Below, piece after piece: positions 1-64,000 of a stretch of 64,000 bases of DNA. Numbering within the stretch: the stretch's first letter is position 1; the number at the start of each line of letters is the position of its first letter. Position numbers and translations under genes: made by a program. This stretch comes from Pycnococcus provasolii (lineage: Eukaryota; Chlorophyta; Pseudoscourfieldiophyceae; Pseudoscourfieldiales; Pycnococcaceae): positions 1-64,000 of the forward strand of contig OW568891.1 in NCBI GenBank assembly GCA_938743325.2, written 5' to 3'. A model generated the notes under the pieces. It did not search any database. It had not been told where the DNA came from and saw nothing but the letters and a program-made list of their open reading frames with translations.

Positions 1-359
1 GTGGTGCGAACGACGACACCCCGAAAACTGCCTGTGCAAGCTGCCACCACTAAGAAAAGAAATACGAATAGGAAAACGCGCCCGTACTGAAACCACCTCC
101 ACTGAGGCCGCAGGGATGAAATGCAAGTTCCTTGAAACGTTCGTGAACTTGTATTATTAAGCTTAAGAGAGCAGAAGGAGAAGGAAGCAGAAGCAGAAGA
201 AGGAGTCCCGAACGCTGAGTCAACCACGTCCACTGCCGCCACCACGAAGGAGTCCACCTGGTGAGGACTTGCACGCAGCACACGCAGCACACGCAGCACA
301 CGCAGCACTTGGAGCACACGCCACCGCCACTGTTGTAAAATACTGTACAAGACAGGTTG
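1..359. other. Non-telomeric DNA outside the telomeric array
   Basis: No credible gene. It holds a purine-rich stretch (about 165-205) and a 9-bp minisatellite, CACGCAGCA repeated about four times at 272-308. It lies on the side of the CCCTAA array where the chromosome end would be expected if this were a normal telomere, so either the array is interstitial or extra DNA lies beyond it. Confidence 0.5.
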
Positions 360-767
360 CTAACCCTAACCCTAACCCTAACCCTAACCCTAACCCTAAC
401 CCTAACCCTAACCCTAACCCTAACCCTAACCCTAACCCTAACCCTAACCCTAACCCTAACCCTAACCCTAACCCTAACCCTAACCCTAACCCTAACCCTA
501 ACCCTAACCCTAACCCTAACCCTAACCCTAACCCTAACCCTAACCCTAACCCTAACCCTAACCCTAACCCTAACCCTAACCCTAACCCTAACCCTAACCC
601 TAACCCTAACCCTAACCCTAATCGTAACCCTAACCCTAACCCTAACCCTACCAATCGTAACCCTAACCCTACCAATGGTAACCCTAACCCTAACCCTAAC
701 CCTACCAATCGTAACCCTAACCCTAACCCTAACCCTAATGGTAACCCTAACCCTAACCCTAACCCCA
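360..767. repeat. Telomeric CCCTAA (TTAGGG) array
   Basis: About 68 tandem CCCTAA units. The array is perfect at the left (360-620) and decays rightwards into variants such as CCCTACCAATCGTAA between 620 and 767. C-strand repeat reading left to right, pure distally and degenerate proximally, is what a left chromosome end looks like when the inner units no longer receive telomerase correction. TTAGGG-type repeats occur in many algae as well as animals and fungi, so the motif alone does not identify the organism. Confidence 0.95.
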
Positions 768-784
768 ATTGCCAGGCTGGCAGT
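767..784. repeat. Telomere-junction motif, copy 1
   Basis: An 18-bp motif (AATTGCCAGGCTGGCAGT) directly follows the telomeric array here and again follows the interstitial telomeric tract at 5793-5810. It contains the near-palindrome TGCCAGGCTGGCA. The repeated junction shows that both tracts derive from the same subtelomeric arrangement. Confidence 0.6.
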
Positions 785-960
785 GGATGGTGAAAGGTGA
801 ATGGTCATTTACTCATTTTCAGGATCATCTCTCATTTGTTGCTATTGCGGACGCTGCTGGCGCTGCGAGCGGCAACACAACTGCTGAAGTCCCTGAGGCA
901 GACGCATGCTCGCGCGGCGGCCGCCGTGATTCCGCGGTATTACTACGTCGAGGATCATGA

Positions 961-1088
961 ATGAACAACATCTTGTCCTATAACCTCAAGGTCAAACCAC
1001 TCTCCCTTAAGGTCGCATCCCCCCTCCATGTAGGTTTCATGTTCGAAGATGTTGTTACATGGAGCTTACATGAGTCTCACCAACAAGG
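961..1088. repeat. Subtelomeric duplication, copy 1
   Basis: About 128 bp matching 5234-5361 without gaps and with few differences, in the same orientation and 4273 bp apart. It begins ATGAACAACATCTTGTC in both copies. A short open frame (961-1164, 67 codons) runs through copy 1, but the sequence looks like a repeat rather than a gene. Confidence 0.75.
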
Positions 1089-1142
1089 GTTAGGCATCGC
1101 CCTCTTTGAGTCAAAGACCAAGAAAGCGCGCATGTTTCACAA

Positions 1143-1350
1143 TCTTTTGTCTCATAAGTCATAACTATCTATCTAGGTGTTCGTTTTTACTGTTGCAGCG
1201 TGCTGGCAATCAGAATCCATCGCATTATTTACGACGTCATGTCGTCGGCCGCACGCACAATTGGATGTTGGCGCTGTGATCCGCACGTTGAATGCTGCTT
1301 TGCAGATAGGGCATCTTTTGTCTCATAACTATCTATCTAGGTGTTCGTTT
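1143..1350. repeat. Pair of short direct repeats ending ATCTATCTAGGTGTTCG
   Basis: Two near-identical stretches of about 35-45 bp (1143-1190 and 1313-1350) share CTTTTGTCTCATAA and CTATCTATCTAGGTGTTCG. Each ends in a pyrimidine-rich run plus TAG, resembling a splice acceptor, but no matching donor could be assigned. They may be a local duplication within the subtelomere. Confidence 0.45.
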
Positions 1351-1651
1351 GACTCGATTTTTCGCTCAAACGGTCGCCCTTGAGGTGTTACGAGACACTA
1401 GGGAGCGAAGCAGCGCACCGCATACGGCGGAGGGGATTCGTCAAGCAGCATGTGCATTGCGACAAATACCGAAGGTGTACGCCGTGCGCGCCGAGGGTGA
1501 GCGGCGGATTCGTGAAGCGGCTACCGTATACCTGTCTGGCGAGGTTGTTCGGTGCGGCCAAGCTGTCGCGATTACGGACAGTGAGTGTATAACTGACTTT
1601 GACGAAGAGGCGTTTCTGAAACGAATGAACGAGCTACTGTCAAGACAATAA
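1349..1651 (+). CDS. Unrecognised ORF without an ATG, possible exon or gene fragment
   Basis: The frame encodes about 100 residues, but it opens with TTG and the only internal Met is close to the C-terminus (MNELLSRQ). The composition is protein-like, not low-complexity, with Ala/Arg-rich helices and an acidic end (ITDFDEEAFLKRMNELL). It begins just after the second acceptor-like repeat at 1313-1350, so it could be a 3' exon. Equally it may be a decayed subtelomeric gene. I do not recognise a family. Confidence 0.2.
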   Translation: MTRFFAQTVALEVLRDTRERSSAPHTAEGIRQAACALRQIPKVYAVRAEGERRIREAATVYLSGEVVRCGQAVAITDSECITDFDEEAFLKRMNELLSRQ

Positions 1652-1843
1652 GTAAGTAAATTAATAAGTACCATTACACTTCAAAAAATTATCTTTCGCT
1701 TGTAAAAAAGTTGCTTCAACTATTTTTTTTTTTACAAAAAAAAAAAAAAAACTTCTCCAAGCGCTCCACTCACTCGTCCCAGTCCTCTTCGTCTTCGTCT
1801 TCGCGTTCCTCTTCCTTTTCTTTTTCCTCTTCCACTTCTTCTT
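1652..1843. other. AT-rich then TTC/TCG-rich spacer
   Basis: Holds a long T run followed by an A run (about 1721-1750) and a Ser-coding TCT/TTC/TCG low-complexity stretch (about 1775-1850). No gene seen. Confidence 0.5.
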
Positions 1844-2092
1844 TCACAACAGCACGTACAAGGTACTTTCGTTTCCGTGCTGGCCGCACGGCCCGTCCAT
1901 GCTAAAGAGTTCGACGTCGTCGTCGAGCACACCCCCCGCAGCCACTACGCTCAACACCTGAACCCCTTTCATGCTCTCGTACGCTCTCGCAGCGTCGCGC
2001 ACCTTTGCCCCATAAGGCAACCAAACTTGAGTGTCAGAGTTTGCGCGCAGACTCTTGACGTGAACACCATAAAAACTCAAGGTAATGTCCAT
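1844..2092 (-). CDS. Small unrecognised protein, about 82 aa
   Basis: The frame is open further upstream to a GTG at 2239, but that part is translated minisatellite. The ATG at 2092 gives MDITLSFYGVHVKSL and a compact 82-residue protein of alternating short strands and one helix (RDAARAYESMKG), ending ESTLYVLL. Size and pattern would suit a small beta-grasp-like fold, but this is a guess from composition. No family recognised. It is the leftmost of three unrecognised ORFs (1844-2092, 2947-4026, 4082-4588) set among repeats. Confidence 0.3.
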   Translation of the reverse strand: MDITLSFYGVHVKSLRANSDTQVWLPYGAKVRDAARAYESMKGVQVLSVVAAGGVLDDDVELFSMDGPCGQHGNESTLYVLL

Positions 2093-2170
2093 TATTGAAA
2101 TGCCGAAGTTGGAATGAGTAACAACCCACTTACAAACCGCCCGAAACCTGCCCTCCCGACACAAAACAAA

Positions 2171-2222
2171 CCACTCGGGCGTGGTCGGGCAGTCGGGCGT
2201 GTTCGGGCGTGGTCGGGCAGGT
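2171..2222. repeat. CGGGCGTGGT minisatellite, copy 1
   Basis: Imperfect tandem repeats of about 10 bp (TCGGGCGTGG, TCGGGCAG) in the same orientation as the longer array at 4724-4790. The two arrays bracket the unrecognised ORFs at 2947-4588. Confidence 0.7.
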
Positions 2223-2347
2223 CTCTCCCTTCTCCACACATTCTCTCCCTTCTCCGCTCACCAACAACATCGTATCTCCTCTCTTTTTCCCCGTTACTAA
2301 TCGAGTAGAGGGGGGGTTCAAGTCAGTAGTACTCCCCCGTTAAGTAC

Positions 2348-2595
2348 TACCAAGGGGAGATAACATGGGGAGGCAAGCTCCCAACCCCTCCGTTATGGCT
2401 CTTCCAGGGCCGCCCCAGATTCGGGGTTCCACCTGTTGGAGAGTAAAACTTGTACATGGATGCAAGGCCGGAATAGAATGGTCTGCCAGGGGCCCCAGGC
2501 AGAGTGCCCCAGGCCCGCGGCCCCTGACTCCTCACTCTCCAACAGGTGGAACCCCGAAAAGGGAGCTTGCCTCCCCATGTTATCTCCCCTTGGTA
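2348..2595. repeat. Foldback (MITE-like) inverted-repeat element
   Basis: The two ends are inverted copies of each other. 2348-2382 pairs perfectly with 2561-2595 (35 bp, outer end TACCAAGGGGAGATAACATG). 2421-2444 pairs perfectly with 2534-2557 (24 bp). The left arm carries an extra 38 bp between the paired blocks, and the core (2445-2533) has no ORF. No clear target-site duplication was found, since the flanks are themselves TAC/CTA-rich. The outer motif ACCAAGGGGAGATA recurs once more at 4652-4665. Likely a non-autonomous DNA element or a transcript hairpin. Confidence 0.65.
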
Positions 2596-2946
2596 CTACT
2601 ACCAGCTCCAGACCGAAATGGTCGAGCCCGACTCCTTTGATCGAGTCGAAGCCCCCCCCGCTTCCTCCTCCCGGCAACCCGGATCCCTCTCATGAATCGC
2701 AGGGCGAAGCCTGCAACGGGCACTCTATAATAGTTAGACTAGTCTATGCAAAGTGCACTACAGTATGCCTTGCCAGAGTGGCGAGGGGGGAGGCTGAAAA
2801 AAAAATCAAAAGGGGGGGGGCCTGTTTCACTACCCGGGTAACCTTTACCTTTAGACGCCACACGTTCGGCTGACTCTCCTAAGGGTACACGACACGACAC
2901 AGCCATCGACATCTGAAATCCGACACATCGTTAACTCGTGTAGGGT
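2596..2946. other. Intergenic, nothing recognised
   Basis: Contains homopolymer runs (A8 at about 2796, G9 near 2812-2820) and short frames only. Confidence 0.4.
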
Positions 2947-4026
2947 ATGAGGTGTGAACCATCTTCAATGACAAAACGGCACCACCACGCGCGGAATGAT
3001 GATGACGTCCTAGAGGACGCAGCGTTGCTAAGTGCACTCGCGTTACCTCCTGAAGGTAGCGCAGGCCGTGACCACCCGACTGTTTCAAGACCTCCCGTAA
3101 ATCCCGGACAAAAGGCTGGTCAGGTGCGGAAGCGTAAGACAACGCAACACGCCGCTGGGGTGCTGAAAACTCACGCTGACTTGCCTTTCCATGACGTGGA
3201 GAACCTTGTGCAAGCGTTGAGGCTGAGGAGACAATCGACGAATGCAAACACATCACCTCTTACCAGCACCCAGCTCACCATAGCCGGTGCCTTCGCGGCT
3301 GTGGCGCGGGAGTGCGCTCACACCCTTCGCATGCCGCAACGACCTGGCCCGACTCCAAAAGATGTGTACGCACCACGTGTTTCAGCGCTCAGTGTGATCG
3401 AGGGCGAGGTGGGAAAAGTTAATTGCGGCGCTCCTAGGCACGCGTCTTTGAATACCACGTGCAAGGAGGACGTGTACGTGGTTTTTGTTGCTAGCACAGA
3501 CGGAACCTCGCCGCCACTTGTGCTATTAGACGAAGATAAAAGCGATGTGAACATCAAAGAGGAGCTCGCGGATTTCCTTCCAGCTGAGCGGGTAGGTGGC
3601 ATCGTCGAACAGTGCAAAGGTCGAGGATACGACCCGTTAATCATCCTGCCTCTTGCAAGGCTGTTTTCGCTTATGCGACCTGCTTGCGAGGGGAAAATGT
3701 CGCGCGGCGACGTCCTCGTAGTGCGCGGCGACATTATCACGGTACCAAGGAATACATCTCCTCTGATATCATTCACGCTCCGTTACTATGCGAAGGAAAG
3801 TGTAGGTTCAGATGAGCGTTCAAGCATATTTTTTTCCGAACAAACGGGCATTCGCACCGAATACGTGTACCCTTGCACGGTTCTTTCTGACATTATGAAC
3901 GGGCACGTCATGGTGGACCAGTACATGGGACTGTACAACTTGTACTGGGACAGTCAAATCGGACCAAAATCCCAGCCGGTAGTTATTTTTGCCGACGCGC
4001 AGACACCGTGTAGTAGGGTTGTATGA
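2947..4026 (+). CDS. Unrecognised 359-aa protein in the subtelomere
   Basis: ATG-initiated frame of 359 residues with normal amino-acid composition. The N-terminal 90 residues are polar and probably disordered, with basic (KRHHHAR, VRKRK) and acidic (NDDDVLEDA) patches. The rest (about 95-359) looks like a globular mixed alpha/beta domain with strands such as DVYVVFVAST, PLVLLDED and DVLVVRGDIITV, and ends in an aromatic-rich segment (YMGLYNLYWDSQIG). No signal peptide, membrane span or catalytic motif is evident, and I do not recognise the family. It is convergent with the ORF at 4082-4588 (55 bp apart). Both lie between the two CGGGCGTGGT minisatellites, which suggests a cassette or element, but no transposase, polymerase or capsid motif is visible. 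Confidence 0.45.
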   Translation: MRCEPSSMTKRHHHARNDDDVLEDAALLSALALPPEGSAGRDHPTVSRPPVNPGQKAGQVRKRKTTQHAAGVLKTHADLPFHDVENLVQALRLRRQSTNANTSPLTSTQLTIAGAFAAVARECAHTLRMPQRPGPTPKDVYAPRVSALSVIEGEVGKVNCGAPRHASLNTTCKEDVYVVFVASTDGTSPPLVLLDEDKSDVNIKEELADFLPAERVGGIVEQCKGRGYDPLIILPLARLFSLMRPACEGKMSRGDVLVVRGDIITVPRNTSPLISFTLRYYAKESVGSDERSSIFFSEQTGIRTEYVYPCTVLSDIMNGHVMVDQYMGLYNLYWDSQIGPKSQPVVIFADAQTPCSRVV

Positions 4027-4081
4027 TTTAAGTTGAAAGTAACCAGATTTCGTATGACAAACACGTACGTGACATCCACCG

Positions 4082-4588
4082 TCATCTTTCCCCGACGTTT
4101 TTGTTCACCGGAACCCACACGAACGGAGGGTCGAAGAGTTTGTACGCCTCAGCGGCACACACGACCGTCTCGTGACGTGAAACCTCGTCTAGCACCTTCA
4201 CACTTGGACGGTAGTCCGAGTGGTCAAAGAATAGCTCGGTTATTCGGCGACTCGTGCCACAGCGGACGTCGATAGGTGCCCTCCCTAGCAGCTTGTAGAA
4301 GTCAAGACGCGTGGGCACTTGCGACAAAGATAGCAGTGTTTCCTCGTCGATGGTGAGCCGGTGGTATGCGTCCGGGTGTGCCTCGCCGCGAGTAGTCGCC
4401 TCGAGCTTCAGAGCCTTCCTTCGCGCCGACTTGGCGCCAGTCTTGCAAAGTTTTCTTCCATGTGCCACCGCGGCTGCTATCATCACGGCTAGCATGCGTG
4501 GGATATGATTTATACCAAGAGCCCTGCGCACGACGAGAAATGCGACTAGCAACGCACGTCGAGCATCGAGCGTCGACGCGTCAAGCAT
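4082..4588 (-). CDS. Unrecognised 168-aa protein in the subtelomere
   Basis: ATG at 4588. The N-terminus (about 1-40) has a hydrophobic stretch rich in Ala, Leu, Val and Arg (ALLVAFLVVRRALG, MLAVMIAAAVAHG) that could be a membrane or targeting segment. A basic linker (KTGAKSARRKALK) follows, then a globular C-terminal half with an H-E-V-V-C-A-A-E-A-Y-like helix. No family recognised. It is convergent with the 359-aa ORF on its left. The composition is coding-like, but no homologue comes to mind, so it may be lineage-specific. Confidence 0.35.
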   Translation of the reverse strand: MLDASTLDARRALLVAFLVVRRALGINHIPRMLAVMIAAAVAHGRKLCKTGAKSARRKALKLEATTRGEAHPDAYHRLTIDEETLLSLSQVPTRLDFYKLLGRAPIDVRCGTSRRITELFFDHSDYRPSVKVLDEVSRHETVVCAAEAYKLFDPPFVWVPVNKNVGER

Positions 4589-4700
4589 TACCTAGGAAAC
4601 TCGGGAGGGGGGGGGCGAGGGGGGACCTCCCCCCTCGCCCCCGGGGCTTAAACCAAGGGGAGATACGCCTAACCTCCCTAAAGGCACAGTACGAGCCCGA
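4589..4700. repeat. G/C hairpin and third copy of the foldback end motif
   Basis: An inverted repeat of GGGGGCGAGGGGGG with CCCCCCTCGCCCCC around 4605-4642 forms a strong GC hairpin. Ten bases later ACCAAGGGGAGATA (4652-4665) repeats the outer end of the foldback element at 2348 in the same orientation. Confidence 0.5.
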
Positions 4701-4723
4701 CCTAACAACCCCCCTTTAGCAAC

Positions 4724-4790
4724 CCACTCGGGCACTCGGGCGTGGTCGGGCACTCGGGCGTGGTCGGGCGTGGTCGGGTAGTCGGTAGGA
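4724..4790. repeat. CGGGCGTGGT minisatellite, copy 2
   Basis: Tandem CACTCGGGCGTGGTCGGG-type units, the same family and orientation as 2171-2222. Confidence 0.7.
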
Positions 4791-5572
4791 CGGGATCAAC
4801 GGTGCTTTTGTACTCGGGAAATCGGGACAAGGTTTTGGCCCGGGACAAGGTTTTGTCAGCCCCCTTCCTACCCAGACGCATTTCGCCACAACAGAGCCAT
4901 GGCCCATGGACCCGCTCGCGCAGGGCACCGGTCCCCAAACGTTAGGGCACCGGTCCCAATTCTGGAAGAGGTCCCCGGGCTCGGGAAAGAGCTTTTTTTT
5001 TTTCTGTTTGTGCAAAGAGGAATTCCTCTTTGTAGGACCTCTTTCTTGCCGTTGTATTCCTCCGTTATGAAATCGGTCAGGTTGGTTGGGGACAACATCC
5101 CGGCGCCATGGCGTCGTCGCCGGCGGTGGTGGCGCGCGTAGTGGCGCAGTCTGAGGTGTATGGCTGGTGGGCAGGCTCACAGGCTGACAGGTGGGGGACT
5201 GGTTGACCTCATGTAAGTTGACCTTGTAACATCATGAACAACATCTTGTCTTATAACCTTAAGGTCAACCCACTCTCCCTTAAGGTCGCATCCCCCCTCC
5301 GTGTTGGTTTCATGTTCGAATGTGTTGTTACATGGAGCTTACAAGAGTCTAACCAGCAAGGCATAAGCCAGCCGCGTAGCCAGTGAGCCAGCCATACGAC
5401 GCAGACTGCGCTACAACGGGTGCCGGGACCGCCGGCGACAACGCCATGGTATTGGCATGTCGGTCAAAGAGGGCATGTCGTACCTCCTCCCTGGTCGAGA
5501 CAAACAGGACAACGACCTGGGATACGTCGTAGGTGCACAAATGCATGACTCTTGGGGGTTTGCTGGCTGCCA
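4791..5572. other. Subtelomeric spacer including duplication copy 2
   Basis: No supported gene. 4922-4960 carries two GGGCACCGGTCCC palindromic units. A T-run followed by a nearly palindromic AAAGAGGAATTCCTCTTT lies at about 5013-5032. The segment at 5234-5361 is the second copy of the 961-1088 subtelomeric duplication. Short frames in the region are not convincing. Confidence 0.5.
5234..5361. repeat. Subtelomeric duplication, copy 2
   Basis: Gap-free match to 961-1088 with a handful of base differences, for example CCTATAACCTC against CTTATAACCTT. Same orientation, 4273 bp away. Confidence 0.75.
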
Positions 5573-5785
5573 GGGTTAGGTCTAACCCTCCCCGGGGTTA
5601 GGTCTAACCCTCCCCGGGGTTAGGTCTAACCCTAACCCTAACCAAAAAGCTAACCCCAAAGCTAACCCTGACCCTAACCCTAACCCTAACCCTGACCCTA
5701 ACCCTAACCCTAACCCTGACCCTAACCCTAACCCTAACCCTGAAATGTTATGCTAAGGGGGGTCCGGGTATTGTAACCCTAATTG
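5573..5785. repeat. Interstitial telomeric tract with head-to-head junctions
   Basis: The left part repeats GGGTTAGGTCTAACCCTCCC about 2.5 times. Each unit joins a G-strand and a C-strand telomere motif into a near-palindrome (GGTTAGGTCTAACC). The right part is degenerate CCCTAACCCTGA in one orientation, then CCCTAATTGTAA variants leading into the 18-bp junction motif at 5793-5810 shared with 767-784. This looks like a relic of telomere fusion or repair at an older chromosome end. Confidence 0.8.
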
Positions 5786-5792
5786 TAACCCT

Positions 5793-5810
5793 AATTGCCA
5801 GGCTGGCAGT
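5793..5810. repeat. Telomere-junction motif, copy 2
   Basis: Identical 18-bp copy of the motif at 767-784, again immediately inside telomere-like repeats. Confidence 0.6.
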
Positions 5811-6062
5811 TTGACCCACATATTGAAAAAAAAAAATCGCCTTCGGTATGCGGAGGACCGTCGGCCAGCGTCGTGCAGAACGAAGCCAATAACAACAGCC
5901 ATTTTTTAGGCAGTTAGGTTTGATTCGACGTCCACGGTACATTCATGATTTATCTTACGTCTTGGTCGGTTGAAATGATAAACTCCCCGTCGGACGAAAC
6001 GCCCCCGACCTAAACTTCCCGTCGGACGGAACGCCCCCGACCTAAACTCCCGTCGGCTCGGA

Positions 6063-6362
6063 CCTACCGGGTACCGGAAACATTTCTTCCCCGGGGAAGC
6101 TTTACTCTCCCACGGGATGGGACGGAACGACCCGACCCGAACCCCTTCGGGTCTACCGGGTACCGGAAACATTCCTTCCCCGGGGAAGCTTTTCTCTCCC
6201 ACGGGATGGGACGGAACGACCCGACCCGAACCCCTTCGGGTCTACCGGGTACCGGAAACATTCCTTCCCCGGGGAAGCTTTTCTTTCCCACGGGATGGGA
6301 CGGAACGACCCGACCCGAACCCCTTCGGACCTACGGGAAACCTTTCTTCCCCGGGGAAGCAT
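6063..6362. repeat. 89-bp tandem repeat, about 3.4 copies
   Basis: Units start near 6063, 6152, 6241 and 6330. Each contains CTACCGGGTACCGGAAACAT, CTTCCCCGGGGAAGC and CACGGGATGGGACGGAACGA. The first two sub-motifs are themselves palindromic (ACCGGGTACCGG, CTTCCCCGGGGAAG). A degenerate piece of the same unit (GGACCTACCGGATACATTCC) reappears at about 6643-6663, inside the end of the ORF at 6390-6689. Confidence 0.85.
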
Positions 6363-6389
6363 TTTGTTTCTCTCCGGGCACGCGTGGCC

Positions 6390-6689
6390 ATGGGGGAGAG
6401 AGGACAACAAAAAAGGGAGCGTGACAAGTTGCGCAAGCGTAAAGAGAGAGAAGAGCTCACTCAAGAGCAACGCGAAAAACTCCAAGAAAAAGACCGAAAA
6501 AGAAAACAAAAAAAAAAGTATGGAAATCCGCCGCCACCGCCGCCACCCGCCGCCACCGCCGCCCCCGACGCCACCGCCATCACCGCTGCCCGCCCGCCAC
6601 CGCCGCTACCACCGCCGCCACCGCCGGATGAACTGACCCTTTGGGACCTACCGGATACATTCCTTCCCCTGTTATTCGACAAGCAGTGA
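6390..6689 (+). CDS. Low-complexity basic/proline-rich ORF, doubtful
   Basis: ATG at 6390 gives 99 residues: a charged Arg/Lys/Glu helix (QQKRERDKLRKRKEREEL and onward), then Pro/Ala runs, then a tail ELTLWDLPDTFLPLLF that is translated from a degenerate copy of the upstream 89-bp repeat. The frame is also open upstream through the tandem repeat. Composition bias and repeat-derived ends make a real gene unlikely but not impossible. Confidence 0.2.
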   Translation: MGERGQQKRERDKLRKRKEREELTQEQREKLQEKDRKRKQKKKYGNPPPPPPPAATAAPDATAITAARPPPPLPPPPPPDELTLWDLPDTFLPLLFDKQ

Positions 6690-6965
6690 GAATTTACTCT
6701 GGAGGCACGAGCACTGAAATCTAAAGTTTTTTGATGGATGCACATGTTGTAAGCTTGATCAGTAAAGATGAAGTGTGTGTGTTCCGCACGAAACGATTGG
6801 TTCAATGAGGGAAGGGGTCGGGCGATGAATTAATCAACAAACACATTGATTGTAAACAGCCGAAAACAAAAAATGCGCTTTTGCCAACAAAAGTTGCTTC
6901 GTTCCTAAGACGAGGGGAGGAGGAAAAAAAAACAAGTTACACTAACTGCCAAATGTTTAGGTTCC

Positions 6966-8192
6966 TCAGCAACAGCTTCCTCCGGAGGCGGATGGCGCGG
7001 CGGCGGCGGCAGGCGACGCCGGAGAAGCCACGGGCGACGGCCCGCAGTCGAATAACCCAAAGTGCGTTGTGCGATCTCCTCGCACTTCGAAGTGTTTGGA
7101 CAGCCAGCTCACGCCGTTCTCACCAACCATTGCGGCGGTGTTTCCGCAAACGAGCATCGGCTTACCCGTCTCAAAGAGGTGGTGGTCGTCGAGTGCATAG
7201 TTGTGCGCGTGACCGGGCAGCGTTCCCTTGTACGTCGCAACTTGGCCGTAGTCTTCGCAGAGCGTTTCCATGAGCCCGGGCAGCTTGAAGAGGCGATAGG
7301 TGAGGCTATAGAACTTCGCGTTGCCCGTAATCTCCTTCAGCTCCGGATCGTGGATTTCAATCTCGTGTCCCTCAAGAATGCGAGCGTCAAGGAACCCAGC
7401 CTGCGCACAAAGCCTTTTGAAGTCCTCGATGTACAAAGCGCCTGCAAGGCACTCGCCGTAGAGCACCTCGTGCTCGCGCACGTGCTGCGGAAGGCGACGG
7501 TCGCAGTACACGTCCGAGAAGTAGAACTCGCCTCCGTCCGCAAGCACGCGGTACGCCTCACGGAGAACGCGCTCCTTGTCTGGGCTCAAGTTGATGACGC
7601 AGTTGCTTATGATGAGGTCGACGCTGTTGTCCTCGATGCCTGCATCGTCGAGGTACTCAATCTGACCTTTCACAAACTTCACGTTCGATGAGGAGTACCC
7701 GAGCGTATCTTGCGTGTAATCGTCGACGTACTTTCTCGCCACGTCGAGCTGTGCATCTGTCATGTCCACACCCGTCACGCTTCCCTCAGGTCCCACGAGC
7801 GCCGCGGCGACGTAGCAGTCTCGTCCGGAACCCGATCCGAGGTCAAGCACACGAAGTCCGTCAATGCCAGCAGGCAAGGGCGAGCCGCAGCCGTAGTACT
7901 TCGCCTTGACTTCGTCGGGCACTCGGGAGAGCGCCTCCTTCAGGATCGTGGGGAGAGCGTTTGGTGTGCAGCACGCGGACGTTTTCAGGTCGGATGAGTC
8001 GCTGAGCGTCTCACCGTAGTACCGCGACACCTCCGACCTGACCGTCTGGTCGTCCTTCGAGAGCGGTCGCGCATTCATGAGGTCGGACAAGGCTGACGCC
8101 TGCGCGCACACGCCTCGGCGTGCTTTCAGTGCGTGCGTGCGGACCTGTCGCGGACCTGCCGTCTTCAAGCTGAAGGCTGCAGAGGCCATCAT
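6966..8192 (-). CDS. arsM: Arsenite S-adenosylmethionine methyltransferase (AS3MT/ArsM family)
   Basis: This family methylates trivalent arsenic using S-adenosylmethionine, giving methylarsenicals. The frame is open to 8324, but only a GTG lies there and the extra part translates telomere-like repeats, so the ATG at 8192 is preferred (408 residues). Residues 1-55 are Arg/Ala/Ser-rich and look like an organelle transit peptide. SAM-binding motif I is DLGSGSGRDC (about 116), followed by GVDMTDAQ. Cysteines expected to bind arsenic in this family are seen in SACC (about 73), YYGCG, SNCV (about 197) and GECLAG (about 246). The tail is Ala/Pro-rich and ends GGSCC, a Cys-pair ending also known in microbial ArsM. 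It is divergent from RRP12, with 215 bp between the starts. Well supported as ArsM; the substrate range is inferred. Confidence 0.93.
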   Translation of the reverse strand: MMASAAFSLKTAGPRQVRTHALKARRGVCAQASALSDLMNARPLSKDDQTVRSEVSRYYGETLSDSSDLKTSACCTPNALPTILKEALSRVPDEVKAKYYGCGSPLPAGIDGLRVLDLGSGSGRDCYVAAALVGPEGSVTGVDMTDAQLDVARKYVDDYTQDTLGYSSSNVKFVKGQIEYLDDAGIEDNSVDLIISNCVINLSPDKERVLREAYRVLADGGEFYFSDVYCDRRLPQHVREHEVLYGECLAGALYIEDFKRLCAQAGFLDARILEGHEIEIHDPELKEITGNAKFYSLTYRLFKLPGLMETLCEDYGQVATYKGTLPGHAHNYALDDHHLFETGKPMLVCGNTAAMVGENGVSWLSKHFEVRGDRTTHFGLFDCGPSPVASPASPAAAAAPSASGGSCC

Positions 8193-8260
8193 GGCTCGTG
8201 GGTGTTGGGAGTGTGTGGTGTGGAGAGAGAGCAGAGGCCGAGGGGGTGGCCGTGGCGTCG

Positions 8261-8279
8261 CCCTAACCCTAACCCTAAT
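8261..8279 (+). promoter_or_regulatory. Telo-box-like element in the arsM/RRP12 divergent promoter
   Basis: Three consecutive CCCTAA units stand alone in the 215-bp gap between arsM and RRP12, 129 bp before the RRP12 ATG. In plants the telo-box (AAACCCTAA) is a known promoter element of ribosome-biogenesis genes; applying that role here is inference. Confidence 0.4.
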
Positions 8280-8407
8280 CCAAGCATCATACGCCACAGA
8301 TTCCCAGGCTGCAGCCGCCGCCACCTTGCCCCCTCCCCCCCTCGCCCAGTCGCACTACTGGACACTCCCTCACATCACATCACAGCGCATCGCAACCACT
8401 GAGTAGC

Positions 8408-11400
8408 ATGTCGGCATCCATGCGCAAACTGCGCGACGCACTGCCTGCAAGCACGAACAAAAAGGCGGCAGCCGCGAGACAGCCGACGCGCGAGGATATT
8501 GAGGCACACAAAGCACGTCAACTGCCGGCGTGGGCGGCGGAACTCTTGCACAGAAGGCGACTCCAGCCAGCCTTCTGCGCGGCGCTCGCCGCCGCCTGCC
8601 AGCTCACACCAGAACCCACTCCGCTTGCCGTCTTTCTCGCCATCCTGTCGACGCTCGAGCGCGGCGACGCATTCCCGTCAGCCGCCGCACGCGACGCCGC
8701 GTGGCTCGTCCTCGCCACCGTCACGCCTCACGTCGCACCTCAGGGACTAGCTGCTGTGGGGCACCGCGCTCTCGCGGCGATGACGGCGCAGGCGGCGGTA
8801 TGCGCGTCGGTGGCTGGCGGGGAAGAAGACGACGACGACGACGACGAGCAGGAGAACGGAAGCACGCGTACAGCACCTTCGTCGTCGAACAAGCAGCTTG
8901 CAAGGCAGCTGGCGCCAGCCATGGGCCACGTGCTTGCTTCACTCACAGTCACGCTGACAACCGACGCCGCATTCCCGCCATACGCGCGTGCTGTCAAACT
9001 GCTATGGGCCATGGCGACGACGTCGGATGCCAAGACGAGACGGGCAGCTCACGAAGGACTTGCTTGTGCCTTTGGAAGCGTGCACGCTTCCGCTCCACGC
9101 ACCGCGGTCAAGCTCATCGAAACGCTCGCGCTGGAACTCGTGCTTCCTCCTCTCAACGCGCCAGCTGCGGCGGTGACAGAAGCGCAGCACGCCAAGGGGA
9201 AAGCCGCGAAGGCACGTGCTGAGGAAAACATCGCCAACTCGGTTGCCGCCGCGCTGCACGCGCTCGGGGCTCTCAAAGCGTGCCACTCACACCTGCCACC
9301 CCGCGCCGCCGCCGAGGCTGCATCCGCTTGCGTGGCGCTTCTCTCTCTGCGTCAGCCATACTTAACGCGCCATGCCACGGATATGCTCCTCGTCGCGCTG
9401 CGCTCACCATCCTCCACGTTGTCGTCGTCCGCATGCGCCGACCTCGCCTCTATTCTGCTCGAACAGCACATGGCTGCCTCGACGGATCCGGATGGTGCGC
9501 TGCGTGCACACGAGCTGCTTCTTGGTTCCCTGCGCCGTTGCGTGGACATGACATCTGCTGACGCGCGAGGAAGACTTCGCGTGCACGAATTGTCCGCACG
9601 TAGTCTCGGAAGTCTCCGTGCGCAGATGGCGAGCGCGCATGACGCCGTCGCGCGGGGCGCGGCGATGGCGTTGGCTGAGCTGATTGGGACGATCTTGCCC
9701 GACAGCGCATTCCAAGCGGATGATGAAACTGCTCCTGCCACAGAGGCGGCAAGGCAGCTGCAGGAACTTCTAACGCTGCGCTACAGCACATGCTGGACAC
9801 CCGCTGCCACGGTTGCATCCGCACTGTTCAATCGCGCCGCCACTGCGATGCCCACCAAGCGTGATGCGCAGGTGCTGTGCACTCCCGTGCTGCGGTCACT
9901 CGGAGACCTCGTCAGCATTGCCGAAGCAAATGCGGCGGCTATGGAAACGAGCACGACGGCGTTAGCGACAACCGCGGCGGCGACCGCGGCGGCCACGGCG
10001 GCGCGCCCCGCTCTGGAGGCGGCGATAGGCGCCGCAGTCTCGAGTCTTGGGCTGGGTGCCACGCTGGAGACGCTTCCGCTGGAACTTGATGCCGCACTTC
10101 TGCCTGAACTGAATGCAGGGGGCGGCAAGCATGGGCGTGCATGGATGCTTCCAATCATAGAACGGCACGTGACTGCTGGAAGTCTACGCGAATTTTCCGA
10201 GCTACTTCTTCCTGATGCCGAGCTATCTCGCAAACGTGCGGATGCGCTGGCGAAAGCAGCGGGTGGTCCCGCAGCCACAAAACGAGCGGTGTTCCATGCC
10301 GTCGAGATTCAAATTTGGAGCCTGCTAGCGCCACTTTCCAGATGGTGCACGGATGTCCCTGACGCATTCACGATCATTGCACGTCCCATGGGCGAGCGTT
10401 TGCAGAGCGGCGTTGCGAGCTATCGCACGCCTCTCTGCCGTGCGCTATCCGTACTATGCAATCAGCACGCCGATGCGGCTGAGGGTCGCATCGTGCATGC
10501 GGATTACAGTCCCGAAGACGTCGTTGACGACGGCGACGACGATGACAACGACGGCAACAACAACGACGACGACGACGACGACAACGACTCCAACGAGGCG
10601 TACGACGGCGACGCTTCCCCAGGAACGCGACTTGCACTTTCTCCGGCAGCCCACTTGCGCAAAGAGGGGAATTTTGCGGCTCCAGATCTTCGGCGCCCAT
10701 CGTCACACTTCACCGCCGAACATGGCCGCGCTGGGTGTGTCGCGCTGGCTGGCTTTGCGAAAAACTTCCTCCCAATCCTATTCAATCTCTACATGAGCGT
10801 TCCTGTCGACGAAAGGCGTCCGATTGGCGATGCGATTGGCGCATACGCTCGCGTATCGCCCAGCGCATCGCTCGCGCCATTTTTCTCGAACGTGCTCAAA
10901 AAGCTTTTGGCCGCAAGTCAGGAGGCGAGCGACGCCACGATATCATCCGGCGATGCCGACCGCCGAGCCTTGCAGGAACGACGCGCGAGCTTGTTCGCAC
11001 TCGCAACGCTTCTGCTTCAGTCGAGTCTTCCTGACGATGCAGCTCGTGCGCTGCTTGCAGCTGCGCGTGCTGCGCTGTCTGACAGTGACGCTTCCGTGCA
11101 AAAGCGCTCGTATGCCGCCGTGTCCGCCATCTGCTCACGCAGAGGATCGGCTTTGTTCGGCGAAAGTAAGAATGCAGCGGCGCGTGAGGAGCTTCAGCAA
11201 ACTCTCGAGTCGGCGGCGTCTCTGTGCAAACCGTCAGCACGTCGATGGCGCATCAGCGCGCTACTTGAGATGTCGCGCGCGTGCGCAGGAGGACCGGAAT
11301 TTCTGTTTGGTGCAATGGAGCGCTCTGATGCGCCCGGAGCACTCTTCGCTGCGGAGCTCGTGCTGACAACGAAGGAGCCAAGCGCGAAAACTCGTGCGTA

Positions 11401-12910
11401 CGCGTTTGGCTTGCTCGTAAAGCTCGCTCGCGCGTGTGGAGCAGGAAGCGATTCGCTTGACGAGGCGCGATTCGGAAGCCTGCTCCGAGCCGTCGCCGCG
11501 GGCCTTGCGGGAAGCAGCCAGCACGCCATCTCGGCGAGCGTTGTGGCGCTAGCCAGGCTCCTTCACGCGTTCCCGGGTGATACGCAGAGAGCCTTACCGC
11601 GCCTGCTTCCCACCGTGCTGCTCTTGCTTCGTACACGAAGTCGCGAGGTTGTGAAGAGCGTTCTTGGATTTGCAAAGGTTGCCGCATCGCGTGCCTCAGT
11701 CGACGAGCTGAACTCCTCAGGACTGGTTCCAGGTCTACCCGAAGATCGCTCGGTGCTTCAGGTGATGTGCGAAGGTTTGCTACTCTGGCACGATGACTCG
11801 AAGAATCGGTTCAAGATGAAGGTGCGCGTCGTGATCGAGAGACTTCACCGCAGGCTTGGCAGGGAAGCACTCGACGACGTCTTTCCCGAGGAACACAAGC
11901 CTCTGCTTCGTCACATACACAAGGAGACGGAGAAGAAGCGTAAGAGGCGCGGAGCGGACGACGACGACGACGACGACGACGACGGAATGGACGAAGGCTG
12001 GGATGGCGACGATGCTATGACGGAGTGGAGAGGCAAGCGTGGTGGCAAGGATGCATTTGGGAACCAATCTGAGCTAGGAGGTCGAAGCATAGCTCCCAGC
12101 CGAGCTCCCAGGAGCCAATCTGGCAGGACGAACATCGAAGACGACATGAGATCGCGTGCATCTTCCGCGCGCACGGCGAAGAGGCGACGAGGAGCACAGG
12201 GCGATGGCCCACTCGCACGCATTGCTGAAGGCGACGACTTCGATCTGCTCGGCGCGGGTACAGCTCGTGCTCTTGCCGACGCGGTGACGGGACGAGGCTA
12301 TGCCCAAGCGAGTGCCGCGGCTGTTGATGGAGACCTTGGCGATGGCGTGCGCGTGCGTCGTGATGGACGCATGGAAATACGTGAGTCATTTGAAGAACGC
12401 AAGGCAGCTCGAAGGCAGGATGGTGGTGGTGGCGGCGGCGGCGGCGGAGGCTACGACGACGACAGCATGGATGGTGGACGTGCGCCGTCGAGGAAAGCAC
12501 GGACGGTGGGAGGCAAAAGTTTACGAAGCAAGCCAGGCTCAACGAAGAGCGCGCCGACGAGCTTGGGAGGTCGAAGCCGTGCAGGAACGAGCTACGCACC
12601 AGGCGCGATCCCTCCGAGCCTTTCTGGTAGGTCAGCACGAACTGCCAAGACATCGAAGTCGAAGAAGAGCGAAAAGTCGAAGGTTCACGATCCGAGCCGG
12701 TTTCGGGCGAAAAATGCGTCAGGCGACGTTCCGAGAGGTGTTGGCAAGAAGGCGAAGGCGAAGGGTGAGGCTGCAGTCGAGCCGTACGCGTACTGGCCGC
12801 TTGATGCCCGCATGCTCAACGGCCGCAAGCACAAGAGACGCGTCGCTCAGGACGGCCTTCACACGGTGATGTCGGGCAAGAAGTCACGAATAGCGAAGAA
12901 GAAGAGGTGA
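8408..12910 (+). CDS. RRP12: RRP12-like ribosome biogenesis factor (HEAT-repeat, NUC173 family)
   Basis: RRP12 is a nucleolar HEAT-repeat protein needed for maturation and export of pre-ribosomal subunits. The 1500-residue size is slightly above the usual 1200-1300. Almost the whole chain is Ala/Leu-rich HEAT-type helices. The diagnostic part is the C-terminal third: paired helices (LPRLLPTVLLLLRTRSREVVKSVLGFAKV is split by natural helix breaks), then an RVVIERLHRRLGREALDDVFP block and EEHKPLLRHIHKETEKKRKRR. This matches the conserved RRP12 end in which a basic helix follows a short acidic-to-His segment. Long Asp runs occur near residues 138, 700-730 and 1180. The last 250 residues are disordered, Gly/Ser-rich and end in a nuclear/nucleolar-type basic tail KKSRIAKKKR. 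ATG at 8408; single exon. Confidence 0.85.
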   Translation: MSASMRKLRDALPASTNKKAAAARQPTREDIEAHKARQLPAWAAELLHRRRLQPAFCAALAAACQLTPEPTPLAVFLAILSTLERGDAFPSAAARDAAWLVLATVTPHVAPQGLAAVGHRALAAMTAQAAVCASVAGGEEDDDDDDEQENGSTRTAPSSSNKQLARQLAPAMGHVLASLTVTLTTDAAFPPYARAVKLLWAMATTSDAKTRRAAHEGLACAFGSVHASAPRTAVKLIETLALELVLPPLNAPAAAVTEAQHAKGKAAKARAEENIANSVAAALHALGALKACHSHLPPRAAAEAASACVALLSLRQPYLTRHATDMLLVALRSPSSTLSSSACADLASILLEQHMAASTDPDGALRAHELLLGSLRRCVDMTSADARGRLRVHELSARSLGSLRAQMASAHDAVARGAAMALAELIGTILPDSAFQADDETAPATEAARQLQELLTLRYSTCWTPAATVASALFNRAATAMPTKRDAQVLCTPVLRSLGDLVSIAEANAAAMETSTTALATTAAATAAATAARPALEAAIGAAVSSLGLGATLETLPLELDAALLPELNAGGGKHGRAWMLPIIERHVTAGSLREFSELLLPDAELSRKRADALAKAAGGPAATKRAVFHAVEIQIWSLLAPLSRWCTDVPDAFTIIARPMGERLQSGVASYRTPLCRALSVLCNQHADAAEGRIVHADYSPEDVVDDGDDDDNDGNNNDDDDDDNDSNEAYDGDASPGTRLALSPAAHLRKEGNFAAPDLRRPSSHFTAEHGRAGCVALAGFAKNFLPILFNLYMSVPVDERRPIGDAIGAYARVSPSASLAPFFSNVLKKLLAASQEASDATISSGDADRRALQERRASLFALATLLLQSSLPDDAARALLAAARAALSDSDASVQKRSYAAVSAICSRRGSALFGESKNAAAREELQQTLESAASLCKPSARRWRISALLEMSRACAGGPEFLFGAMERSDAPGALFAAELVLTTKEPSAKTRAYAFGLLVKLARACGAGSDSLDEARFGSLLRAVAAGLAGSSQHAISASVVALARLLHAFPGDTQRALPRLLPTVLLLLRTRSREVVKSVLGFAKVAASRASVDELNSSGLVPGLPEDRSVLQVMCEGLLLWHDDSKNRFKMKVRVVIERLHRRLGREALDDVFPEEHKPLLRHIHKETEKKRKRRGADDDDDDDDDGMDEGWDGDDAMTEWRGKRGGKDAFGNQSELGGRSIAPSRAPRSQSGRTNIEDDMRSRASSARTAKRRRGAQGDGPLARIAEGDDFDLLGAGTARALADAVTGRGYAQASAAAVDGDLGDGVRVRRDGRMEIRESFEERKAARRQDGGGGGGGGGGYDDDSMDGGRAPSRKARTVGGKSLRSKPGSTKSAPTSLGGRSRAGTSYAPGAIPPSLSGRSARTAKTSKSKKSEKSKVHDPSRFRAKNASGDVPRGVGKKAKAKGEAAVEPYAYWPLDARMLNGRKHKRRVAQDGLHTVMSGKKSRIAKKKR
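12419..12460. repeat. GGTGGT/GGCGGC run in the RRP12 coding sequence
   Basis: In-frame trinucleotide run coding for Gly, within the disordered C-terminal region of RRP12. Confidence 0.6.
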
Positions 12911-13265
12911 AGTCGCGCCGCCATTGATAAGTTTAGCGTCGTCTGTGTTGTGTAGAACGAAAATTTATGACTATTCGCCGCCGCGGGTGCCGCCGCGGGG
13001 CACGGAAAGAGCCAAATAACGAGGTGGACATCACAGGCATTCCACGATGGATCCCGGTTCAATGATTGGCCTAAAACCCATCACTTGTATTTCGGAAACT
13101 CCAAGTCCAAGAAGAACCCCATTCAGTTGGTCTATGAATCACACTATCGTGAACAGCTACCGTACATCCGGGGAGGAAGGAAGCAAGGAAGTGACCACCA
13201 GAGATAATAGTTGCACAACAGTAGTGCAGCAACCGCGCAACAACTTCTTCACAACTCATCATCAC
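12911..13265. other. Intergenic between RRP12 and the first CotH gene
   Basis: No separate gene. The CotH frame remains open up to an ATG at 13047, so part of this stretch could be coding if that start is used. Contains a GCCGCCGCGG palindromic patch near 12975-12998. Confidence 0.4.
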
Positions 13266-15326
13266 ATGGCAACGACGATGTGGTCGACGACGAGACTCGT
13301 GCTTATGATCGCAGCAGCAGTGATGGTGACTGTTGTGGAAACAATAGCAGTGCTAGTCTCTGCGCAGTTGTCATCGTCATCCTACCAACAACCACCATCC
13401 TACACTGCAACTGCAATACAACAACAACAATCGTCACGAAATCATCAGCAACGACAACAATTGTGGACTCCTCCCTCGTTTCTCAAAGACAGCACCGTGA
13501 TGCAGTTCGAGTCCGCTCTCCCAATCATGGTCGTGCGTCCATCAGCGCGGATCGTTGACGAACCAAAAGTTGCCGCATACATGGTGCTAAGTAGCTGCAG
13601 CGTGTCAAAGGAGCGGTGGGACACATCCGCCCTTTACGCAAACAAGCAGGAAGACAGCAATGACGACGACGACGACGACGACGACGACGAAAACAGCAAC
13701 GATTACGACGATATTCATAATCACTACTACTACGGCGTTGTCGTCAGCAGCAGCACAAGCAGCAGCAGCAGCAGACGTAAGGCTCCCGTATCGAGGAGCA
13801 TGACGGAGGCGCAGCGTGCGGTTGCGGCAGCAAGGCAGCGCGCTGCGGACCTCACGAGTGAGAACATTTATGGCATAGGTGCGAACGTTCGATGCTCGCT
13901 CGATGGCGATTCAGCAGTCGCACCGCCCAACTACGAGGGCACGATTGGCCTCGAACTTCGCGGTCGCAGCTCCATTGAAAATGAGAAAAAGTCCTACGGA
14001 GTGGAGCTTTGGGAAAACACCAATGGCGGCGACACGTACGATTTTGCTGCTGAGGAACAAGGTGAAGATCGTCAACGACGACAATCGCCGTGGGCTACTA
14101 CGCTCGGTGCCGCCGCCGACGACGATAATCGTCGTCGCGTTGATCGTAAGGAGTCGTTGCTGGGAATGCCGAAGGAAGCCGATTGGGTGCTGTATGGTCC
14201 GTTTTTGGACAGAGCTCTCATACGCACGCCAGTGTGCTATCACCTCTGGCGTGCCGCCGGCCACTGGGGCCCGCGCACACGTGCGGTGGAGCTCTTTCTA
14301 CAAACGCCGCCATCAAGAGGCAAACTCGACACCACCACGCCGATCGACGAAGCTGCACACTATCAAGGTGTCTACATACTCTTGGAGAAGGTCAAGCGCG
14401 ATCCCAATCGCCTGGATGTTCAGAAGAAGGTGAACGCAAGTACGCCCGCGTCAGATCACGGGTACATCCTCGAAACGCCGTCGGAGTACCCCAACCGACC
14501 TCTGCCGTTTGGAACGTTCACGACGCCAGTTTCACGCATCAAGTGGGCTCCCGTGTATCCAAAGCGAAACGAGTACGGGCAGGAGCAGAGCACGTATATC
14601 TACGATTACATTCAGGACTTTGAGCGCGCGCTCTTCAACCGCAATTTCCGGCATCCTACTCTCGGAACAGACTACACATTCTACGCCGATCTCTACAGCT
14701 TTGCCGACTACGTCCTTCACACGGAACTCATTCGCAACGTTGACGGGTACATTTGGAGCGTGTTTCTGCACAAGAACAAGGCTGGCGCGAAGACGAGCGA
14801 TCGTGGTCGACTGCAGCTTGGTCCGCCGTGGGACATGAACATGGCACTCGCCAACGCCGATTACAACTATGCGACATCACCGCAAGGTTGGCACTACCGA
14901 TTCGTGACGGAAACACGTGGGCGACACGTGGTTGGCGCGCTACGAACAGACAGAATGGAGGGTGGCAAGGTGGGCAAGTGGATTGCGCGCATGCTCCAGG
15001 ATGACCGTTTTCTTGCTGGTATCAAGCGTCGTTGGCGCACACTTCGCCGCGGTCCGTGGGCAAATGCGGCTCTTTCGAAGGCGGTTGACGACGCTGCCGG
15101 GCCTCTTCGCGTTCGAACACGAGGGAGCGCAACCGCGCGCGACACAAGTGCCTCAGAGCGCAACTATATGCGTTGGGACATCCGTTTCCCAGAAAACAAG
15201 CCTCGCGTTTCCGTGCACGTACCACTGCGTCCTGTAGGATGGGAAGCGAGCTGGGACAACGAGGTAGGAAAAATGAAAAAGTACTTGCTGGAAAGGGCGG
15301 CGTGGATCGACACACAACTCATTTGA
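13266..15326 (+). CDS. Secreted CotH-kinase family protein, copy 1
   Basis: CotH proteins are atypical secretory-pathway kinases first known from Bacillus spore coats, and also cell-surface proteins of mucoralean fungi. The ATG at 13266 (686 residues) places a hydrophobic signal segment (RLVLMIAAAVMVTVVETIAV) right at the N-terminus. An earlier in-frame ATG at 13047 would put 73 polar residues in front, which is less plausible for a secreted protein. A Gln/Ser/Asp-rich linker (to about 190) precedes the CotH domain, seen as LRGRSSIENEKKSYGVEL (about 236), KEADWVLYGPFLDRALIR, YQGVYILLEKVKRDPNRLD, and the family hallmark LGPPWDMNMALAN (about 518) with the catalytic/metal-binding Asp. The end (MKKYLLERAAWIDTQL) matches the usual C-terminus of the family. 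A second family member lies at 51677-53518. Convergent with FtsHi. Confidence 0.88.
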   Translation: MATTMWSTTRLVLMIAAAVMVTVVETIAVLVSAQLSSSSYQQPPSYTATAIQQQQSSRNHQQRQQLWTPPSFLKDSTVMQFESALPIMVVRPSARIVDEPKVAAYMVLSSCSVSKERWDTSALYANKQEDSNDDDDDDDDDENSNDYDDIHNHYYYGVVVSSSTSSSSSRRKAPVSRSMTEAQRAVAAARQRAADLTSENIYGIGANVRCSLDGDSAVAPPNYEGTIGLELRGRSSIENEKKSYGVELWENTNGGDTYDFAAEEQGEDRQRRQSPWATTLGAAADDDNRRRVDRKESLLGMPKEADWVLYGPFLDRALIRTPVCYHLWRAAGHWGPRTRAVELFLQTPPSRGKLDTTTPIDEAAHYQGVYILLEKVKRDPNRLDVQKKVNASTPASDHGYILETPSEYPNRPLPFGTFTTPVSRIKWAPVYPKRNEYGQEQSTYIYDYIQDFERALFNRNFRHPTLGTDYTFYADLYSFADYVLHTELIRNVDGYIWSVFLHKNKAGAKTSDRGRLQLGPPWDMNMALANADYNYATSPQGWHYRFVTETRGRHVVGALRTDRMEGGKVGKWIARMLQDDRFLAGIKRRWRTLRRGPWANAALSKAVDDAAGPLRVRTRGSATARDTSASERNYMRWDIRFPENKPRVSVHVPLRPVGWEASWDNEVGKMKKYLLERAAWIDTQLI

Positions 15327-15643
15327 GTTGTTGTGCGTGATGCCATGGATCATGTGGGATTTTGATGATGAAACATAGTAAGAATACTCACTGTGTTTCT
15401 TGAGTCTTGCCTTCTTCTAGTCGTTGTTTATGATGTTGTTCCGTTGTTGTTATTGTTCATTTTCATGCTGTATGGAGCCATAAACCCGAAATCATAAACC
15501 CGGGAGAAAAAAATGTCATTGAGTCCGGGATGCACAAGCAGAATTCAAGAAAATGCACCTTGCAAAAGGTCCGAGCTAATCCCATGGCCCTCATTTCTAC
15601 ATACTCTAAGCTTAGTGTTTTTCCTTCGTCAGATATTTTGTTA
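15327..15643. other. 3' intergenic between convergent genes
   Basis: Low-GC spacer between the ends of CotH copy 1 and the FtsHi-like gene. No gene. ATAAACCCG is repeated at about 15481 and 15495. Confidence 0.4.
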
Positions 15644-18600
15644 CTATTCAGCGCCGCTGCCGAGCAGCTCTTGTGGTTTTTGCCACGGGAACGTTCCTTG
15701 TATGCCTTGCTGAATCTCAGCTCCACGGCGATTTTTGTAGTCACGCTTCTTGTACTTGTCCACAATTTCGTGCAGAACTTCACCGTCAACAGCTCGTCCA
15801 CGATTTTCGAGCAGAGCGCGCGCAACCTGCTCGTAAGCCTCTCGATTTTCGCTGATGATCTGCAGCGCCGCCTCGTACGACGCGTCAAGCTTTTGCTTGA
15901 TGATCTCTTCCACATCCTCGTAGAGGCTGTGCGGTGCATCTACGATCGTATTCGAGATGTCCTGGGGATTCACCATCGAACCCTCGCGCAGGCGGATCAG
16001 CGGCAGGCTGAGCGCGCGGAAGTTCCATCCAAGGCGATCGTCCTCCGACATAGCATCCTCGTACATCATGCCCTGCGCAATTTGCTTGGCCATCCACATG
16101 TCGTACGAATGGTTTGTGCTGAGACCGAGAGGTCCGAACCGACTCTCCTCGCCCGCACGTCCGGAAAGCTGTAAAACGAGGTGAAGATTCCTCTCGCCCT
16201 TCGTGACGACGTCAACACCGAAGTCGATCTCATCGCGCTTGATAGCGCATCGATCCTGACGCACGGTCGTGTACGCCTTGTCGCCAAACTTGCCGCAACC
16301 GCACCCAGCCGCCTCTATCCTCGGCTGGCCAGGCAAAAGTGCAACCGCGAGAATCTTGCCCGCCTGCGTAAAAGCACCTCGCTCAGCCATGTCCATCGGT
16401 GGAGGCCTCGCACTCTCCAACGAGACCGTGTAGACGCATTTTCTCAGCGACTCGATGCTGATTCCAGTCTCCCCCTTCCTCGCCGCGTACCGTGCCGCCA
16501 CATTGAAAAGCCCGGCGACTGTTGCGCCCGACGCACCTTCAAAGCGTGTCGACATGCCAAACTTCACAACCTCCTCCACATCGTCGAGCATGTTGAACTT
16601 GCTGCAATACAGCCGGAACAGCTCGCCGCGACCTTCCTTGTTTGGCTTGGGCACATTCACAATGCGGTCGAAGCGGCCTGGCCGGATCAGTGCGGAATCG
16701 AGAATGTCCACGCGATTTGTAGCAGCCATGATGATCACGTCCGTTTTGCGCGGGTTGAAGCCATCGAGCTCCGTGAGTAGCTGATTCAGCGTCTGGTTGC
16801 GCTCCTCGTTCGGGTCAGTCACCGCGCGCGTTCGCCCAACCGCGTCAATCTCGTCGATGAAAATGACCGCCGGCGCGTTGCGCACGGCATCGGCAAACAG
16901 GCGTCGCACGCGCGCAGCACCCACGCCAGCAAAAATCTCGCAGAACTCGCTCGCGTTGATTGCGTAGAAATTGCAGTCGATTTCGCCAGCCATCGCACGT
17001 GCTATCAGCGTCTTGCCCGTACCAGGCGGCCCAACGAAGAGAACGCCTCGTGGTACCGTCGCGCCGCTATCGCCAAACTTCCTCGCGTTCTTGAAAAAGT
17101 CCACAATCTCTTGAAGTTCTTGCCTGATGGCCCCGATGCCCGCGACGTCGTCGAGCGACACGCGATCCTCTCTCTTGTTGTACACGAGGTTCAGGTTCTT
17201 CCCGTCGACGCCTCGACCTTCGTCGCCAACTGTGCGGCGAAACTGCTTTCCAGCCTCGAACGTTTTGACGCTCCACTGCTCGAGCGCCGCTGCTGCAACC
17301 TCGCGGCTGAGGTTCTCCTCTCTCGTCCACTGAATGACGATATTTCGCACGTACTCGATCGCCGCCTCTTTGGTGCCAAAACCCAACGATTCCGCACCTT
17401 CCTGGTCAGTCTTGCGAAGCGTGCGAAATTCGCGGAAGGCGACGTCTTTCGTCACGCCATCCTGCTCCTGCATGAGCCTGAGCTGCTCCTTCAGCTTGAC
17501 GTCCTTGATGCGCACGATGACGTCCTCCACCCTTTTGTTGAATGCTCGCCCTCCAATCTGCTCTTTGTACATGGCATCGCGATCGCCGAGGTCGCCACGC
17601 GACCACTTTGCAACTCGAACGAATGCATAGATGAGAACAATCACAATTGGCGGCACGATCCCCCTGGCGTCTGTTAGGAACTTCTTGCCCTCCGCGCTCG
17701 TGACAAAAGCTTTGGCGTTGGCAACTGTGCTAGGCGGGGTGTAGCCTCCCCCAGGCATGACGTGGTCGATGCTCATCTTCTGCACGAAGATAGGCACGCC
17801 GTTGTGATTCGCCGCAAGTCGGATGCGCACGTCGTTGGTTGGAATGAGCGCGCACTTGACGACACGACCCTCCTTCTTGGTATACACCACCACCATCTCC
17901 ACCTTCACAGGCTTCTCCCACTGCACCAGGTACTCCACCTTGCCGTGTCGGATGTCGCGCAAAAGCTCGTTGTAGCGGAGCCTTTCACGCACGCGCGGCA
18001 AGCCGTGGGTAGTGTAAGTGTACCTCTTCGCGGGGTAGAACTGCATGTACCAGTTGTAGTCGCCGCGCCGTTGCCACGTGCGATCGTTCACCATGGGCCA
18101 GTGTTCAGGTTTTGCACCAGGTACCTCCCAAGGCTGAATCGTGCCAACGTTGGAGCTTCCCGAGTGCGGGTCGACGGACTCGCGCCAGTTTTTCCACCAC
18201 CGTTGAACGGCGTTGGCACTCTTTGGCATGATGCAGGTGGAAAGCGCATCCGCTCGCTTTTCGTTGGGTGTCGGCGACGCCAAGCCTGGGCTCGTGTCCC
18301 ACGGCGACACAAAGCTGGGGTCAATTTCGTTCTTCGTGTACACGCTCTTGAGGTTCTGTTCGCTGTTTTCCACGTTGAGCACGCTCACGACACTCTGCTG
18401 CGGCGTTGCCGACGCCGACGCCGACGCCGACGTACCCTGCTGCCGTTGTTGACTCGCCTGTGCAGACGCCGTCGCTTCGACGAGAACATCAGCGTCAGCG
18501 TCTTCGTCTTCGTCCTCTACCTCCACTTCGACATATTCGTACTCCACGTCGTCGTCTTCGTCGTCTTCTTCTTCGTCGTCGTCGATGACACCCCCTCCCC

Positions 18601-18784
18601 TCGCGCCGTGCGTGGTAACCGCCGCGCGGTTCAGAGGCGTAGCGCGCGTTCTGCCTGTCCTCAGCCTGCGACACCTGACTGCCGGTACTGCCGACGCGTA
18701 CCCGCTGTGAGCCAGCCGTCGTGTGCGCAGCGTGCGCGCGTGCGTTATTCGCGTGCGGAGAAGGGTGTGCAGCCGCGCCGCCAT
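15644..18784 (-). CDS. FtsH-like AAA ATPase lacking the protease zinc motif (FtsHi type)
   Basis: FtsH proteins are membrane AAA ATPases fused to a zinc protease. FtsHi members have lost the protease and in plants and green algae belong to the Ycf2/FtsHi motor of chloroplast protein import. The ATG at 18784 (1046 residues) starts a basic Arg/Leu/Ala transit-like peptide; upstream frame to 18868 has only a TTG and is simple-sequence. An acidic Asp/Glu region (about 65-110), a membrane span (GIVPPIVIVLIYAFVRVAKW, about 370) and the AAA domain follow: Walker A GPPGTGKT (about 585), Walker B VIFIDEIDAVG (about 640), SRH MAATNRVDILDSALIRPGR. Where active FtsH has HEXXH, this protein reads GAFTQAGKILAV (about 805), so zinc binding is lost while the surrounding fold persists. 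ATPase activity is expected; protease activity is not. Confidence 0.9.
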   Translation of the reverse strand: MAARLHTLLRTRITHARTLRTRRLAHSGYASAVPAVRCRRLRTGRTRATPLNRAAVTTHGARGGGVIDDDEEEDDEDDDVEYEYVEVEVEDEDEDADADVLVEATASAQASQQRQQGTSASASASATPQQSVVSVLNVENSEQNLKSVYTKNEIDPSFVSPWDTSPGLASPTPNEKRADALSTCIMPKSANAVQRWWKNWRESVDPHSGSSNVGTIQPWEVPGAKPEHWPMVNDRTWQRRGDYNWYMQFYPAKRYTYTTHGLPRVRERLRYNELLRDIRHGKVEYLVQWEKPVKVEMVVVYTKKEGRVVKCALIPTNDVRIRLAANHNGVPIFVQKMSIDHVMPGGGYTPPSTVANAKAFVTSAEGKKFLTDARGIVPPIVIVLIYAFVRVAKWSRGDLGDRDAMYKEQIGGRAFNKRVEDVIVRIKDVKLKEQLRLMQEQDGVTKDVAFREFRTLRKTDQEGAESLGFGTKEAAIEYVRNIVIQWTREENLSREVAAAALEQWSVKTFEAGKQFRRTVGDEGRGVDGKNLNLVYNKREDRVSLDDVAGIGAIRQELQEIVDFFKNARKFGDSGATVPRGVLFVGPPGTGKTLIARAMAGEIDCNFYAINASEFCEIFAGVGAARVRRLFADAVRNAPAVIFIDEIDAVGRTRAVTDPNEERNQTLNQLLTELDGFNPRKTDVIIMAATNRVDILDSALIRPGRFDRIVNVPKPNKEGRGELFRLYCSKFNMLDDVEEVVKFGMSTRFEGASGATVAGLFNVAARYAARKGETGISIESLRKCVYTVSLESARPPPMDMAERGAFTQAGKILAVALLPGQPRIEAAGCGCGKFGDKAYTTVRQDRCAIKRDEIDFGVDVVTKGERNLHLVLQLSGRAGEESRFGPLGLSTNHSYDMWMAKQIAQGMMYEDAMSEDDRLGWNFRALSLPLIRLREGSMVNPQDISNTIVDAPHSLYEDVEEIIKQKLDASYEAALQIISENREAYEQVARALLENRGRAVDGEVLHEIVDKYKKRDYKNRRGAEIQQGIQGTFPWQKPQELLGSGAE

Positions 18785-19109
18785 GAGTGTTGGTGTTGGG
18801 CAAGGCAAGGCAAGGCAATGGCAGGGGAGGGTTAGGCGAAAGAGGGTCGCAAAAGAAAAAGGGAACAAAAAGGCCCCTTCCCTTCCCCTCCCTTCCCCTC
18901 CCTTTCGTGGGGAACTGTGGATAAGGTGGGGGCACGGACACCTTCCAACGAGGGAAGGAAAGGTTCAAAACCCGAACTCCAAAACCCGAATTAACGCCCC
19001 CGGCCCCCCTGGAACCACCACCAACCACCTGAGACAACTCATAAAGGGTGGGAAAGATGCGTCCCCGTCTCGACGCCGTGCCACCGCTCCTCAGTAGGCA
19101 AAACGGGAA
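18785..19109. other. Divergent promoter region FtsHi / WRAP53
   Basis: Contains GCAAG repeats (about 18798-18820), one GGGTTAGGC telomere-like motif (about 18828), a CCCTTCCCTTCCC tract (18884-18905), and AAAACCCGAA repeated near 18966 and 18981. No gene. Confidence 0.4.
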
Positions 19110-20375
19110 ATGGAGCTCGTGCACGCGTCCGCCCAACGCGCGTGCGCGTGGCGGGACGCAAGAATCGCGCCGGGCGGAGATCTCGTCGCTGCACTCGAGG
19201 ACGACGATACTGTGCGCACGTTCGAAATCAATAACCAAAGCCAAACGCACGCGGAACAACCTGCTGCCACGTCGGCGCAGACGCAAACGCCGGCCTCTGC
19301 ACATCCCTCGCCAGACTCCTCCTCCTCCTCCTTCTCCTCCTCCTCCTCGTCGTCGTCGTCGTTGTCAGAAGAGAGACAAGACGGCGAGCCTTCGTCGTCA
19401 GCGTCTTTGCCGTGGACGTGCAAGCGGCAAATACCGCTCGGAGATGCCGTCAGAGCGGTGGACTGGTACCCACACATGCGAGCGGACGAGCCGACGACGT
19501 GTGCACTTCTAGCAGCCGTGCGAGGACAGCCCGTGCAGCTTGTCGACGGAAATACCGGCAAGGTGCGGGCGGCGTACCGAATGTATTGCAGCGACAACAG
19601 CGACGAGCTTGACGACGTCACAGCTGTCGGGTTCGCGCCTGATGGATCCGTCTTCGTCGCCGGCGACGCCACTGGGCGCATACGCGTCGTGGACCTCTCC
19701 AAACCGGGAGGGGAAGCTGTCAGACACGCGCTTGAGGCGCCAACACGGGCTCGCAAGCGGAGGCGCGGCGATATTTTGGATGACTCCGAGCGAACCGTCG
19801 CGCGAGGTATCGTCTCGTGCCTCGGCTTCGCTCCGCCACATGCGTGGTGCACAAGTCGAAGCTTTCTCGCGGGAACGATGACCGGCACGTGTGGTGTGTA
19901 CGACCTGCGCGTCGACCTGCAGAGCGCACCGTCACTACGCCTTGACGGACATCACGGAGGCATCACCTCCGCATGCTTTGGCGCGGATGGCGACCATTTT
20001 GCATACACCTCCGCGAGGCGCGACAACCGCATATTGTGCTGGGACGTCCGTGGTACCACGCAGGGCGCGCTCTTCAGCATGGAGCGCGACGGCGCGCACT
20101 CGAACGTCAGGCTAGGATTTCAGCTGTGCCCTTGTACCGGACGATACGTGTATGCCGGCCGGCGCGATGGCGACGTCGCGGTGTTCGACCTTCAGGAGTC
20201 AGGCCATGAGGTGGCACGCCACCGCATCGCGTCACGCGGCGCGGCTGTGAGCGTCGTCGCCATGTGCGCGTCGCGCCCTTCGATGCTCCTGACGGCTGCG
20301 GGCGCGCGCGACGACGGTGCTGGCGCAGGCGGGCGAGGTCGGCTGAGCCTCTGGCGGATAGTAGGCACGACCTAA
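19110..20375 (+). CDS. WRAP53: Telomerase Cajal body protein 1 homologue (WRAP53/TCAB1, WD40)
   Basis: TCAB1 is a WD40 protein that binds the CAB box of telomerase RNA and scaRNAs and brings telomerase RNP to Cajal bodies and telomeres. The 421-residue protein has six or seven WD-like blades. Features that single out this family are the order and wording of blades: LLAAVRGQPVQLVDGNTGKV, then VRAAYRMY with an acidic insert, then DDVTAVGFAPDGS, GRIRVVDLSKPG, the GIVSCLGFAP blade, LDGHHGGITSACFGADGDHF, and SARRDNRILCWDVRG. These parallel the human protein in the same sequence. An acidic/Ser-rich loop (about 55-95) replaces the metazoan N-terminal extension. ATG at 19110. It is followed by FPPS on the same strand, 203 bp away. 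Confidence 0.85.
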   Translation: MELVHASAQRACAWRDARIAPGGDLVAALEDDDTVRTFEINNQSQTHAEQPAATSAQTQTPASAHPSPDSSSSSFSSSSSSSSSLSEERQDGEPSSSASLPWTCKRQIPLGDAVRAVDWYPHMRADEPTTCALLAAVRGQPVQLVDGNTGKVRAAYRMYCSDNSDELDDVTAVGFAPDGSVFVAGDATGRIRVVDLSKPGGEAVRHALEAPTRARKRRRGDILDDSERTVARGIVSCLGFAPPHAWCTSRSFLAGTMTGTCGVYDLRVDLQSAPSLRLDGHHGGITSACFGADGDHFAYTSARRDNRILCWDVRGTTQGALFSMERDGAHSNVRLGFQLCPCTGRYVYAGRRDGDVAVFDLQESGHEVARHRIASRGAAVSVVAMCASRPSMLLTAAGARDDGAGAGGRGRLSLWRIVGTT

Positions 20376-20578
20376 GGTAATGCGTGCGTTGTACTTTAGA
20401 CACGCGACCCGGCCAACCCCCAATTCCCCAGAACCCCCAACCGTCCCCTTCGCCTTGACCCCCCCTGATATGCCCCCCGGAGTCTTGGGACCTCCCCTGA
20501 CCCTCCCCACCGCATATCTAATAAGAGGCTAACCGGATATTAATCGGGCACTGCGATCCGAGATCGTCACATCGCAGC

Positions 20579-21847
20579 ATGTCGCCCTGGGAGAAGCGCA
20601 CCGTCGCCAAGGCGGCGACCACCGCCGCGCCCAAGTCCGGTGGATCCGCAGCCGCGCGTGTACTCACGCTCGCCATCGGCGCGGGACTCGGGTGGATCGC
20701 GCGCGCAGGCGCGCCGAGCGTCTCGGCGTTCGCGTCGACGGCGTTCGTGCCGCCGCGCAAGCCTGTGTCGACGACGCGATCGAAGGAGCAGCTGAAGGCG
20801 GCGCGCGACTCGGCCAAAAAGGCGTTCCTCGCGGCGTTCGACGGCATTCGCGACGAGCTTCTCGCCGACCCCGTGATTGCCGTGCAGCCAGCCACCGGAC
20901 AGACGTGGATGAAGCGCGTGCTCGACTACAACGTTCCTTTCGGGAAGCTGAACCGGGGCATGGCTGTTGCTGACACGCTTGCCGTGCTTCGTGGCGTCGA
21001 GGATGCCAACGCGCTCAGCAAGTCCGACCTGAAAGATGCGCACGTGCTCGGGTGGTGCATCGAGTTGCTGCAGGCTTTCTTCCTCGTGGCGGACGACATC
21101 ATGGACGACTCCGTCACGCGACGAGGCCAGCCTTGCTGGTTTCGCGTCGAGGATGTCGGCATGGTTGCTATCAACGACGGCATCTTGCTGGAGAGCGCCA
21201 TCTATCGCCTGCTGAAGAACCACTTTGCCAAGCACCGGCGGTACGCGGACATGCTCGAGGTGTTCCACGAGGTTACGTTCCAGACGGCGACGGGTCAGAT
21301 GCTCGACCTCATCACCGCACCCATCGGAAAGGTGGACCTCTCCAAGTACACGATGGAAACGTACACGAACATCGTCGTGTACAAGACGGCATTTTACACA
21401 TTCTACCTTCCCGTGGCGTGCGGCATGCTGCTCGGCGGCGTGCGGTCGACGAAGGCTTACGATACCGCGAAGGAGATCTGCGTTGCGATGGGCGAGTACT
21501 TCCAAGTGCAGGACGACTTCCTTGACTGCTACGGTGCACCCGAGGTGATTGGCAAGATTGGCACGGACATCGGCGACAACAAGTGCGGATGGCTTGTGTG
21601 CAAGGCGCTGCTCAAGGCGAACGACGCGCAGCGCGAAGTGATTGCGAAAAACTACGGAAAGCCGCACGACTCGGTGGCGGAGGCGGCGGTCAAGGCTGTG
21701 TACAACGAAATGGACCTCAAGTCTGAATTCGAGGCTTACGAAAACAAGTCGTACGAAATGTTGAGGTCGATGATTGACACGCAGAAGGACTTGCCGGTTG
21801 GTATTTTCGACGAACTGCTCGCGAAGATTTTCAAGCGATCCAAGTAA
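20579..21847 (+). CDS. FPS: Farnesyl diphosphate synthase (short-chain trans-prenyltransferase)
   Basis: Condenses dimethylallyl/geranyl diphosphate with isopentenyl diphosphate to farnesyl diphosphate, the precursor of sterols and protein prenyl groups. The 422-residue protein carries the first Asp-rich motif DDIMDD followed by SVTRRGQPCW (about 172), and the second motif DDFLD in YFQVQDDFLDCYG (about 311). IGTDIGDNKCGWLVCKAL and a C-terminal KIFKRSK are typical of eukaryotic FPPS. The aromatic AFF just before the first motif (ELLQAFFLVADD) fits a farnesyl-length product. The N-terminus is about 75 residues longer than cytosolic FPPS, with a hydrophobic segment (ARVLTLAIGAGLGWIARAG), suggesting organelle targeting or a membrane anchor. 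Single exon, ATG at 20579. Confidence 0.92.
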   Translation: MSPWEKRTVAKAATTAAPKSGGSAAARVLTLAIGAGLGWIARAGAPSVSAFASTAFVPPRKPVSTTRSKEQLKAARDSAKKAFLAAFDGIRDELLADPVIAVQPATGQTWMKRVLDYNVPFGKLNRGMAVADTLAVLRGVEDANALSKSDLKDAHVLGWCIELLQAFFLVADDIMDDSVTRRGQPCWFRVEDVGMVAINDGILLESAIYRLLKNHFAKHRRYADMLEVFHEVTFQTATGQMLDLITAPIGKVDLSKYTMETYTNIVVYKTAFYTFYLPVACGMLLGGVRSTKAYDTAKEICVAMGEYFQVQDDFLDCYGAPEVIGKIGTDIGDNKCGWLVCKALLKANDAQREVIAKNYGKPHDSVAEAAVKAVYNEMDLKSEFEAYENKSYEMLRSMIDTQKDLPVGIFDELLAKIFKRSK

Positions 21848-22036
21848 AAGACGCGTTTAGTGTGATTGGACGGGTGTGAAGTTAAATGTTGTTTGTTCTA
21901 GATCAGAAGTCATCGATCCGTTTTTTTTTCTTCATCTTTTCTGTTATTACTCCTATCACTTTATTCTTCTTTTATTTTTTTCAAATGCATCAAAACAATG
22001 AGATACCTTTCTTTGGCTTCGTAGTAGCTCTACTTC
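21848..22036. other. Convergent 3' spacer FPS / AlaAT
   Basis: T-rich, low-GC sequence (21920-21985) between convergent gene ends. No gene. Confidence 0.4.
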
Positions 22037-23692
22037 CTAGCTGTACTCCTTCATGAGGTTGTTGTGGAACGTGGTGATGTTTGTGATGACTGTTTCGATA
22101 TCCTGCTCGGATGGTAGAAATGTCGTGCGGAAGTGATGTGTGCCAGGAACTTGCCCAAACCCGCTGCCAGGCACGGTGACGACGCCCGTGGCGTCGAGCA
22201 TCTTCATGCAGTAGTGCATGTCCGGCTCACGCCCAATTTTTTTCGCCTCCGCGCAGAATTTGTCAGGCAAGTACAGGCGAGGGAAGGCGTACAGCGCACC
22301 TTCCGCAGGATTGCACGAAACACCCTCGAGGCTATCGAGTGCGGAAGTGAGCCTCACCGCACGCCGCTTGAGCGATCCAAGCACGTCGTTCTTCTCCCTC
22401 TCGTACAGTTCGTAGCTCGGCTCGCCTGGCTTGGGTGGATTCATCACCAGCGCCATGCATATCTGCCCGGAGATGTTGCTGCACAGCGAAACGGAAGCAA
22501 GCTTTAGGAAAATGTCCTTCACCTCATCGTTGATCCCAATCACCTCCATGTATCCCGCGCGCCGTCCACATTCGCCGTAGAATCCCTTCGACACGCTGTG
22601 CATGGAAATGAGCGGGAAGTCGGCGTACTCCGATCCAAGGTCGCGCACAATCTTCTTGAAGCTCGTGAACTTCTTGCCCTCGCGGTACACGTTGTCCTGG
22701 TACACCTCGTCGGCGACGAGAAGCAGATTCTCCTGCTTGCAGAACTGCACCACCGCACGCTGGTCAGCCTCGTCGAGAACCTGCCCCGTGGGATTGCCCG
22801 GGTTGATCACGACCATCGCACGCACGACCGTTCCTTCGGCACGAGCCTTGTCAACGCACTCCTTGAGGTGGTTGACATCCATTCCCCATCCCTTCTCTTC
22901 CGCGAGGTAGTATGGCACGAGCGACCCGTCGTACAGCTCGAGGGTTGCGCTGTACAGCGGGTACTGTGGCATGGGAGTGAGGACGCCGTCCGACTTGTTG
23001 CGCAGCAGCGTTTTCATAAGGTAGTGGCACGTCGGGCTCGCACCGTCCGTCAGGAAGAGGTCGTCCGGACTGCACGGGTGTCCGTCACGCTTCTCGATGG
23101 CCGCTGCCACCTCCTGCCGAAGCAGAGCGACGCCCTTGCTCTGGCTGTACGCACCCACGCCTCCTGGTATGGCTGCGAGGTATCGCCGTGCGCGCGCGAC
23201 GGCGTCGGCGGGGTACAGTTCCTCCACCTTGGGGTTGTCGAGCACGTCAGGGTAGTCGCACAGCGCGAGCACCTGCCGGAAGAACGACACGGGTTTTTGG
23301 CCCAGCTGCTGCGGGTTTCCGATGTTGCAGTACACGACGCGGTCAAACGGCAGATTCGAGCCCTTCCCGCTTGCAATGTCGGCGGCGTACTCGTACGCCT
23401 TGGCGACAATCTCCCCACGCACGGCATACTTCGCCTCCCTGGCGTTTGGGTTGACGTTCGTGACGTCGACGGTCGGCGTCATCGCCGCGACGGTTGACGT
23501 CATGCGCAAGACTTTCTCCGCGGAAGCGTGCATGTGTCCCTGCTGTGCTGCGGCGGCGGCGGCTATGGACATGTTGTGAAGTTGATAGGAAGGAGGCGTG
23601 TGCTTGCTTAGTGTGGTTGTCGTACTTGCGTTGAGTAGGTATTGTAAGGTGAGAGCACGTTTACGCGCAGGTGCGAGTATGCGAGCGAGCAT
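22037..23692 (-). CDS. Alanine aminotransferase / glutamate-glyoxylate aminotransferase family
   Basis: Class I PLP aminotransferase of the alanine aminotransferase branch. In plants the same branch provides photorespiratory glutamate:glyoxylate aminotransferase, converting glyoxylate to glycine. The 551-residue protein begins with a mitochondrial-type leader (MLARILAPARKRALTLQYLL). The family core starts at VDVTNVNPNAREAKYAVRGEIV (about 76). Recognisable blocks are YCNIGNPQQLGQKP, FLTDGASPTCHYLMK, VVINPGNPTGQVLD, LLLVADEVYQDNVY and the PLP-lysine site SVSKGFYGECGRRAGY (Lys at about 369). There is no peroxisomal C-terminal signal (ends LMKEYS). It is the first of three neighbouring genes of glyoxylate metabolism. 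The substrate preference (pyruvate or glyoxylate) cannot be settled from sequence alone. Confidence 0.92.
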   Translation of the reverse strand: MLARILAPARKRALTLQYLLNASTTTTLSKHTPPSYQLHNMSIAAAAAAQQGHMHASAEKVLRMTSTVAAMTPTVDVTNVNPNAREAKYAVRGEIVAKAYEYAADIASGKGSNLPFDRVVYCNIGNPQQLGQKPVSFFRQVLALCDYPDVLDNPKVEELYPADAVARARRYLAAIPGGVGAYSQSKGVALLRQEVAAAIEKRDGHPCSPDDLFLTDGASPTCHYLMKTLLRNKSDGVLTPMPQYPLYSATLELYDGSLVPYYLAEEKGWGMDVNHLKECVDKARAEGTVVRAMVVINPGNPTGQVLDEADQRAVVQFCKQENLLLVADEVYQDNVYREGKKFTSFKKIVRDLGSEYADFPLISMHSVSKGFYGECGRRAGYMEVIGINDEVKDIFLKLASVSLCSNISGQICMALVMNPPKPGEPSYELYEREKNDVLGSLKRRAVRLTSALDSLEGVSCNPAEGALYAFPRLYLPDKFCAEAKKIGREPDMHYCMKMLDATGVVTVPGSGFGQVPGTHHFRTTFLPSEQDIETVITNITTFHNNLMKEYS

Positions 23693-24275
23693 GCACAGAT
23701 GAGGGGGGCTGGAGGGGAATAGCTTGCCAACGAGGATGGCTTGGAAGGGGGAGGGACCCGGGGGAAGGGAGGCGCCGACAAGGGGTGACGTGCCCCTCCT
23801 CCCCTTCGAAAAGATAAACGGGGATAGGATTTCTCCCTCCCATCTTGGCCCCTTCTTCGGTGCTTGATTTTTTTGTCTATCAAAATCAATCGAGCTTCTT
23901 TGTCCCGCGGCTTCTTTGGGCTCCCTATCGTAAGTCTGCTTGGGCTCTTTCTTTCGGGGTTACCCTGTTAGACTTTAGGGGTCCTTGTTGACCTGCTAGG
24001 TGCTGTACACTACCAACACGTTTATCAGCTCGCACAGCTCATCATGGTGATGAAACTCAGTGGAATCGTGCACGACCATGTATCAGGTAAGAAGGAAAAA
24101 GAAAAACAATTCCATCTTTGATCTTCGTTACTTGAAAAAATTAATTGACTTGACTGATTTTATTGTTCACGTCACACAACCGCACACTCCAATCTCTCAC
24201 CTTCCACCTTATCGACATCTCCTCTCTCTTCGTCTTCAGCCAGACTTATTTTTAAGAAAAATAAAAGCCTGCTCC
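23693..24275. other. Intergenic upstream of AlaAT
   Basis: 583 bp between tandem minus-strand genes. GC-rich near the AlaAT start and AT-rich after about 24090. CAATCAAGC-type AT-rich motifs and TTTTT runs near 23868-23882, no gene recognised. Confidence 0.4.
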
Positions 24276-25595
24276 TTACGCCGTCGCCTCCACGGGCATG
24301 CCAAGCACGTCGTCGAAACCCTTCTCCAGACGGCTCACAGTCAACGCGCGATCCTTGATTTTATCAAGGCCAAACAGACCTATGCGGAACGTGTGGTTGC
24401 CCTTTGGCTCGTCAATCATAAACGGAACGCCCGCCGCAATCTGGTATCCCTTCGACTTGAACTTTCCAAACATGTTCGGGTCGTCGGTGTACGCAACCAC
24501 AACACCTGGCGCGTGGTACCCGTCCGCGGCAACTGTCGTGAATCCCTTGCTTCCCATCATCTCGCGAACCTCCTCGCCAAGCTTGACGAAGTCCGTCTTT
24601 GCATTGTCAAAGCCGTACTGCTGAGTTTCTCGCGCAACGTCGCGGAACAGCTGGATCGCATCCGTGGGCATGGTGGCGTAGTACATGAACCCTCCGTTCT
24701 CGTACGACTCCGCGACGTCAAGCCACTTGGAAAGGTTCAGCACCATCGACGTGGGCTTCATCGTGCGCACAACCTCCGTCGCTCGCTCGCTCAGCATCGC
24801 AAGGCCAACGCAAGCTGGTCCCGTCCATCCCTTCTGAGGTGCGGATATGACGACGTCGACGTTCTGCGCCTTCATGTCCACCCAGTACGTTCCGCTCGCT
24901 ATGCAGTCGAGCACGAAGTGGCCGCCGTGCTCCTGGACGGCGGCACCCACCGCCGCGACGTACTCGTCGGGAAGCTTGATTCCCGTCGACGTCTCGATGT
25001 GCGGCGCAAACACAACCGCGGGCTTCTCGCGCTTGATGGTTGCGACGACATCCTCGAGGTTGTGCGGCGTAAACTGCGGCCTAGGTCCCGACCCTTGAGG
25101 CTGACCTTTGAGCACAGTCACCTCGCTCGGTATGCCCGTCTGCTCGAAGATGTCCGTCCAGCGGTAGCTAAAGTACCCGTTGCGCAGCACAAGCACCTTC
25201 TTGTCTGTGGCAAAGGCGCGCGCGCAAGCCTCCATGCTGTACGTCCCACTTCCTGGGAACATGAGTGCCCTGTGGCTGTTGTACGCCGTGTTCAAGATGC
25301 CGTTGAGGTCCCTTGTGATTTCGCCGAACGGATCGCTCATGTGGTTGAGTGCTCGGTCGGTGTACACGACGGAGTACTCGTACAGTCCTCCGTTGTGGTC
25401 GAGCGGGAGCGGCTTTTTGTGGAACGACGCGTCGCATGTAGAGGATGACGACGCCGACGACGCTGACGCCGACGACGCCGAGGAGGAGGAGGAGGAGGAG
25501 GAGGAGGAGAACATGCGCTGGAAGACCGATGCTGAGATGCGGCGAGCAAGCCCATCACTGCCGGTGGTCGCTTTCAGCGCGAGAGAGCGGAGCAT
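24276..25595 (-). CDS. Class V aminotransferase, serine/alanine-glyoxylate aminotransferase type
   Basis: PLP enzyme of the AGT/SGAT fold, which transfers an amino group from serine or alanine to glyoxylate. The 439-residue chain starts with MLRSLALKATTGSDGLARR and a Ser-rich run ending near residue 50, a strong mitochondrial presequence. The core shows MFPGSGTYSMEA (about 92), VFAPHIETSTGIKLP, the Asp that binds the PLP ring nitrogen in FVLDCIASGTYW, and the Schiff-base lysine in ISAPQKGWTGPACVG (about 254). C-terminal ADGYHAPGVVVAY and FRIGLFG are also typical. No peroxisomal signal (ends PVEATA). Upstream, at 25896-27190, a recombinase element separates it from the divergently oriented glycolate dehydrogenase. 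Family call is firm; donor specificity is open. Confidence 0.9.
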   Translation of the reverse strand: MLRSLALKATTGSDGLARRISASVFQRMFSSSSSSSSSSASSASASSASSSSTCDASFHKKPLPLDHNGGLYEYSVVYTDRALNHMSDPFGEITRDLNGILNTAYNSHRALMFPGSGTYSMEACARAFATDKKVLVLRNGYFSYRWTDIFEQTGIPSEVTVLKGQPQGSGPRPQFTPHNLEDVVATIKREKPAVVFAPHIETSTGIKLPDEYVAAVGAAVQEHGGHFVLDCIASGTYWVDMKAQNVDVVISAPQKGWTGPACVGLAMLSERATEVVRTMKPTSMVLNLSKWLDVAESYENGGFMYYATMPTDAIQLFRDVARETQQYGFDNAKTDFVKLGEEVREMMGSKGFTTVAADGYHAPGVVVAYTDDPNMFGKFKSKGYQIAAGVPFMIDEPKGNHTFRIGLFGLDKIKDRALTVSRLEKGFDDVLGMPVEATA

Positions 25596-25893
25596 CGTGC
25601 CGTGTTACCCCGGGAGACTGCTGCGAAGATTTGTGCGAGTGGATGACGGTGGCAAGCAAGCAAGCGCGAAAGAAGAGGTCCAGGGAACACGGGAAAGGGA
25701 AAGGGAAAAGGGGAGGGTTATTCGCCTCGCCTCGCCTGGCCTTCTGGGCGAGGTCAAAGGACCAAGGGCCCCTCGGACGAGTCTCGGAGAAGATCAGCTT
25801 TAGGGGCACCTGGCGGCCAGGAAACACCGGGGGAGATTCTCATTTCTCCGCCTTCTTCCAACCACCACCACGAGGCAGAAACACAGAAATAGA
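25596..25893. other. Upstream region of the class V aminotransferase
   Basis: GGGAAAGGGAAAGGG-type purine tract (25691-25712) and CGCCTCGCCTCGCC (25724-25737). No gene. Confidence 0.4.
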
Positions 25894-26072
25894 ATTATCC
25901 CCCGTTCAATCGGTAGTTGCCAAAAGACGCATAGTTACACTTTTTCTTACCTGAGTAGTGTGTCCGTCTTTATAACCGGGCCACAGATGGTTCCCCAAGA
26001 ACAAACCTTAACAAGGCGTGTCTGTGACATGCCGGTCACCTCACGAGAGAGGAAAGCGGGAAGGGTGGGAGG

Positions 26073-26251
26073 GTGTGCTCACGAAAGCCGGAATGGCGTC
26101 GCCATACGCGAACGCCTGTCCAGCCCTGAACCAGGGCTGGCCGAGTTTGTGAGCCGTCCAGCGATGGTCCCCCAACAGGAAACCTCGCTGCCCAGCTAAC
26201 AGGGTCTCACTGACCCTCATCACTGGAAAACCTACATTACTCCGCAACATC
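26073..26251. repeat. Split direct repeat A2 (179 bp)
   Basis: Identical over 179 bp to 27012-27190. Starts GTGTGCTCACGAAAGCC and ends CTCCGCAACATC. Directly abuts the 30-bp B1 repeat. Confidence 0.9.
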
Positions 26252-26332
26252 CATTATCCCCCGTTCAATCGGTAGTTGCCAATTAGAAACAGTGGTAGGA
26301 AGGCGGGGACGGAGGTGGTGTGGATGCACGCA

Positions 26333-26977
26333 TTAGCCAGCAGCATCGCGTAGCCATCCAAAGAAGTAGCGCGCAGCATCAGTAGAGCGCCACGAGGGGT
26401 CGATGTATGCATCTTGCATAACGTCGGAACCGCGAGCCCAGCCACCATATAAGCAGAGCTTGAGGAAATCCTTGCAGACGGCATACGCCGCAGAGGCAGC
26501 ACCTGCCCGCAAGGAATGCGAAGTCCATTTGCATCCAGGTGGTGGTTGGTGTCGTGGGGCGAGACGCTTCAGCACCCGCTGAAGCATGTCATCAATAGAA
26601 GTGGCGAGCCAGCGGCCAGTATCAGATGGAAGTTGCCAAAAGTATTGGCAACGCAGATGGCTGGTGGCTCGAGTGAAAGCGCGGAGCAGTTGGAGGCAAT
26701 CCAATTTGTCAGCGCAGTCGATCGTTAAGAGCCGCTTTGTTAGTTTCTTGGATTTGCCCTTGAAATTTCGTTCGACGAAATTTAGTTGCTGCCGTTCCTC
26801 ATCAATCCGTAAATCGGGCAGCATCGCATCGGGCCCGCAACGTTGGAGCTGAAACGCAGTGTCCGAACGGTTGAAGAAGAGATAGCTTGTCACCAGACAA
26901 GCGCAATCTCGAAGGAGCTGCAAATCCAAAGAAGGTTGGGCAGCAGCAGCCAATCCACAATGCAAGACTGACTTCAT
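26333..26977 (-). CDS. Tyrosine recombinase domain of the split-repeat element
   Basis: A 214-residue frame from the ATG at 26977, about the size of a catalytic domain. An Arg-containing helix (FFNRSDTAFQL, about 36) is a candidate for the first catalytic Arg. A later block reads TSHSLRAGAASAA (H-x-x-R, about 152), GGWARGSDVMQDAYIDPSW and AARYFFGWL, which fit the second catalytic box (with Trp in place of the second His) and the nucleophile Tyr region of tyrosine recombinases. This wording (SHSLRAG, YGGW) is common in recombinases of DIRS/Crypton type rather than phage integrases. The N-terminal DNA-binding part is short. It lies between the split repeats, supporting its role in mobilising the element. 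Confidence 0.7.
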   Translation of the reverse strand: MKSVLHCGLAAAAQPSLDLQLLRDCACLVTSYLFFNRSDTAFQLQRCGPDAMLPDLRIDEERQQLNFVERNFKGKSKKLTKRLLTIDCADKLDCLQLLRAFTRATSHLRCQYFWQLPSDTGRWLATSIDDMLQRVLKRLAPRHQPPPGCKWTSHSLRAGAASAAYAVCKDFLKLCLYGGWARGSDVMQDAYIDPSWRSTDAARYFFGWLRDAAG

Positions 26978-27011
26978 CCACCCGTACTACTAGTAGTCGG
27001 AGGCTTCGTGA

Positions 27012-27190
27012 GTGTGCTCACGAAAGCCGGAATGGCGTCGCCATACGCGAACGCCTGTCCAGCCCTGAACCAGGGCTGGCCGAGTTTGTGAGCCGTCCAG
27101 CGATGGTCCCCCAACAGGAAACCTCGCTGCCCAGCTAACAGGGTCTCACTGACCCTCATCACTGGAAAACCTACATTACTCCGCAACATC
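27012..27190. repeat. Split direct repeat A1 (179 bp)
   Basis: Outer copy, identical to 26073-26251; the right boundary of the element as seen here. Confidence 0.9.
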
Positions 27191-27826
27191 ATAGAAATAC
27201 AAATCGAGGTCAGGTTGGGGGGGGAGCGGTATACCCACACGCCAAACCCTCGTCCTCGTGCCTCATCATGCCTCCCGTGACGTCACGTCGCACACGAACC
27301 ATTCCTGTGCCAGGCTTGCATTTCCTTCGTGTTTGTTTGATTTTTTTATCTTCGTTCGAGGGCTCAGGTCTTGGAGAAATCTCATCTCCTTCTTCAACAA
27401 AATCTTAAGCACGCGCGCCTTCACTCGCCACCACGGCACCAACTCAACAACTGAACAAGGTAAGCTGGTAAGGTACCCCAGGGTGGCGGCTAGGAAATCA
27501 AACAGACAGAACAGAAAAAGAAGGACAAAAAGCAACCCCAAAACCAACAAGAGAAAAATGGTACCAACCTGGTAAGATTAGCACACTGCATGCGCGCATT
27601 ACCACACCAAGGCGCAAGCAAGCAAAGACTGATACCGATACTAATCCGTTGGTGCAGATTGAAGTAATCCCCTCAACAAGGGCCTTCCCCCGAGGGCCCC
27701 CGAGGTGCTCGATCCCAATCCCCAAACAAACTCCCCCTCGGGCTCTGGTGACGTGGTCCGTCCCACCAGAGAACCCACCAGAGAAATCCCACTCGGCAAA
27801 ACCTCACAAACAAACCTCCCTCCGCC
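27191..27826. other. 5' region of the glycolate dehydrogenase gene
   Basis: No protein gene. It includes a probable 5'-UTR intron (27460-27657) and a tract with CCCCCGAGGGCCCCCGAGG near 27690. AT-rich stretches at 27325-27360. Confidence 0.45.
27460..27657 (+). other. Probable spliceosomal intron in the 5' UTR of the glycolate dehydrogenase gene
   Basis: Donor CAAG/GTAAGC at 27460, a branch-point-like TACTAAT at 27639-27645 and acceptor TTGGTGCAG at 27657, giving 198 bp. The branch motif is near the yeast-type consensus and sits 12 nt before the acceptor. It lies 169 bp upstream of the ATG, so would not change the protein. An alternative donor (CTG/GTAAGG) follows a few bases later. Confidence 0.4.
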
Positions 27827-30800
27827 ATGGGCCTCCTAGCGCACAAGGGCGCCATGGTGCCCGTCGCAGCAGCAGCTCGACTCACACTCGCGCGCTCAGC
27901 ATCAGCGGCGGCGGCGGCATCCTCATCCTCCAGCGCTGTGCCACCTGGCGCGGCTCCTCCCTCTTCAGGAGCAGGCTCAACAACCGCAGCTACCACAGGT
28001 GGTCAGAAGCAGTCCTCAGCAACCCCTCCTCCTCCTCCTCCTCCTCCTCATCTCACAGCAGCAGGGTTCGCGAGCCAGCCGGCGATGAAGACTGCTGCTG
28101 CCACGCAGCACCAAGTCACCGTATCGGCAGCACAAGACCTGTCGTCATCAGAATACCAAAACGTTGACGGACTCCGCTACGACGACGGAAGATACGCGAC
28201 GTTCGTCGAGTCCATACGCGACACCATCGTGCCGCCGGAGAGGATCATCACTGACGCCGTGCGAACGTATGCGTACGGAACGGACGCGTCGTTCTACCGC
28301 CTCGTTCCCAAAATAGTTGTCAAGGTGCACAACGAGGATGAGGTGTCTCAGATTCTCGTCCAGGCGAACAAGCACCAGACACCCGTCACCTTCCGCGCCG
28401 CGGGAACGTCTCTGTCCGGCCAGGCGGTCACCGACAGCGTGCTCATGAAGCTGTCGCACACGGGCGACCACTTCCGCAACTACACCATCCACGGAAATGG
28501 AGAGCAGATCACCGTTGAGCCTGGCCTCATCGGTGGGGAGATCAACCGACTGCTTGCGGCGCACCGACGTACGTGCGGACACGAGCAGCAGTACAAAATC
28601 GGGCCTGATCCAAGCAGCATTGACAGCTGCATGATTGGCGGAATCATCGCCAACAACTCCTCGGGCATGTGCTGCGGCGTGTCGCAGAACACGTACCACA
28701 CGCTCAAGGATATGCGCATCGTCCTGCTCGACGGCGCCGTTCTGGACACCGCGGACGAGGCGTCGAGGGCGTCGTTCATGAAGAGCCACGCGCATCTCGT
28801 GTCTGGCGTCGTCGACCTCGCCACGCGCATCCAGGCTGACGAGGAGCTCGCCGCGCTCATTCGACGCAAGTATTCCATCAAGTGCACCACGGGGTACAGC
28901 CTGAACGCGCTCGTCGACTTCCCGCCCAGCGATCCGATTGAAATCATCAAGAGGCTGATGATTGGTTCCGAGGGAACGCTCGGATTCATCTCACAAGCAA
29001 CCATCAACACCGTGCCAGAGTACGACAACAAGGCTTCCGCCTTCGTCGTCTTCCCCACCGTGAAAGATGGCGCCGGAGCCGCATCCGTGCTGCGCAAGAC
29101 GACGATGGTGGACGCCGTCGAGCTCTTCGACACTGCCAGCCTGCGGGAGTGCGAGGGCAACGCGCGCATGCGCGAGCTCGTGCCGTCCATCGTCGGGTGC
29201 GACGAGGGGACGACCGCGCTGCTCATCGAGTGCCGTGGAAAGGACAAGGCGGCTCTGGACAAGCGCATTGCCGAGGTGGTGCGCGCCATCAAGGAGGCGG
29301 ATCACATCAACATCACGGGAAACGACGTTGAGGCGTACCCGTTCTCGGAGGACAAGGACGTGTTCAACGTCTACTGGGACGTGCGCAAGGGCCTCATCCC
29401 CATCGTCGGTGCCGCAAGGGAGACGGGAACGTCGATGCTCATCGAGGACGTCGCGTGCGACGTCGACAAGCTCGGTGACATGATGGAGGACCTCATCGAG
29501 ATGTTCAAGCGGCACAAGTACCACGACGCGTCGTGCTTCGGCCACGCGCTCGAGGGGAACCTACACCTCGTCTTCTCCCAGGGATTTCGAAACGACGAGG
29601 AGATTGAGCGGTACAGCCAAATGATGCAGGAGCTGTGTGAGATTGTTGCGGACAAGTACGGAGGGTCGCTCAAGGCGGAGCACAGCACGGGGCGCAACGT
29701 CGCGCCGTTCGTGGAGATGGAGTGGGGATCCAAGGCGTACAACCTGATGTGGGAGCTGAAGCGCCTCTTCGATCCCAACGGAATTCTCAACCCGGGCGTG
29801 ATTCTCAACGAGGATGAGGACGTGCACAAGAAGGCGCTCAAGGCGTCGCCGCCGGCGGATGCCATCGTCGACCGGTGCATCGAGTGCGGGTTCTGCGAGT
29901 CCAACTGCCCGTCGCGAGATCTCAGCCTCACGCCTCGGCAGCGCATCACCGTGTACCGCGAGATGAGCCGGCTGCGCGCCATGGACGCCTCCGAGCTCAC
30001 CGTGGAGGATGCGCAGCGACTGCGCGAGTTCGAGACGAACTGGACGTACAACGGCGAGCAGACGTGCGCGGCGGACGGCATGTGCCAGGAGAAGTGCCCG
30101 GTGAAGATCAACACCGGAGAGCTCATCAAGTCGATCCGCAGCCGCAACCTCGCGGAGGGTCACGCCACCGAGCTCCGTGCGGCGGACTTCGCCGCGCGCA
30201 ACTGGGGTACACTCGATCGTCTCGTGCCCACGGGACTGGGCATTGCAACAGCTGCCGCCAGCGTGCTCGGCGACGGCGTGCTCACGTCTGTGTCCAAGGC
30301 GCTCAACAGCGTGTCGGGAGGTTGGGTTCCCGTCTGGAACAACTACATGCCTACCGGAGCGAAGAGCGCGCACTTCGAGGTGGCGACGAATGCCTCGTCG
30401 CCGGCGCCAGCGGCGGCTGAGCTTCCTCCCGTGGAGGCGATCTACCTCATGGCGTGTCCCGCGCGAACGATGGGGCCCGCACGCGGCGACGAAGGTGCGG
30501 GTGGTCGCAGTGTGCCGCAGGTGCTTCGCAGCCTCGCGGACAAGGCGGATGTGGACCTCAAGCTGATGCCCAACGCGACTAGCCTGTGCTGCGGACTCGC
30601 CTTCTCGTCGCGTGGACTTCAGGCGGCGGCGGAAAGCAAGGGTGATGAGATGGTCGACGCGCTCGTCAAGGCTACTGACAATGGACGCATTCCCGTCGTC
30701 TGCGACACGAGCCCGTGCATGGCGCACATCCAGATGTCCGCCATGGCGAAGTCGCCCAGCATGCAGTTCCTCGAACCTGTGGAGTTCACGCAGCGCATCC

Positions 30801-31171
30801 TCGCTCCGCGCCTTGACTTCTCCAACCCGCGAAACGAACCGGTTGCAATCCACGTGCCCTGCTCGAGCAAAAAGCTCGGCAAGGAGGCGGCGTTCGGAGA
30901 TCTTGTTTCCAAGTGCTGCAACGGTACGGCGCCCGTGTCAAGCGGAATTCCCTGCTGCGGCATGGCTGGTGACCGTGGACTCCGGTATCCGCAGCTCACC
31001 GCGAGCAGCCTTCAGCACCTGAAGCTGCCCGACAACATCAAGGATGGATACTCGACGAGTCGCACGTGCGAAATCTCCTTGTCAAACCACAGCGGCAAGC
31101 ACTTCCGCTCCGTTCTCTACCTCGTGGACGAGGTGACGACGCCAAAGAAGTCAAGTTCCGCATCCGCTTAA
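27827..31171 (+). CDS. Glycolate dehydrogenase-like FAD/iron-sulfur oxidoreductase
   Basis: A 1114-residue fusion equivalent to bacterial GlcD plus GlcF. Green algae use such a protein (GYD1 in Chlamydomonas, about 1100 residues) in mitochondria to oxidise photorespiratory glycolate to glyoxylate; D-lactate is the usual alternative substrate. Residues 1-100 are Ala/Ser/Pro-rich, a likely presequence and linker. The FAD-binding PCMH domain shows TFRAAGTSLSGQAV (about 190) and GPDPSSIDSCMIGGIIANNSSG. The FAD-oxidase C domain ends near FDPNGILNPGVIL. Two 4Fe-4S ferredoxin motifs follow, CIECGFCESNCP (about 684) and CAADGMCQEKCP (about 746), then two CCG-type cysteine modules: SLCCGLAFSSRG (about 920) and GIPCCGMAGDRG (about 1042). 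Next to two glyoxylate aminotransferases, which favours glycolate as substrate. No peroxisomal C-terminal signal. Confidence 0.9.
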   Translation: MGLLAHKGAMVPVAAAARLTLARSASAAAAASSSSSAVPPGAAPPSSGAGSTTAATTGGQKQSSATPPPPPPPPHLTAAGFASQPAMKTAAATQHQVTVSAAQDLSSSEYQNVDGLRYDDGRYATFVESIRDTIVPPERIITDAVRTYAYGTDASFYRLVPKIVVKVHNEDEVSQILVQANKHQTPVTFRAAGTSLSGQAVTDSVLMKLSHTGDHFRNYTIHGNGEQITVEPGLIGGEINRLLAAHRRTCGHEQQYKIGPDPSSIDSCMIGGIIANNSSGMCCGVSQNTYHTLKDMRIVLLDGAVLDTADEASRASFMKSHAHLVSGVVDLATRIQADEELAALIRRKYSIKCTTGYSLNALVDFPPSDPIEIIKRLMIGSEGTLGFISQATINTVPEYDNKASAFVVFPTVKDGAGAASVLRKTTMVDAVELFDTASLRECEGNARMRELVPSIVGCDEGTTALLIECRGKDKAALDKRIAEVVRAIKEADHINITGNDVEAYPFSEDKDVFNVYWDVRKGLIPIVGAARETGTSMLIEDVACDVDKLGDMMEDLIEMFKRHKYHDASCFGHALEGNLHLVFSQGFRNDEEIERYSQMMQELCEIVADKYGGSLKAEHSTGRNVAPFVEMEWGSKAYNLMWELKRLFDPNGILNPGVILNEDEDVHKKALKASPPADAIVDRCIECGFCESNCPSRDLSLTPRQRITVYREMSRLRAMDASELTVEDAQRLREFETNWTYNGEQTCAADGMCQEKCPVKINTGELIKSIRSRNLAEGHATELRAADFAARNWGTLDRLVPTGLGIATAAASVLGDGVLTSVSKALNSVSGGWVPVWNNYMPTGAKSAHFEVATNASSPAPAAAELPPVEAIYLMACPARTMGPARGDEGAGGRSVPQVLRSLADKADVDLKLMPNATSLCCGLAFSSRGLQAAAESKGDEMVDALVKATDNGRIPVVCDTSPCMAHIQMSAMAKSPSMQFLEPVEFTQRILAPRLDFSNPRNEPVAIHVPCSSKKLGKEAAFGDLVSKCCNGTAPVSSGIPCCGMAGDRGLRYPQLTASSLQHLKLPDNIKDGYSTSRTCEISLSNHSGKHFRSVLYLVDEVTTPKKSSSASA

Positions 31172-31266
31172 AAACGCTTACTCCCCCCCTTTTTTCCCCT
31201 ATTTTTCTGCTCGAGATGTAAAAATTGGTAAGAAAAATTGCCTTCAGAGATTGAAATCTTTATCTA

Positions 31267-32850
31267 TTATATTAATTCGCCCTCCTCTGGCTCCTCCATC
31301 TGCTGTCGACGCTCGCGCTCCTCCTCCTCGCCCTCAGAGTCGCCAGAAAGGTCGTGCACATCGTGCACGCGTTGACGGCGGTGCGGTGGCTCATTGCGAG
31401 GGTCATGCGGTGGCTCGTCGTAGCGATCTCGCTTCCGGCTGCCACCGCCTCTGTCGTCGTATCGCCGTCTGTCGTCGTACCTGTCACGGTCATCGTACCG
31501 ACGATCGCGCCTATCGTCTCGTCTACCTCCATACCCGCCGCCGCCGCCGCCACCACGGTAGTGTCCTGGGTCGCCGCCGCCGCCGCCGCCGCCTTGTCGC
31601 CGCCTGTCGTCGTAGCGACGCCGATCGTCGTACCTGTCACGGTCGTCGTGCACACGCCGATCGCGAGGGTCGTCGTATCTGCGATCGTGGCCACGTTCAT
31701 CGTACCGGCGATCGTGGCGGTCACGGTCACGGTCGTCGTAGCGACGACGGTCGTCTCGTCGGTCGTACCCACCTCGTTCGCCGCCGCCGCCGCCGCGATG
31801 ATGCTGATGCCTGTGATCACCGCCTGCGCCAGCGCCCGCCGCGTCGTCGCGCCGGCGTTTGCTGCCACCAAGTCCACCTCCAAGGCGCATCGGCCTCCAT
31901 TCGGGCACCGTGCGCCCTCTCTCAACATCCACGACGATTCGCTTCCCCTCGATGTCGCGTCCTTGTGCGGCGCGAAAAGCGCGCTTCATGTCATTCTCCG
32001 ATTCGTACTCGACGAATGCATACCCGCGACTCTTCGCATGCGCCGCATCTGCGTCGGTAGCACCACGCTCGCGTACGAGGCGAATGCGCACAACCTTGCC
32101 GTACTCGCTCATGATTCCGTGAAGCTGCTGTTCTGTGACGTTTTTGCTGAGACGGCCGACGAACAGCGTGCAGAACGGTTCGCTGTCGCCGTTAATGTTC
32201 GGGTCGTTCTTCGGGTCGTAGCGTGCGAGCGCCTCCTGCAGAGCGAGCTCGGCGTCGCGCCGCCGTTGCTCCTTGCGCTGCTGTGCGGCGTCGCTTGCTC
32301 GCTGCGCCTGTCGCGGCGACGCGGCCTGTCGCTCCTGGCGTGCTGCGTCGTCCGTATCCTCTTCAAAGAACTGCGTGAACGCCGCGACTCCGTCGACGCG
32401 ACTGCCGACGCGCATCCTCTGCGGCACAGGCTTCATGTGCTTGAGCGGTTCTCGCGCCGTGAACCAGACGAGCAGTCGCGGCGGCAGTCCCGTTTGGTGC
32501 TGCAGGCTTGCGCTTCCTGGCGCCATGCCCGTGGGCATGTTCGGTCCAATGTTGTGCCTGTAGCTGATGAGTGGTTTCGTGCGGTCTGTTTCCTGGAGCA
32601 CTTTCACGACGCTCGCGCCTACGTTGACGTTGGGCATAGCTGGTGCAGAACCCCCTGCTTGTTTGTGCTGCTGCTCCCCTGCTGTCCACAAGTTGGGGGA
32701 TATACCCATGGTCATCGTCGGAGGCGGCATGGGTGGCGGGAGAGGCATTGGGAGCGGCGGGATGGCAGTAGGCGGGAGAGGCGGAGGTATGGCATTATTC
32801 AGGGTCAAAGGCGGAGGCGGTCCAGGCGGAGGTGGTGGCCTGGACGCCAT
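31267..32850 (-). CDS. SNRNP70: U1 snRNP 70-kDa protein (U1-70K)
   Basis: Core U1 snRNP protein that binds stem-loop I of U1 RNA for 5' splice-site recognition. The family N-terminus, normally at residue 1, is here at about 122 (LPPRLLVWFTAREPLKHMKPVP), preceded by an unusual Pro-rich extension (MASRPPPPPGPPPPLTLNNA and onward). An Ala/Arg/Gln helix leads to the RRM (about 222-305) with RNP2 CTLFVGRLS and RNP1 SRGYAFVEYES, and GKRIVVDVERGRTVPEWRPMRLGGGLGG, which is diagnostic for U1-70K. The C-terminal 200 residues are Arg/Asp/Tyr/Gly repeats (RYDDRDR-type), ending in an acidic EEPEEGELI. The Copia insertion begins 71 bp upstream of its ATG. Confidence 0.93.
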   Translation of the reverse strand: MASRPPPPPGPPPPLTLNNAIPPPLPPTAIPPLPMPLPPPMPPPTMTMGISPNLWTAGEQQHKQAGGSAPAMPNVNVGASVVKVLQETDRTKPLISYRHNIGPNMPTGMAPGSASLQHQTGLPPRLLVWFTAREPLKHMKPVPQRMRVGSRVDGVAAFTQFFEEDTDDAARQERQAASPRQAQRASDAAQQRKEQRRRDAELALQEALARYDPKNDPNINGDSEPFCTLFVGRLSKNVTEQQLHGIMSEYGKVVRIRLVRERGATDADAAHAKSRGYAFVEYESENDMKRAFRAAQGRDIEGKRIVVDVERGRTVPEWRPMRLGGGLGGSKRRRDDAAGAGAGGDHRHQHHRGGGGGERGGYDRRDDRRRYDDRDRDRHDRRYDERGHDRRYDDPRDRRVHDDRDRYDDRRRYDDRRRQGGGGGGGDPGHYRGGGGGGGYGGRRDDRRDRRYDDRDRYDDRRRYDDRGGGSRKRDRYDEPPHDPRNEPPHRRQRVHDVHDLSGDSEGEEEERERRQQMEEPEEGELI

Positions 32851-32920
32851 GATACGTCTGCTGCTATGATGGAGAGGGCGAGGGAGATGAACAACCAGAA
32901 GAACAAGAACCAGCCGCCAC

Positions 32921-33127
32921 TGTCGAGATTATACCTTATATGCCTTGTGGGGAACCGTTGTTGAGGACTCGGGATCCCAGAGGGAAAGGGGACGCAATAG
33001 GTCGATTGGTCAAGATAGGCATCCTGACCAACCGACCTAAACTCCCCCTAGGGATAAGGGGGCGCGGCCCCTGGTTGTCTAAGTTGTAAGACCACTCTTT
33101 TCTTTTCTTTTCTACTTATTCTCTTCA
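32921..33127 (+). repeat. Left LTR of the Copia derivative (207 bp)
   Basis: Identical to 40042-40248 over its length; TG...CA ends and adjacent GCCAC target duplication on the outside. Ends with a TTTTCTTTTCTTTTCT tract. Confidence 0.95.
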
Positions 33128-33601
33128 GGTTATGAGCCTCAAGTTGTGAAACAGCTACGCTACCTTAAGTCAGCCTACGAAACTTCACAGTCTTTGAGTA
33201 CACTTACTTGGCCGCCGAATACACTTTACAGCTCACAAATATATTGACTACAGAAAAAACGCGAAAAGAAACTGCGTAGTGAAAAACAGCTTTCGACCTA
33301 TTTTCCCGTTGTGGAAGGTGGTCAGACCACTTCGAGAAACCTTATCCTGGCAAGATACGGTTATCCAAACCTAACATCTTGAAGTGCTGAACATAAAAAA
33401 GTTATTCTGCGCAGTTTCCAACCGTTTTTGGCTTGGTCAACCTTGATACTATTTTCAGCCGTCTACTTACGCCTCGCAAGACGCCATACCTGAACTGGCG
33501 GCGCCGGTGGGGACTTTTCAGAATTCGGGGTTCACACATCGCGAGTTTAGGGGTTTGGATTCTCTACTTTTGGAAAAAACACAGGGGAAGTTGACATTGG
33601 G

Positions 33602-33906
33602 ATGTACTCAGCTGCTGTCGGAACGGAGAACGAAATTTGGATTTTGGTCTATGTGGATGACATCATCTTCGCATCCAAGAACGAGCAGACAAAAGACATC
33701 TTCGCCGGACACCTCCGCAAGAAGTACAGAATTACCGAACCAGCACAACTGACATGGGCACTCGGAATGAAGGTATCGTTCGCAGCAGATGGCATCATCC
33801 TCACTCAAGATCTTTACGTGAGTAAGATACTTGAAAGGTTTGGTTTCACATCGGCCGCAAAATCAGCGACGACTCCGCTGGCCCACGGAACGACACTTAC
33901 GCGGGC
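33602..33906 (+). pseudogene. Copia reverse-transcriptase fragment
   Basis: The C-terminal part of a Copia-type reverse transcriptase, with the catalytic YVDDIIFASK block and the following LTWALGMKVSF and LYVSKILERFGF segments typical of the family. Interrupted at its right by the nested LTR element. Treated as a fossil of the Copia derivative. Confidence 0.85.
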
Positions 33907-33911
33907 AGATG

Positions 33912-34283
33912 TGATGGAGTGTGAGATGCCTGTGGGTGATTGGGGGATTGGGTGGAGCCCATGCCCCAATCTGTGTGTGAGGGGGGACCCCTGTCTTTGG
34001 GAATAAAGGATTTGATTGTGATTTGAATATGTGAAGGAGTAGGGTCAAGACGTTTTGTCTTCCCTATCCCAGGGTCAAGACGTGGGGCGCGACCGTGCAC
34101 CACGGCTCGCACCCTGTCTTTCCCTACTTTGTGTAATCATTCTACTTCTCTTCTATGTCTTCCTAAGGTACACACACTCGTTACACTTAGGGTTGGAGAC
34201 TGGGAGAGGGGTATAGAGGCTGGGCGCCATGGCGTCACACAAGGTGACGTTAAACCCACACAGGTACACCGTAGATTCCATCA
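33912..34283 (+). repeat. Left LTR of the nested element (372 bp)
   Basis: Identical to 38672-39043. Contains two AGGGTCAAGACG repeats about 40 bp apart and GAATAAAGG. Confidence 0.95.
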
Positions 34284-37200
34284 TGGAACCGGGTCCCAAC
34301 TTCAATGCCTAACTTGTTTATGACTTGTTTTGCTGAAGTGAACTTGGGAGGGATCACGGTGTTGTACAACTTTATGTATTATATTAACTAACTGGAACAA
34401 CATGAGCCTCATCAACGGTAACTACATTGACCGCGATAGCTGCTTCTGCGCGATGACGCTAGTGGAGGCAGCAGCGACGGATTTCGAACGACTAGATGAG
34501 CATGGATGTTCGCCGAGCAGCGGGAGACGCGAAACCAAAGCATGCTCAACAACAATTTCTGAATACGTCATCGTCGGGCAACGCACGGACGCAAAACAAG
34601 CACACGCACAAGAACGCGAGTCCGCATTCACGCGCGATGTGCATGACGTCCTACACGCGCAACCTCGACGACGGCAAAGGTGCCGGTTATTTCTACAGCA
34701 ACAACCGAAGGCGAGCAACACGGAAATAGGGAGTACCTGTATCCGCACGCACGACAAAAGTTTGCCGCGAAACTAACCGCCACCGCTTGGATACGTCTCA
34801 CAGAAGCTTTAATGATGACCATTACGTACGGAGGAGCTGCTAAGCGCCCATATTCCGTACACGTTTGGCATAAGAAGTTTCTATGAAGACCATCACGATT
34901 ATTCACCTTCGTCAAGCAGCGGGAGCACGACACCGAAGCACACTTGACGACTCGACAAACATTGCTGTGGCAACAGCAAAGTGATTATTCTACCGACAAC
35001 ACCACTCGCAAGGAGGAGCTGCTTAGCGCCCATATCCAAGCACATGGGTGGTGTTGCCGCGCGAACTGATCGCTATCGAGGTGGGTTGGCCCCACACACG
35101 CCGAGAACTCAGGAGCTTGCATCGCGCCCAGAGTTAGTGAATACCACGACCACCACCACCACCGTTCGTCATCAACTACGACATGCTTGCCCAGGAGCTG
35201 CATTGCGCCCATCGACAACAAGCATAAATAGACCATGACGACGTCGCCGGAACTGATTCGCGCTTGCTACGTCTAGGTGACCAAGCGAATGGCAACCGCT
35301 CACTGACGCTCGGACAATCGCATGCATGGTGTTCACTCATTGCAGTGAATTTGCGTTTATCCAAAGAAACGGCAGCTCGCACGGAACTAAATCAGCGACA
35401 ACCCGCATCGTCGTTCCAGTCCGCGTGAATGTTGGGCAGCCTCCAGGCGCTCACCGCCTCACCGGCGGTCCCCGCTGACAATCACGCACATCAAGAACGA
35501 CATGCAACAACAATTTCTCAGCGCACGCAAGGATTGCATCGTCGCCGCACTGACTGCACTTCGCGGAGACGACGCACCGCGCAACAACAAAAACAGTGAG
35601 GGAATAAAAGCGTCGACTTTGGTGAAAGATAGACGCTAAGGTATCGACCACGTCGGTGACAACTGCGACAAATTGGCGGCGTAAGCTTTGCCGTTCGGCG
35701 AATCACGCCGCCACAGCCGCAAACAACCCAATGACATCGTCGATATCACAATTTTGGTTTTAAAATTGACAGGAGCTTCAAGCACGTACCGCACGAAGGC
35801 GCTTGCCGTCACGGCTCAGGGGGTGATGACGCCACATCTTACTATCAGATGCAAGACGCATGTGCGATTCGCTGCACTTATCTCTTCCGACGCCGAGTCT
35901 TCGTCGAGACACGCAACAACGCTGACTCGTCGAGGGGGTGTATAGGATATATGCACAGCGAATCACAACATCAAACGGACGCAGCTAAGCTTGCGACTTC
36001 GAGGGGGTGCGCATGGCTCAATGGCATCATAGAACATGCCGTTCAGCTATGGTGAAATACGCATGCAACAGAATCAAGCGTGCAAACGTGACATAAGCAC
36101 TAAAATTGTGCACGCTTGACTGAAGGATTCAGGGGAGATTCGCGGCGAAGCTTCAATGCAGATAATAGGATGTCCATGGAGCTGTCGAAGCGCTGTAGAG
36201 CGCAATGCACGACTGCGGACAAGCTATCGTGTGTCGCATACAAACGATGACGTCGCTCTACGCAACTCGATGATCACGAAGGCTAGAAGCTCAGCGGGCA
36301 ATCGGCAATTGCGGCGCAGCTCGCTCCACGCTCGACACAACAACACGTCTGCCGAGACAACGCTGCCACAACTCGCGCCGAACTCGCCGATGCCCACGGC
36401 AGAAACGGAGAGAACGCAAGGTTCTCCTCGTGTGGCGACGGAGCGCAATGAGGCGTGAGCGCACACAGTATGACGAAAACGAGCACGGCATGAGCACGCC
36501 TTCCGAGAAGATCTATGATCTGCGGAGTACGCACGACGACATAAGGCACAGATTCGTCAGCCTTGAATCGAGCTTCCGATTCGTAACAGGACATCGACAC
36601 CATCGTCCGAACGCGACGTCCATGGAACTGTCGAAGCATCGCGACGATCGCGTCGCCCTCAAGGAGGAGCTGTCCTTGCTCACCGCACAATTTCAGGAGG
36701 TTAATGGCAAATGTCACGCACACGCTCTGCGCTCATCCTCAAAACGCAGAATGACGTACGTACAGCATGACGCGACTCGAGGAGAAGCACGAAAGCGCAA
36801 ATGCTGAGCCGGTGTACGCGCACACGCGGTACGTGGAAACCAAGGGCAGTGCACCGCATGCAACGCGAGTTTCCACGAAGCAACGCGCAAACTTGCGGAT
36901 GCACGACTGCAAATTTCCAGCCTTGGAAGGCACGACACCTCATGAAAGATGCGCTAAGCCACAGACGATCGCGCAGCGCGTCTCAGCAAGGAGCTACCGG
37001 CGTCGAAGCACATCAAAAAGGCGCTGGCGATCATTGCGTATCGCGAGGGTGCTCTGGAGATTGTGCGCAGCGCCGTAGAAGCGCAGCGCACGCGTGCGAA
37101 CGAACTCTCATGTCGCCAACGATGCAGGCGCTCGACGCGACTCGGACATCAGCGGTTGCAGAAATGCTCGCTCGCGCAACGCAAGCGAAAGTCTGCAGGC

Positions 37201-38671
37201 GGAAAACGACGCCGACACGGCAACGCCGAACTCGCCGACAGCCAACCGCAGAGAAAAGGGAACGCATCAACGCACCGTCAGATTGAGTAAAAGGCTCGAA
37301 GAAGTGCGTCAGCCGTGCGGATTTTGCTATACCTTGGCATAGCAAAGGGGCAGCTCGTTTCTCTCGATGCGCGCGCACGGACACCGCGGCTATCGCAACG
37401 AGCAGCTCGAGGATGCCCAAGAGGAAACGGTTACGCAGTGCAAAACGCTCAAAGCTCGTCGTGAAGCTGACAGTTTTCATCGAAGCGGAGCTCACAGATG
37501 TGTGGAAAGGTACCTCGCATTCGAGACGTCCGTGAGCGCATTCGAGACGAAAGTTCTCGCGCTGCGACGATTGGGGCTCAAGCGCCATTTCGGCGACGAA
37601 AAGAATCGTCTGAAAGCTCCGACCACGGAGCACACTGCCGCAAAACACACTACCGCAGACGGCGTGACCGCAGAGATTCGCATCGTCATCCTGACTTAGC
37701 GCGACGAATTGATGTGTCACCTGAGCTACACTTCTATTCGTCGAGGGGGTGATAGCAGTACGAACGACGCTGCGACATAAATTGTCGGCTCGAACGGCAA
37801 ATTTGTCAGCGCACACGACATCTATGGGCTCGAGAATCATAGCAGGAGGAGCTTTGGAGAAGATATGGCAATGACCACACGCGATTAGCTCGAATTCGCA
37901 GATTGCAATCCTTACATAGACGATATCGTCAACGTTTTGGATATCGATGATTCGACTTGGACGCTCGACGATTTCAGTAGGGGGCATGCAATTTGGTGTA
38001 CAACGCGTGGATCAGCTTGTTTGTACAGTAGGGGGCATTCATTTGGCGGACAGCACTCGTCAGCCTTGAGATTGCTTACGCACGGCACGTCTCAGCCTAG
38101 CACATGCGCAAACGGTACGCGGATGTGCACGGAGGATGCATGATAGCATGTGCCTAATCAGCCTATGGATAGTGTACGCACACGCAACTTGATCGTGCAT
38201 TGCCACAGATGATGCAAGGCAGCTTGATGCTCCTACAGCCAATGCGCGACAGCATGACATGTCTACGGACGATGTGTGGCATTGCACCGGTTGTACAGCC
38301 CCGATGCGCACAAGGAGTATTCGCGACGCTCGGCACAGCCGCGACGAGTACGCGACAGCCCGTGATGCATACGGATGACGCACACGACGCTAGATGCGTC
38401 CATGGGCAGTGTGAAGGCGCTTCGGACGCCCGGAAACGACAATGCATCGGAGTGTTCGCGTCAGTGTGACATTGACGATTTGACGAGCTCGTAAGCGATG
38501 GAGCTCAGGGGGTGCATGCGCGCGTGGCGCAATCTGAGGCGGAGTGCATCGAGGAGCACGGAACAATGGGGCATGCGACGGATGCGCGGAGAAGGCGCAA
38601 CCACAGCTCATCATCACCGCGAAGGCGGCACAGCAACACCTCTCATCGAGCGCGTTGGTGCCGAGGGGGTG
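34284..38671 (+). other. Interior of the nested LTR element
   Basis: 4388 bp with no frame longer than about 320 codons on the minus strand and none convincing on the plus strand. Polypurine-tract-like GAGGGGGTG or CAGGGGGTG recurs at about 35817, 35931, 36000, 37742, 38506 and 38662. A motif CCATGGARCTGTCGAAG is repeated at about 36173 and 36619. Several short stretches read as charged, coiled-coil-like peptide, which could be decayed gag-like or captured coding sequence. Confidence 0.5.
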
Positions 38672-39043
38672 TGATGGAGTGTGAGATGCCTGTGGGTGAT
38701 TGGGGGATTGGGTGGAGCCCATGCCCCAATCTGTGTGTGAGGGGGGACCCCTGTCTTTGGGAATAAAGGATTTGATTGTGATTTGAATATGTGAAGGAGT
38801 AGGGTCAAGACGTTTTGTCTTCCCTATCCCAGGGTCAAGACGTGGGGCGCGACCGTGCACCACGGCTCGCACCCTGTCTTTCCCTACTTTGTGTAATCAT
38901 TCTACTTCTCTTCTATGTCTTCCTAAGGTACACACACTCGTTACACTTAGGGTTGGAGACTGGGAGAGGGGTATAGAGGCTGGGCGCCATGGCGTCACAC
39001 AAGGTGACGTTAAACCCACACAGGTACACCGTAGATTCCATCA
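38672..39043 (+). repeat. Right LTR of the nested element (372 bp)
   Basis: Identical to the left LTR; followed by the AGATG target duplication and then by the second Copia coding remnant. Confidence 0.95.
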
Positions 39044-39048
39044 AGATG

Positions 39049-39737
39049 AAGAAGACGCTGAGGCGCGTCACCTCGCCCAGCAGTTTGTGGGTGCAATCCT
39101 CTACGCGGCAGTCATCAGCAGGCCAGACCTGTCATCGACCGTACGAGCGATGTCACACGTCATGTCTAAACCACCATCGAACTTCGAAGCCTGCAAGAAG
39201 CATGTACTGCGGTACCTTTCTGGAACAATCAACCGAGGAATAAAGTACAACACCAACTCGAACGTACCGCTCAAGCTCATCGGATACTGCGACGCAAGCT
39301 GGGGAGACAACCACGAGAATCGCCGATCCACATCGGGATACATTTTCTTCTTGAATGGTGGACCGATTTCATGGGCGTCTTACCTGCAGACAACCGTAGC
39401 CTTATCAACAGTTGAATCTGAAGTCATGGCACTTACGGAAGCTATCAAGGAGGCTATCTACATCCGTCGACTTCTGGAGTCACTTGGCGCAGCGCAAGAA
39501 GGTCCAACTATCATTTACACGGATTCAACAGGAGCTGAAGCGCTCGTCGATCATCCGACGTCGCACAGGCGAACGAAACACATCGAGATCCGACGCGAGT
39601 TCATCAAGTATCACATCGAACACGAAACGGTCAAAATCGAACGAGTGAGCACAAAGGATCAGCTCGCTGACATCATGACGAAGCCTCTGAGGCAAGACAT
39701 CCACAATTACCTCGTGCAAATGATTCTGCACGGTTAA
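39049..39737 (+). pseudogene. Copia RNase H region
   Basis: C-terminal Copia polyprotein remains: FVGAILYAAVISRPDLSSTV, CDASWGDNHENRRSTSGYIF (RNase H catalytic region), SWASYLQTTVALSTVESEVMA-type blocks, HIEIRREFIKYHIE and the final QLADIMTKPL, all hallmark segments of the Copia reverse transcriptase/RNase H end. Fossil part of the Copia derivative, lying right of the nested element. Confidence 0.9.
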
Positions 39738-40041
39738 ACGGCCTCCAGTGAACCGACTGGTTGAGGTAACAGGCCACCTCACAATAACACAGACATCTCA
39801 GAAGATAAGGTCAATACACATACCAAAAGAAACAAAAATCAAAACATCACAAAATCAAATACAAATCGAAACATCACGAAAACGAATACAAATTCAAAAC
39901 ATTACAAAAACGAATAAAAATTAATCAACCATACAAGACCTTGACAAACCAAATAAGAAGAACGAAGAAATGAAGATACAAACTAAACAACTAAACAACG
40001 CTACTTGCCAGCTTTATACCAGGCATAGCAGCGAGGGGAAG

Positions 40042-40248
40042 TGTCGAGATTATACCTTATATGCCTTGTGGGGAACCGTTGTTGAGGACTCGGGATCCCA
40101 GAGGGAAAGGGGACGCAATAGGTCGATTGGTCAAGATAGGCATCCTGACCAACCGACCTAAACTCCCCCTAGGGATAAGGGGGCGCGGCCCCTGGTTGTC
40201 TAAGTTGTAAGACCACTCTTTTCTTTTCTTTTCTACTTATTCTCTTCA
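40042..40248 (+). repeat. Right LTR of the Copia derivative (207 bp)
   Basis: Identical to 32921-33127; preceded by an AT-rich stretch (39780-40000) and a purine tract, followed by the GCCAC target duplication. Confidence 0.95.
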
Positions 40249-40282
40249 GCCACCCCCATAATAACCCCAACGAGGAGGAGGG

Positions 40283-40367
40283 AACCCGAACCCGAACCCT
40301 AACACCTATACCCTAACCCTAACCCTAACCCTAACCCTAACTGAAACCCTAACACATATACCCTAAG
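40283..40367 (+). promoter_or_regulatory. Telomere-like CCCTAA cluster upstream of WDR34
   Basis: AACCCGAACCCG followed by about seven CCCTAA units with two ACAYATATA interruptions, ending 199 bp before the WDR34 ATG. Before the Copia insertion it lay inside a divergent promoter of about 380 bp shared with U1-70K. May act like plant telo-boxes or be an interstitial telomeric relic. Confidence 0.45.
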
Positions 40368-40565
40368 GTAAACTTTACCATAGCGGCAGCGGTTTGAAAG
40401 GAAGCGTTGAAGGAGGGAGGGCTGCTGGGCGAGTTGCAACCCCCTCCCCTTCCCATTCTCCCTTCCCGCGGCCTTCTTTCTTTCTCTCTTTCCACCTCCC
40501 TCCCTCCCTCCCCCTTTTCCCGGGGGGGAGGAAGTTCAAACCAACAGGCGTCATCATAGACTAGC

Positions 40566-42332
40566 ATGGCCGTGTCACCCCGCGCTGTTGTCATACCGCG
40601 CATAGACGCCGAGTTCGTCGACCAGGCGGGCGTCGCGGTGGACGCGCCTTCGACGTGGCGCGCGCAAGTACCGCTGGCCTCGGCCGTAGCGCAAACGGAC
40701 CCGCTGCCGCACTTCAACGCAGCCGTGCAGGCGGGGGGATCCGCGCACCTAGGAATACAAACGGACGCAGCGTCGCTTGCAGGCGCGGCCGCCACAGCTG
40801 TCGAAGACTCTGAGCTCATACCCATGCTGCGTGCAGCATTGCCGCTCTTCGAGGAGGCGCTCGCAGAGAACGACGCCAACGCAAGGCTCTTCGACGACAT
40901 GGACACCGAGGGCGAGGGAACCACCACGGCGGAGTGCGTGCACACGCTCAACCCCGCGGGAAGCGACTGGGAAGATCTGTATTCCCAGCTCGTAGTCACC
41001 GCGGTCACGTGGAACGCCACCGGGTACGTCATTGCCGTCGCGTACGGAAGGTACGACGCCGTCGGCCTCGGGTGGTGCACGGACCCAGGGGCGCTGTGCA
41101 CGTGGAACCTCGGACGTCGCGACCTCAACCCGGAGCAGCCGGAGGTGGCCATACACGTTGACAACTGCCTGCAGGCGGCGGCTTTCCACCCGAGGCACCC
41201 CGCGCTGATTGCCGGCGGAACGTTCAATGGCGAACTGTACATCTGGGACCTTGGCAAGAAGGGAGACGTGCAGCGCGGCCGGTCGCGCGTCAGCGATACC
41301 TCGCACCGGGAACCTATAACCAGCGTGCGGTGGCGCTACGAGGCGACGGAGGCGGGAAGGCGGCAGAATGCTGACGAGACGTACCAGGTGGTCACCGCCG
41401 GCGCCGACGGCCGCATCCTCGTTTGGATGTGGCATCGCAACTCCGACCCGGTGCTCGGCCTCGAGGTGACACATCCGCTGCCCAACACCGCGCGGCCCGT
41501 GCTGTGGGGAGTCACGTCGCTCGCTCTCAGCGAATCTGCAAATGCGCGACGCAGTGGCATATCGGCGGCGCGCGGCGCGGACTATGAGGGCGCATTTGTC
41601 GTCGGAACGGAGGGTGGATCCGTGTTCCGAGGCCTGCTGGGGTACAACGCGAATGCAAGCGCGGCATTCATCGCATCGGCGGAAAGTGGAAACGTCAAGT
41701 GGCGCAGCCCAGTGCGACAGGCGTACGACGCTCACGCAGGTCCAGTGTACGCCGTCGACACGTGCCCGCACCGACGTGGCATCTTCCTAACATGCGGCGG
41801 CGACGGACTGCTCCGCGTGTACAGTCGCCTGAGCCCGCGGCCGGTGATGGAGCTCGAGCCAAGCCCCACGAGCTTGTTTGCATGCCAGTGGAGTCCCGCG
41901 CGACCTTGCGTGTTCGCGGCGGGGTCCGCTGATGGGCGAGTGTTTGTCTACGACATCGCCGCGGCATCGATGCATCCCGCGCTTGCCATCGACGTGAGCG
42001 ACGGTGCAGATGTGCCCGTGCACGCGATGGCGTTCAACCCGCACCTGCCCGAATACCTGGCGACTTGTGAGCGCAAGCGCGTTCGCGTGTACAGTCTCGC
42101 GCCGCGTCTGCGTAAGCCACGTGCACGAGAGCTGGCAGTTCTGCGCCGCCTGGCGGACGAAGGACTCGGCGACGACGACGACGAACCGCCGCAGCAGCAA
42201 GCTCGCAATCTCGTGCCAACATCAGGCGGCGATGCTCCTGGTGGGGTTGGCATAAGTCCCGACGACGACGCGGAGAACGACGAGGAGGCGTACTACGACG
42301 AATCGTTCGACGACTTTGAGGACGAGGCTTAA
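40566..42332 (+). CDS. DYNC2I2: Cytoplasmic dynein-2 intermediate chain (WDR34/DYNC2I2, FAP133 type)
   Basis: WDR34 is an intermediate chain of the dynein-2 motor that drives retrograde intraflagellar transport. The 588-residue protein has an N-terminal segment containing VAQTDPLPHF and GIQTDAAS (QTD-type light-chain binding motifs), then a WD40 propeller. The wording follows animal WDR34 blade by blade: VTAVTWNATGYVIAVAYGR, ALCTWNLGRRDLNPEQPEV, AAAFHPRHPALIAGGTFNGELYIWD, REPITSVRWRYE, VVTAGADGRILVW, FVVGTEGGSVF, GPVYAVDTCPHRRGIFLTCGGDG, FACQWSPARPCVFAAGSADG. The C-terminal 60 residues are acidic. Its presence means the organism, or some life stage, has cilia with IFT. ATG at 40566; single exon. 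Confidence 0.87.
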   Translation: MAVSPRAVVIPRIDAEFVDQAGVAVDAPSTWRAQVPLASAVAQTDPLPHFNAAVQAGGSAHLGIQTDAASLAGAAATAVEDSELIPMLRAALPLFEEALAENDANARLFDDMDTEGEGTTTAECVHTLNPAGSDWEDLYSQLVVTAVTWNATGYVIAVAYGRYDAVGLGWCTDPGALCTWNLGRRDLNPEQPEVAIHVDNCLQAAAFHPRHPALIAGGTFNGELYIWDLGKKGDVQRGRSRVSDTSHREPITSVRWRYEATEAGRRQNADETYQVVTAGADGRILVWMWHRNSDPVLGLEVTHPLPNTARPVLWGVTSLALSESANARRSGISAARGADYEGAFVVGTEGGSVFRGLLGYNANASAAFIASAESGNVKWRSPVRQAYDAHAGPVYAVDTCPHRRGIFLTCGGDGLLRVYSRLSPRPVMELEPSPTSLFACQWSPARPCVFAAGSADGRVFVYDIAAASMHPALAIDVSDGADVPVHAMAFNPHLPEYLATCERKRVRVYSLAPRLRKPRARELAVLRRLADEGLGDDDDEPPQQQARNLVPTSGGDAPGGVGISPDDDAENDEEAYYDESFDDFEDEA

Positions 42333-42387
42333 ACGCACAAGGCCTTGGCCGTTTCGTAATGTGTAACTAACTTTAATTTTTATTTCG

Positions 42388-43581
42388 TTAAACTTTCTCC
42401 GTGACTGTATTTGGCAGCTCTAATTCGCCATCTGCCACCTGAATGACGCAGTTAGCTTTGACAAACTCGTCGACGAGCCTTCCCACGTCGCCCGTGATCT
42501 CCGCGATCACCTCGGGATGTTTTGTGAGCAGGTGCTTGCACAGAGCGTTTAGCGCGGTCAACGTGTCTTTCTCATGCTTTTCGCGCCTCGACAGCGACTG
42601 GCTTTTCGACTTGAACAGTTTCGCCGCCTCGTTCACCACAATCGCCTTCGCGACGATGCGCTCCGGAGGATCGGGCATGCTGTTGATGTTGCCCGCCATC
42701 GTCTTGCTGACTTGCTCGAGTGCGCTGATTGCCGACGACATGGCTCCTAAGTCCTTCATGCTGAGTCGCCTGAACGAAGCTCCTTTCTTTTTTGTTGGAC
42801 GATCGCCGTCCGAGTCCTCGCCGTTCGCCGCGCCCGCCTCAGCCTGAGCCAGAGCCTTTTTCTCATCGTGCTCCATCTTAGCAACCTCGTTCGCCTTGGT
42901 CAGTTCGTTGAAGCAGTGGTACAGCGCCGCGGCACTTACAGCCAAGGTTATGCCACCGGGCACGTATCCAACCTTGTATTTTAAGCCTACGTCAAATAGT
43001 CCGCGTCCGGCGACACCACCCAGCGCGTAGGAGACGAGGTCTATAGCGAGCACCTTGGTTTTCCACCAGTGCGCGTGGTCGCCCTTTTTGGACGGGTACC
43101 CTTGTCCGACGAGAAGTCCAATATCCGTCACCGTGCCTGTGACGTGCGTCGTGCGCATGAAACCCGTGATTGTTGTGAGCATGGCGTTCTGCAAACCGCA
43201 CGCGAACGCGCCGATGTAGAAGCCTGCGACCGCCTGCTCGTTGTCTGTGAGTGCCGCAACCACCACCTGCAGCACGCCAACTGCCGCCATGGCCAGCGCG
43301 CAGGTGTACAGCGATTTCCACTCGGGCTTGCTTGTGAGAAATCCGGCGAGCAGTGCGCCGGCAAAGAAGCACGCCATGATGGCAAGGTTCTCGCATCCGT
43401 TTTTTGCATCCCCCTCCCCGAAGAACGCGCCCATCTTCACCGTGGTCCCCGACATGTGCGAGATGAGCTTCTTCTCCGGCCCTAGGAACGTGGATATGTT
43501 GAGCACGCCTGCCGTGAACGTGAGCAGTATGCCTGCGCCGACGAGCAGCGTCACTTCGTGCGGCTGCGCCACCTGCGACAT
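42388..43581 (-). CDS. DUF1275 (YoaK-type) membrane protein with a cytosolic helical tail
   Basis: DUF1275 proteins are six-TM membrane proteins of unknown function, common in bacteria. The frame is open to 43833 but begins there with TTG; the ATG at 43581 (397 residues, MSQVAQPHEVTLLVGAG) puts the first membrane span where the family has it. Family marks are the first-helix AGVLNISTFLGP, SHMSGTTVKMGAFFGEGD, FFAGALLAGFL, a GLQNAMLTTITGFMRTTHVTGTVTDIG block (QN and TT-TG motif), and DLVSYALGGVAGRGLFD. After the last span (about 210) a 185-residue polar part carries an acidic/basic KKG region and helices with no recognised domain. That tail is absent from ordinary DUF1275 proteins. Convergent with WDR34. 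Confidence 0.85.
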   Translation of the reverse strand: MSQVAQPHEVTLLVGAGILLTFTAGVLNISTFLGPEKKLISHMSGTTVKMGAFFGEGDAKNGCENLAIMACFFAGALLAGFLTSKPEWKSLYTCALAMAAVGVLQVVVAALTDNEQAVAGFYIGAFACGLQNAMLTTITGFMRTTHVTGTVTDIGLLVGQGYPSKKGDHAHWWKTKVLAIDLVSYALGGVAGRGLFDVGLKYKVGYVPGGITLAVSAAALYHCFNELTKANEVAKMEHDEKKALAQAEAGAANGEDSDGDRPTKKKGASFRRLSMKDLGAMSSAISALEQVSKTMAGNINSMPDPPERIVAKAIVVNEAAKLFKSKSQSLSRREKHEKDTLTALNALCKHLLTKHPEVIAEITGDVGRLVDEFVKANCVIQVADGELELPNTVTEKV

Positions 43582-44110
43582 GTCTGTCTTCTTCTGGCGA
43601 TGGGGTGGTGGAAGGTGGCCAGGGACGGTCGGGTGCTGTAACATAAAATTACCAAGCATGAGGTGGGGACGCAAGGTGGTCAAGAGCGAGTCCCTCATCG
43701 AGACGCGCAGATCAAGGCGACCGTTGATCAACAAAGAAACACGACGGCATAAAGCAACAAGACAACGGTTGCCACAACAAGAAAGTAGGACAAGGGCGCA
43801 AGTGACACCTACTAAGTAATAACCTGCACCCAAGTAGTACTACCCAACCTCCTTGATGAGCGTGAATAACCGTGATGAGCTCCTCGTAATACATACAGTA
43901 GGCCTCGGGACCTAACTGCCCGACCTCAATCCCCTGACCGGCAGAGAAGACGGGTCCCTCAGAGATCCTCCCTGGATCCCCTCGCCGGACCCCGGGACCC
44001 ACACCTTTCCCTTCTCCCTTTCTTACTTTTTACCTTTTTCGAGGGAACTGCGAAAAGTCGGAAGGAAGGACGTGGCAGGGTTGTGTTGGTGTTGGTGTGA
44101 GGGGAAACCA

Positions 44111-44162
44111 AAAGGCAAAAGGCAAAAGGCAAAAGGCTTGGGGGAAGCCCCAAGCCTTTTGC
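44111..44162. repeat. AAAAGGC tandem repeat running into a perfect 15-bp hairpin
   Basis: AAAAGGC is repeated about four times, and the last unit forms the 5' arm GCAAAAGGCTTGGGG (44129-44143) of a hairpin. The loop is GAAG and the 3' arm 44148-44162. No mismatches in the stem. Confidence 0.75.
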
Positions 44163-44176
44163 TTCGAAGCTTTTTG

Positions 44177-44186
44177 CCCTAACCCT
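44177..44186 (+). promoter_or_regulatory. CCCTAACCCT box upstream of isoamylase
   Basis: Single telomere-like box 123 bp before the isoamylase ATG, just after the 15-bp hairpin. Confidence 0.25.
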
Positions 44187-44308
44187 CACGCGCCTCGGTA
44201 GTAAAATTTACCTTTGGAGACCTCCCCGCTGGCCGCTGGTTTCTTTCTAAAATATCTCATCACACCCCAAAACTAAACTTCCAGCACACTCTCCTTGTGT
44301 GCTAAGCA

Positions 44309-45418
44309 ATGGCGGGGTGCGGGTCACGTCCAACGGGTCATCCAACGGGTCACGTCGCGGGTCCTCGCAACACGCTTATCACTACGTTAACGCGCTATCG
44401 TCGCTTCATTTGTTCGCGCTCGTCAAACAAGGCATTCCAACCTACCAACTTATTCTCAGCCACTCCTCCGCTCGTCAGGCGATCAACAGCGGATCGCTGT
44501 CGTCGTTCTGTCAAAGCGAGATCGTCGTCGTCAACACCCGTGATGGGATCCGAATTCGAACCGTCCAGCCAAGCGGGCGCGACGGCGTGGGGCGCGAACG
44601 TACAAGCAGCGCCGGGAAACGCGGACAAGCTGGGGCCGTCCAGAGACGCGAACGGGAACGTCAACTTCGCAATCTTCTCAAGCGCCGCGACGCGTGTCGT
44701 GCTCGTGCTCACGCACGAAAATGACGCAACCATGACGGACCCGCCCGCCGTCGAACTCGAGTGCCAGCGCGTCGACCAAAATAACGGCATCTGGGCCGTT
44801 GCCGCAACCAACCTGCCCGGTCGAGGAATCCTGTACGGATTCCGCGTCTGGGGAGAAGGCGGGTGGGACACGGGACATCGTTGGGACCAGGGAAAACGCG
44901 TGCTGCTCGACCCGTACGCGCCGCTCGTTCACGGACGCACGACGTGGGCGACGCGAGACACCGTCGAGCACTTCGAGGAAGGCGTGGGATCGAGGTGGCG
45001 AGGAACGTTCGACCTTGACGAGCAGCCGTTCGACTGGGGTCCTGGGTACTCCAAGCCGAACGTGCCGTGGGAGGACACCGTCGTGTACGAGATGTCCGTG
45101 CGCGCGTACACCGGCTCGCCGACGAGCGGGCTCACCAACCCGGAGTTGACGAGAGGAACGTATTATGGAGTGGCTGAGCGTGCAGATCACCTAGCCAGTC
45201 TCGGCGTCACCGCGGTTGAGCTTCTGCCCGTGTTTGAGTACGACGAGCTCGAGTTTCAGCGTCTTGGATCGTCGTACCCGCGCTCGCACCTCATCAACGC
45301 GTGGGGGTACAGCCACCTCAGCTTCATGTCGCCCATGTCACGCTTCGGAACAACAGGATGCGGACCCGTTGAGGCGGCGAGGCAGTTCAAGGAGATGGTC
45401 AAGTCGCTCCACGCGCGT

Positions 45419-45458
<40 letters not shown>

Positions 45459-46747
45459 TCGAGGGCGGGGACGTCGAGGCGTATCACATCAGCTGGCGAG
45501 GCATCGACAACAAGGCGTATTACATGATCAACATGGGGGAGTACGACATGATGTGCAACTATTCCGGATGCGGAAACTCCGTCAACGCGAACCACCCCAT
45601 GGTCAAGAAGCAGATCATTGACAGTCTCGTGCGATGGGTGGAGGAGTTCCACGTTGACGGCTTTCGATTCGACCTCGCATCCGTGCTTTGCCGCGACAGC
45701 GGCGGCAAGCCGCTCGAGGATCCGCCACTCATTCGCGAAATCTCCAAGCACCCGGTGCTGAGCAAGACGAAGCTCATCTCCGAGCCCTGGGACTGCGGTG
45801 GTCTCTACCTCGTTGGCAAGTTCCCCAACTGGGACATTTGGGCTGAGTGGAATGGACAGTACCGCGACATCGTTCGAAAGTTCGTCAAGGGTGACGGCGG
45901 CATGAAGAAGTCGTTCGCGACGGCGCTGTGCGGCTCGGCGAATCTGTACAACTACAACAACAGAAAGCCGTACCACAGCGTGAACTTCGTGACGTGCCAC
46001 GACGGCTTCAGCCTGCGCGACCTCGTGTCGTACAACGGCAAGCACAACGACGCGAACGGCGAGGGTGGTCGCGATGGATCGAACGACAACCTCAGCTGGA
46101 ATTGTGGCGTGGAGGGTGAGACGAACGACGAGGGCGTGAACGGCCTTCGCGTGCGCCAAATGAAGAACTTCACGTTCGCGCTGCTGATGAGCCAGGGCAC
46201 GCCGATGATGCGCATGGGTGACGAGTACGGCCTGAGCACGAACGGCAACAATAACACGTACGGGCACGACAACGAGATGACGTGGATGAACTGGGACAAG
46301 GTGGCGCAGGAATCCGACCTCGTGAAATTCACGAGCGAGCTCGCGCACTTCCGCCGTCAGCATCCTGCGCTCGGCCGCTCAGACTTTCTCGGCGACGGAG
46401 ACGTGAAGTGGCACGAGACGAACTGGGACAATCTGGAGTCCAAATTCCTCGCGTGTACGCTGCACTGCCCACGTGGCGTTGGAGGTGACGCTAATCCGTG
46501 GCGCCCGGACCTTCAGATGGACGAGTCGACACGCAACGGTGACCTGCTTCTCGCATTCAACGCGCACGAGTACTGGATCGAGTGGGCCATTCCCGCCGCC
46601 CCGAATGGCAGGCAGTGGTACCGCGTCGTGGACACGAACTTACCAGGCCCGCGTGACATGGAGTTCAACGGCAAGGATGCGCCCATTGATGCTGGCAGCG
46701 TCTACAACGTCGCCCCTTGGTCCAGCCTGATGTTCGTCGCCAAGTGA
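44309..46747 (+). CDS. Isoamylase-type starch debranching enzyme (GH13)
   Basis: Hydrolyses alpha-1,6 branches of starch or glycogen; in green algae it acts in the plastid. 812 residues. About 1-75 is Arg/Ser/Thr-rich, a chloroplast transit peptide. A CBM48-like beta-sandwich starts at NGNVNFAIFSSAATRVVLVL (about 110). The GH13 barrel follows: VVYEMSVRAYTG, VTAVELLPVFEYDE, NAWGYSHLSFMSP, IEVILDVVYNHTVEG, the nucleophile Asp in VDGFRFDLASVLC (about 454), the acid Glu in LISEPWDCGG (about 491) and the third Asp in VTCHDGFSLRD (about 563). The YNYSGCGNSVNANHP block and NNTYGHDNEMTWMNWD identify an isoamylase rather than a limit dextrinase. All catalytic residues are present. Closest isoform (ISA1 or ISA3) not resolved, ISA3-like by wording. 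Confidence 0.93.
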
Positions 46748-47341
46748 AACGGCGGTGAAGGAGGTACTGGAGGAGGGGTGGACAAATCTTAAAATAACAA
46801 ATTTCGTTTTATATACCCGGGTAGGTTTAGCAGAGTACCGCAGCCGTTGAAACAATGGCCGCGACTACAAAGATGGCAGTACTTGATCTCCTTCCGCTGG
46901 TTGGCGGGTTCACAAGGCTCGCTTTAGTCGTCACGGACGAGGCGCCATTAACGACCTTCGTTGTCGTGGACGTCGTCCCTTTGGTCGACGTCGTGACTAG
47001 ACTACGGATAGAGAACGAGAACCACAGGAGGTAAGGTAGGTGAGGTGATTTCCCTAAGCCCTAAACTCTAACCCCTAACCCCTACTCCGACGAGTCGTTC
47101 CTTTTCGTTGTTACCCGATCTTATTGTAATTCCCCGGGGCCCGGATGTTTAGTCCCATTGTTAACTCGCTGGTATTGTCTCCCCCTGTTCTCTTTCCCCC
47201 TTCCCCCTTCCCTTCCCCCTTCCCCCTCCTTTTCTTCTCCAACTGACAGATATCATTCTCATTCCACACTCCTGGTCTGTTTGTTTACAACACTGTTTCT
47301 TTCTTCATACATTGTCTGTAGAAGTCTACAGAGTAACAGTC
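46748..47341. other. Intergenic before kinesin, with a short ORF and possible intron
   Basis: An ATG at 46855 opens a 59-codon frame closing at 47034, directly over a good splice donor AG/GTAAGG (47030/47031). A pyrimidine-rich tract lies at 47177-47236 and an acceptor TCTACAG at 47331. Splicing 47031-47331 would extend kinesin in frame. Telomere-like CCCTAA boxes are at 47052-47083. Confidence 0.35.
47052..47083 (+). promoter_or_regulatory. Telomere-like CCCTAA boxes upstream of kinesin-14
   Basis: CCCTAAGCCCTAAACTCTAA followed by CCCCTAACCCCT, 259 bp before the kinesin ATG. Confidence 0.3.
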
Positions 47342-50300
47342 ATGGAGTCGCGCATACCCAAACCTACTACCAAAACCAACGCGCTCGCTGTTCTCGACGA
47401 TAACATCGTTCCCGCTTCCAAGGTTCCGTCGAACAAACGCAAAATCAAAGACGCGGCACAGGTGGACATCGGACCGGCGAAGTCTGTCAAGAGGTCCACC
47501 TCGAACGTCTCGTTCACGCCCGCTGCGCCTTCGGGACAAAACAACGGAGGAGGAAACGCCGCGGCGACGGCGGACTCGGGAGCGACGTGGGAAGACCTGT
47601 GCAACGACGGATGGACGCACGACGCGCTCATCGAACACAAACTGCAGGGATTCAAGAAGTTTGACCACAAGGGGAAGTTCGATGCGGCGCTCGCGCACCT
47701 GCGACGCATGCGTGTTGGATACAAACACGCGCTCGAGGAGGAGGCGGTCGCGCGCGCGGACGTTCAAGAAGCGAACGAAAAGGCGGACCACGAACTCGCG
47801 GAGAAGCAAAAGGAGTACGACGAACTCAACGGAAGGCTCAACGATAAGGCGAAGGACTGTGCGACGCTCAAGGAGGAAAAAGCATCGCTGCAGTCGAACG
47901 TCGTCGCGCTCGAGGTGGACAAGGCGGGACTGCAGGAAAGTCTCGCGGAGATGACCGGACAGCGAGACGACGCAAAGAGCGAGGCGGCGGAACTCTCGAA
48001 AGACCTCGCGCGATCCAACGACGACGTCGCGAAATTCAAGGAGGAGTGCGGAAAGCTCAACGAGAAGGTGGAGCAGGCGCAGGTGTACGGGCAGAGCCTG
48101 CAGGAAAGCAACGCGAAGCTCATGAAGGACAACGCGGAGTCCGCCGCGCAGGTTCAGAACATGCTCACGGAAAAGGCGAAGCTTGCCGAGGAACTCGGTG
48201 AGCTCAAGGGGTCGTACACAGCCGTCAGCATGCAGCTCGACAACGCGACGAACAAGACCATTCCAGAACTCGAGGCGAACAAAGCCTCGCTCACCGCGGA
48301 GCTGTCAAACGCGAACGCGTCGAACGCGGAGCTGAGCAGCACCAAGGCGATGCTCACCGCCGAGGTGGCTGGACTGAAGACTGCTCTCGATGACAGCAAC
48401 GACAAGGCGCGACGACTCGACGGAGAGGTGCAGAACCTCGGCGCCGCAAAGGCGCAGCTCGAGGGCGACCTGGCCAGCGCGTGCAAGACGCGTGATGAGA
48501 CGAGCGCAACGCTTGCCACCGTGCGCACGGAACATGCCAACACGTCCGCCGAGCTCGCGCAGACATCTGCGAAGCTCGCTTCGACGAGCGCGGAGCTGGC
48601 GGAGACGACGGCGTCACTCGCGGCGACGTCCGAGAACCTTTCGAACCGCACGGAGGAGTGCGCGACGCTCACGGAAAAGGTGGGCAAGCTTTCGAGCGAG
48701 GTGAGCGAGACCAACGCGCAGCTGACGCAGCTCACTGCCCAGCACGAGACGGTGTGCGCGGAGAAGGAGCAGGTGAGCACGAAGCTCTCCGCCTCGGAGA
48801 CGGAGTGCGCATCGCTTACGACGCAGGTGGAGAAGCTCACGGGAGAGATGAGCGAGACCAACGCGCAGCTGACGCAGCTCACTGCCCAGCACGAGACGGT
48901 GTGCGCGGAGAAGGAGCAGGTGAGCACGAAGCTCTCCGCCGCGGAGACGGAGTGCGCATCGCTTACGACGCAGGTGGAGAAGCTCACGGGAGAGGTGAAC
49001 GATACCACGACGAAGCTGACGGAGCTTTCGGCACAGCATGATGCGGTCTGCTCCGAAAAGCAGGAGGCGTGCACAAAGCTGACCGCCACGGAGGCGGAGC
49101 TCAACTCCACAAAATCGCAGATGGCGCTTGTCGAACGCGAGCGTGCAAGTCTCGAGGAGCGCAGCCGCTCGCTCGATGCGCAGCTCACCGCGAAAGGTCA
49201 GGAGTGCGCGGAACTTTCATCGCGTGCGGAGATTGAGCACGCGGAGGTGGAAAGACTTCGTTCCGCGACGGCGGAGTACGAGCGCATCGCGGCAACGTCG
49301 CAGACGGACGCGAGCAGCCTTCAGGCACGCGCCATGGCGCTCGCTAAGTCGCTTTCTGAGGCGGAAAGGCGTGTGGCCGAGGGCGAGATGATCCGACGAA
49401 GGCTTCACAACACGATCATGGAGCTCAAGGGCAACGTTCGCGTCTTCTGCCGTGCGCGCCCTCTTTCGTCGGATGAGATGGAGACGGACGACGCGGCGAA
49501 TGAAGCGCTACAGATGACGGAGTCTTCCGACGAGCTTGCTCTCATGACTGCCGGAGCGCAGTCGGCGATGGGACGTGGCGCACGTGAGGAGCGTCACCTG
49601 TTCACTTTCGACAAGGTGTTCAGCCCGTCCACGAATCAGTCGGCAATCTTCACGGAGATCAGCCAGCTCGTGCAGAGCGCGCTCGACGGATACAACGTTT
49701 GCATCTTCGCGTACGGGCAGACGGGATCGGGCAAGACGTACACGATGGTTGGCGGTGAGGGTGAGGAGCACCAGGGCATCATCCCTCGCTCGCTCGCGCA
49801 GATCTTTCAGCATGCCAAGAAGCTCGAGCAGGAGATGGGATGGTCGTTCGATATGCAGGCGCAGCTCCTTGAGGTGTACAACGAGGAGGTTCGCGACCTG
49901 CTAGGAGCGAAGAAGGAGACGGTGGCGGCTGACTTTTCCATGACCGCGAATGCAAACGCCGCGGGACCCAGCCTGAGCATCAAGCACGACGCGCAGGGCA
50001 ACACGACGATTGGCGATGCGGCTCTCGTCCCCGTCTCGGACTCGGCGCAGGTGCAAAAGCTGCTCGACCGTGCCAACGCGCGGCGCACGACCGCATCCAC
50101 ATCCATGAATGAGAGATCAAGCCGCAGCCACTGCATCTTCCGCCTGATCATCAAGGGTAAGCAGATGAGTGACGATGGCACGATGGGTGACGGACGCGAG
50201 ATCAAGGGCGTGCTGAACTTGGTTGACCTTGCTGGATCGGAGCGCCTTGCGAAGACGCAGGCGAAGGGTGATCGCCTGAAGGAGGCTCAGCACATCAACA

Positions 50301-50542
50301 AGAGCTTGAGTGCTCTCGGCGACGTTATTTCGTCCATCGCCTCCAAGAAGGCGGGTTCGAAGAAGGCGGATGCTCACGTGCCGTACCGCAACAGCAAGCT
50401 CACGTACCTGCTTCAGCCTTGCTTGAGTGGCGACGCGAAGACGTTGATGTTCGTCAACGTGAGCCCGAGCGCGGCGTCGAGTCACGAGACGCTGTGCTCG
50501 CTTCGATTTGCCAGCAAGGTGAACCAGTGTGAGACACGCTAA
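47342..50542 (+). CDS. Kinesin-14 (C-terminal, minus-end-directed motor)
   Basis: Microtubule motor of the Kar3/Ncd type, acting in spindles and cortical arrays. 1066 residues from the ATG at 47342; the frame runs back to 47312, but that codon is TTG. The N-terminal 100 residues are basic and polar (tail, microtubule/cargo binding). A coiled coil spans about 115-685, with many Lys/Glu/Ala/Leu heptads. The neck and motor start at ELKGNVRVFCRARPLS (about 693), as expected for a C-terminal kinesin. P-loop GQTGSGKTYTM (about 793), switch I NERSSRSHCIF, switch II LVDLAGSERL (about 956). A 49-residue block is tandemly duplicated at 48704-48850 and 48851-48997 with almost identical DNA. Confidence 0.93.
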   Translation: MESRIPKPTTKTNALAVLDDNIVPASKVPSNKRKIKDAAQVDIGPAKSVKRSTSNVSFTPAAPSGQNNGGGNAAATADSGATWEDLCNDGWTHDALIEHKLQGFKKFDHKGKFDAALAHLRRMRVGYKHALEEEAVARADVQEANEKADHELAEKQKEYDELNGRLNDKAKDCATLKEEKASLQSNVVALEVDKAGLQESLAEMTGQRDDAKSEAAELSKDLARSNDDVAKFKEECGKLNEKVEQAQVYGQSLQESNAKLMKDNAESAAQVQNMLTEKAKLAEELGELKGSYTAVSMQLDNATNKTIPELEANKASLTAELSNANASNAELSSTKAMLTAEVAGLKTALDDSNDKARRLDGEVQNLGAAKAQLEGDLASACKTRDETSATLATVRTEHANTSAELAQTSAKLASTSAELAETTASLAATSENLSNRTEECATLTEKVGKLSSEVSETNAQLTQLTAQHETVCAEKEQVSTKLSASETECASLTTQVEKLTGEMSETNAQLTQLTAQHETVCAEKEQVSTKLSAAETECASLTTQVEKLTGEVNDTTTKLTELSAQHDAVCSEKQEACTKLTATEAELNSTKSQMALVERERASLEERSRSLDAQLTAKGQECAELSSRAEIEHAEVERLRSATAEYERIAATSQTDASSLQARAMALAKSLSEAERRVAEGEMIRRRLHNTIMELKGNVRVFCRARPLSSDEMETDDAANEALQMTESSDELALMTAGAQSAMGRGAREERHLFTFDKVFSPSTNQSAIFTEISQLVQSALDGYNVCIFAYGQTGSGKTYTMVGGEGEEHQGIIPRSLAQIFQHAKKLEQEMGWSFDMQAQLLEVYNEEVRDLLGAKKETVAADFSMTANANAAGPSLSIKHDAQGNTTIGDAALVPVSDSAQVQKLLDRANARRTTASTSMNERSSRSHCIFRLIIKGKQMSDDGTMGDGREIKGVLNLVDLAGSERLAKTQAKGDRLKEAQHINKSLSALGDVISSIASKKAGSKKADAHVPYRNSKLTYLLQPCLSGDAKTLMFVNVSPSAASSHETLCSLRFASKVNQCETR
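48704..48997 (+). repeat. 147-bp in-frame tandem duplication in kinesin-14
   Basis: 48704-48850 and 48851-48997 are nearly identical. 147 bp is 49 codons, exactly seven heptads, so the coiled-coil register is preserved. Confidence 0.85.
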
Positions 50543-50731
50543 ACGACGACATTCACGAAAACACAACATACTTTCAAGGGGAAAATCGTGGGGAGCAGCG
50601 AGGTGAGGTTGGTGTTTCATACACAGTGCTTTTAATATCAGCGCTAATTCATGATTTGCATTCTGTTGTTGTCCGCGCATGCAAGCTTTGACGTCATCCT
50701 CTCTTCCGTGATGAATTTGATGTCTATCACG

Positions 50732-51559
50732 CTACGCTATCGTGAGCTCCAGCAGCGTCACGTTTAGGAGACCGTGCCATCTCAACTTCGTCGTCTGGAT
50801 TTCGTTCGCGTATAGTCCTCGTTCTCTCGCGGTTTTCACGAACATGTCCAGGTGCGGGTCACGTCCCCATCCATTAACGGCGAAGCCTCTTCCCGCGAGG
50901 AACGCCGGTAACGTCCGATGCTGGTGCCCGAGTATGACCCTGCAGCGCCCGCCGCCGCCGTCGTCGTCGTTTTCTGATTCCGACGCCTCGCCGCCGTCGC
51001 CGCCGCTGAGCGCGAGCAACGCCTTGACGGCGTCGCACAGCGCCCCGTGCGAGCTGACGCTGTACGTGCAGTCGGACCCGAGTATCACGTCGAACGGCGC
51101 CGCGGCGAGCATCTCCGCCGGCGGCGCCGCGTCGTTCCATCGATACTCGGCGACGTCGATCGTCGTCTTCGCGCCGTCGATCGCCCCGCTCGCGACGTTT
51201 CGCGAGGCGTTGTCCTTCGCGAGCCGCACGAGCGAATCCGAGCCGCCGTCGCTGAGAATCACGCTACGCGCGCCGAGCGCCGCGGCGGCGATCCCGACCG
51301 CGCCGGTGCCGCTCCCGAGCTCGACCACGGACGCGTCGCGGACGACGTCGTCGTTCTCTCGGAGGAATTCGATGAGCACGTCCGACGAGAGCCACACCCT
51401 TCCTCCGGTTCCATACCCTCCGCTCCACCCGGGGGCCTCGAGGGTCAGCCCGAGGTTGTCCGACGCGCGCGCGGCGACCGGAGGGGCGCCACGGCGGCGG
51501 CGGTGTCTCGGGAAAGACACCGCCGGCGCGAGCGCTGCGGCGGCGGACGCCGCGCGCAT
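50732..51559 (-). CDS. Family-16 (METTL21/22/23-type) protein methyltransferase
   Basis: Seven-beta-strand SAM methyltransferase of the group that methylates lysine (or, in METTL23, arginine) in proteins. The frame is open to 51607 with a TTG; the ATG at 51559 gives 275 residues beginning with an Ala/Arg-rich, plastid- or mitochondrion-like leader (MRAASAAAALAPAVSFPRHR). The domain shows the family start GGRVWLSSDVLIEFL (about 48), SAM motif I VVELGSGTGAVGIAAAALGA (about 75), VILSDGGS as motif II, and the D-x-x-Y signature in ILGSDCTYS (about 158). A Gly/Asp/Glu-rich insert follows at about 190-205. The target protein is unknown. Divergent from CotH copy 2, 117 bp between the starts. Confidence 0.8.
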   Translation of the reverse strand: MRAASAAAALAPAVSFPRHRRRRGAPPVAARASDNLGLTLEAPGWSGGYGTGGRVWLSSDVLIEFLRENDDVVRDASVVELGSGTGAVGIAAAALGARSVILSDGGSDSLVRLAKDNASRNVASGAIDGAKTTIDVAEYRWNDAAPPAEMLAAAPFDVILGSDCTYSVSSHGALCDAVKALLALSGGDGGEASESENDDDGGGGRCRVILGHQHRTLPAFLAGRGFAVNGWGRDPHLDMFVKTARERGLYANEIQTTKLRWHGLLNVTLLELTIA

Positions 51560-51676
51560 AGCGAATGGCTCGCGACGTCCGGGAGCGATGAACGGTTCTC
51601 TTTCCAAAGGACGGGTCCCACCTCACTCGTTTTTTAATTTAGATTTTCTCTCCGGTCAATCTTTTTCAATTCACAG

Positions 51677-53518
51677 ATGGTGAGCCATAATCGCGCTCTC
51701 GCGCAGGTGGCGCTGGATGTGCTTCCAGAGTACGGAATCGGCAGCTATGGCGATAACGACATTTGGCTGTCAGGACGCTTGAATGTCACGCACGTGCCAC
51801 CTCCTTTTTCCCGTCGTCTGGCTCACGCGTGCGTTTACACCCTACGATTCCCGTTTGAGGGAAACGCGCGAATACGTACACGAGGGCACTCTTCGCGTCT
51901 GTTCGACAAGAAGAGCTACAAGCTCGAAACGTCCGTGGATGTCGATTTGTTCGTCTGCGACGACGACAAACGCGACGGTCTTGCCACTTCTCCTGTGCAC
52001 AACGAATTTGCACTACACGGACCCTTCAGCGACAAGACACTCATCCGTAACCTCGTGATGATGCAACTCATGGCTGGAATGCAGCGTGGTAGTAGTGATG
52101 ATGACGAGGACGACGGTTCGGAGCGTGCTGCTGCCGCCTTCGTGCCGCGTGCCATTCCCATCGAACTTACGCTGAATGGGGCTTACGAGGGTGTGTACGT
52201 GCTGATGGAGACTGTCACGATCCAGAGACTTCGGCTCACCCTTCGTGACGACGACGAGGATGACAACGACGACGACAAGAATAGGCTGCTTCAGTCGAAA
52301 GGATTCTTCGTCAAAGTCGACCACCCAGACCGCATCTCCACAAGCTTGCGCCCTCATCTGTGGCCATGCACACCAACGGCAATGAATGTTTGGCATCTTG
52401 TGGGCAGCAATGCTACACACAAGAACGACTTCTCGCGGTCAGATCTGCTCAAAGTGGGTGCAGATATTGGGCGTGCTTTGGGACTTCTTTCGCTAGACGA
52501 CAATGACGACAGGTTGGCGCGTTTAATCTTTGACGAGGATCCGTGCGGTAACTGGAAAGACAGCGGTGTGAATTCGCGCCCGTTCAGAACGCCTACACCT
52601 GCTCTCGATCGTGTAGACGTCGCAAGCTGGATTGACCAGTTTCTTGTGCAGGAATTAGGCGCGAACGTTGACGCATACTTCTTCAGCACTTTCATGCATG
52701 CCAATCGGCAAGATGCGCACGGCGGTGGTCGCATCCGCCTTGGGCCTGGCTGGGATTTCAATCTCGCGTTCGGCAATTGCTTTTACCAGGGCACGCATGG
52801 TGGTGGTGACCATCTCCAGTTTGTACACCCAAATGGCGCCCAAATTTCACACATCTCAGACTTCTTTCGCTACTATCTACTTGACGACAGCGACGATAGT
52901 AGTGCCGACACCGCGTCCGTGCAAATCAAAACAAAGTCTGTCGATGATGCCGTGAACCGGGCTTGTGCTTTGGATGGCCTTGACTCGACCCCTCGCCTTG
53001 GATTTCGATGCCATGTGTCGCGGAGGTGGGCACAGCTGCGCAACGGTGGTGCATGGAGTGATGCAGAGGTACGAGACTTGGTGGATGCGTACTCATCAGC
53101 GATGAGCACGATTGACGACAACGCGACGAATACCAGTGCCGCAGATCGGAATTTCGAAAGGTGGGGTGGAATTGACCGATACGTCTGGCCAAATCCTCGC
53201 CAATACAACACGTACGCGGACGCAACGCGTGATCTTGCTGAATGGATCCTTCGGCGACTCAAGTACATGGACAACGCCCTCGTTCCTCTGACACCCAAAG
53301 TGCTGCGCTATCGGGCGAGAGACGGCGGAGACGATGTCATTCGTGTGCGATGTGAAGCACTCGATCCCGACTATTGCGAGCGATGCGACCACCCCATTTG
53401 GCAAGGTGACATTGTGCCAAACAATTACATGCTCGAAGCTACGTTGTGGCAGCTTGGTTTGTGGTCGACAGTGCTATTGATGATTTGTAGCTTTAATGTA
53501 TTGACTCGGCGGATGTAG
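51677..53518 (+). CDS. CotH-kinase family protein, copy 2, with a C-terminal membrane span
   Basis: Second CotH protein in the window (see 13266-15326). 613 residues. CotH features in order: ARIRTRGHSSRLFDKKSYKLE (about 72), NEFALHGPFSDKTLIRNLV, LNGAYEGVYVLMETV, KGFFVKVDHPDR, WIDQFLVQELGANVDAYFFSTFMHAN and the hallmark RLGPGWDFNLAFGNCFYQG (about 356). Acidic Asp/Ser loops interrupt the domain. Unlike copy 1 it has no N-terminal signal, but it ends in a hydrophobic span (LGLWSTVLLMICSFNVL) and a basic RRM tail. The chosen ATG directly follows TTTTTCAATTCACAG, which looks like a splice acceptor. An upstream exon carrying a signal peptide is therefore possible, so the 5' end is uncertain. Confidence 0.85.
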   Translation: MVSHNRALAQVALDVLPEYGIGSYGDNDIWLSGRLNVTHVPPPFSRRLAHACVYTLRFPFEGNARIRTRGHSSRLFDKKSYKLETSVDVDLFVCDDDKRDGLATSPVHNEFALHGPFSDKTLIRNLVMMQLMAGMQRGSSDDDEDDGSERAAAAFVPRAIPIELTLNGAYEGVYVLMETVTIQRLRLTLRDDDEDDNDDDKNRLLQSKGFFVKVDHPDRISTSLRPHLWPCTPTAMNVWHLVGSNATHKNDFSRSDLLKVGADIGRALGLLSLDDNDDRLARLIFDEDPCGNWKDSGVNSRPFRTPTPALDRVDVASWIDQFLVQELGANVDAYFFSTFMHANRQDAHGGGRIRLGPGWDFNLAFGNCFYQGTHGGGDHLQFVHPNGAQISHISDFFRYYLLDDSDDSSADTASVQIKTKSVDDAVNRACALDGLDSTPRLGFRCHVSRRWAQLRNGGAWSDAEVRDLVDAYSSAMSTIDDNATNTSAADRNFERWGGIDRYVWPNPRQYNTYADATRDLAEWILRRLKYMDNALVPLTPKVLRYRARDGGDDVIRVRCEALDPDYCERCDHPIWQGDIVPNNYMLEATLWQLGLWSTVLLMICSFNVLTRRM

Positions 53519-53805
53519 ATAATAATAGGATGTAGTAGTAGTAAGGAAAAAGTAACAACAAAGAAAACCTAAATAAACAAACCGCCAGCTCCTTCCCCCA
53601 CCGCCACCACCACCACTACCGTTTTCCATGCGCCTCGTGCGCGCGCACGGTCCCACGTGCCCTCGCACGGTGCATCCACGTGCCCTCGCACGGTAATTCC
53701 TCGTGCCCTCGCACGGTCCTTCCGCGTGCTCTGCGGGACATCACTCAGATCAGGGGTTACAGAATTTCAGATTTCAGTTGGGGTTTTGGCGATATTGCCC
53801 CAATA
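53519..53805. other. 3' spacer with hairpin tandem repeats
   Basis: Holds a 23-bp tandem repeat, three copies at 53656, 53679 and 53702. Each copy contains CGTGCCCTCGCACGG, a 5-bp stem (CGTGC/GCACG) with a CCTC loop. Partial units precede it. Confidence 0.6.
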
Positions 53806-54150
53806 ATGCCAGACGGCGGCGTGCACCTGACCGCATCCAGACGGCCAACGGAGCACGCAGCGATCGCGCACGAGCGCCAAGCCGCCGCCGCTCGCAAACA
53901 AAACCTCCGATCCGAACGACGCGACGACGATATTCGGCTGCCGAATGATGGCTACTTCTTTGAGTGCTTGAATTCACGAAAGCCGGTGAACAGTTTGTGT
54001 ACGCGGCTCGCGTGCCCGCAACATCAGATCTCATTAAAAAAATGGTACTATGCACGTGCGCTATGCAAGGTTCCCGACGGAACCCCGTGGTGGAGATTTG
54101 AGGAGGTGCGCAAAGGCCTCTACGAGGAGATTATCGCTCGCTCACGATAA
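53806..54150 (+). CDS. Hypothetical 114-aa protein, doubtful
   Basis: ATG at 53806; the frame is open further left through the hairpin repeats but only from a GTG. The N-terminal half is polar with an Ala/Gln/Arg helix. The second half (LPNDGYFFECLNS, CPQHQISLKKWYYARALC, TPWWRFEEVRKGLYEEII) is aromatic-rich and globular in character. No family recognised. It overlaps the 3' regions of two convergent genes and may be a fragment of a repeat-borne gene. Confidence 0.25.
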   Translation: MPDGGVHLTASRRPTEHAAIAHERQAAAARKQNLRSERRDDDIRLPNDGYFFECLNSRKPVNSLCTRLACPQHQISLKKWYYARALCKVPDGTPWWRFEEVRKGLYEEIIARSR

Positions 54151-54296
54151 GACGCAAGCCTTAAGGCGCGAAGAGAAGAAGGAGGATCGCGGAGTTGCCC
54201 TGCAACTCTGGCAAGACAAGAACTACAAGAGGAGGAGGAAGCGAGGCGAAAGGCAGAGGAGGCGGACGAAATTAGTTATGGTGGTATTACTTCATT

Positions 54297-55799
54297 TTAC
54301 ACATTCGACGACATCTTTAGCCGACGACTCAGGTCTGCGCCGTACAAGCGCACACCTAGGGTGGGCGGAGAGAGGGTGCTTGACGACGTAGTTGACGGCG
54401 ACGGCGAGGATGTGGACTTAGCCGCGGCGGCTGCGGCTGCGGCTGCGGCGTGATGCCGTCTTGCGGCACGTGGCAGAGGACGAATGCTCGCCCGTGCCGT
54501 CGTTGGCGACGCAGATGACGGATCTCGCTTTTCCGTCGGCGGGCTTGGCACCTTTTGCGTGGTGGGTGGGACATCTGCCACCGACGCCTTGTTCGGAGAT
54601 GCCGCAGCCTTCTCCTCCGCTTCGTCGTCACCTCCGTCGCTCGTGCTTGGCCTCGTTCCCTCCACCACGTGGCGAAGTCTTCGCACGTGTCCCCGATGCC
54701 CGCGCGCGCTATCACTCGCGTGGCTTGTGAGCATGTCCGCGACGCGCTCCTCGTGCTCCGCGCGCTCCTCCTCCACAGAAACGGCGCGTGCGAGCTCGTC
54801 GCCCCATCTCTGCAGCGCAGCCACGGGTGGCGGCGCGCGCTGCACGTGCATCGTTCGATCCGTCTCGTCCTCGAGGCATATGTGCAGGTAGGCGATGTCG
54901 TCGAGAAGCTGTTCCTTTTCCTCGGCAAGCGCCGCACGCACGCTTTCGAGCGCTTTTTCAGCCGCGGCATCGTGTCGGCTGACGGACACCTGCGGCGCGA
55001 GTTCCGCGGCGCGTGCGCTCGGCGGCCTTGCGGACGACGCGCCGCTTCCGGACCTCGCGCTCTGCGGCCTGCTTGGCGGCGTGCGCAGCGACCCGCGCGT
55101 TGACGGCCTGGACGACGGCGCGCTGTTGTTGTTGCTTCCGCTTCCGTTCGGCGAGCCGGGTGGTATCAGTCCTCCTCCACAACCTCCCGTCGGCGGAACC
55201 GGCTGCGCGAGCACGTACTCGTACAGCTGCTTGGTGTTCGCGTCCGTCTCGACTCCGAGCGCCTGCCTTTCTCTTATTCTGACGAGGTTTGTGGGGTCAT
55301 CGACGTACGTCGTGTCCCCCGCGACTGCTGCGACCGCCTGCGTGGACTTGGCGACGGCGAGATGCAGTCCCTCGAGCAGGGACGTGACGTGCTGCACGGC
55401 CAATCTTCTTGCGGGTTCGTCCGCAAGTTTCTGCCTCGCGACGAGCGCGGCGTTTTGCATCTGCACATCCCCTAAGATTTCCGCGAGCGCATCCGCCTCT
55501 CTCATGAGGTCCTCGTTCTCGTCAACGAGCGCGCGTCCGACGAGTTGCCTGACTTCGTCGACTTCGGACGGAGGCAGCGCGTCTGCTAGTGCCTGGAAGG
55601 TGAGTTGGCGCACGGCACGCAGCGTGTTGGCGTCGGCCGACGCCCAAACATCAGCGGCATCCTCCTCCTCCAAACTCAAACTCGAGCCTGAGTACTCACT
55701 GAGTCCACCACGAATCAGGGAGGCAGATTCCAGGGAGAGCACCTCTGACACAACATGGCCACCACCACCACCAGAGGTACTAGTAGTAGTCATCACCAT
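54297..55799 (-). CDS. CCDC24-like coiled-coil protein
   Basis: 500 residues, starting at the ATG at 55799 (or the one two codons later). An N-terminal helical region (about 60-145) reads LADALPPSEVDEVRQLVGRALVDENEDLMREADALAEIL, split here by natural turns. A second helix has ALESVRAALAEEKEQLLDD followed by IAYLHICLEDE (about 285-310). The order and wording resemble animal CCDC24 ([22 protein letters not shown] in the equivalent place), a little-studied coiled-coil protein linked by distribution to cilia. The middle (200-270) is Ser/Pro/Gly-rich and the C-terminal 120 residues are disordered. The homology is my reading and moderate. No enzymatic motif. Confidence 0.5.
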   Translation of the reverse strand: MVMTTTSTSGGGGGHVVSEVLSLESASLIRGGLSEYSGSSLSLEEEDAADVWASADANTLRAVRQLTFQALADALPPSEVDEVRQLVGRALVDENEDLMREADALAEILGDVQMQNAALVARQKLADEPARRLAVQHVTSLLEGLHLAVAKSTQAVAAVAGDTTYVDDPTNLVRIRERQALGVETDANTKQLYEYVLAQPVPPTGGCGGGLIPPGSPNGSGSNNNSAPSSRPSTRGSLRTPPSRPQSARSGSGASSARPPSARAAELAPQVSVSRHDAAAEKALESVRAALAEEKEQLLDDIAYLHICLEDETDRTMHVQRAPPPVAALQRWGDELARAVSVEEERAEHEERVADMLTSHASDSARGHRGHVRRLRHVVEGTRPSTSDGGDDEAEEKAAASPNKASVADVPPTTQKVPSPPTEKRDPSSASPTTARASIRPLPRAARRHHAAAAAAAAAAKSTSSPSPSTTSSSTLSPPTLGVRLYGADLSRRLKMSSNV

Positions 55800-56189
55800 G
55801 ACGAATAGTGAATCACCTTAGCTAATGTCTTACCCAGTACTGCTATTAAACTAATGAAGAGGCAACTTGCACGAGCTCGTCAAATGTCGTCGTAACGAAG
55901 GGAAATGGAAGGGGTTCCCCCGGGGGAGGGGGAGGGGAACTTCATGCATGGAGGGGAGGGGGAGAACAGGACGCGGCCGGCCTTATTTAGTATAATACAT
56001 AGACTAGTCTATTAGTAAGGGCTTTAAGGCGACTACAATATTGGCCTGGAAAGCAGCCCAATACAATACAATACAATACACGCGGTTAACCCAGTGCAGT
56101 GGCAGTGCTTGTATCATACGGGAAACCAATGCGCAGTCGCAGAGTGCAGTGGGAATTGTTGTTCGGGGTTTCACCTACTTGCCTTTCCC

Positions 56190-56192
56190 TCG

Positions 56193-56230
<38 letters not shown>

Positions 56231-56232
56231 CC
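56190..56232. repeat. TTTC microsatellite
   Basis: About ten tandem TTTC units in the CCDC24/kinase divergent region. Confidence 0.9.
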
Positions 56233-56736
56233 GTCCTCCGCTCACTTTACTGCCGGACTCTTTTGACTTTTGGGGCACGCGTTGGTGCACTTCTTCCCTT
56301 CTTCTGTGTGTCTGTGTGCCGTTTTGGCGTTTATTCGAGGGTTCTTTGGCTTGCACTTGCAGTAAAAAGTTCGCCTTTTTAGTTCGCCTATCAGCGAGGC
56401 CTCATCTCTGCGCGTAACTCTACCCGTCACCCACTCACCCAGTCTTATTCTCATAAGTTTACCATGGCTGCCTGGGGGCTGGGAGGTCGATTTGCGTGCC
56501 TCAAACGCTTATGGTAAAAACCTTTTGGTCGAATGGTCGGACACATACTCATGTGTCATGTGTCATGTGTCATACTCATGTGTCCTTCCTCCTCCTCATG
56601 ATCCATCCAACACCATGACATCATGCAAAAAAAAGACAAGAGCGATCTCGAAGTGAGAAGTGCTTCGGAATCAGGCTTTCGGAATCCTCCGAGAAATCTT
56701 GCGAGAGAGAATGCGAGAAGGAGACTCCAAAAAAAG

Positions 56737-56755
56737 AACCCTAACCCCTAACCCC
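56737..56755 (+). promoter_or_regulatory. Telomere-like box upstream of the ACT-domain kinase
   Basis: AACCCTAACCCCTAACCCC, 319 bp before the kinase ATG. Confidence 0.3.
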
Positions 56756-57073
56756 GCCCACGGAGCCTCGTGCCTCGTGCCTCGTGCACCTGCCTCGTGC
56801 CGGAGGAAGAGGCAACGACGGACCCCCAATGGAAGAAAGGCGAAGTGCCACCTGGACCCTGTTCCGGTCAGCCACCAGCCGCCGTCTTGAGCGCCTTCTT
56901 GTCTTGAACGAAGAAGAAAGACTCCTTGGGACTTCGAAGCAACACCTGCTTCCTCCATTTCACCACAACGCTGCTCCATTCTCATTCTCTGTGCTTGTGT
57001 GCTTGTGCTCGCTGTCTTGCGTGTTATTGGTGCTCTCACAATATAGTCCAGCTCGTATCATTGGAAGCACTTG

Positions 57074-59875
57074 ATGAGTCTTGGGGGCATTAGTCTTGTG
57101 ACTAGCCACAGCCCCCCACCTCCAGGGGCTCCAGGTGCTCCAGGGGGGGAACATGGTGGTAATGGTGGTGGACCTCAGGCCCATCTGGGAACACGCAACA
57201 CCTCAGGGGCAGGGGCAGGGGCAGGGGCAGGGGGGCACGGGCAACGCGCAGAAGGAGGACCGACCATTGTTGTGCCGCCGCCGCCGCGACAGCGACACGC
57301 AGCAAACTCGCCAGCCGGAACGCCGGAACGAAGGTCGCTGACAAGATCCATGTCACTCGAACAAAGAAGCTCGTCGTTTAGGCGCCTGCGCGACGACTCG
57401 GACAACGAGTCACTCGACGAAGGCGTCATGCTGTACGCCACAGAACACAGCGAGTCGAGAGAACACCTCGCAACCATCACGGCGTCGCCCACACCAAGCC
57501 CGGACTCGGAAATCTCAACGCCGTCAAGACTCGGAAACTCAACGTCGTACCAGGACCTACACAACGCGGCACACTCGCGAGGAAGCTACGGTAACCGCGA
57601 CCTGCTCGCGCAGAACGAACACCTAAAGCAGTCGTTTGGCACGCCAACCGACAGAAAGCAAAACATCGCGAGAATCCTTCCGCGAAATCCGTCATTCCAC
57701 GAGAGGAAGTCGCTCGAGGCTGTTCTGCACCAGGCGGACTACACGCCGACGGAGTACACCGAAATCGAAAAGCTTCACGAAACGTTTGGACACAGGTTCC
57801 TGAATGCGCTCGCGGAAAACGGACCGCAGCTCGTCAGGAGCGTTCTGCACTGCGTGCGCGAGCGAGCGAAGCGAGATGACGTCGCGGATGCGATTGAGCT
57901 GCACGTTCGAATTCTAACCAAGAGGAAGACGCGCCTGCACATCGTCGCTTGCTCGCGCGACTCGGTTGCGTTGTTCGGAGACCTCGTTACGACACTCGCT
58001 CGGGCGGACATTTCGCTCAGGGAAGGACGCGCGTGGTGCAGCAGCGAGAAAACATCCCTGTGCATCATGCGCGCGGAATTCCCGCAGGCGGATCAACTGA
58101 GCAGCATGAATCCATCACTCAGCTCGGCGGACGGTATGGCGATGCACTGCAACGAGCCTACGCTCTCCCAATCTCTGCTCGGCGCGCTCTTTGGCGACAA
58201 CACGCTGCTCGCACTGGCGTCAGGCCCCACCTTGCGTCCCTCCGACGATGGCACCTACGAGGACAACGTGGACAAGGGCACGCTATCTGACCCTGAACAG
58301 TGGCCTCGCGACGACTCTGCCGATGCCAACTACAACTACACCAATCCGCACAGGCCGCAGCAGCCACAATTGCAAACGTTCGGCGGCCACTCATTACCGC
58401 TCCCCTCGCACGCACCGCGGTCACGCGCGTCGCCGAAGCGCAAGATTTCTGGTAACCGCTCGTCGCTGTTCCCGCCAGACTCACCCACGGGCAGCAGCCA
58501 GCGCCACGCCGACCAGGGCGGCGCGAACAAGAGCCTCGCGGAGACGCTCGCCGACGCGCTCGCGAGCGAGAGGAAGCGGCTGCCGCACATTACCTCCGTG
58601 CCCATGCTCAACCCTAACCATCTCACCATGGACGAAAAGCTCGTCGATGGCGGGTCTGGCGAGGTTTGGCGAGCAAGCCTGCGCGGCGTCGGCGATGTGG
58701 CGCTCAAGGTGCTCACGCGTCACATCTCCGACCCCTCTGAGGTGGAGGCGCAGTGGATGCGCGAGGCGCTCGCTCTCGCGTCGATGCCTCAGCACCCGCG
58801 CATCGTTCGCTTCTACGGATGCACGCGAATGTTAGACACCGGCGCGCCTGCGCTGGTTCTCGAGCTCGTGCGTGGCGGACCAGCGGCGTTTTCGCTCCAG
58901 CACGACGGCGAGGAAGCATCGGCGGCTGCGGCTGCGAATGCTGCCGTGGGAAGTCCCACAAACGGCAGCCAGCTGGTCGGAAGCCTGAAGGTGGGAAGCT
59001 TGGGATCTCTCAGCGGATCTTTGACGCCGTTAACACCATTCACCCGCGCACTCGCGCAGACGGTCCATGCCGTTTCGGGCGGCTCCGGCACCACCATGCG
59101 ACGTGCGTGCAGCCTCGTTGCTGTCTGCCGTGTGCTTCTCGGTCTCGCTTCAGCCTTGGCGCACGCTCATGAGCACGGTGTCGCACACAGGGATGTCAAG
59201 GGCTCGAACATTCTCGTGCCAACGCGCAGCGAGGGCTGCGAAAGCGACGGCTCTGACATGCGCCTGTGCGATTGGGGCGTTGCCTGCGCAAAGTCGGTCG
59301 GTTCGCTGGCACCTCAGGCGATGGAAGTGGGGCCACCGGCCGGCTTGGATGATTTCTCGAAACGACTGAGCACTTCTCCCGGAAAGGAGGCAATTCCCTC
59401 GTCGTCTCCAGAGCTCCACGACTACACCGCGGAGACGGGCACGCACCGGTGGATGGCACCCGAGGTGTTCGACGGCCGTCCGTACGGGTGCTCCGCGGAC
59501 GTCTACTCGTTCGGTATGACAATGTACGAGCTGCTTTCTGGCCAGGTGCCTCATTCGCACCTCACTCCGCTCGATGCGGCTCGCGCCGCCTCGGCAGGCG
59601 CGAGACCTGACGTCGCGGAGATTGCCGCGCGTGCGCCCGAGTCGTACATCTGGATCATGGAGCGTTGCTGGGCGCAGGATCCGCTGCGCCGCCCTGCGAT
59701 GAAGGACGTCGCAACGCTCATGCGCGACCTGCTTTCGGAGTCGCTTTCGCGCAGCGCCGCCACGGCGTTCGACGACGCGGGAGTGCGAGCGACGGCGGCG
59801 GCGTCGCCGATACCGGCTCCCCCTCGTGTTGTGATGAACAAGGGCCTACTGAGCAAGCAGCTGGGTGGCACTTAA
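57074..59875 (+). CDS. ACT-domain TKL (Raf-like) protein kinase
   Basis: 933 residues from the ATG at 57074 (a TTG codon directly precedes it). An Asp/Ser/Pro-rich, Gly-run N-terminus leads to a helical segment (TEYTEIEKLHETFGHRFLNAL) and an ACT-like domain (RLHIVACSRDSVALFGDLVT then LARADISLREGRAWCSSEKT, about 280-345), the same order as plant STY-type ACT kinases. The kinase domain starts near 520: GGSGEVWRASL glycine loop, VALKVL lysine, HRDVKGSNIL catalytic loop (about 704), CDWGVA in place of DFG (metal-binding Asp kept), GTHRWMAPEVF, and SADVYSFGMTMYELLSG. An Ala/Gly insert sits between the hinge and helix D/E. Expected to be active. Its last codons form one arm of a perfect hairpin. 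Confidence 0.88.
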   Translation: MSLGGISLVTSHSPPPPGAPGAPGGEHGGNGGGPQAHLGTRNTSGAGAGAGAGGHGQRAEGGPTIVVPPPPRQRHAANSPAGTPERRSLTRSMSLEQRSSSFRRLRDDSDNESLDEGVMLYATEHSESREHLATITASPTPSPDSEISTPSRLGNSTSYQDLHNAAHSRGSYGNRDLLAQNEHLKQSFGTPTDRKQNIARILPRNPSFHERKSLEAVLHQADYTPTEYTEIEKLHETFGHRFLNALAENGPQLVRSVLHCVRERAKRDDVADAIELHVRILTKRKTRLHIVACSRDSVALFGDLVTTLARADISLREGRAWCSSEKTSLCIMRAEFPQADQLSSMNPSLSSADGMAMHCNEPTLSQSLLGALFGDNTLLALASGPTLRPSDDGTYEDNVDKGTLSDPEQWPRDDSADANYNYTNPHRPQQPQLQTFGGHSLPLPSHAPRSRASPKRKISGNRSSLFPPDSPTGSSQRHADQGGANKSLAETLADALASERKRLPHITSVPMLNPNHLTMDEKLVDGGSGEVWRASLRGVGDVALKVLTRHISDPSEVEAQWMREALALASMPQHPRIVRFYGCTRMLDTGAPALVLELVRGGPAAFSLQHDGEEASAAAAANAAVGSPTNGSQLVGSLKVGSLGSLSGSLTPLTPFTRALAQTVHAVSGGSGTTMRRACSLVAVCRVLLGLASALAHAHEHGVAHRDVKGSNILVPTRSEGCESDGSDMRLCDWGVACAKSVGSLAPQAMEVGPPAGLDDFSKRLSTSPGKEAIPSSSPELHDYTAETGTHRWMAPEVFDGRPYGCSADVYSFGMTMYELLSGQVPHSHLTPLDAARAASAGARPDVAEIAARAPESYIWIMERCWAQDPLRRPAMKDVATLMRDLLSESLSRSAATAFDDAGVRATAAASPIPAPPRVVMNKGLLSKQLGGT

Positions 59876-59894
59876 GCTTGCTCAGTAGGCCCTT
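59840..59894. repeat. Perfect 18-bp hairpin straddling the stop codon
   Basis: AAGGGCCTACTGAGCAAG (59840-59857) and its exact reverse complement at 59877-59894 flank a 19-nt loop containing the TAA stop (59873-59875). The left arm encodes the last kinase residues. Confidence 0.85.
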
Positions 59895-59903
59895 AAGTTT
59901 TTG

Positions 59904-59957
59904 CATACATACATACATACATACATACATACATACATACATACATACATACATACA
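59904..59957. repeat. CATA microsatellite
   Basis: About 13 tandem CATA units. Confidence 0.95.
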
Positions 59958-60121
59958 ATTACAGTAGCTGTAAAGGATAAAAGAATTTTTAAATAAAAGA
60001 ATTTTTGGTGACGGTGGTTTCGTTTGGGATCGCTTTAGGGGTTTGACCCGGGAGTTTGACCCCCACGTCCTCGGAGCGGCGCGTTGGGTAAAGGTCGTCC
60101 TCCCTCCCTCGCCCTTTCGCC

Positions 60122-61417
60122 ATGGAGTCGCTCTTCTCGTCGCTCAGCCTGCTTGAGTCCCGCCTGGACGCGCTCGAGGAGGGCGCCGCCTCGACGGCCT
60201 CGCGGCCTCTTGCAGCCACCAGCTCCAACGCAAACGCACGTGCACGTGCGGCCTCAACTCCACCGCCGCGGGAGGCGCAGACGCACCTCCCTGCTGCTCG
60301 AGCTCGCGTCTCACCTGCCTGTCGCAACGACGCTCTTGGGCGTGGTAGAGTAGACTGGCGTGATGAGGGTGCTGCTGTCCCTGCTCCCACTTGGAAGGCT
60401 GCGGCAGGTGGTGGTTCCTTAAGTTTGGACGCACACGACGACTCGCCGCGCGTGAGGCGGCCGCATACAGCCGGCTTTCCTCCACGCAACTCGAGGACGA
60501 CAGCGGGAGACGTGCGAGCTGCTCGCCTGCTCTCGTCGCTCGAGAAGTCGTTCGCCGCAGCTTCCGCAGCCTCGTCAGCGTGCTATCGTGTCGACCTTCA
60601 GCCGTCGTCATCTTCCGGGCGGGGAACGCAATCGAAAGCCACGACGGCGCTCGTGCCGTGGGGAGAGGGCATGGAACCGGAACTGTCACTTCGACTGGTT
60701 CCAGTAAGAAAGGCGCGAAGGCGCAGCAAACGACGGCCGCTGCCACCTCCGAGTACCTACCCTCCGAGGCCGATGAGCGCACCTCACGCGCGACAGAGCA
60801 CAACGACACCGACGAGACACACGTACATCTTGGACGAACACCAAAATGCGCCACAACCGGACGACACTCAACAACAAGACGACGACGACGTCCCAAAAGA
60901 CGACGAGCTGGAGCACCACGCTGAGGTGGCGGCGGCGGCGGCGACGACGACGACGATGACCTCGTCATCGTCTACAACATGGAAACGGTCCGATTTACCA
61001 GGCGGCGGCGGTGGCGGCGGCGGCGGCGACGGCGGTGACTTTGATGTTGCGCGCTCACGTTTCCTGATCGGCCAACTCCATCCACCAAATGACGCACCCA
61101 TCGTGGCGAACACGGCGGCTGCACGAACACGTCTTGCATCAGCACGCGCGCGTCGGCGTGAGGTGGAAGACAGCTTGTTCGCCGTGCCCACCGCATCGGA
61201 CCCAGAGGTTCGGCGCCATCTACGTGAGCTCACAGATGTTGCACTCGAGCGACGTGCCATAGATGCCGCGCGACTGCAAGCGGATGTCGCGAGCGTGTCG
61301 CTCTTTTATGCAAAGCAAATTCAGGATAAGCGTCGTGAAGCTTCGGCGCAAAAAATGCAACGTGCTCGTCAATCTGCCAATCGCTCGACACGACGACAAC
61401 AACGCTCCGCCGATTGA
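60122..61417 (+). CDS. Unrecognised 431-aa low-complexity protein with a C-terminal helix
   Basis: ATG at 60122 starts MESLFSSLSLLESRLDALEEG, a short amphipathic helix. The middle (30-330) is Ala/Ser/Pro/Thr-rich and probably disordered, with basic (RKARRRSKRRP), acidic (QQDDDDVPKDDELEHH) and Gly-run segments. The end (about 335-431) is a coherent helical region: RSRFLIGQLHPP, TAAARTRLASARARRREVEDSLF, RRHLRELTDVALERRAIDAARL, with a basic tail. This resembles a coiled-coil scaffold, but I recognise no family. It is convergent with the receptor-like kinase, whose stop is 64 bp away. Confidence 0.6.
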   Translation: MESLFSSLSLLESRLDALEEGAASTASRPLAATSSNANARARAASTPPPREAQTHLPAARARVSPACRNDALGRGRVDWRDEGAAVPAPTWKAAAGGGSLSLDAHDDSPRVRRPHTAGFPPRNSRTTAGDVRAARLLSSLEKSFAAASAASSACYRVDLQPSSSSGRGTQSKATTALVPWGEGMEPELSLRLVPVRKARRRSKRRPLPPPSTYPPRPMSAPHARQSTTTPTRHTYILDEHQNAPQPDDTQQQDDDDVPKDDELEHHAEVAAAAATTTTMTSSSSTTWKRSDLPGGGGGGGGGDGGDFDVARSRFLIGQLHPPNDAPIVANTAAARTRLASARARRREVEDSLFAVPTASDPEVRRHLRELTDVALERRAIDAARLQADVASVSLFYAKQIQDKRREASAQKMQRARQSANRSTRRQQRSAD

Positions 61418-61481
61418 ATTGCTTTCTGTAAAACAAGATAATCGAGTTTTCTACACATAATATTACACAAACACATGAACA

Positions 61482-63995
61482 TTACGAAGGGCTGCGCAAC
61501 TCGCTAAGCTCACGCAACGCATTCTCGTACGACGACTTGAGCATGTCCAGCGCGATTGCAGACCAAGGGCGCGCCTTGGGGTCATTTTGCCAGCACATCT
61601 CCGCCAACTCTTGCATCACGGACATGTGATTTTCGCACTTTCCGTCGAATGACAGGCGATTGTTCAGCACGCACCTCTGCTCGTGCACATCCTTGACGGA
61701 CATATTTTTGTACGGTGCACGCGCCATCACAACCTCCCATAGAAATACGCCGAATGCGAACATATCGCTCGAAGGGGAAATGACGCCATCGTATGGCACA
61801 AATAACTCCGGCGCAAGGTGCGTCGGCGTTCCACGCATTCCCACAACGCTAGAAGATTTCCCCTTCGGGAGCTCGTAGCTAAGGCCAAAGTCCGCGAGCT
61901 TCACGGCGTAGCGCCAGCGATACAGCACACATTCGTCCAACGTTTCTTCGTCAACGTTGCTGACTTCCGCAGAATTGGCACCCCCGCCGGCGAACTCCGT
62001 CTTGAGCAAAACATTGGAAGCCTTGACATCGCCATGCAACATCCCAAACTGGTGCAGCCAATCAAGCCCCATCATCACCTGCAGGCTTACGTCAAGGCAG
62101 CGCAGCGCGCGCTCCACGCTCGTCTTGCAGTCACTCGAGAAGGTGCCATTCGCAAGGACGTCCGTGAGTACGCCGCCATCGCAGTACTCTTGCAGAAAGA
62201 CGACCTGTTCACAACGCGGCTTGAGAAGATGTTTATGGCAAATGTACGTCCGAAGGATATTTTGGTGCTGAATGCGTTCCGCCACCGTAGTTTCGTGCCT
62301 AGCTGCCCAGCGAAGGCGCTCATCTCGCGTCATGTCATCCCACAACTCATCCACAAGCTCCTGATTCATAACGTCATACATGATCACTTTCAGAGCATTG
62401 CGATTTTTCGGGGAGGCTGATTCGTGGAATGAGGCGTGGTAAACCGTGCCAAACACGCCACGGCCAAGGCATTCGCCAACCGCGTTCGGCAGATTCGGCA
62501 CGTCACTCATCCAGCTCAGCGTTTGCGCGAGCTGAACAGGATCAGGCATGAGATTGATGCTTTGAACGACGTTCTTGCCCAATGCCGTCGAGGCGGCGTT
62601 GGCGGCAGCCTGCGAGATCGACCTCGCCTGGCCGAAAATCGCCTCCGCGGCGGAATGGTCCAACACGGTACCAGCTTGCCCCTCGCTCTTCCGCCATTCG
62701 CGATGGCGCTGCCCGAGTTGAGGAGTAACCATCTCCACTTCCTGATTCGCCATGGAAGTAAGGTTGGTCTCAGAATGCGAGTTCTTTGGCTTGCGGCCTA
62801 TGGCATTGTCATCCATGTCAAGAGACGAGTTGCGGCTGATATCTGACGACGCGTTACGAGAGATAATCCCAGCATTCGAACGACCCGATTCGACGCGAGC
62901 AAACAATGGTCGAGACAACGACGCAAGAAATGTGCTCAGGGACTCCGGCAACCATTTCCGCTTTGCGGTGACAGGTCGCGACCTATGCGCACGTGGACGT
63001 GCACTGGCCACGGCAATCTCGATGTCATCACCCGTGTCGTCGTCGTCGTTGTTGTTGCTGTGATGGTGGCGCGGAGATCCAGCGGCTGAATGCCGCGACA
63101 GTCTTGCAAGCTTCTTTGAGAGCATTTTGATGTGAGCATGCTTGCTCCGATCGCGCACCACCATAATGATGCACGCCGCAATCGACAGGGCGATGACGAT
63201 GAGCAACAGAATCGATGGGTCGTAATCTGCTCTGTCATTCGCACCTAGCACGGCAGTTGACTCCGATTTCAAAAGCGTGTCTAGCGATGGCTGCGGCGGC
63301 GGTGGCGGTGGCGGTGGTGGCAGCTGCTGTTGCGGTGGTGGTGACGGCGTCAGATCTGTCATAAATTTGCCCGTGAAACCAGGCTCCATCACCATCGCCT
63401 TGATGCGCATAGTCATGCCGAATGTCGCGCACATCGGTCTTGCTGCACCAAGCTGCTCTCCAACCAGCGTAATCAATGCGAGCTCCGAGTCGTACCACGA
63501 CGGCGGCGGCGTCGCATTCTTCGTAAAAAGGCTCGAGTAGCACATCTGGTCGACATTCCCGCCCAACTTCCCAAGATAGCACCTGCCTCTGGGAACGAAG
63601 GGCAGGTCTCTTGTATCTCCTGAGCGACGCAACGTGTTGTTCGTCGGCTCGACGCGGTACTGCCACACATCGCACACGTCGGGTCCAAGCGAACAGCACC
63701 TCTCCAGGCACGAGAGGGTGCTCATGCTGCTGTGGTCAACCGCGAGATTGCGGCAGTGATAATAGTGGAGCTGCTTGGATGCGCAGCACTGCGCCGTGCC
63801 CTTTTGGTCCACCACGACGGTCGTGTTGAAGGGCTTCACTGCCGCACCGGTTGAAATGTACGCACCTTCAACGTCGTCACGAGCGTTCTGTGCTTCCTTG
63901 AGGAATCGTATGACTTGCTTTGCGCTGTCGACCGTCTGCACAAGTCGCACGTTGCGCAGCTGCACTCCACCCACCGCCTTGCTGACGATGGGCAT
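61482..63995 (-). CDS. Receptor-like TKL protein kinase with a Cys-rich ectodomain (5' end at window edge)
   Basis: 837 residues visible from an ATG at 63995; since the window ends 5 bp later and no signal peptide is seen, the real start probably lies outside. The ectodomain has clustered cysteines (GTAQCCASKQ, LSCLERCCSLGPDVCDVWQY, GRCYLGKL), a PAN/apple-like pattern (C-x3-CC ... C-x-VW). A Pro-run precedes the transmembrane span (ILLLIVIALSIAACIIMVV, about 260-280), followed by a basic stop-transfer. A Ser/Asn/Asp-rich linker leads to the kinase domain (about 510-820): GRGVFGTVYH, NALKVIMYD, HGDVKASNVL (HGD in place of HRD), ADFGLSYEL, GTPTHLAPELF, SSDMFAFGVFLWEVV. Catalytic Asp and DFG are kept, so an active membrane kinase is expected. 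Confidence 0.87.
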   Translation of the reverse strand: MPIVSKAVGGVQLRNVRLVQTVDSAKQVIRFLKEAQNARDDVEGAYISTGAAVKPFNTTVVVDQKGTAQCCASKQLHYYHCRNLAVDHSSMSTLSCLERCCSLGPDVCDVWQYRVEPTNNTLRRSGDTRDLPFVPRGRCYLGKLGGNVDQMCYSSLFTKNATPPPSWYDSELALITLVGEQLGAARPMCATFGMTMRIKAMVMEPGFTGKFMTDLTPSPPPQQQLPPPPPPPPPQPSLDTLLKSESTAVLGANDRADYDPSILLLIVIALSIAACIIMVVRDRSKHAHIKMLSKKLARLSRHSAAGSPRHHHSNNNDDDDTGDDIEIAVASARPRAHRSRPVTAKRKWLPESLSTFLASLSRPLFARVESGRSNAGIISRNASSDISRNSSLDMDDNAIGRKPKNSHSETNLTSMANQEVEMVTPQLGQRHREWRKSEGQAGTVLDHSAAEAIFGQARSISQAAANAASTALGKNVVQSINLMPDPVQLAQTLSWMSDVPNLPNAVGECLGRGVFGTVYHASFHESASPKNRNALKVIMYDVMNQELVDELWDDMTRDERLRWAARHETTVAERIQHQNILRTYICHKHLLKPRCEQVVFLQEYCDGGVLTDVLANGTFSSDCKTSVERALRCLDVSLQVMMGLDWLHQFGMLHGDVKASNVLLKTEFAGGGANSAEVSNVDEETLDECVLYRWRYAVKLADFGLSYELPKGKSSSVVGMRGTPTHLAPELFVPYDGVISPSSDMFAFGVFLWEVVMARAPYKNMSVKDVHEQRCVLNNRLSFDGKCENHMSVMQELAEMCWQNDPKARPWSAIALDMLKSSYENALRELSELRSPS

Positions 63996-64000
63996 CGTCA

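Follow-up and report, generated by a model that had tools for sequence, protein, structure and literature searches.

Layout of the locus

Three long reading frames without introns lie at 22037-23692 (-), 24276-25595 (-) and 27827-31171 (+) of the window, which is the whole stretch of 64,000 nucleotides of Pycnococcus provasolii DNA that we analysed. They occupy the places and strands given in an earlier sequence-only reading of this DNA. The nuclear setting proposed there was also supported: the 32.3 Mb genome has many light-harvesting genes, and its gene set supports a photosynthetic, green-type, nuclear host. The features of the locus are:

22037..23692, minus strand: gene of the alanine-aminotransferase (AlaAT) family, possibly also a glutamate-glyoxylate aminotransferase (GGAT); gene 1, from the 3tcm and 3ihj matches and Aminotran_1_2
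24276..25595, minus strand: class V aminotransferase of the bacterial 3ke3 type with a mitochondrial-looking presequence; gene 2, from the 3ke3 match, relatives, paralogue and tree
25886..27190, no strand: truncated multi-copy mobile element, with near-identical copies on contigs C15 and C18
25894..25923, no strand: 30-bp direct repeat, copy 1, with an identical copy at 26253-26282
26062..26251, no strand: 190-bp direct repeat, copy 1
26333..26986, minus strand: tyrosine-recombinase-like fragment in the element, motif judged by eye
27001..27190, no strand: 190-bp direct repeat, copy 2, 97% identical to copy 1
27827..31171, plus strand: fused FAD-binding / 4Fe-4S 2-hydroxyacid dehydrogenase, candidate glycolate and/or D-lactate dehydrogenase; gene 3, from Pfam and an Azospirillum match

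Genes 1 and 2 are separated by 583 bp, and no gene was recognised in this gap. The spacing between genes 2 and 3 is 2,231 bp and includes the mobile element. The three genes had been described as consecutive, which is true for genes 1 and 2, but for genes 2 and 3 only when the element between them is left uncounted. A genome-wide search with this element gave 33 matches, one of which is the element itself. Its copies at C15:301091-302182, C15:549776-550863 and C18:71291-72198 are 99%, 98% and 99% identical to it, respectively, and the insertion between gene 2 and the dehydrogenase is recent. The recombinase-like fragment had no Pfam match, and neither had the longer 533-aa frame of a C15 copy; the element itself gave no match to phages. 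Since it lies in the gap, it splits any promoter common to gene 2 and the dehydrogenase.

None of the three C-termini carries a PTS1-like tripeptide (EYS, ATA and ASA), in agreement with the proposed lack of a peroxisomal signal. The same reading gave all three proteins mitochondrial-looking presequences, and this part stood for gene 2, whose N-terminus is the clearest mitochondrial type as judged by eye. The N-termini of genes 1 and 3 contain Arg/Lys and few acidic residues (the N-terminal extension of gene 1 is acid-poor), which is not diagnostic, and the adjoining polyprenyl synthase scores equally high on the same crude measures.

Family identities and likely substrates

Genes 1 and 3 match Pfam families across most of their length. 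Gene 1, whose open frame has its first ATG at 23692, aligned with two solved alanine aminotransferases, 3tcm (598.8 bits, covering residues 159-639 of 640) and 3ihj (455.7 bits), which places it in the AlaAT family as originally read. Our own-genome search with gene 1 returned six matches, and the other five were partial and at most 33% identical; judged by this search, it is the sole AlaAT-family gene found in the genome. The lack of a PTS1 in gene 1 does not decide between AlaAT and GGAT.

Gene 2 had no match in the Pfam search. It did match the solved chain 3ke3 ("Putative serine-pyruvate aminotransferase"), a class V aminotransferase, with 381.8 bits over 367 residues, and it is 51-54% identical to relatives from Caballeronia, Paraburkholderia and Burkholderia. 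A paralogue on contig C1 is 51% identical. In a four-sequence alignment gene 2 was 54% and 49% identical to two bacterial members, and K255 and R404 were invariant; by analogy, we take these to be the PLP lysine and the carboxylate arginine. Given the conserved lysine and an identity of about 50% throughout the domain, gene 2 belongs to the 3ke3 type, although the algal copies differ from that family by a presequence or signal-like N-terminus. Gene 2 had been labelled a class V serine/alanine-glyoxylate aminotransferase. Against 6pk1, which we take to be the Arabidopsis serine-glyoxylate aminotransferase (SGAT) and which is a class V enzyme too, gene 2 reached only 26.7 bits, while a gene on contig 26 reached 407.5. 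Gene 2 is therefore not an SGAT but a bacterial-type enzyme, and the label had to be given up.

The 3,345 bases of gene 3 are in frame and encode FAD_binding_4, FAD-oxidase_C and Fer4 domains. Its description as a GlcD-GlcF-type enzyme did not hold. The scores are far under the NCBIfam curated cut-offs for GlcD (TIGR00387; 169 bits against 567.9) and GlcF (NF008434; 22.9 against 333), and the relatives are partly in lactate operons. D-2-hydroxyglutarate dehydrogenase YdiJ was ruled out in the same way (146.9 against 1350). What remains is a fused FAD/Fe-S dehydrogenase fitting algal glycolate oxidation. An Azospirillum "FAD-binding and (Fe-S)-binding domain-containing protein" has the same fused architecture and is 47% identical over 86% of the gene 3 query. 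It is encoded in an lldP-lut operon, from which its substrate is inferred, whereas the algal gene is a lone gene whose product has a long N-terminal extension. In five of 11 bacterial neighbourhoods, gene 3 relatives were found beside lactate permease and/or lut genes, one of them with the permease only. Since relatives adjoin lactate genes, the enzyme is likely to accept D-lactate as well as glycolate. In the frames read of the other three PF02913 genes of the genome, no Fe-S part was seen by eye. Chlamydomonas GYD1 is a single fused chain. Gene 3 shares with it a candidate role in green-algal glycolate oxidation and the lack of a PTS1-like end.

The locus could also be a lactate/alanine/pyruvate neighbourhood, in which gene 3 is chiefly a mitochondrial D-lactate dehydrogenase that yields pyruvate, the AlaAT converts this to alanine, gene 2 is a further aminotransferase that uses pyruvate, and photorespiration is incidental. 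The closest relatives of gene 3 in the plasmid collection do lie in lldP/lut operons, and gene 2 is weakly similar to 2-aminoethylphosphonate:pyruvate transaminases. Moreover, the Chlamydomonas glycolate dehydrogenase has a similar catalytic efficiency on D-lactate (Aboelmy and Peterhansel 2014, as cited in the accessible part of PMC4722173). However, a separate D-lactate-dehydrogenase-like gene on C13 (L027, frame interrupted) gave 145 bits to the mitochondrial 8jdc over part of the protein. L024, considered as a D-lactate dehydrogenase, instead resembles mitochondrial D-2-hydroxyglutarate dehydrogenase (513 bits to 6lpn). With L024 and L027 as separate genes, the fused enzyme would be left free for glycolate. 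Another gene of the genome resembles FMN-dependent oxidases, and its product ends in SKL. The FMN enzymes L028 and L029 presumably differ from plant GOX at diagnostic positions, and no glycolate-oxidising candidate better than gene 3 was recognised in the genome. Chlorophytes reportedly use glycolate dehydrogenase, while their GOX-like enzyme prefers L-lactate (PMC7020209, in the part available). We consider this lactate/alanine/pyruvate reading unlikely.

Clustering beyond this locus

The canonical SGAT gene is at C26:546421-547929. It stands head-to-head, 860 bp apart, with a hydroxypyruvate-reductase-like gene, a 2-hydroxyacid dehydrogenase matching glyoxylate/hydroxypyruvate reductases, which is the next step of the pathway. 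That SGAT adjoins the gene for the next step was unexpected. Photorespiratory genes are thus near each other at two places in this genome, and the contig 26 pair makes the clustering more credible.

The adjacency could still be a product of chance in a gene-dense genome, with meaning assigned afterwards. For a core set of 15 loci without gene 2, chosen after the data had been seen and placed among an assumed 8,000-13,000 genes, one near-adjacent pair appeared in 3-5% of random gene orders. The pathway role of gene 2 is putative, and the stretch between genes 2 and 3 already contains a mobile-element insertion. However, with the SGAT-hydroxypyruvate-reductase pair, the probability of two such pairs fell to 0.0004-0.0011. 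The two divergent regions had 16 9-mers in common, compared with an average of 8.0 in shuffled sequences (the count was reached in 10 of 300 shuffles); the counts of 10-, 11- and 12-mers were reached by 62, 100 and 300 of 300 shuffles. This promoter-word comparison was left out of the evidence for clustering.

Bacterial neighbourhoods also bear on this question. The gene 2 family is widespread in bacteria, with at least 570 confirmed stretches, from which we analysed 80 loci (54 with about full 10-kb flanks on each side). None of the 80 had a close homologue of gene 3 or any homologue of gene 1 (E 1e-5), which fits a chance arrangement; distant FAD homologues with 21-23% identity were present in four. 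No neighbour family recurred widely, the most frequent being the antisense frame of the gene itself in 10 loci and the next cluster in six. In four plasmid regions no FAD/Fe-S dehydrogenase was annotated in the PLSDB gene tables, which are incomplete. For the family tree, 39 of the 80 loci were hand-picked and L060, L086 and L093 were dropped for stops; its rows were the 36 loci, four plasmid rows, 3ke3 and two algal sequences, with no other eukaryote.

Clustered photorespiration genes have already been described from a green alga. An exact-phrase literature search for a photorespiratory cluster returned one unrelated wheat paper. The available text of PMC7826186 reports a functional gene cluster in Picochlorum (Foflonker et al. 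2016) and a survey of ten green algae that recovered a photorespiration cluster (Foflonker and Blaby-Haas 2020). The idea that such clustering is a lone case is thus not supported, and these reports argue against coincidence. What the locus shares with the Picochlorum cluster is that photorespiratory genes lie close together in a green algal nuclear genome. We regard chance adjacency as improbable. An origin of the cluster in a transferred bacterial operon is not supported, as the 80 gene 2-family loci have no close homologue of gene 3 and none of gene 1. A single-sequence scan of genome contigs found no relative.

A probable photorespiratory gene neighbourhood

Our preferred reading, to which we give a probability of roughly 0.55, is that the locus forms a genuine neighbourhood of photorespiratory genes in a green-alga nuclear genome. 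In mitochondria, the fused FAD/Fe-S enzyme would most likely oxidise glycolate to glyoxylate, and D-lactate to pyruvate, with the respiratory chain accepting the electrons. From glyoxylate (and pyruvate), the single enzyme of the AlaAT family would make glycine (and alanine), and gene 2 would be a second aminotransferase, probably with glyoxylate, pyruvate or another small 2-oxoacid as its substrate. The divergent SGAT and hydroxypyruvate-reductase-like pair on contig 26 would provide the downstream steps. The route from glycolate through glyoxylate to glycine proposed for the trio thus fits the dehydrogenase and the AlaAT-family enzyme, but gene 2 does not take its place in it as an SGAT.

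We counted in favour the gene families, the light-harvesting set, the sole AlaAT-family gene, the SGAT pair and the low chance of two pairs. Against it stand gene 2, which is not an SGAT and is at best a putative glyoxylate enzyme, the closeness of the dehydrogenase to lactate enzymes, the element that would break up a promoter common to gene 2 and the dehydrogenase, and the SKL-ending FMN oxidase-like gene. AlaAT also has general nitrogen duties. Around the core loci GDC-P, GCV_T and three SHMT genes, inspection by eye of about 1.5-4 kb showed no other photorespiratory gene. Chlamydomonas gyd1 mutants, moreover, grow like the wild type at low CO2, with higher glycolate excretion, according to the part of PMC12174325 available. 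On the supporting side, the same source places glycolate oxidation by GYD1 in mitochondria and describes CIA5 as a regulator common to photorespiration and CO2-concentrating genes. In the accessible portion of PMC11548211, which concerns induction of the CO2-concentrating mechanism, transcripts of AAT1, GYD1, HPR1 and SGA1 increase within hours after a shift.

A bolder and only tentative version of the photorespiratory reading has mitochondrial photorespiration encoded by two divergent nuclear modules, each co-regulated and kept by selection: glycolate to glycine (dehydrogenase, AlaAT and gene 2) and serine to glycerate (SGAT and hydroxypyruvate reductase), with gene 2 as a new mitochondrial glyoxylate aminotransferase. 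If the neighbourhood is functional, it would add a central carbon pathway to the examples of eukaryotic gene clusters outside secondary metabolism, and it would flag the gene 2 family, so far uncharacterised, as candidate glyoxylate enzymes. Two modules in one genome would then be a concrete test case for asking why pathway genes stay together in algae.

A three-gene locus at the start of contig 31

The window spans the initial 64 kb of contig 31, in a genome of 32,333,900 bases and 46 contigs. The sequence-only reading had placed a cluster of three photorespiratory genes here, and we confirmed that three genes lie at the positions and on the strands given. Its interpretation was supported in part, one label was corrected, and one new pair was added.

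20579-21847, plus strand: polyprenyl synthase, flanking gene
22037-23692, minus strand: gene 1, alanine aminotransferase (AlaAT) family, long intronless frame
24276-25595, minus strand: gene 2, class V aminotransferase, long intronless frame
25886-27190: truncated mobile element
27827-31171, plus strand: gene 3, fused FAD/Fe-S 2-hydroxyacid dehydrogenase, long intronless frame
31267-32928, minus strand: U1-70K-like RNA-binding protein, flanking gene

The chlorophyll a/b-binding family gave 51 matches in the genome, and the top-scoring solved structures for one such protein (L010, C36:302348-305782) include Lhca chains. This marks the organism as photosynthetic and green-type. L010 scored 307.6 bits against the very long LHCI chains of PDB 9vfj and 171 bits against ordinary Lhca1 chains. 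Twelve genes of the family form two arrays of six (C31:133072-142609 and 360395-366434), each at 92.2 bits; the equal scores suggest near-identical copies.

The element in the divergent interval between genes 2 and 3 belongs to a multi-copy type and carries direct repeats of 190 bp and 30 bp and a recombinase-like fragment. Copies on contigs 15 and 18 share 98-99% identity with it, which marks its insertion as recent; without it the interval would be 926 bp. Further matches lie on contigs 15, 18, 22, 10, 6 and others. A fuller copy on contig 15 (about 2.3 kb) has a 533-aa tyrosine-recombinase-like frame with zero Pfam matches and no second long frame. The element may be related to Crypton or DIRS elements. 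The window also contains a reverse transcriptase fragment (RVT_2; 33551-34006, plus strand) and two CotH-kinase-domain genes (13020-15326 and 51638-53518).

The enzymes of the locus

Gene 1 scored 598.8 bits against the solved alanine aminotransferase 3tcm and 455.7 bits against 3ihj, which we take to be the barley and human enzymes. A six-frame search of the genome gave six matches; the five besides gene 1 itself were incomplete, with identities no higher than 33%, so it is the sole AlaAT-family enzyme found. Plant glutamate-glyoxylate aminotransferases (GGAT) belong to the same family. By homology, gene 1 is an AlaAT-family enzyme, a putative AlaAT or GGAT.

Gene 2, read earlier as a serine/alanine-glyoxylate aminotransferase, had zero matches in the Pfam search. 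Its top match among solved structures is 3ke3 (381.8 bits). It reached only 26.7 bits against the serine-glyoxylate aminotransferase (SGAT) 6pk1, to which a gene on contig 26 (C26:546547-547731) scored 407.5 bits. This puts the canonical SGAT on contig 26 and rules out that label for gene 2, which is another enzyme. Weak similarity, below the cut-offs, to aspartate-glyoxylate (82.4 bits; cut-off 650) and 2-aminoethylphosphonate (80.6 bits; cut-off 360.8) aminotransferases suggests glyoxylate or pyruvate as its putative acceptor.

Bacterial relatives of gene 2 are numerous, with 182 matching plasmid records and at least 570 confirmed stretches in prokaryote genomes. Of the 80 gene 2-family loci kept among these stretches, none has a gene closely related to gene 1 or 3 in its available flanks. 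A second 3ke3-type class V aminotransferase of this genome, at C1:436684-437850 (L022, L143), is 51% identical to gene 2; its N-terminus is hydrophobic and signal-like, not Arg-rich, and its C-terminus is KSEL. A 43-row tree joins the two algal copies (support 99/98) outside the remaining 41 rows. Its branches are long and its midpoint root serves for display, so it names no donor.

Gene 3 combines FAD_binding_4, FAD-oxidase_C and Fe-S domains in a single chain. The earlier GlcD-GlcF-type label did not hold, as the scores are below both cut-offs (169 vs 567.9 bits for GlcD, 22.9 vs 333 bits for GlcF). YdiJ is ruled out (146.9 vs 1350 bits). The best relatives are Azospirillum proteins (47%), among 737 matching plasmid records. 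We read the neighbourhoods for 11 of the 25 listed records, and a lactate permease and/or lut genes adjoin the relative in five (two A. brasilense records, A. lipoferum, Aquabacterium and, permease only, Skermanella) and not in six (Vibrio, Martelella, Indioceanicola, Pseudoalteromonas, Alteromonas and Hymenobacter). The Alteromonas relative is itself annotated as lactate dehydrogenase. A class V or alanine aminotransferase annotation occurs in none of the 11 stretches read. According to PMC4722173, the glycolate dehydrogenase of Chlamydomonas uses D-lactate and glycolate with similar catalytic efficiency, so a dual role would be natural for the gene 3 candidate.

The genome has three further FAD-oxidase_C genes and two FMN-dehydrogenase genes spanning the whole domain, one of which ends in SKL:

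L024, contig 36: similar to D-2-hydroxyglutarate dehydrogenase (6lpn, 513 bits)
L027, C13:237089-237919: similar in part of its length to mitochondrial D-lactate dehydrogenase (8jdc, 145 bits)
L026, contig 28: third further FAD-oxidase_C gene
L029, C29:102035-103084: FMN-dependent 2-hydroxyacid oxidase-like frame ending in SKL

Two stops inside the match interrupt the L027 frame, which may reflect an intron, an error or decay. L029 may be a glycolate or L-lactate oxidase. The Chlamydomonas GOX-like enzyme prefers L-lactate (PMC7020209, available part), so an SKL-bearing FMN enzyme alone is no proof of peroxisomal glycolate oxidation.

A PTS1-like ending is present in none of the three proteins of the locus, in agreement with the lack of a peroxisomal signal claimed before. 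The claim of three mitochondrial-looking presequences stood for gene 2 and was not clear for genes 1 and 3. Over their first 40 residues, the proteins of genes 1, 2 and 3 have Arg+Lys against Asp+Glu counts of 5/0, 5/1 and 3/0, with maximal hydrophobic moments of 0.33, 0.50 and 0.27. The flanking polyprenyl synthase comes to 5/1 and 0.46, which shows how weak these measures are. By eye, a clearly mitochondrial start is seen in gene 2 alone. The N-terminus of gene 3 is Ala/Ser-rich and could equally be plastidic.

A second pair on contig 26

In the neighbourhood of the true SGAT (L144, C26:543500-550500), this gene stands head-to-head with a hydroxypyruvate reductase (HPR)-like gene, with 860 bp between them:

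L144 691-2061, minus strand, ATG at 2061: HPR-like gene, D-2-hydroxyacid dehydrogenase family
L144 2922-4430, plus strand, ATG at 2922: canonical SGAT

Among solved structures the HPR-like gene scored best against glyoxylate reductases (6bii, 198.3 bits), and it reached 148.5 bits against the human-type glyoxylate/hydroxypyruvate reductase 2gcg. In NCBIfam, glyoxylate reductase came first (243.2 bits, below the cut-off of 455). The gene resembles plant HPR1. Since HPR reduces the hydroxypyruvate that SGAT makes, the two would be consecutive steps, and they form a second photorespiratory pair in the genome, with a putative HPR role. Other core genes lie elsewhere:

GDC-P: contig 27
SHMT: contig 7 once, contig 17 twice
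GCV_T: contig 3, with two weak matches at C31:482520 and on contig 4
PF13344 genes (family of phosphoglycolate phosphatase): contigs 15, 19, 1 and 8

By eye, no photorespiratory neighbours were seen around GDC-P (about 3-4 kb), SHMT or GCV_T (1.5 kb).

Chance and known clusters in green algae

We took 15 loci, among them three SHMT and three phosphatase genes but not gene 2. With 8,000-13,000 genes in the genome, at least one pair within two gene steps would arise by chance with a probability of 3-5%, and at least two such pairs with one of 0.0004-0.0011. The locus set was drawn up post hoc, the gene number was judged by eye from the window's density, and no account was taken of contig ends, so these values support but do not prove functional clustering.

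Such clustering had been called unusual for an algal nuclear genome, and published examples exist in green algae. In the available part of Foflonker and Blaby-Haas 2020 (PMC7826186), photorespiration is among five earlier-reported functional clusters recovered in a survey of ten green algae, with Foflonker et al. 2016 (Picochlorum) cited for it; four earlier-described neighbourhoods, unnamed there, are co-expressed in Chlamydomonas. The accessible text of PMC12198440 gives Picochlorum SENEW3 a photorespiration cluster and reports some SENEW3 clusters as co-expressed under salinity stress. The likeness to the present locus is in the clustering itself and in the name that these texts give to the cluster. 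Photorespiratory gene clustering in a green alga is thus of a known kind, and the present locus is a further example of it.
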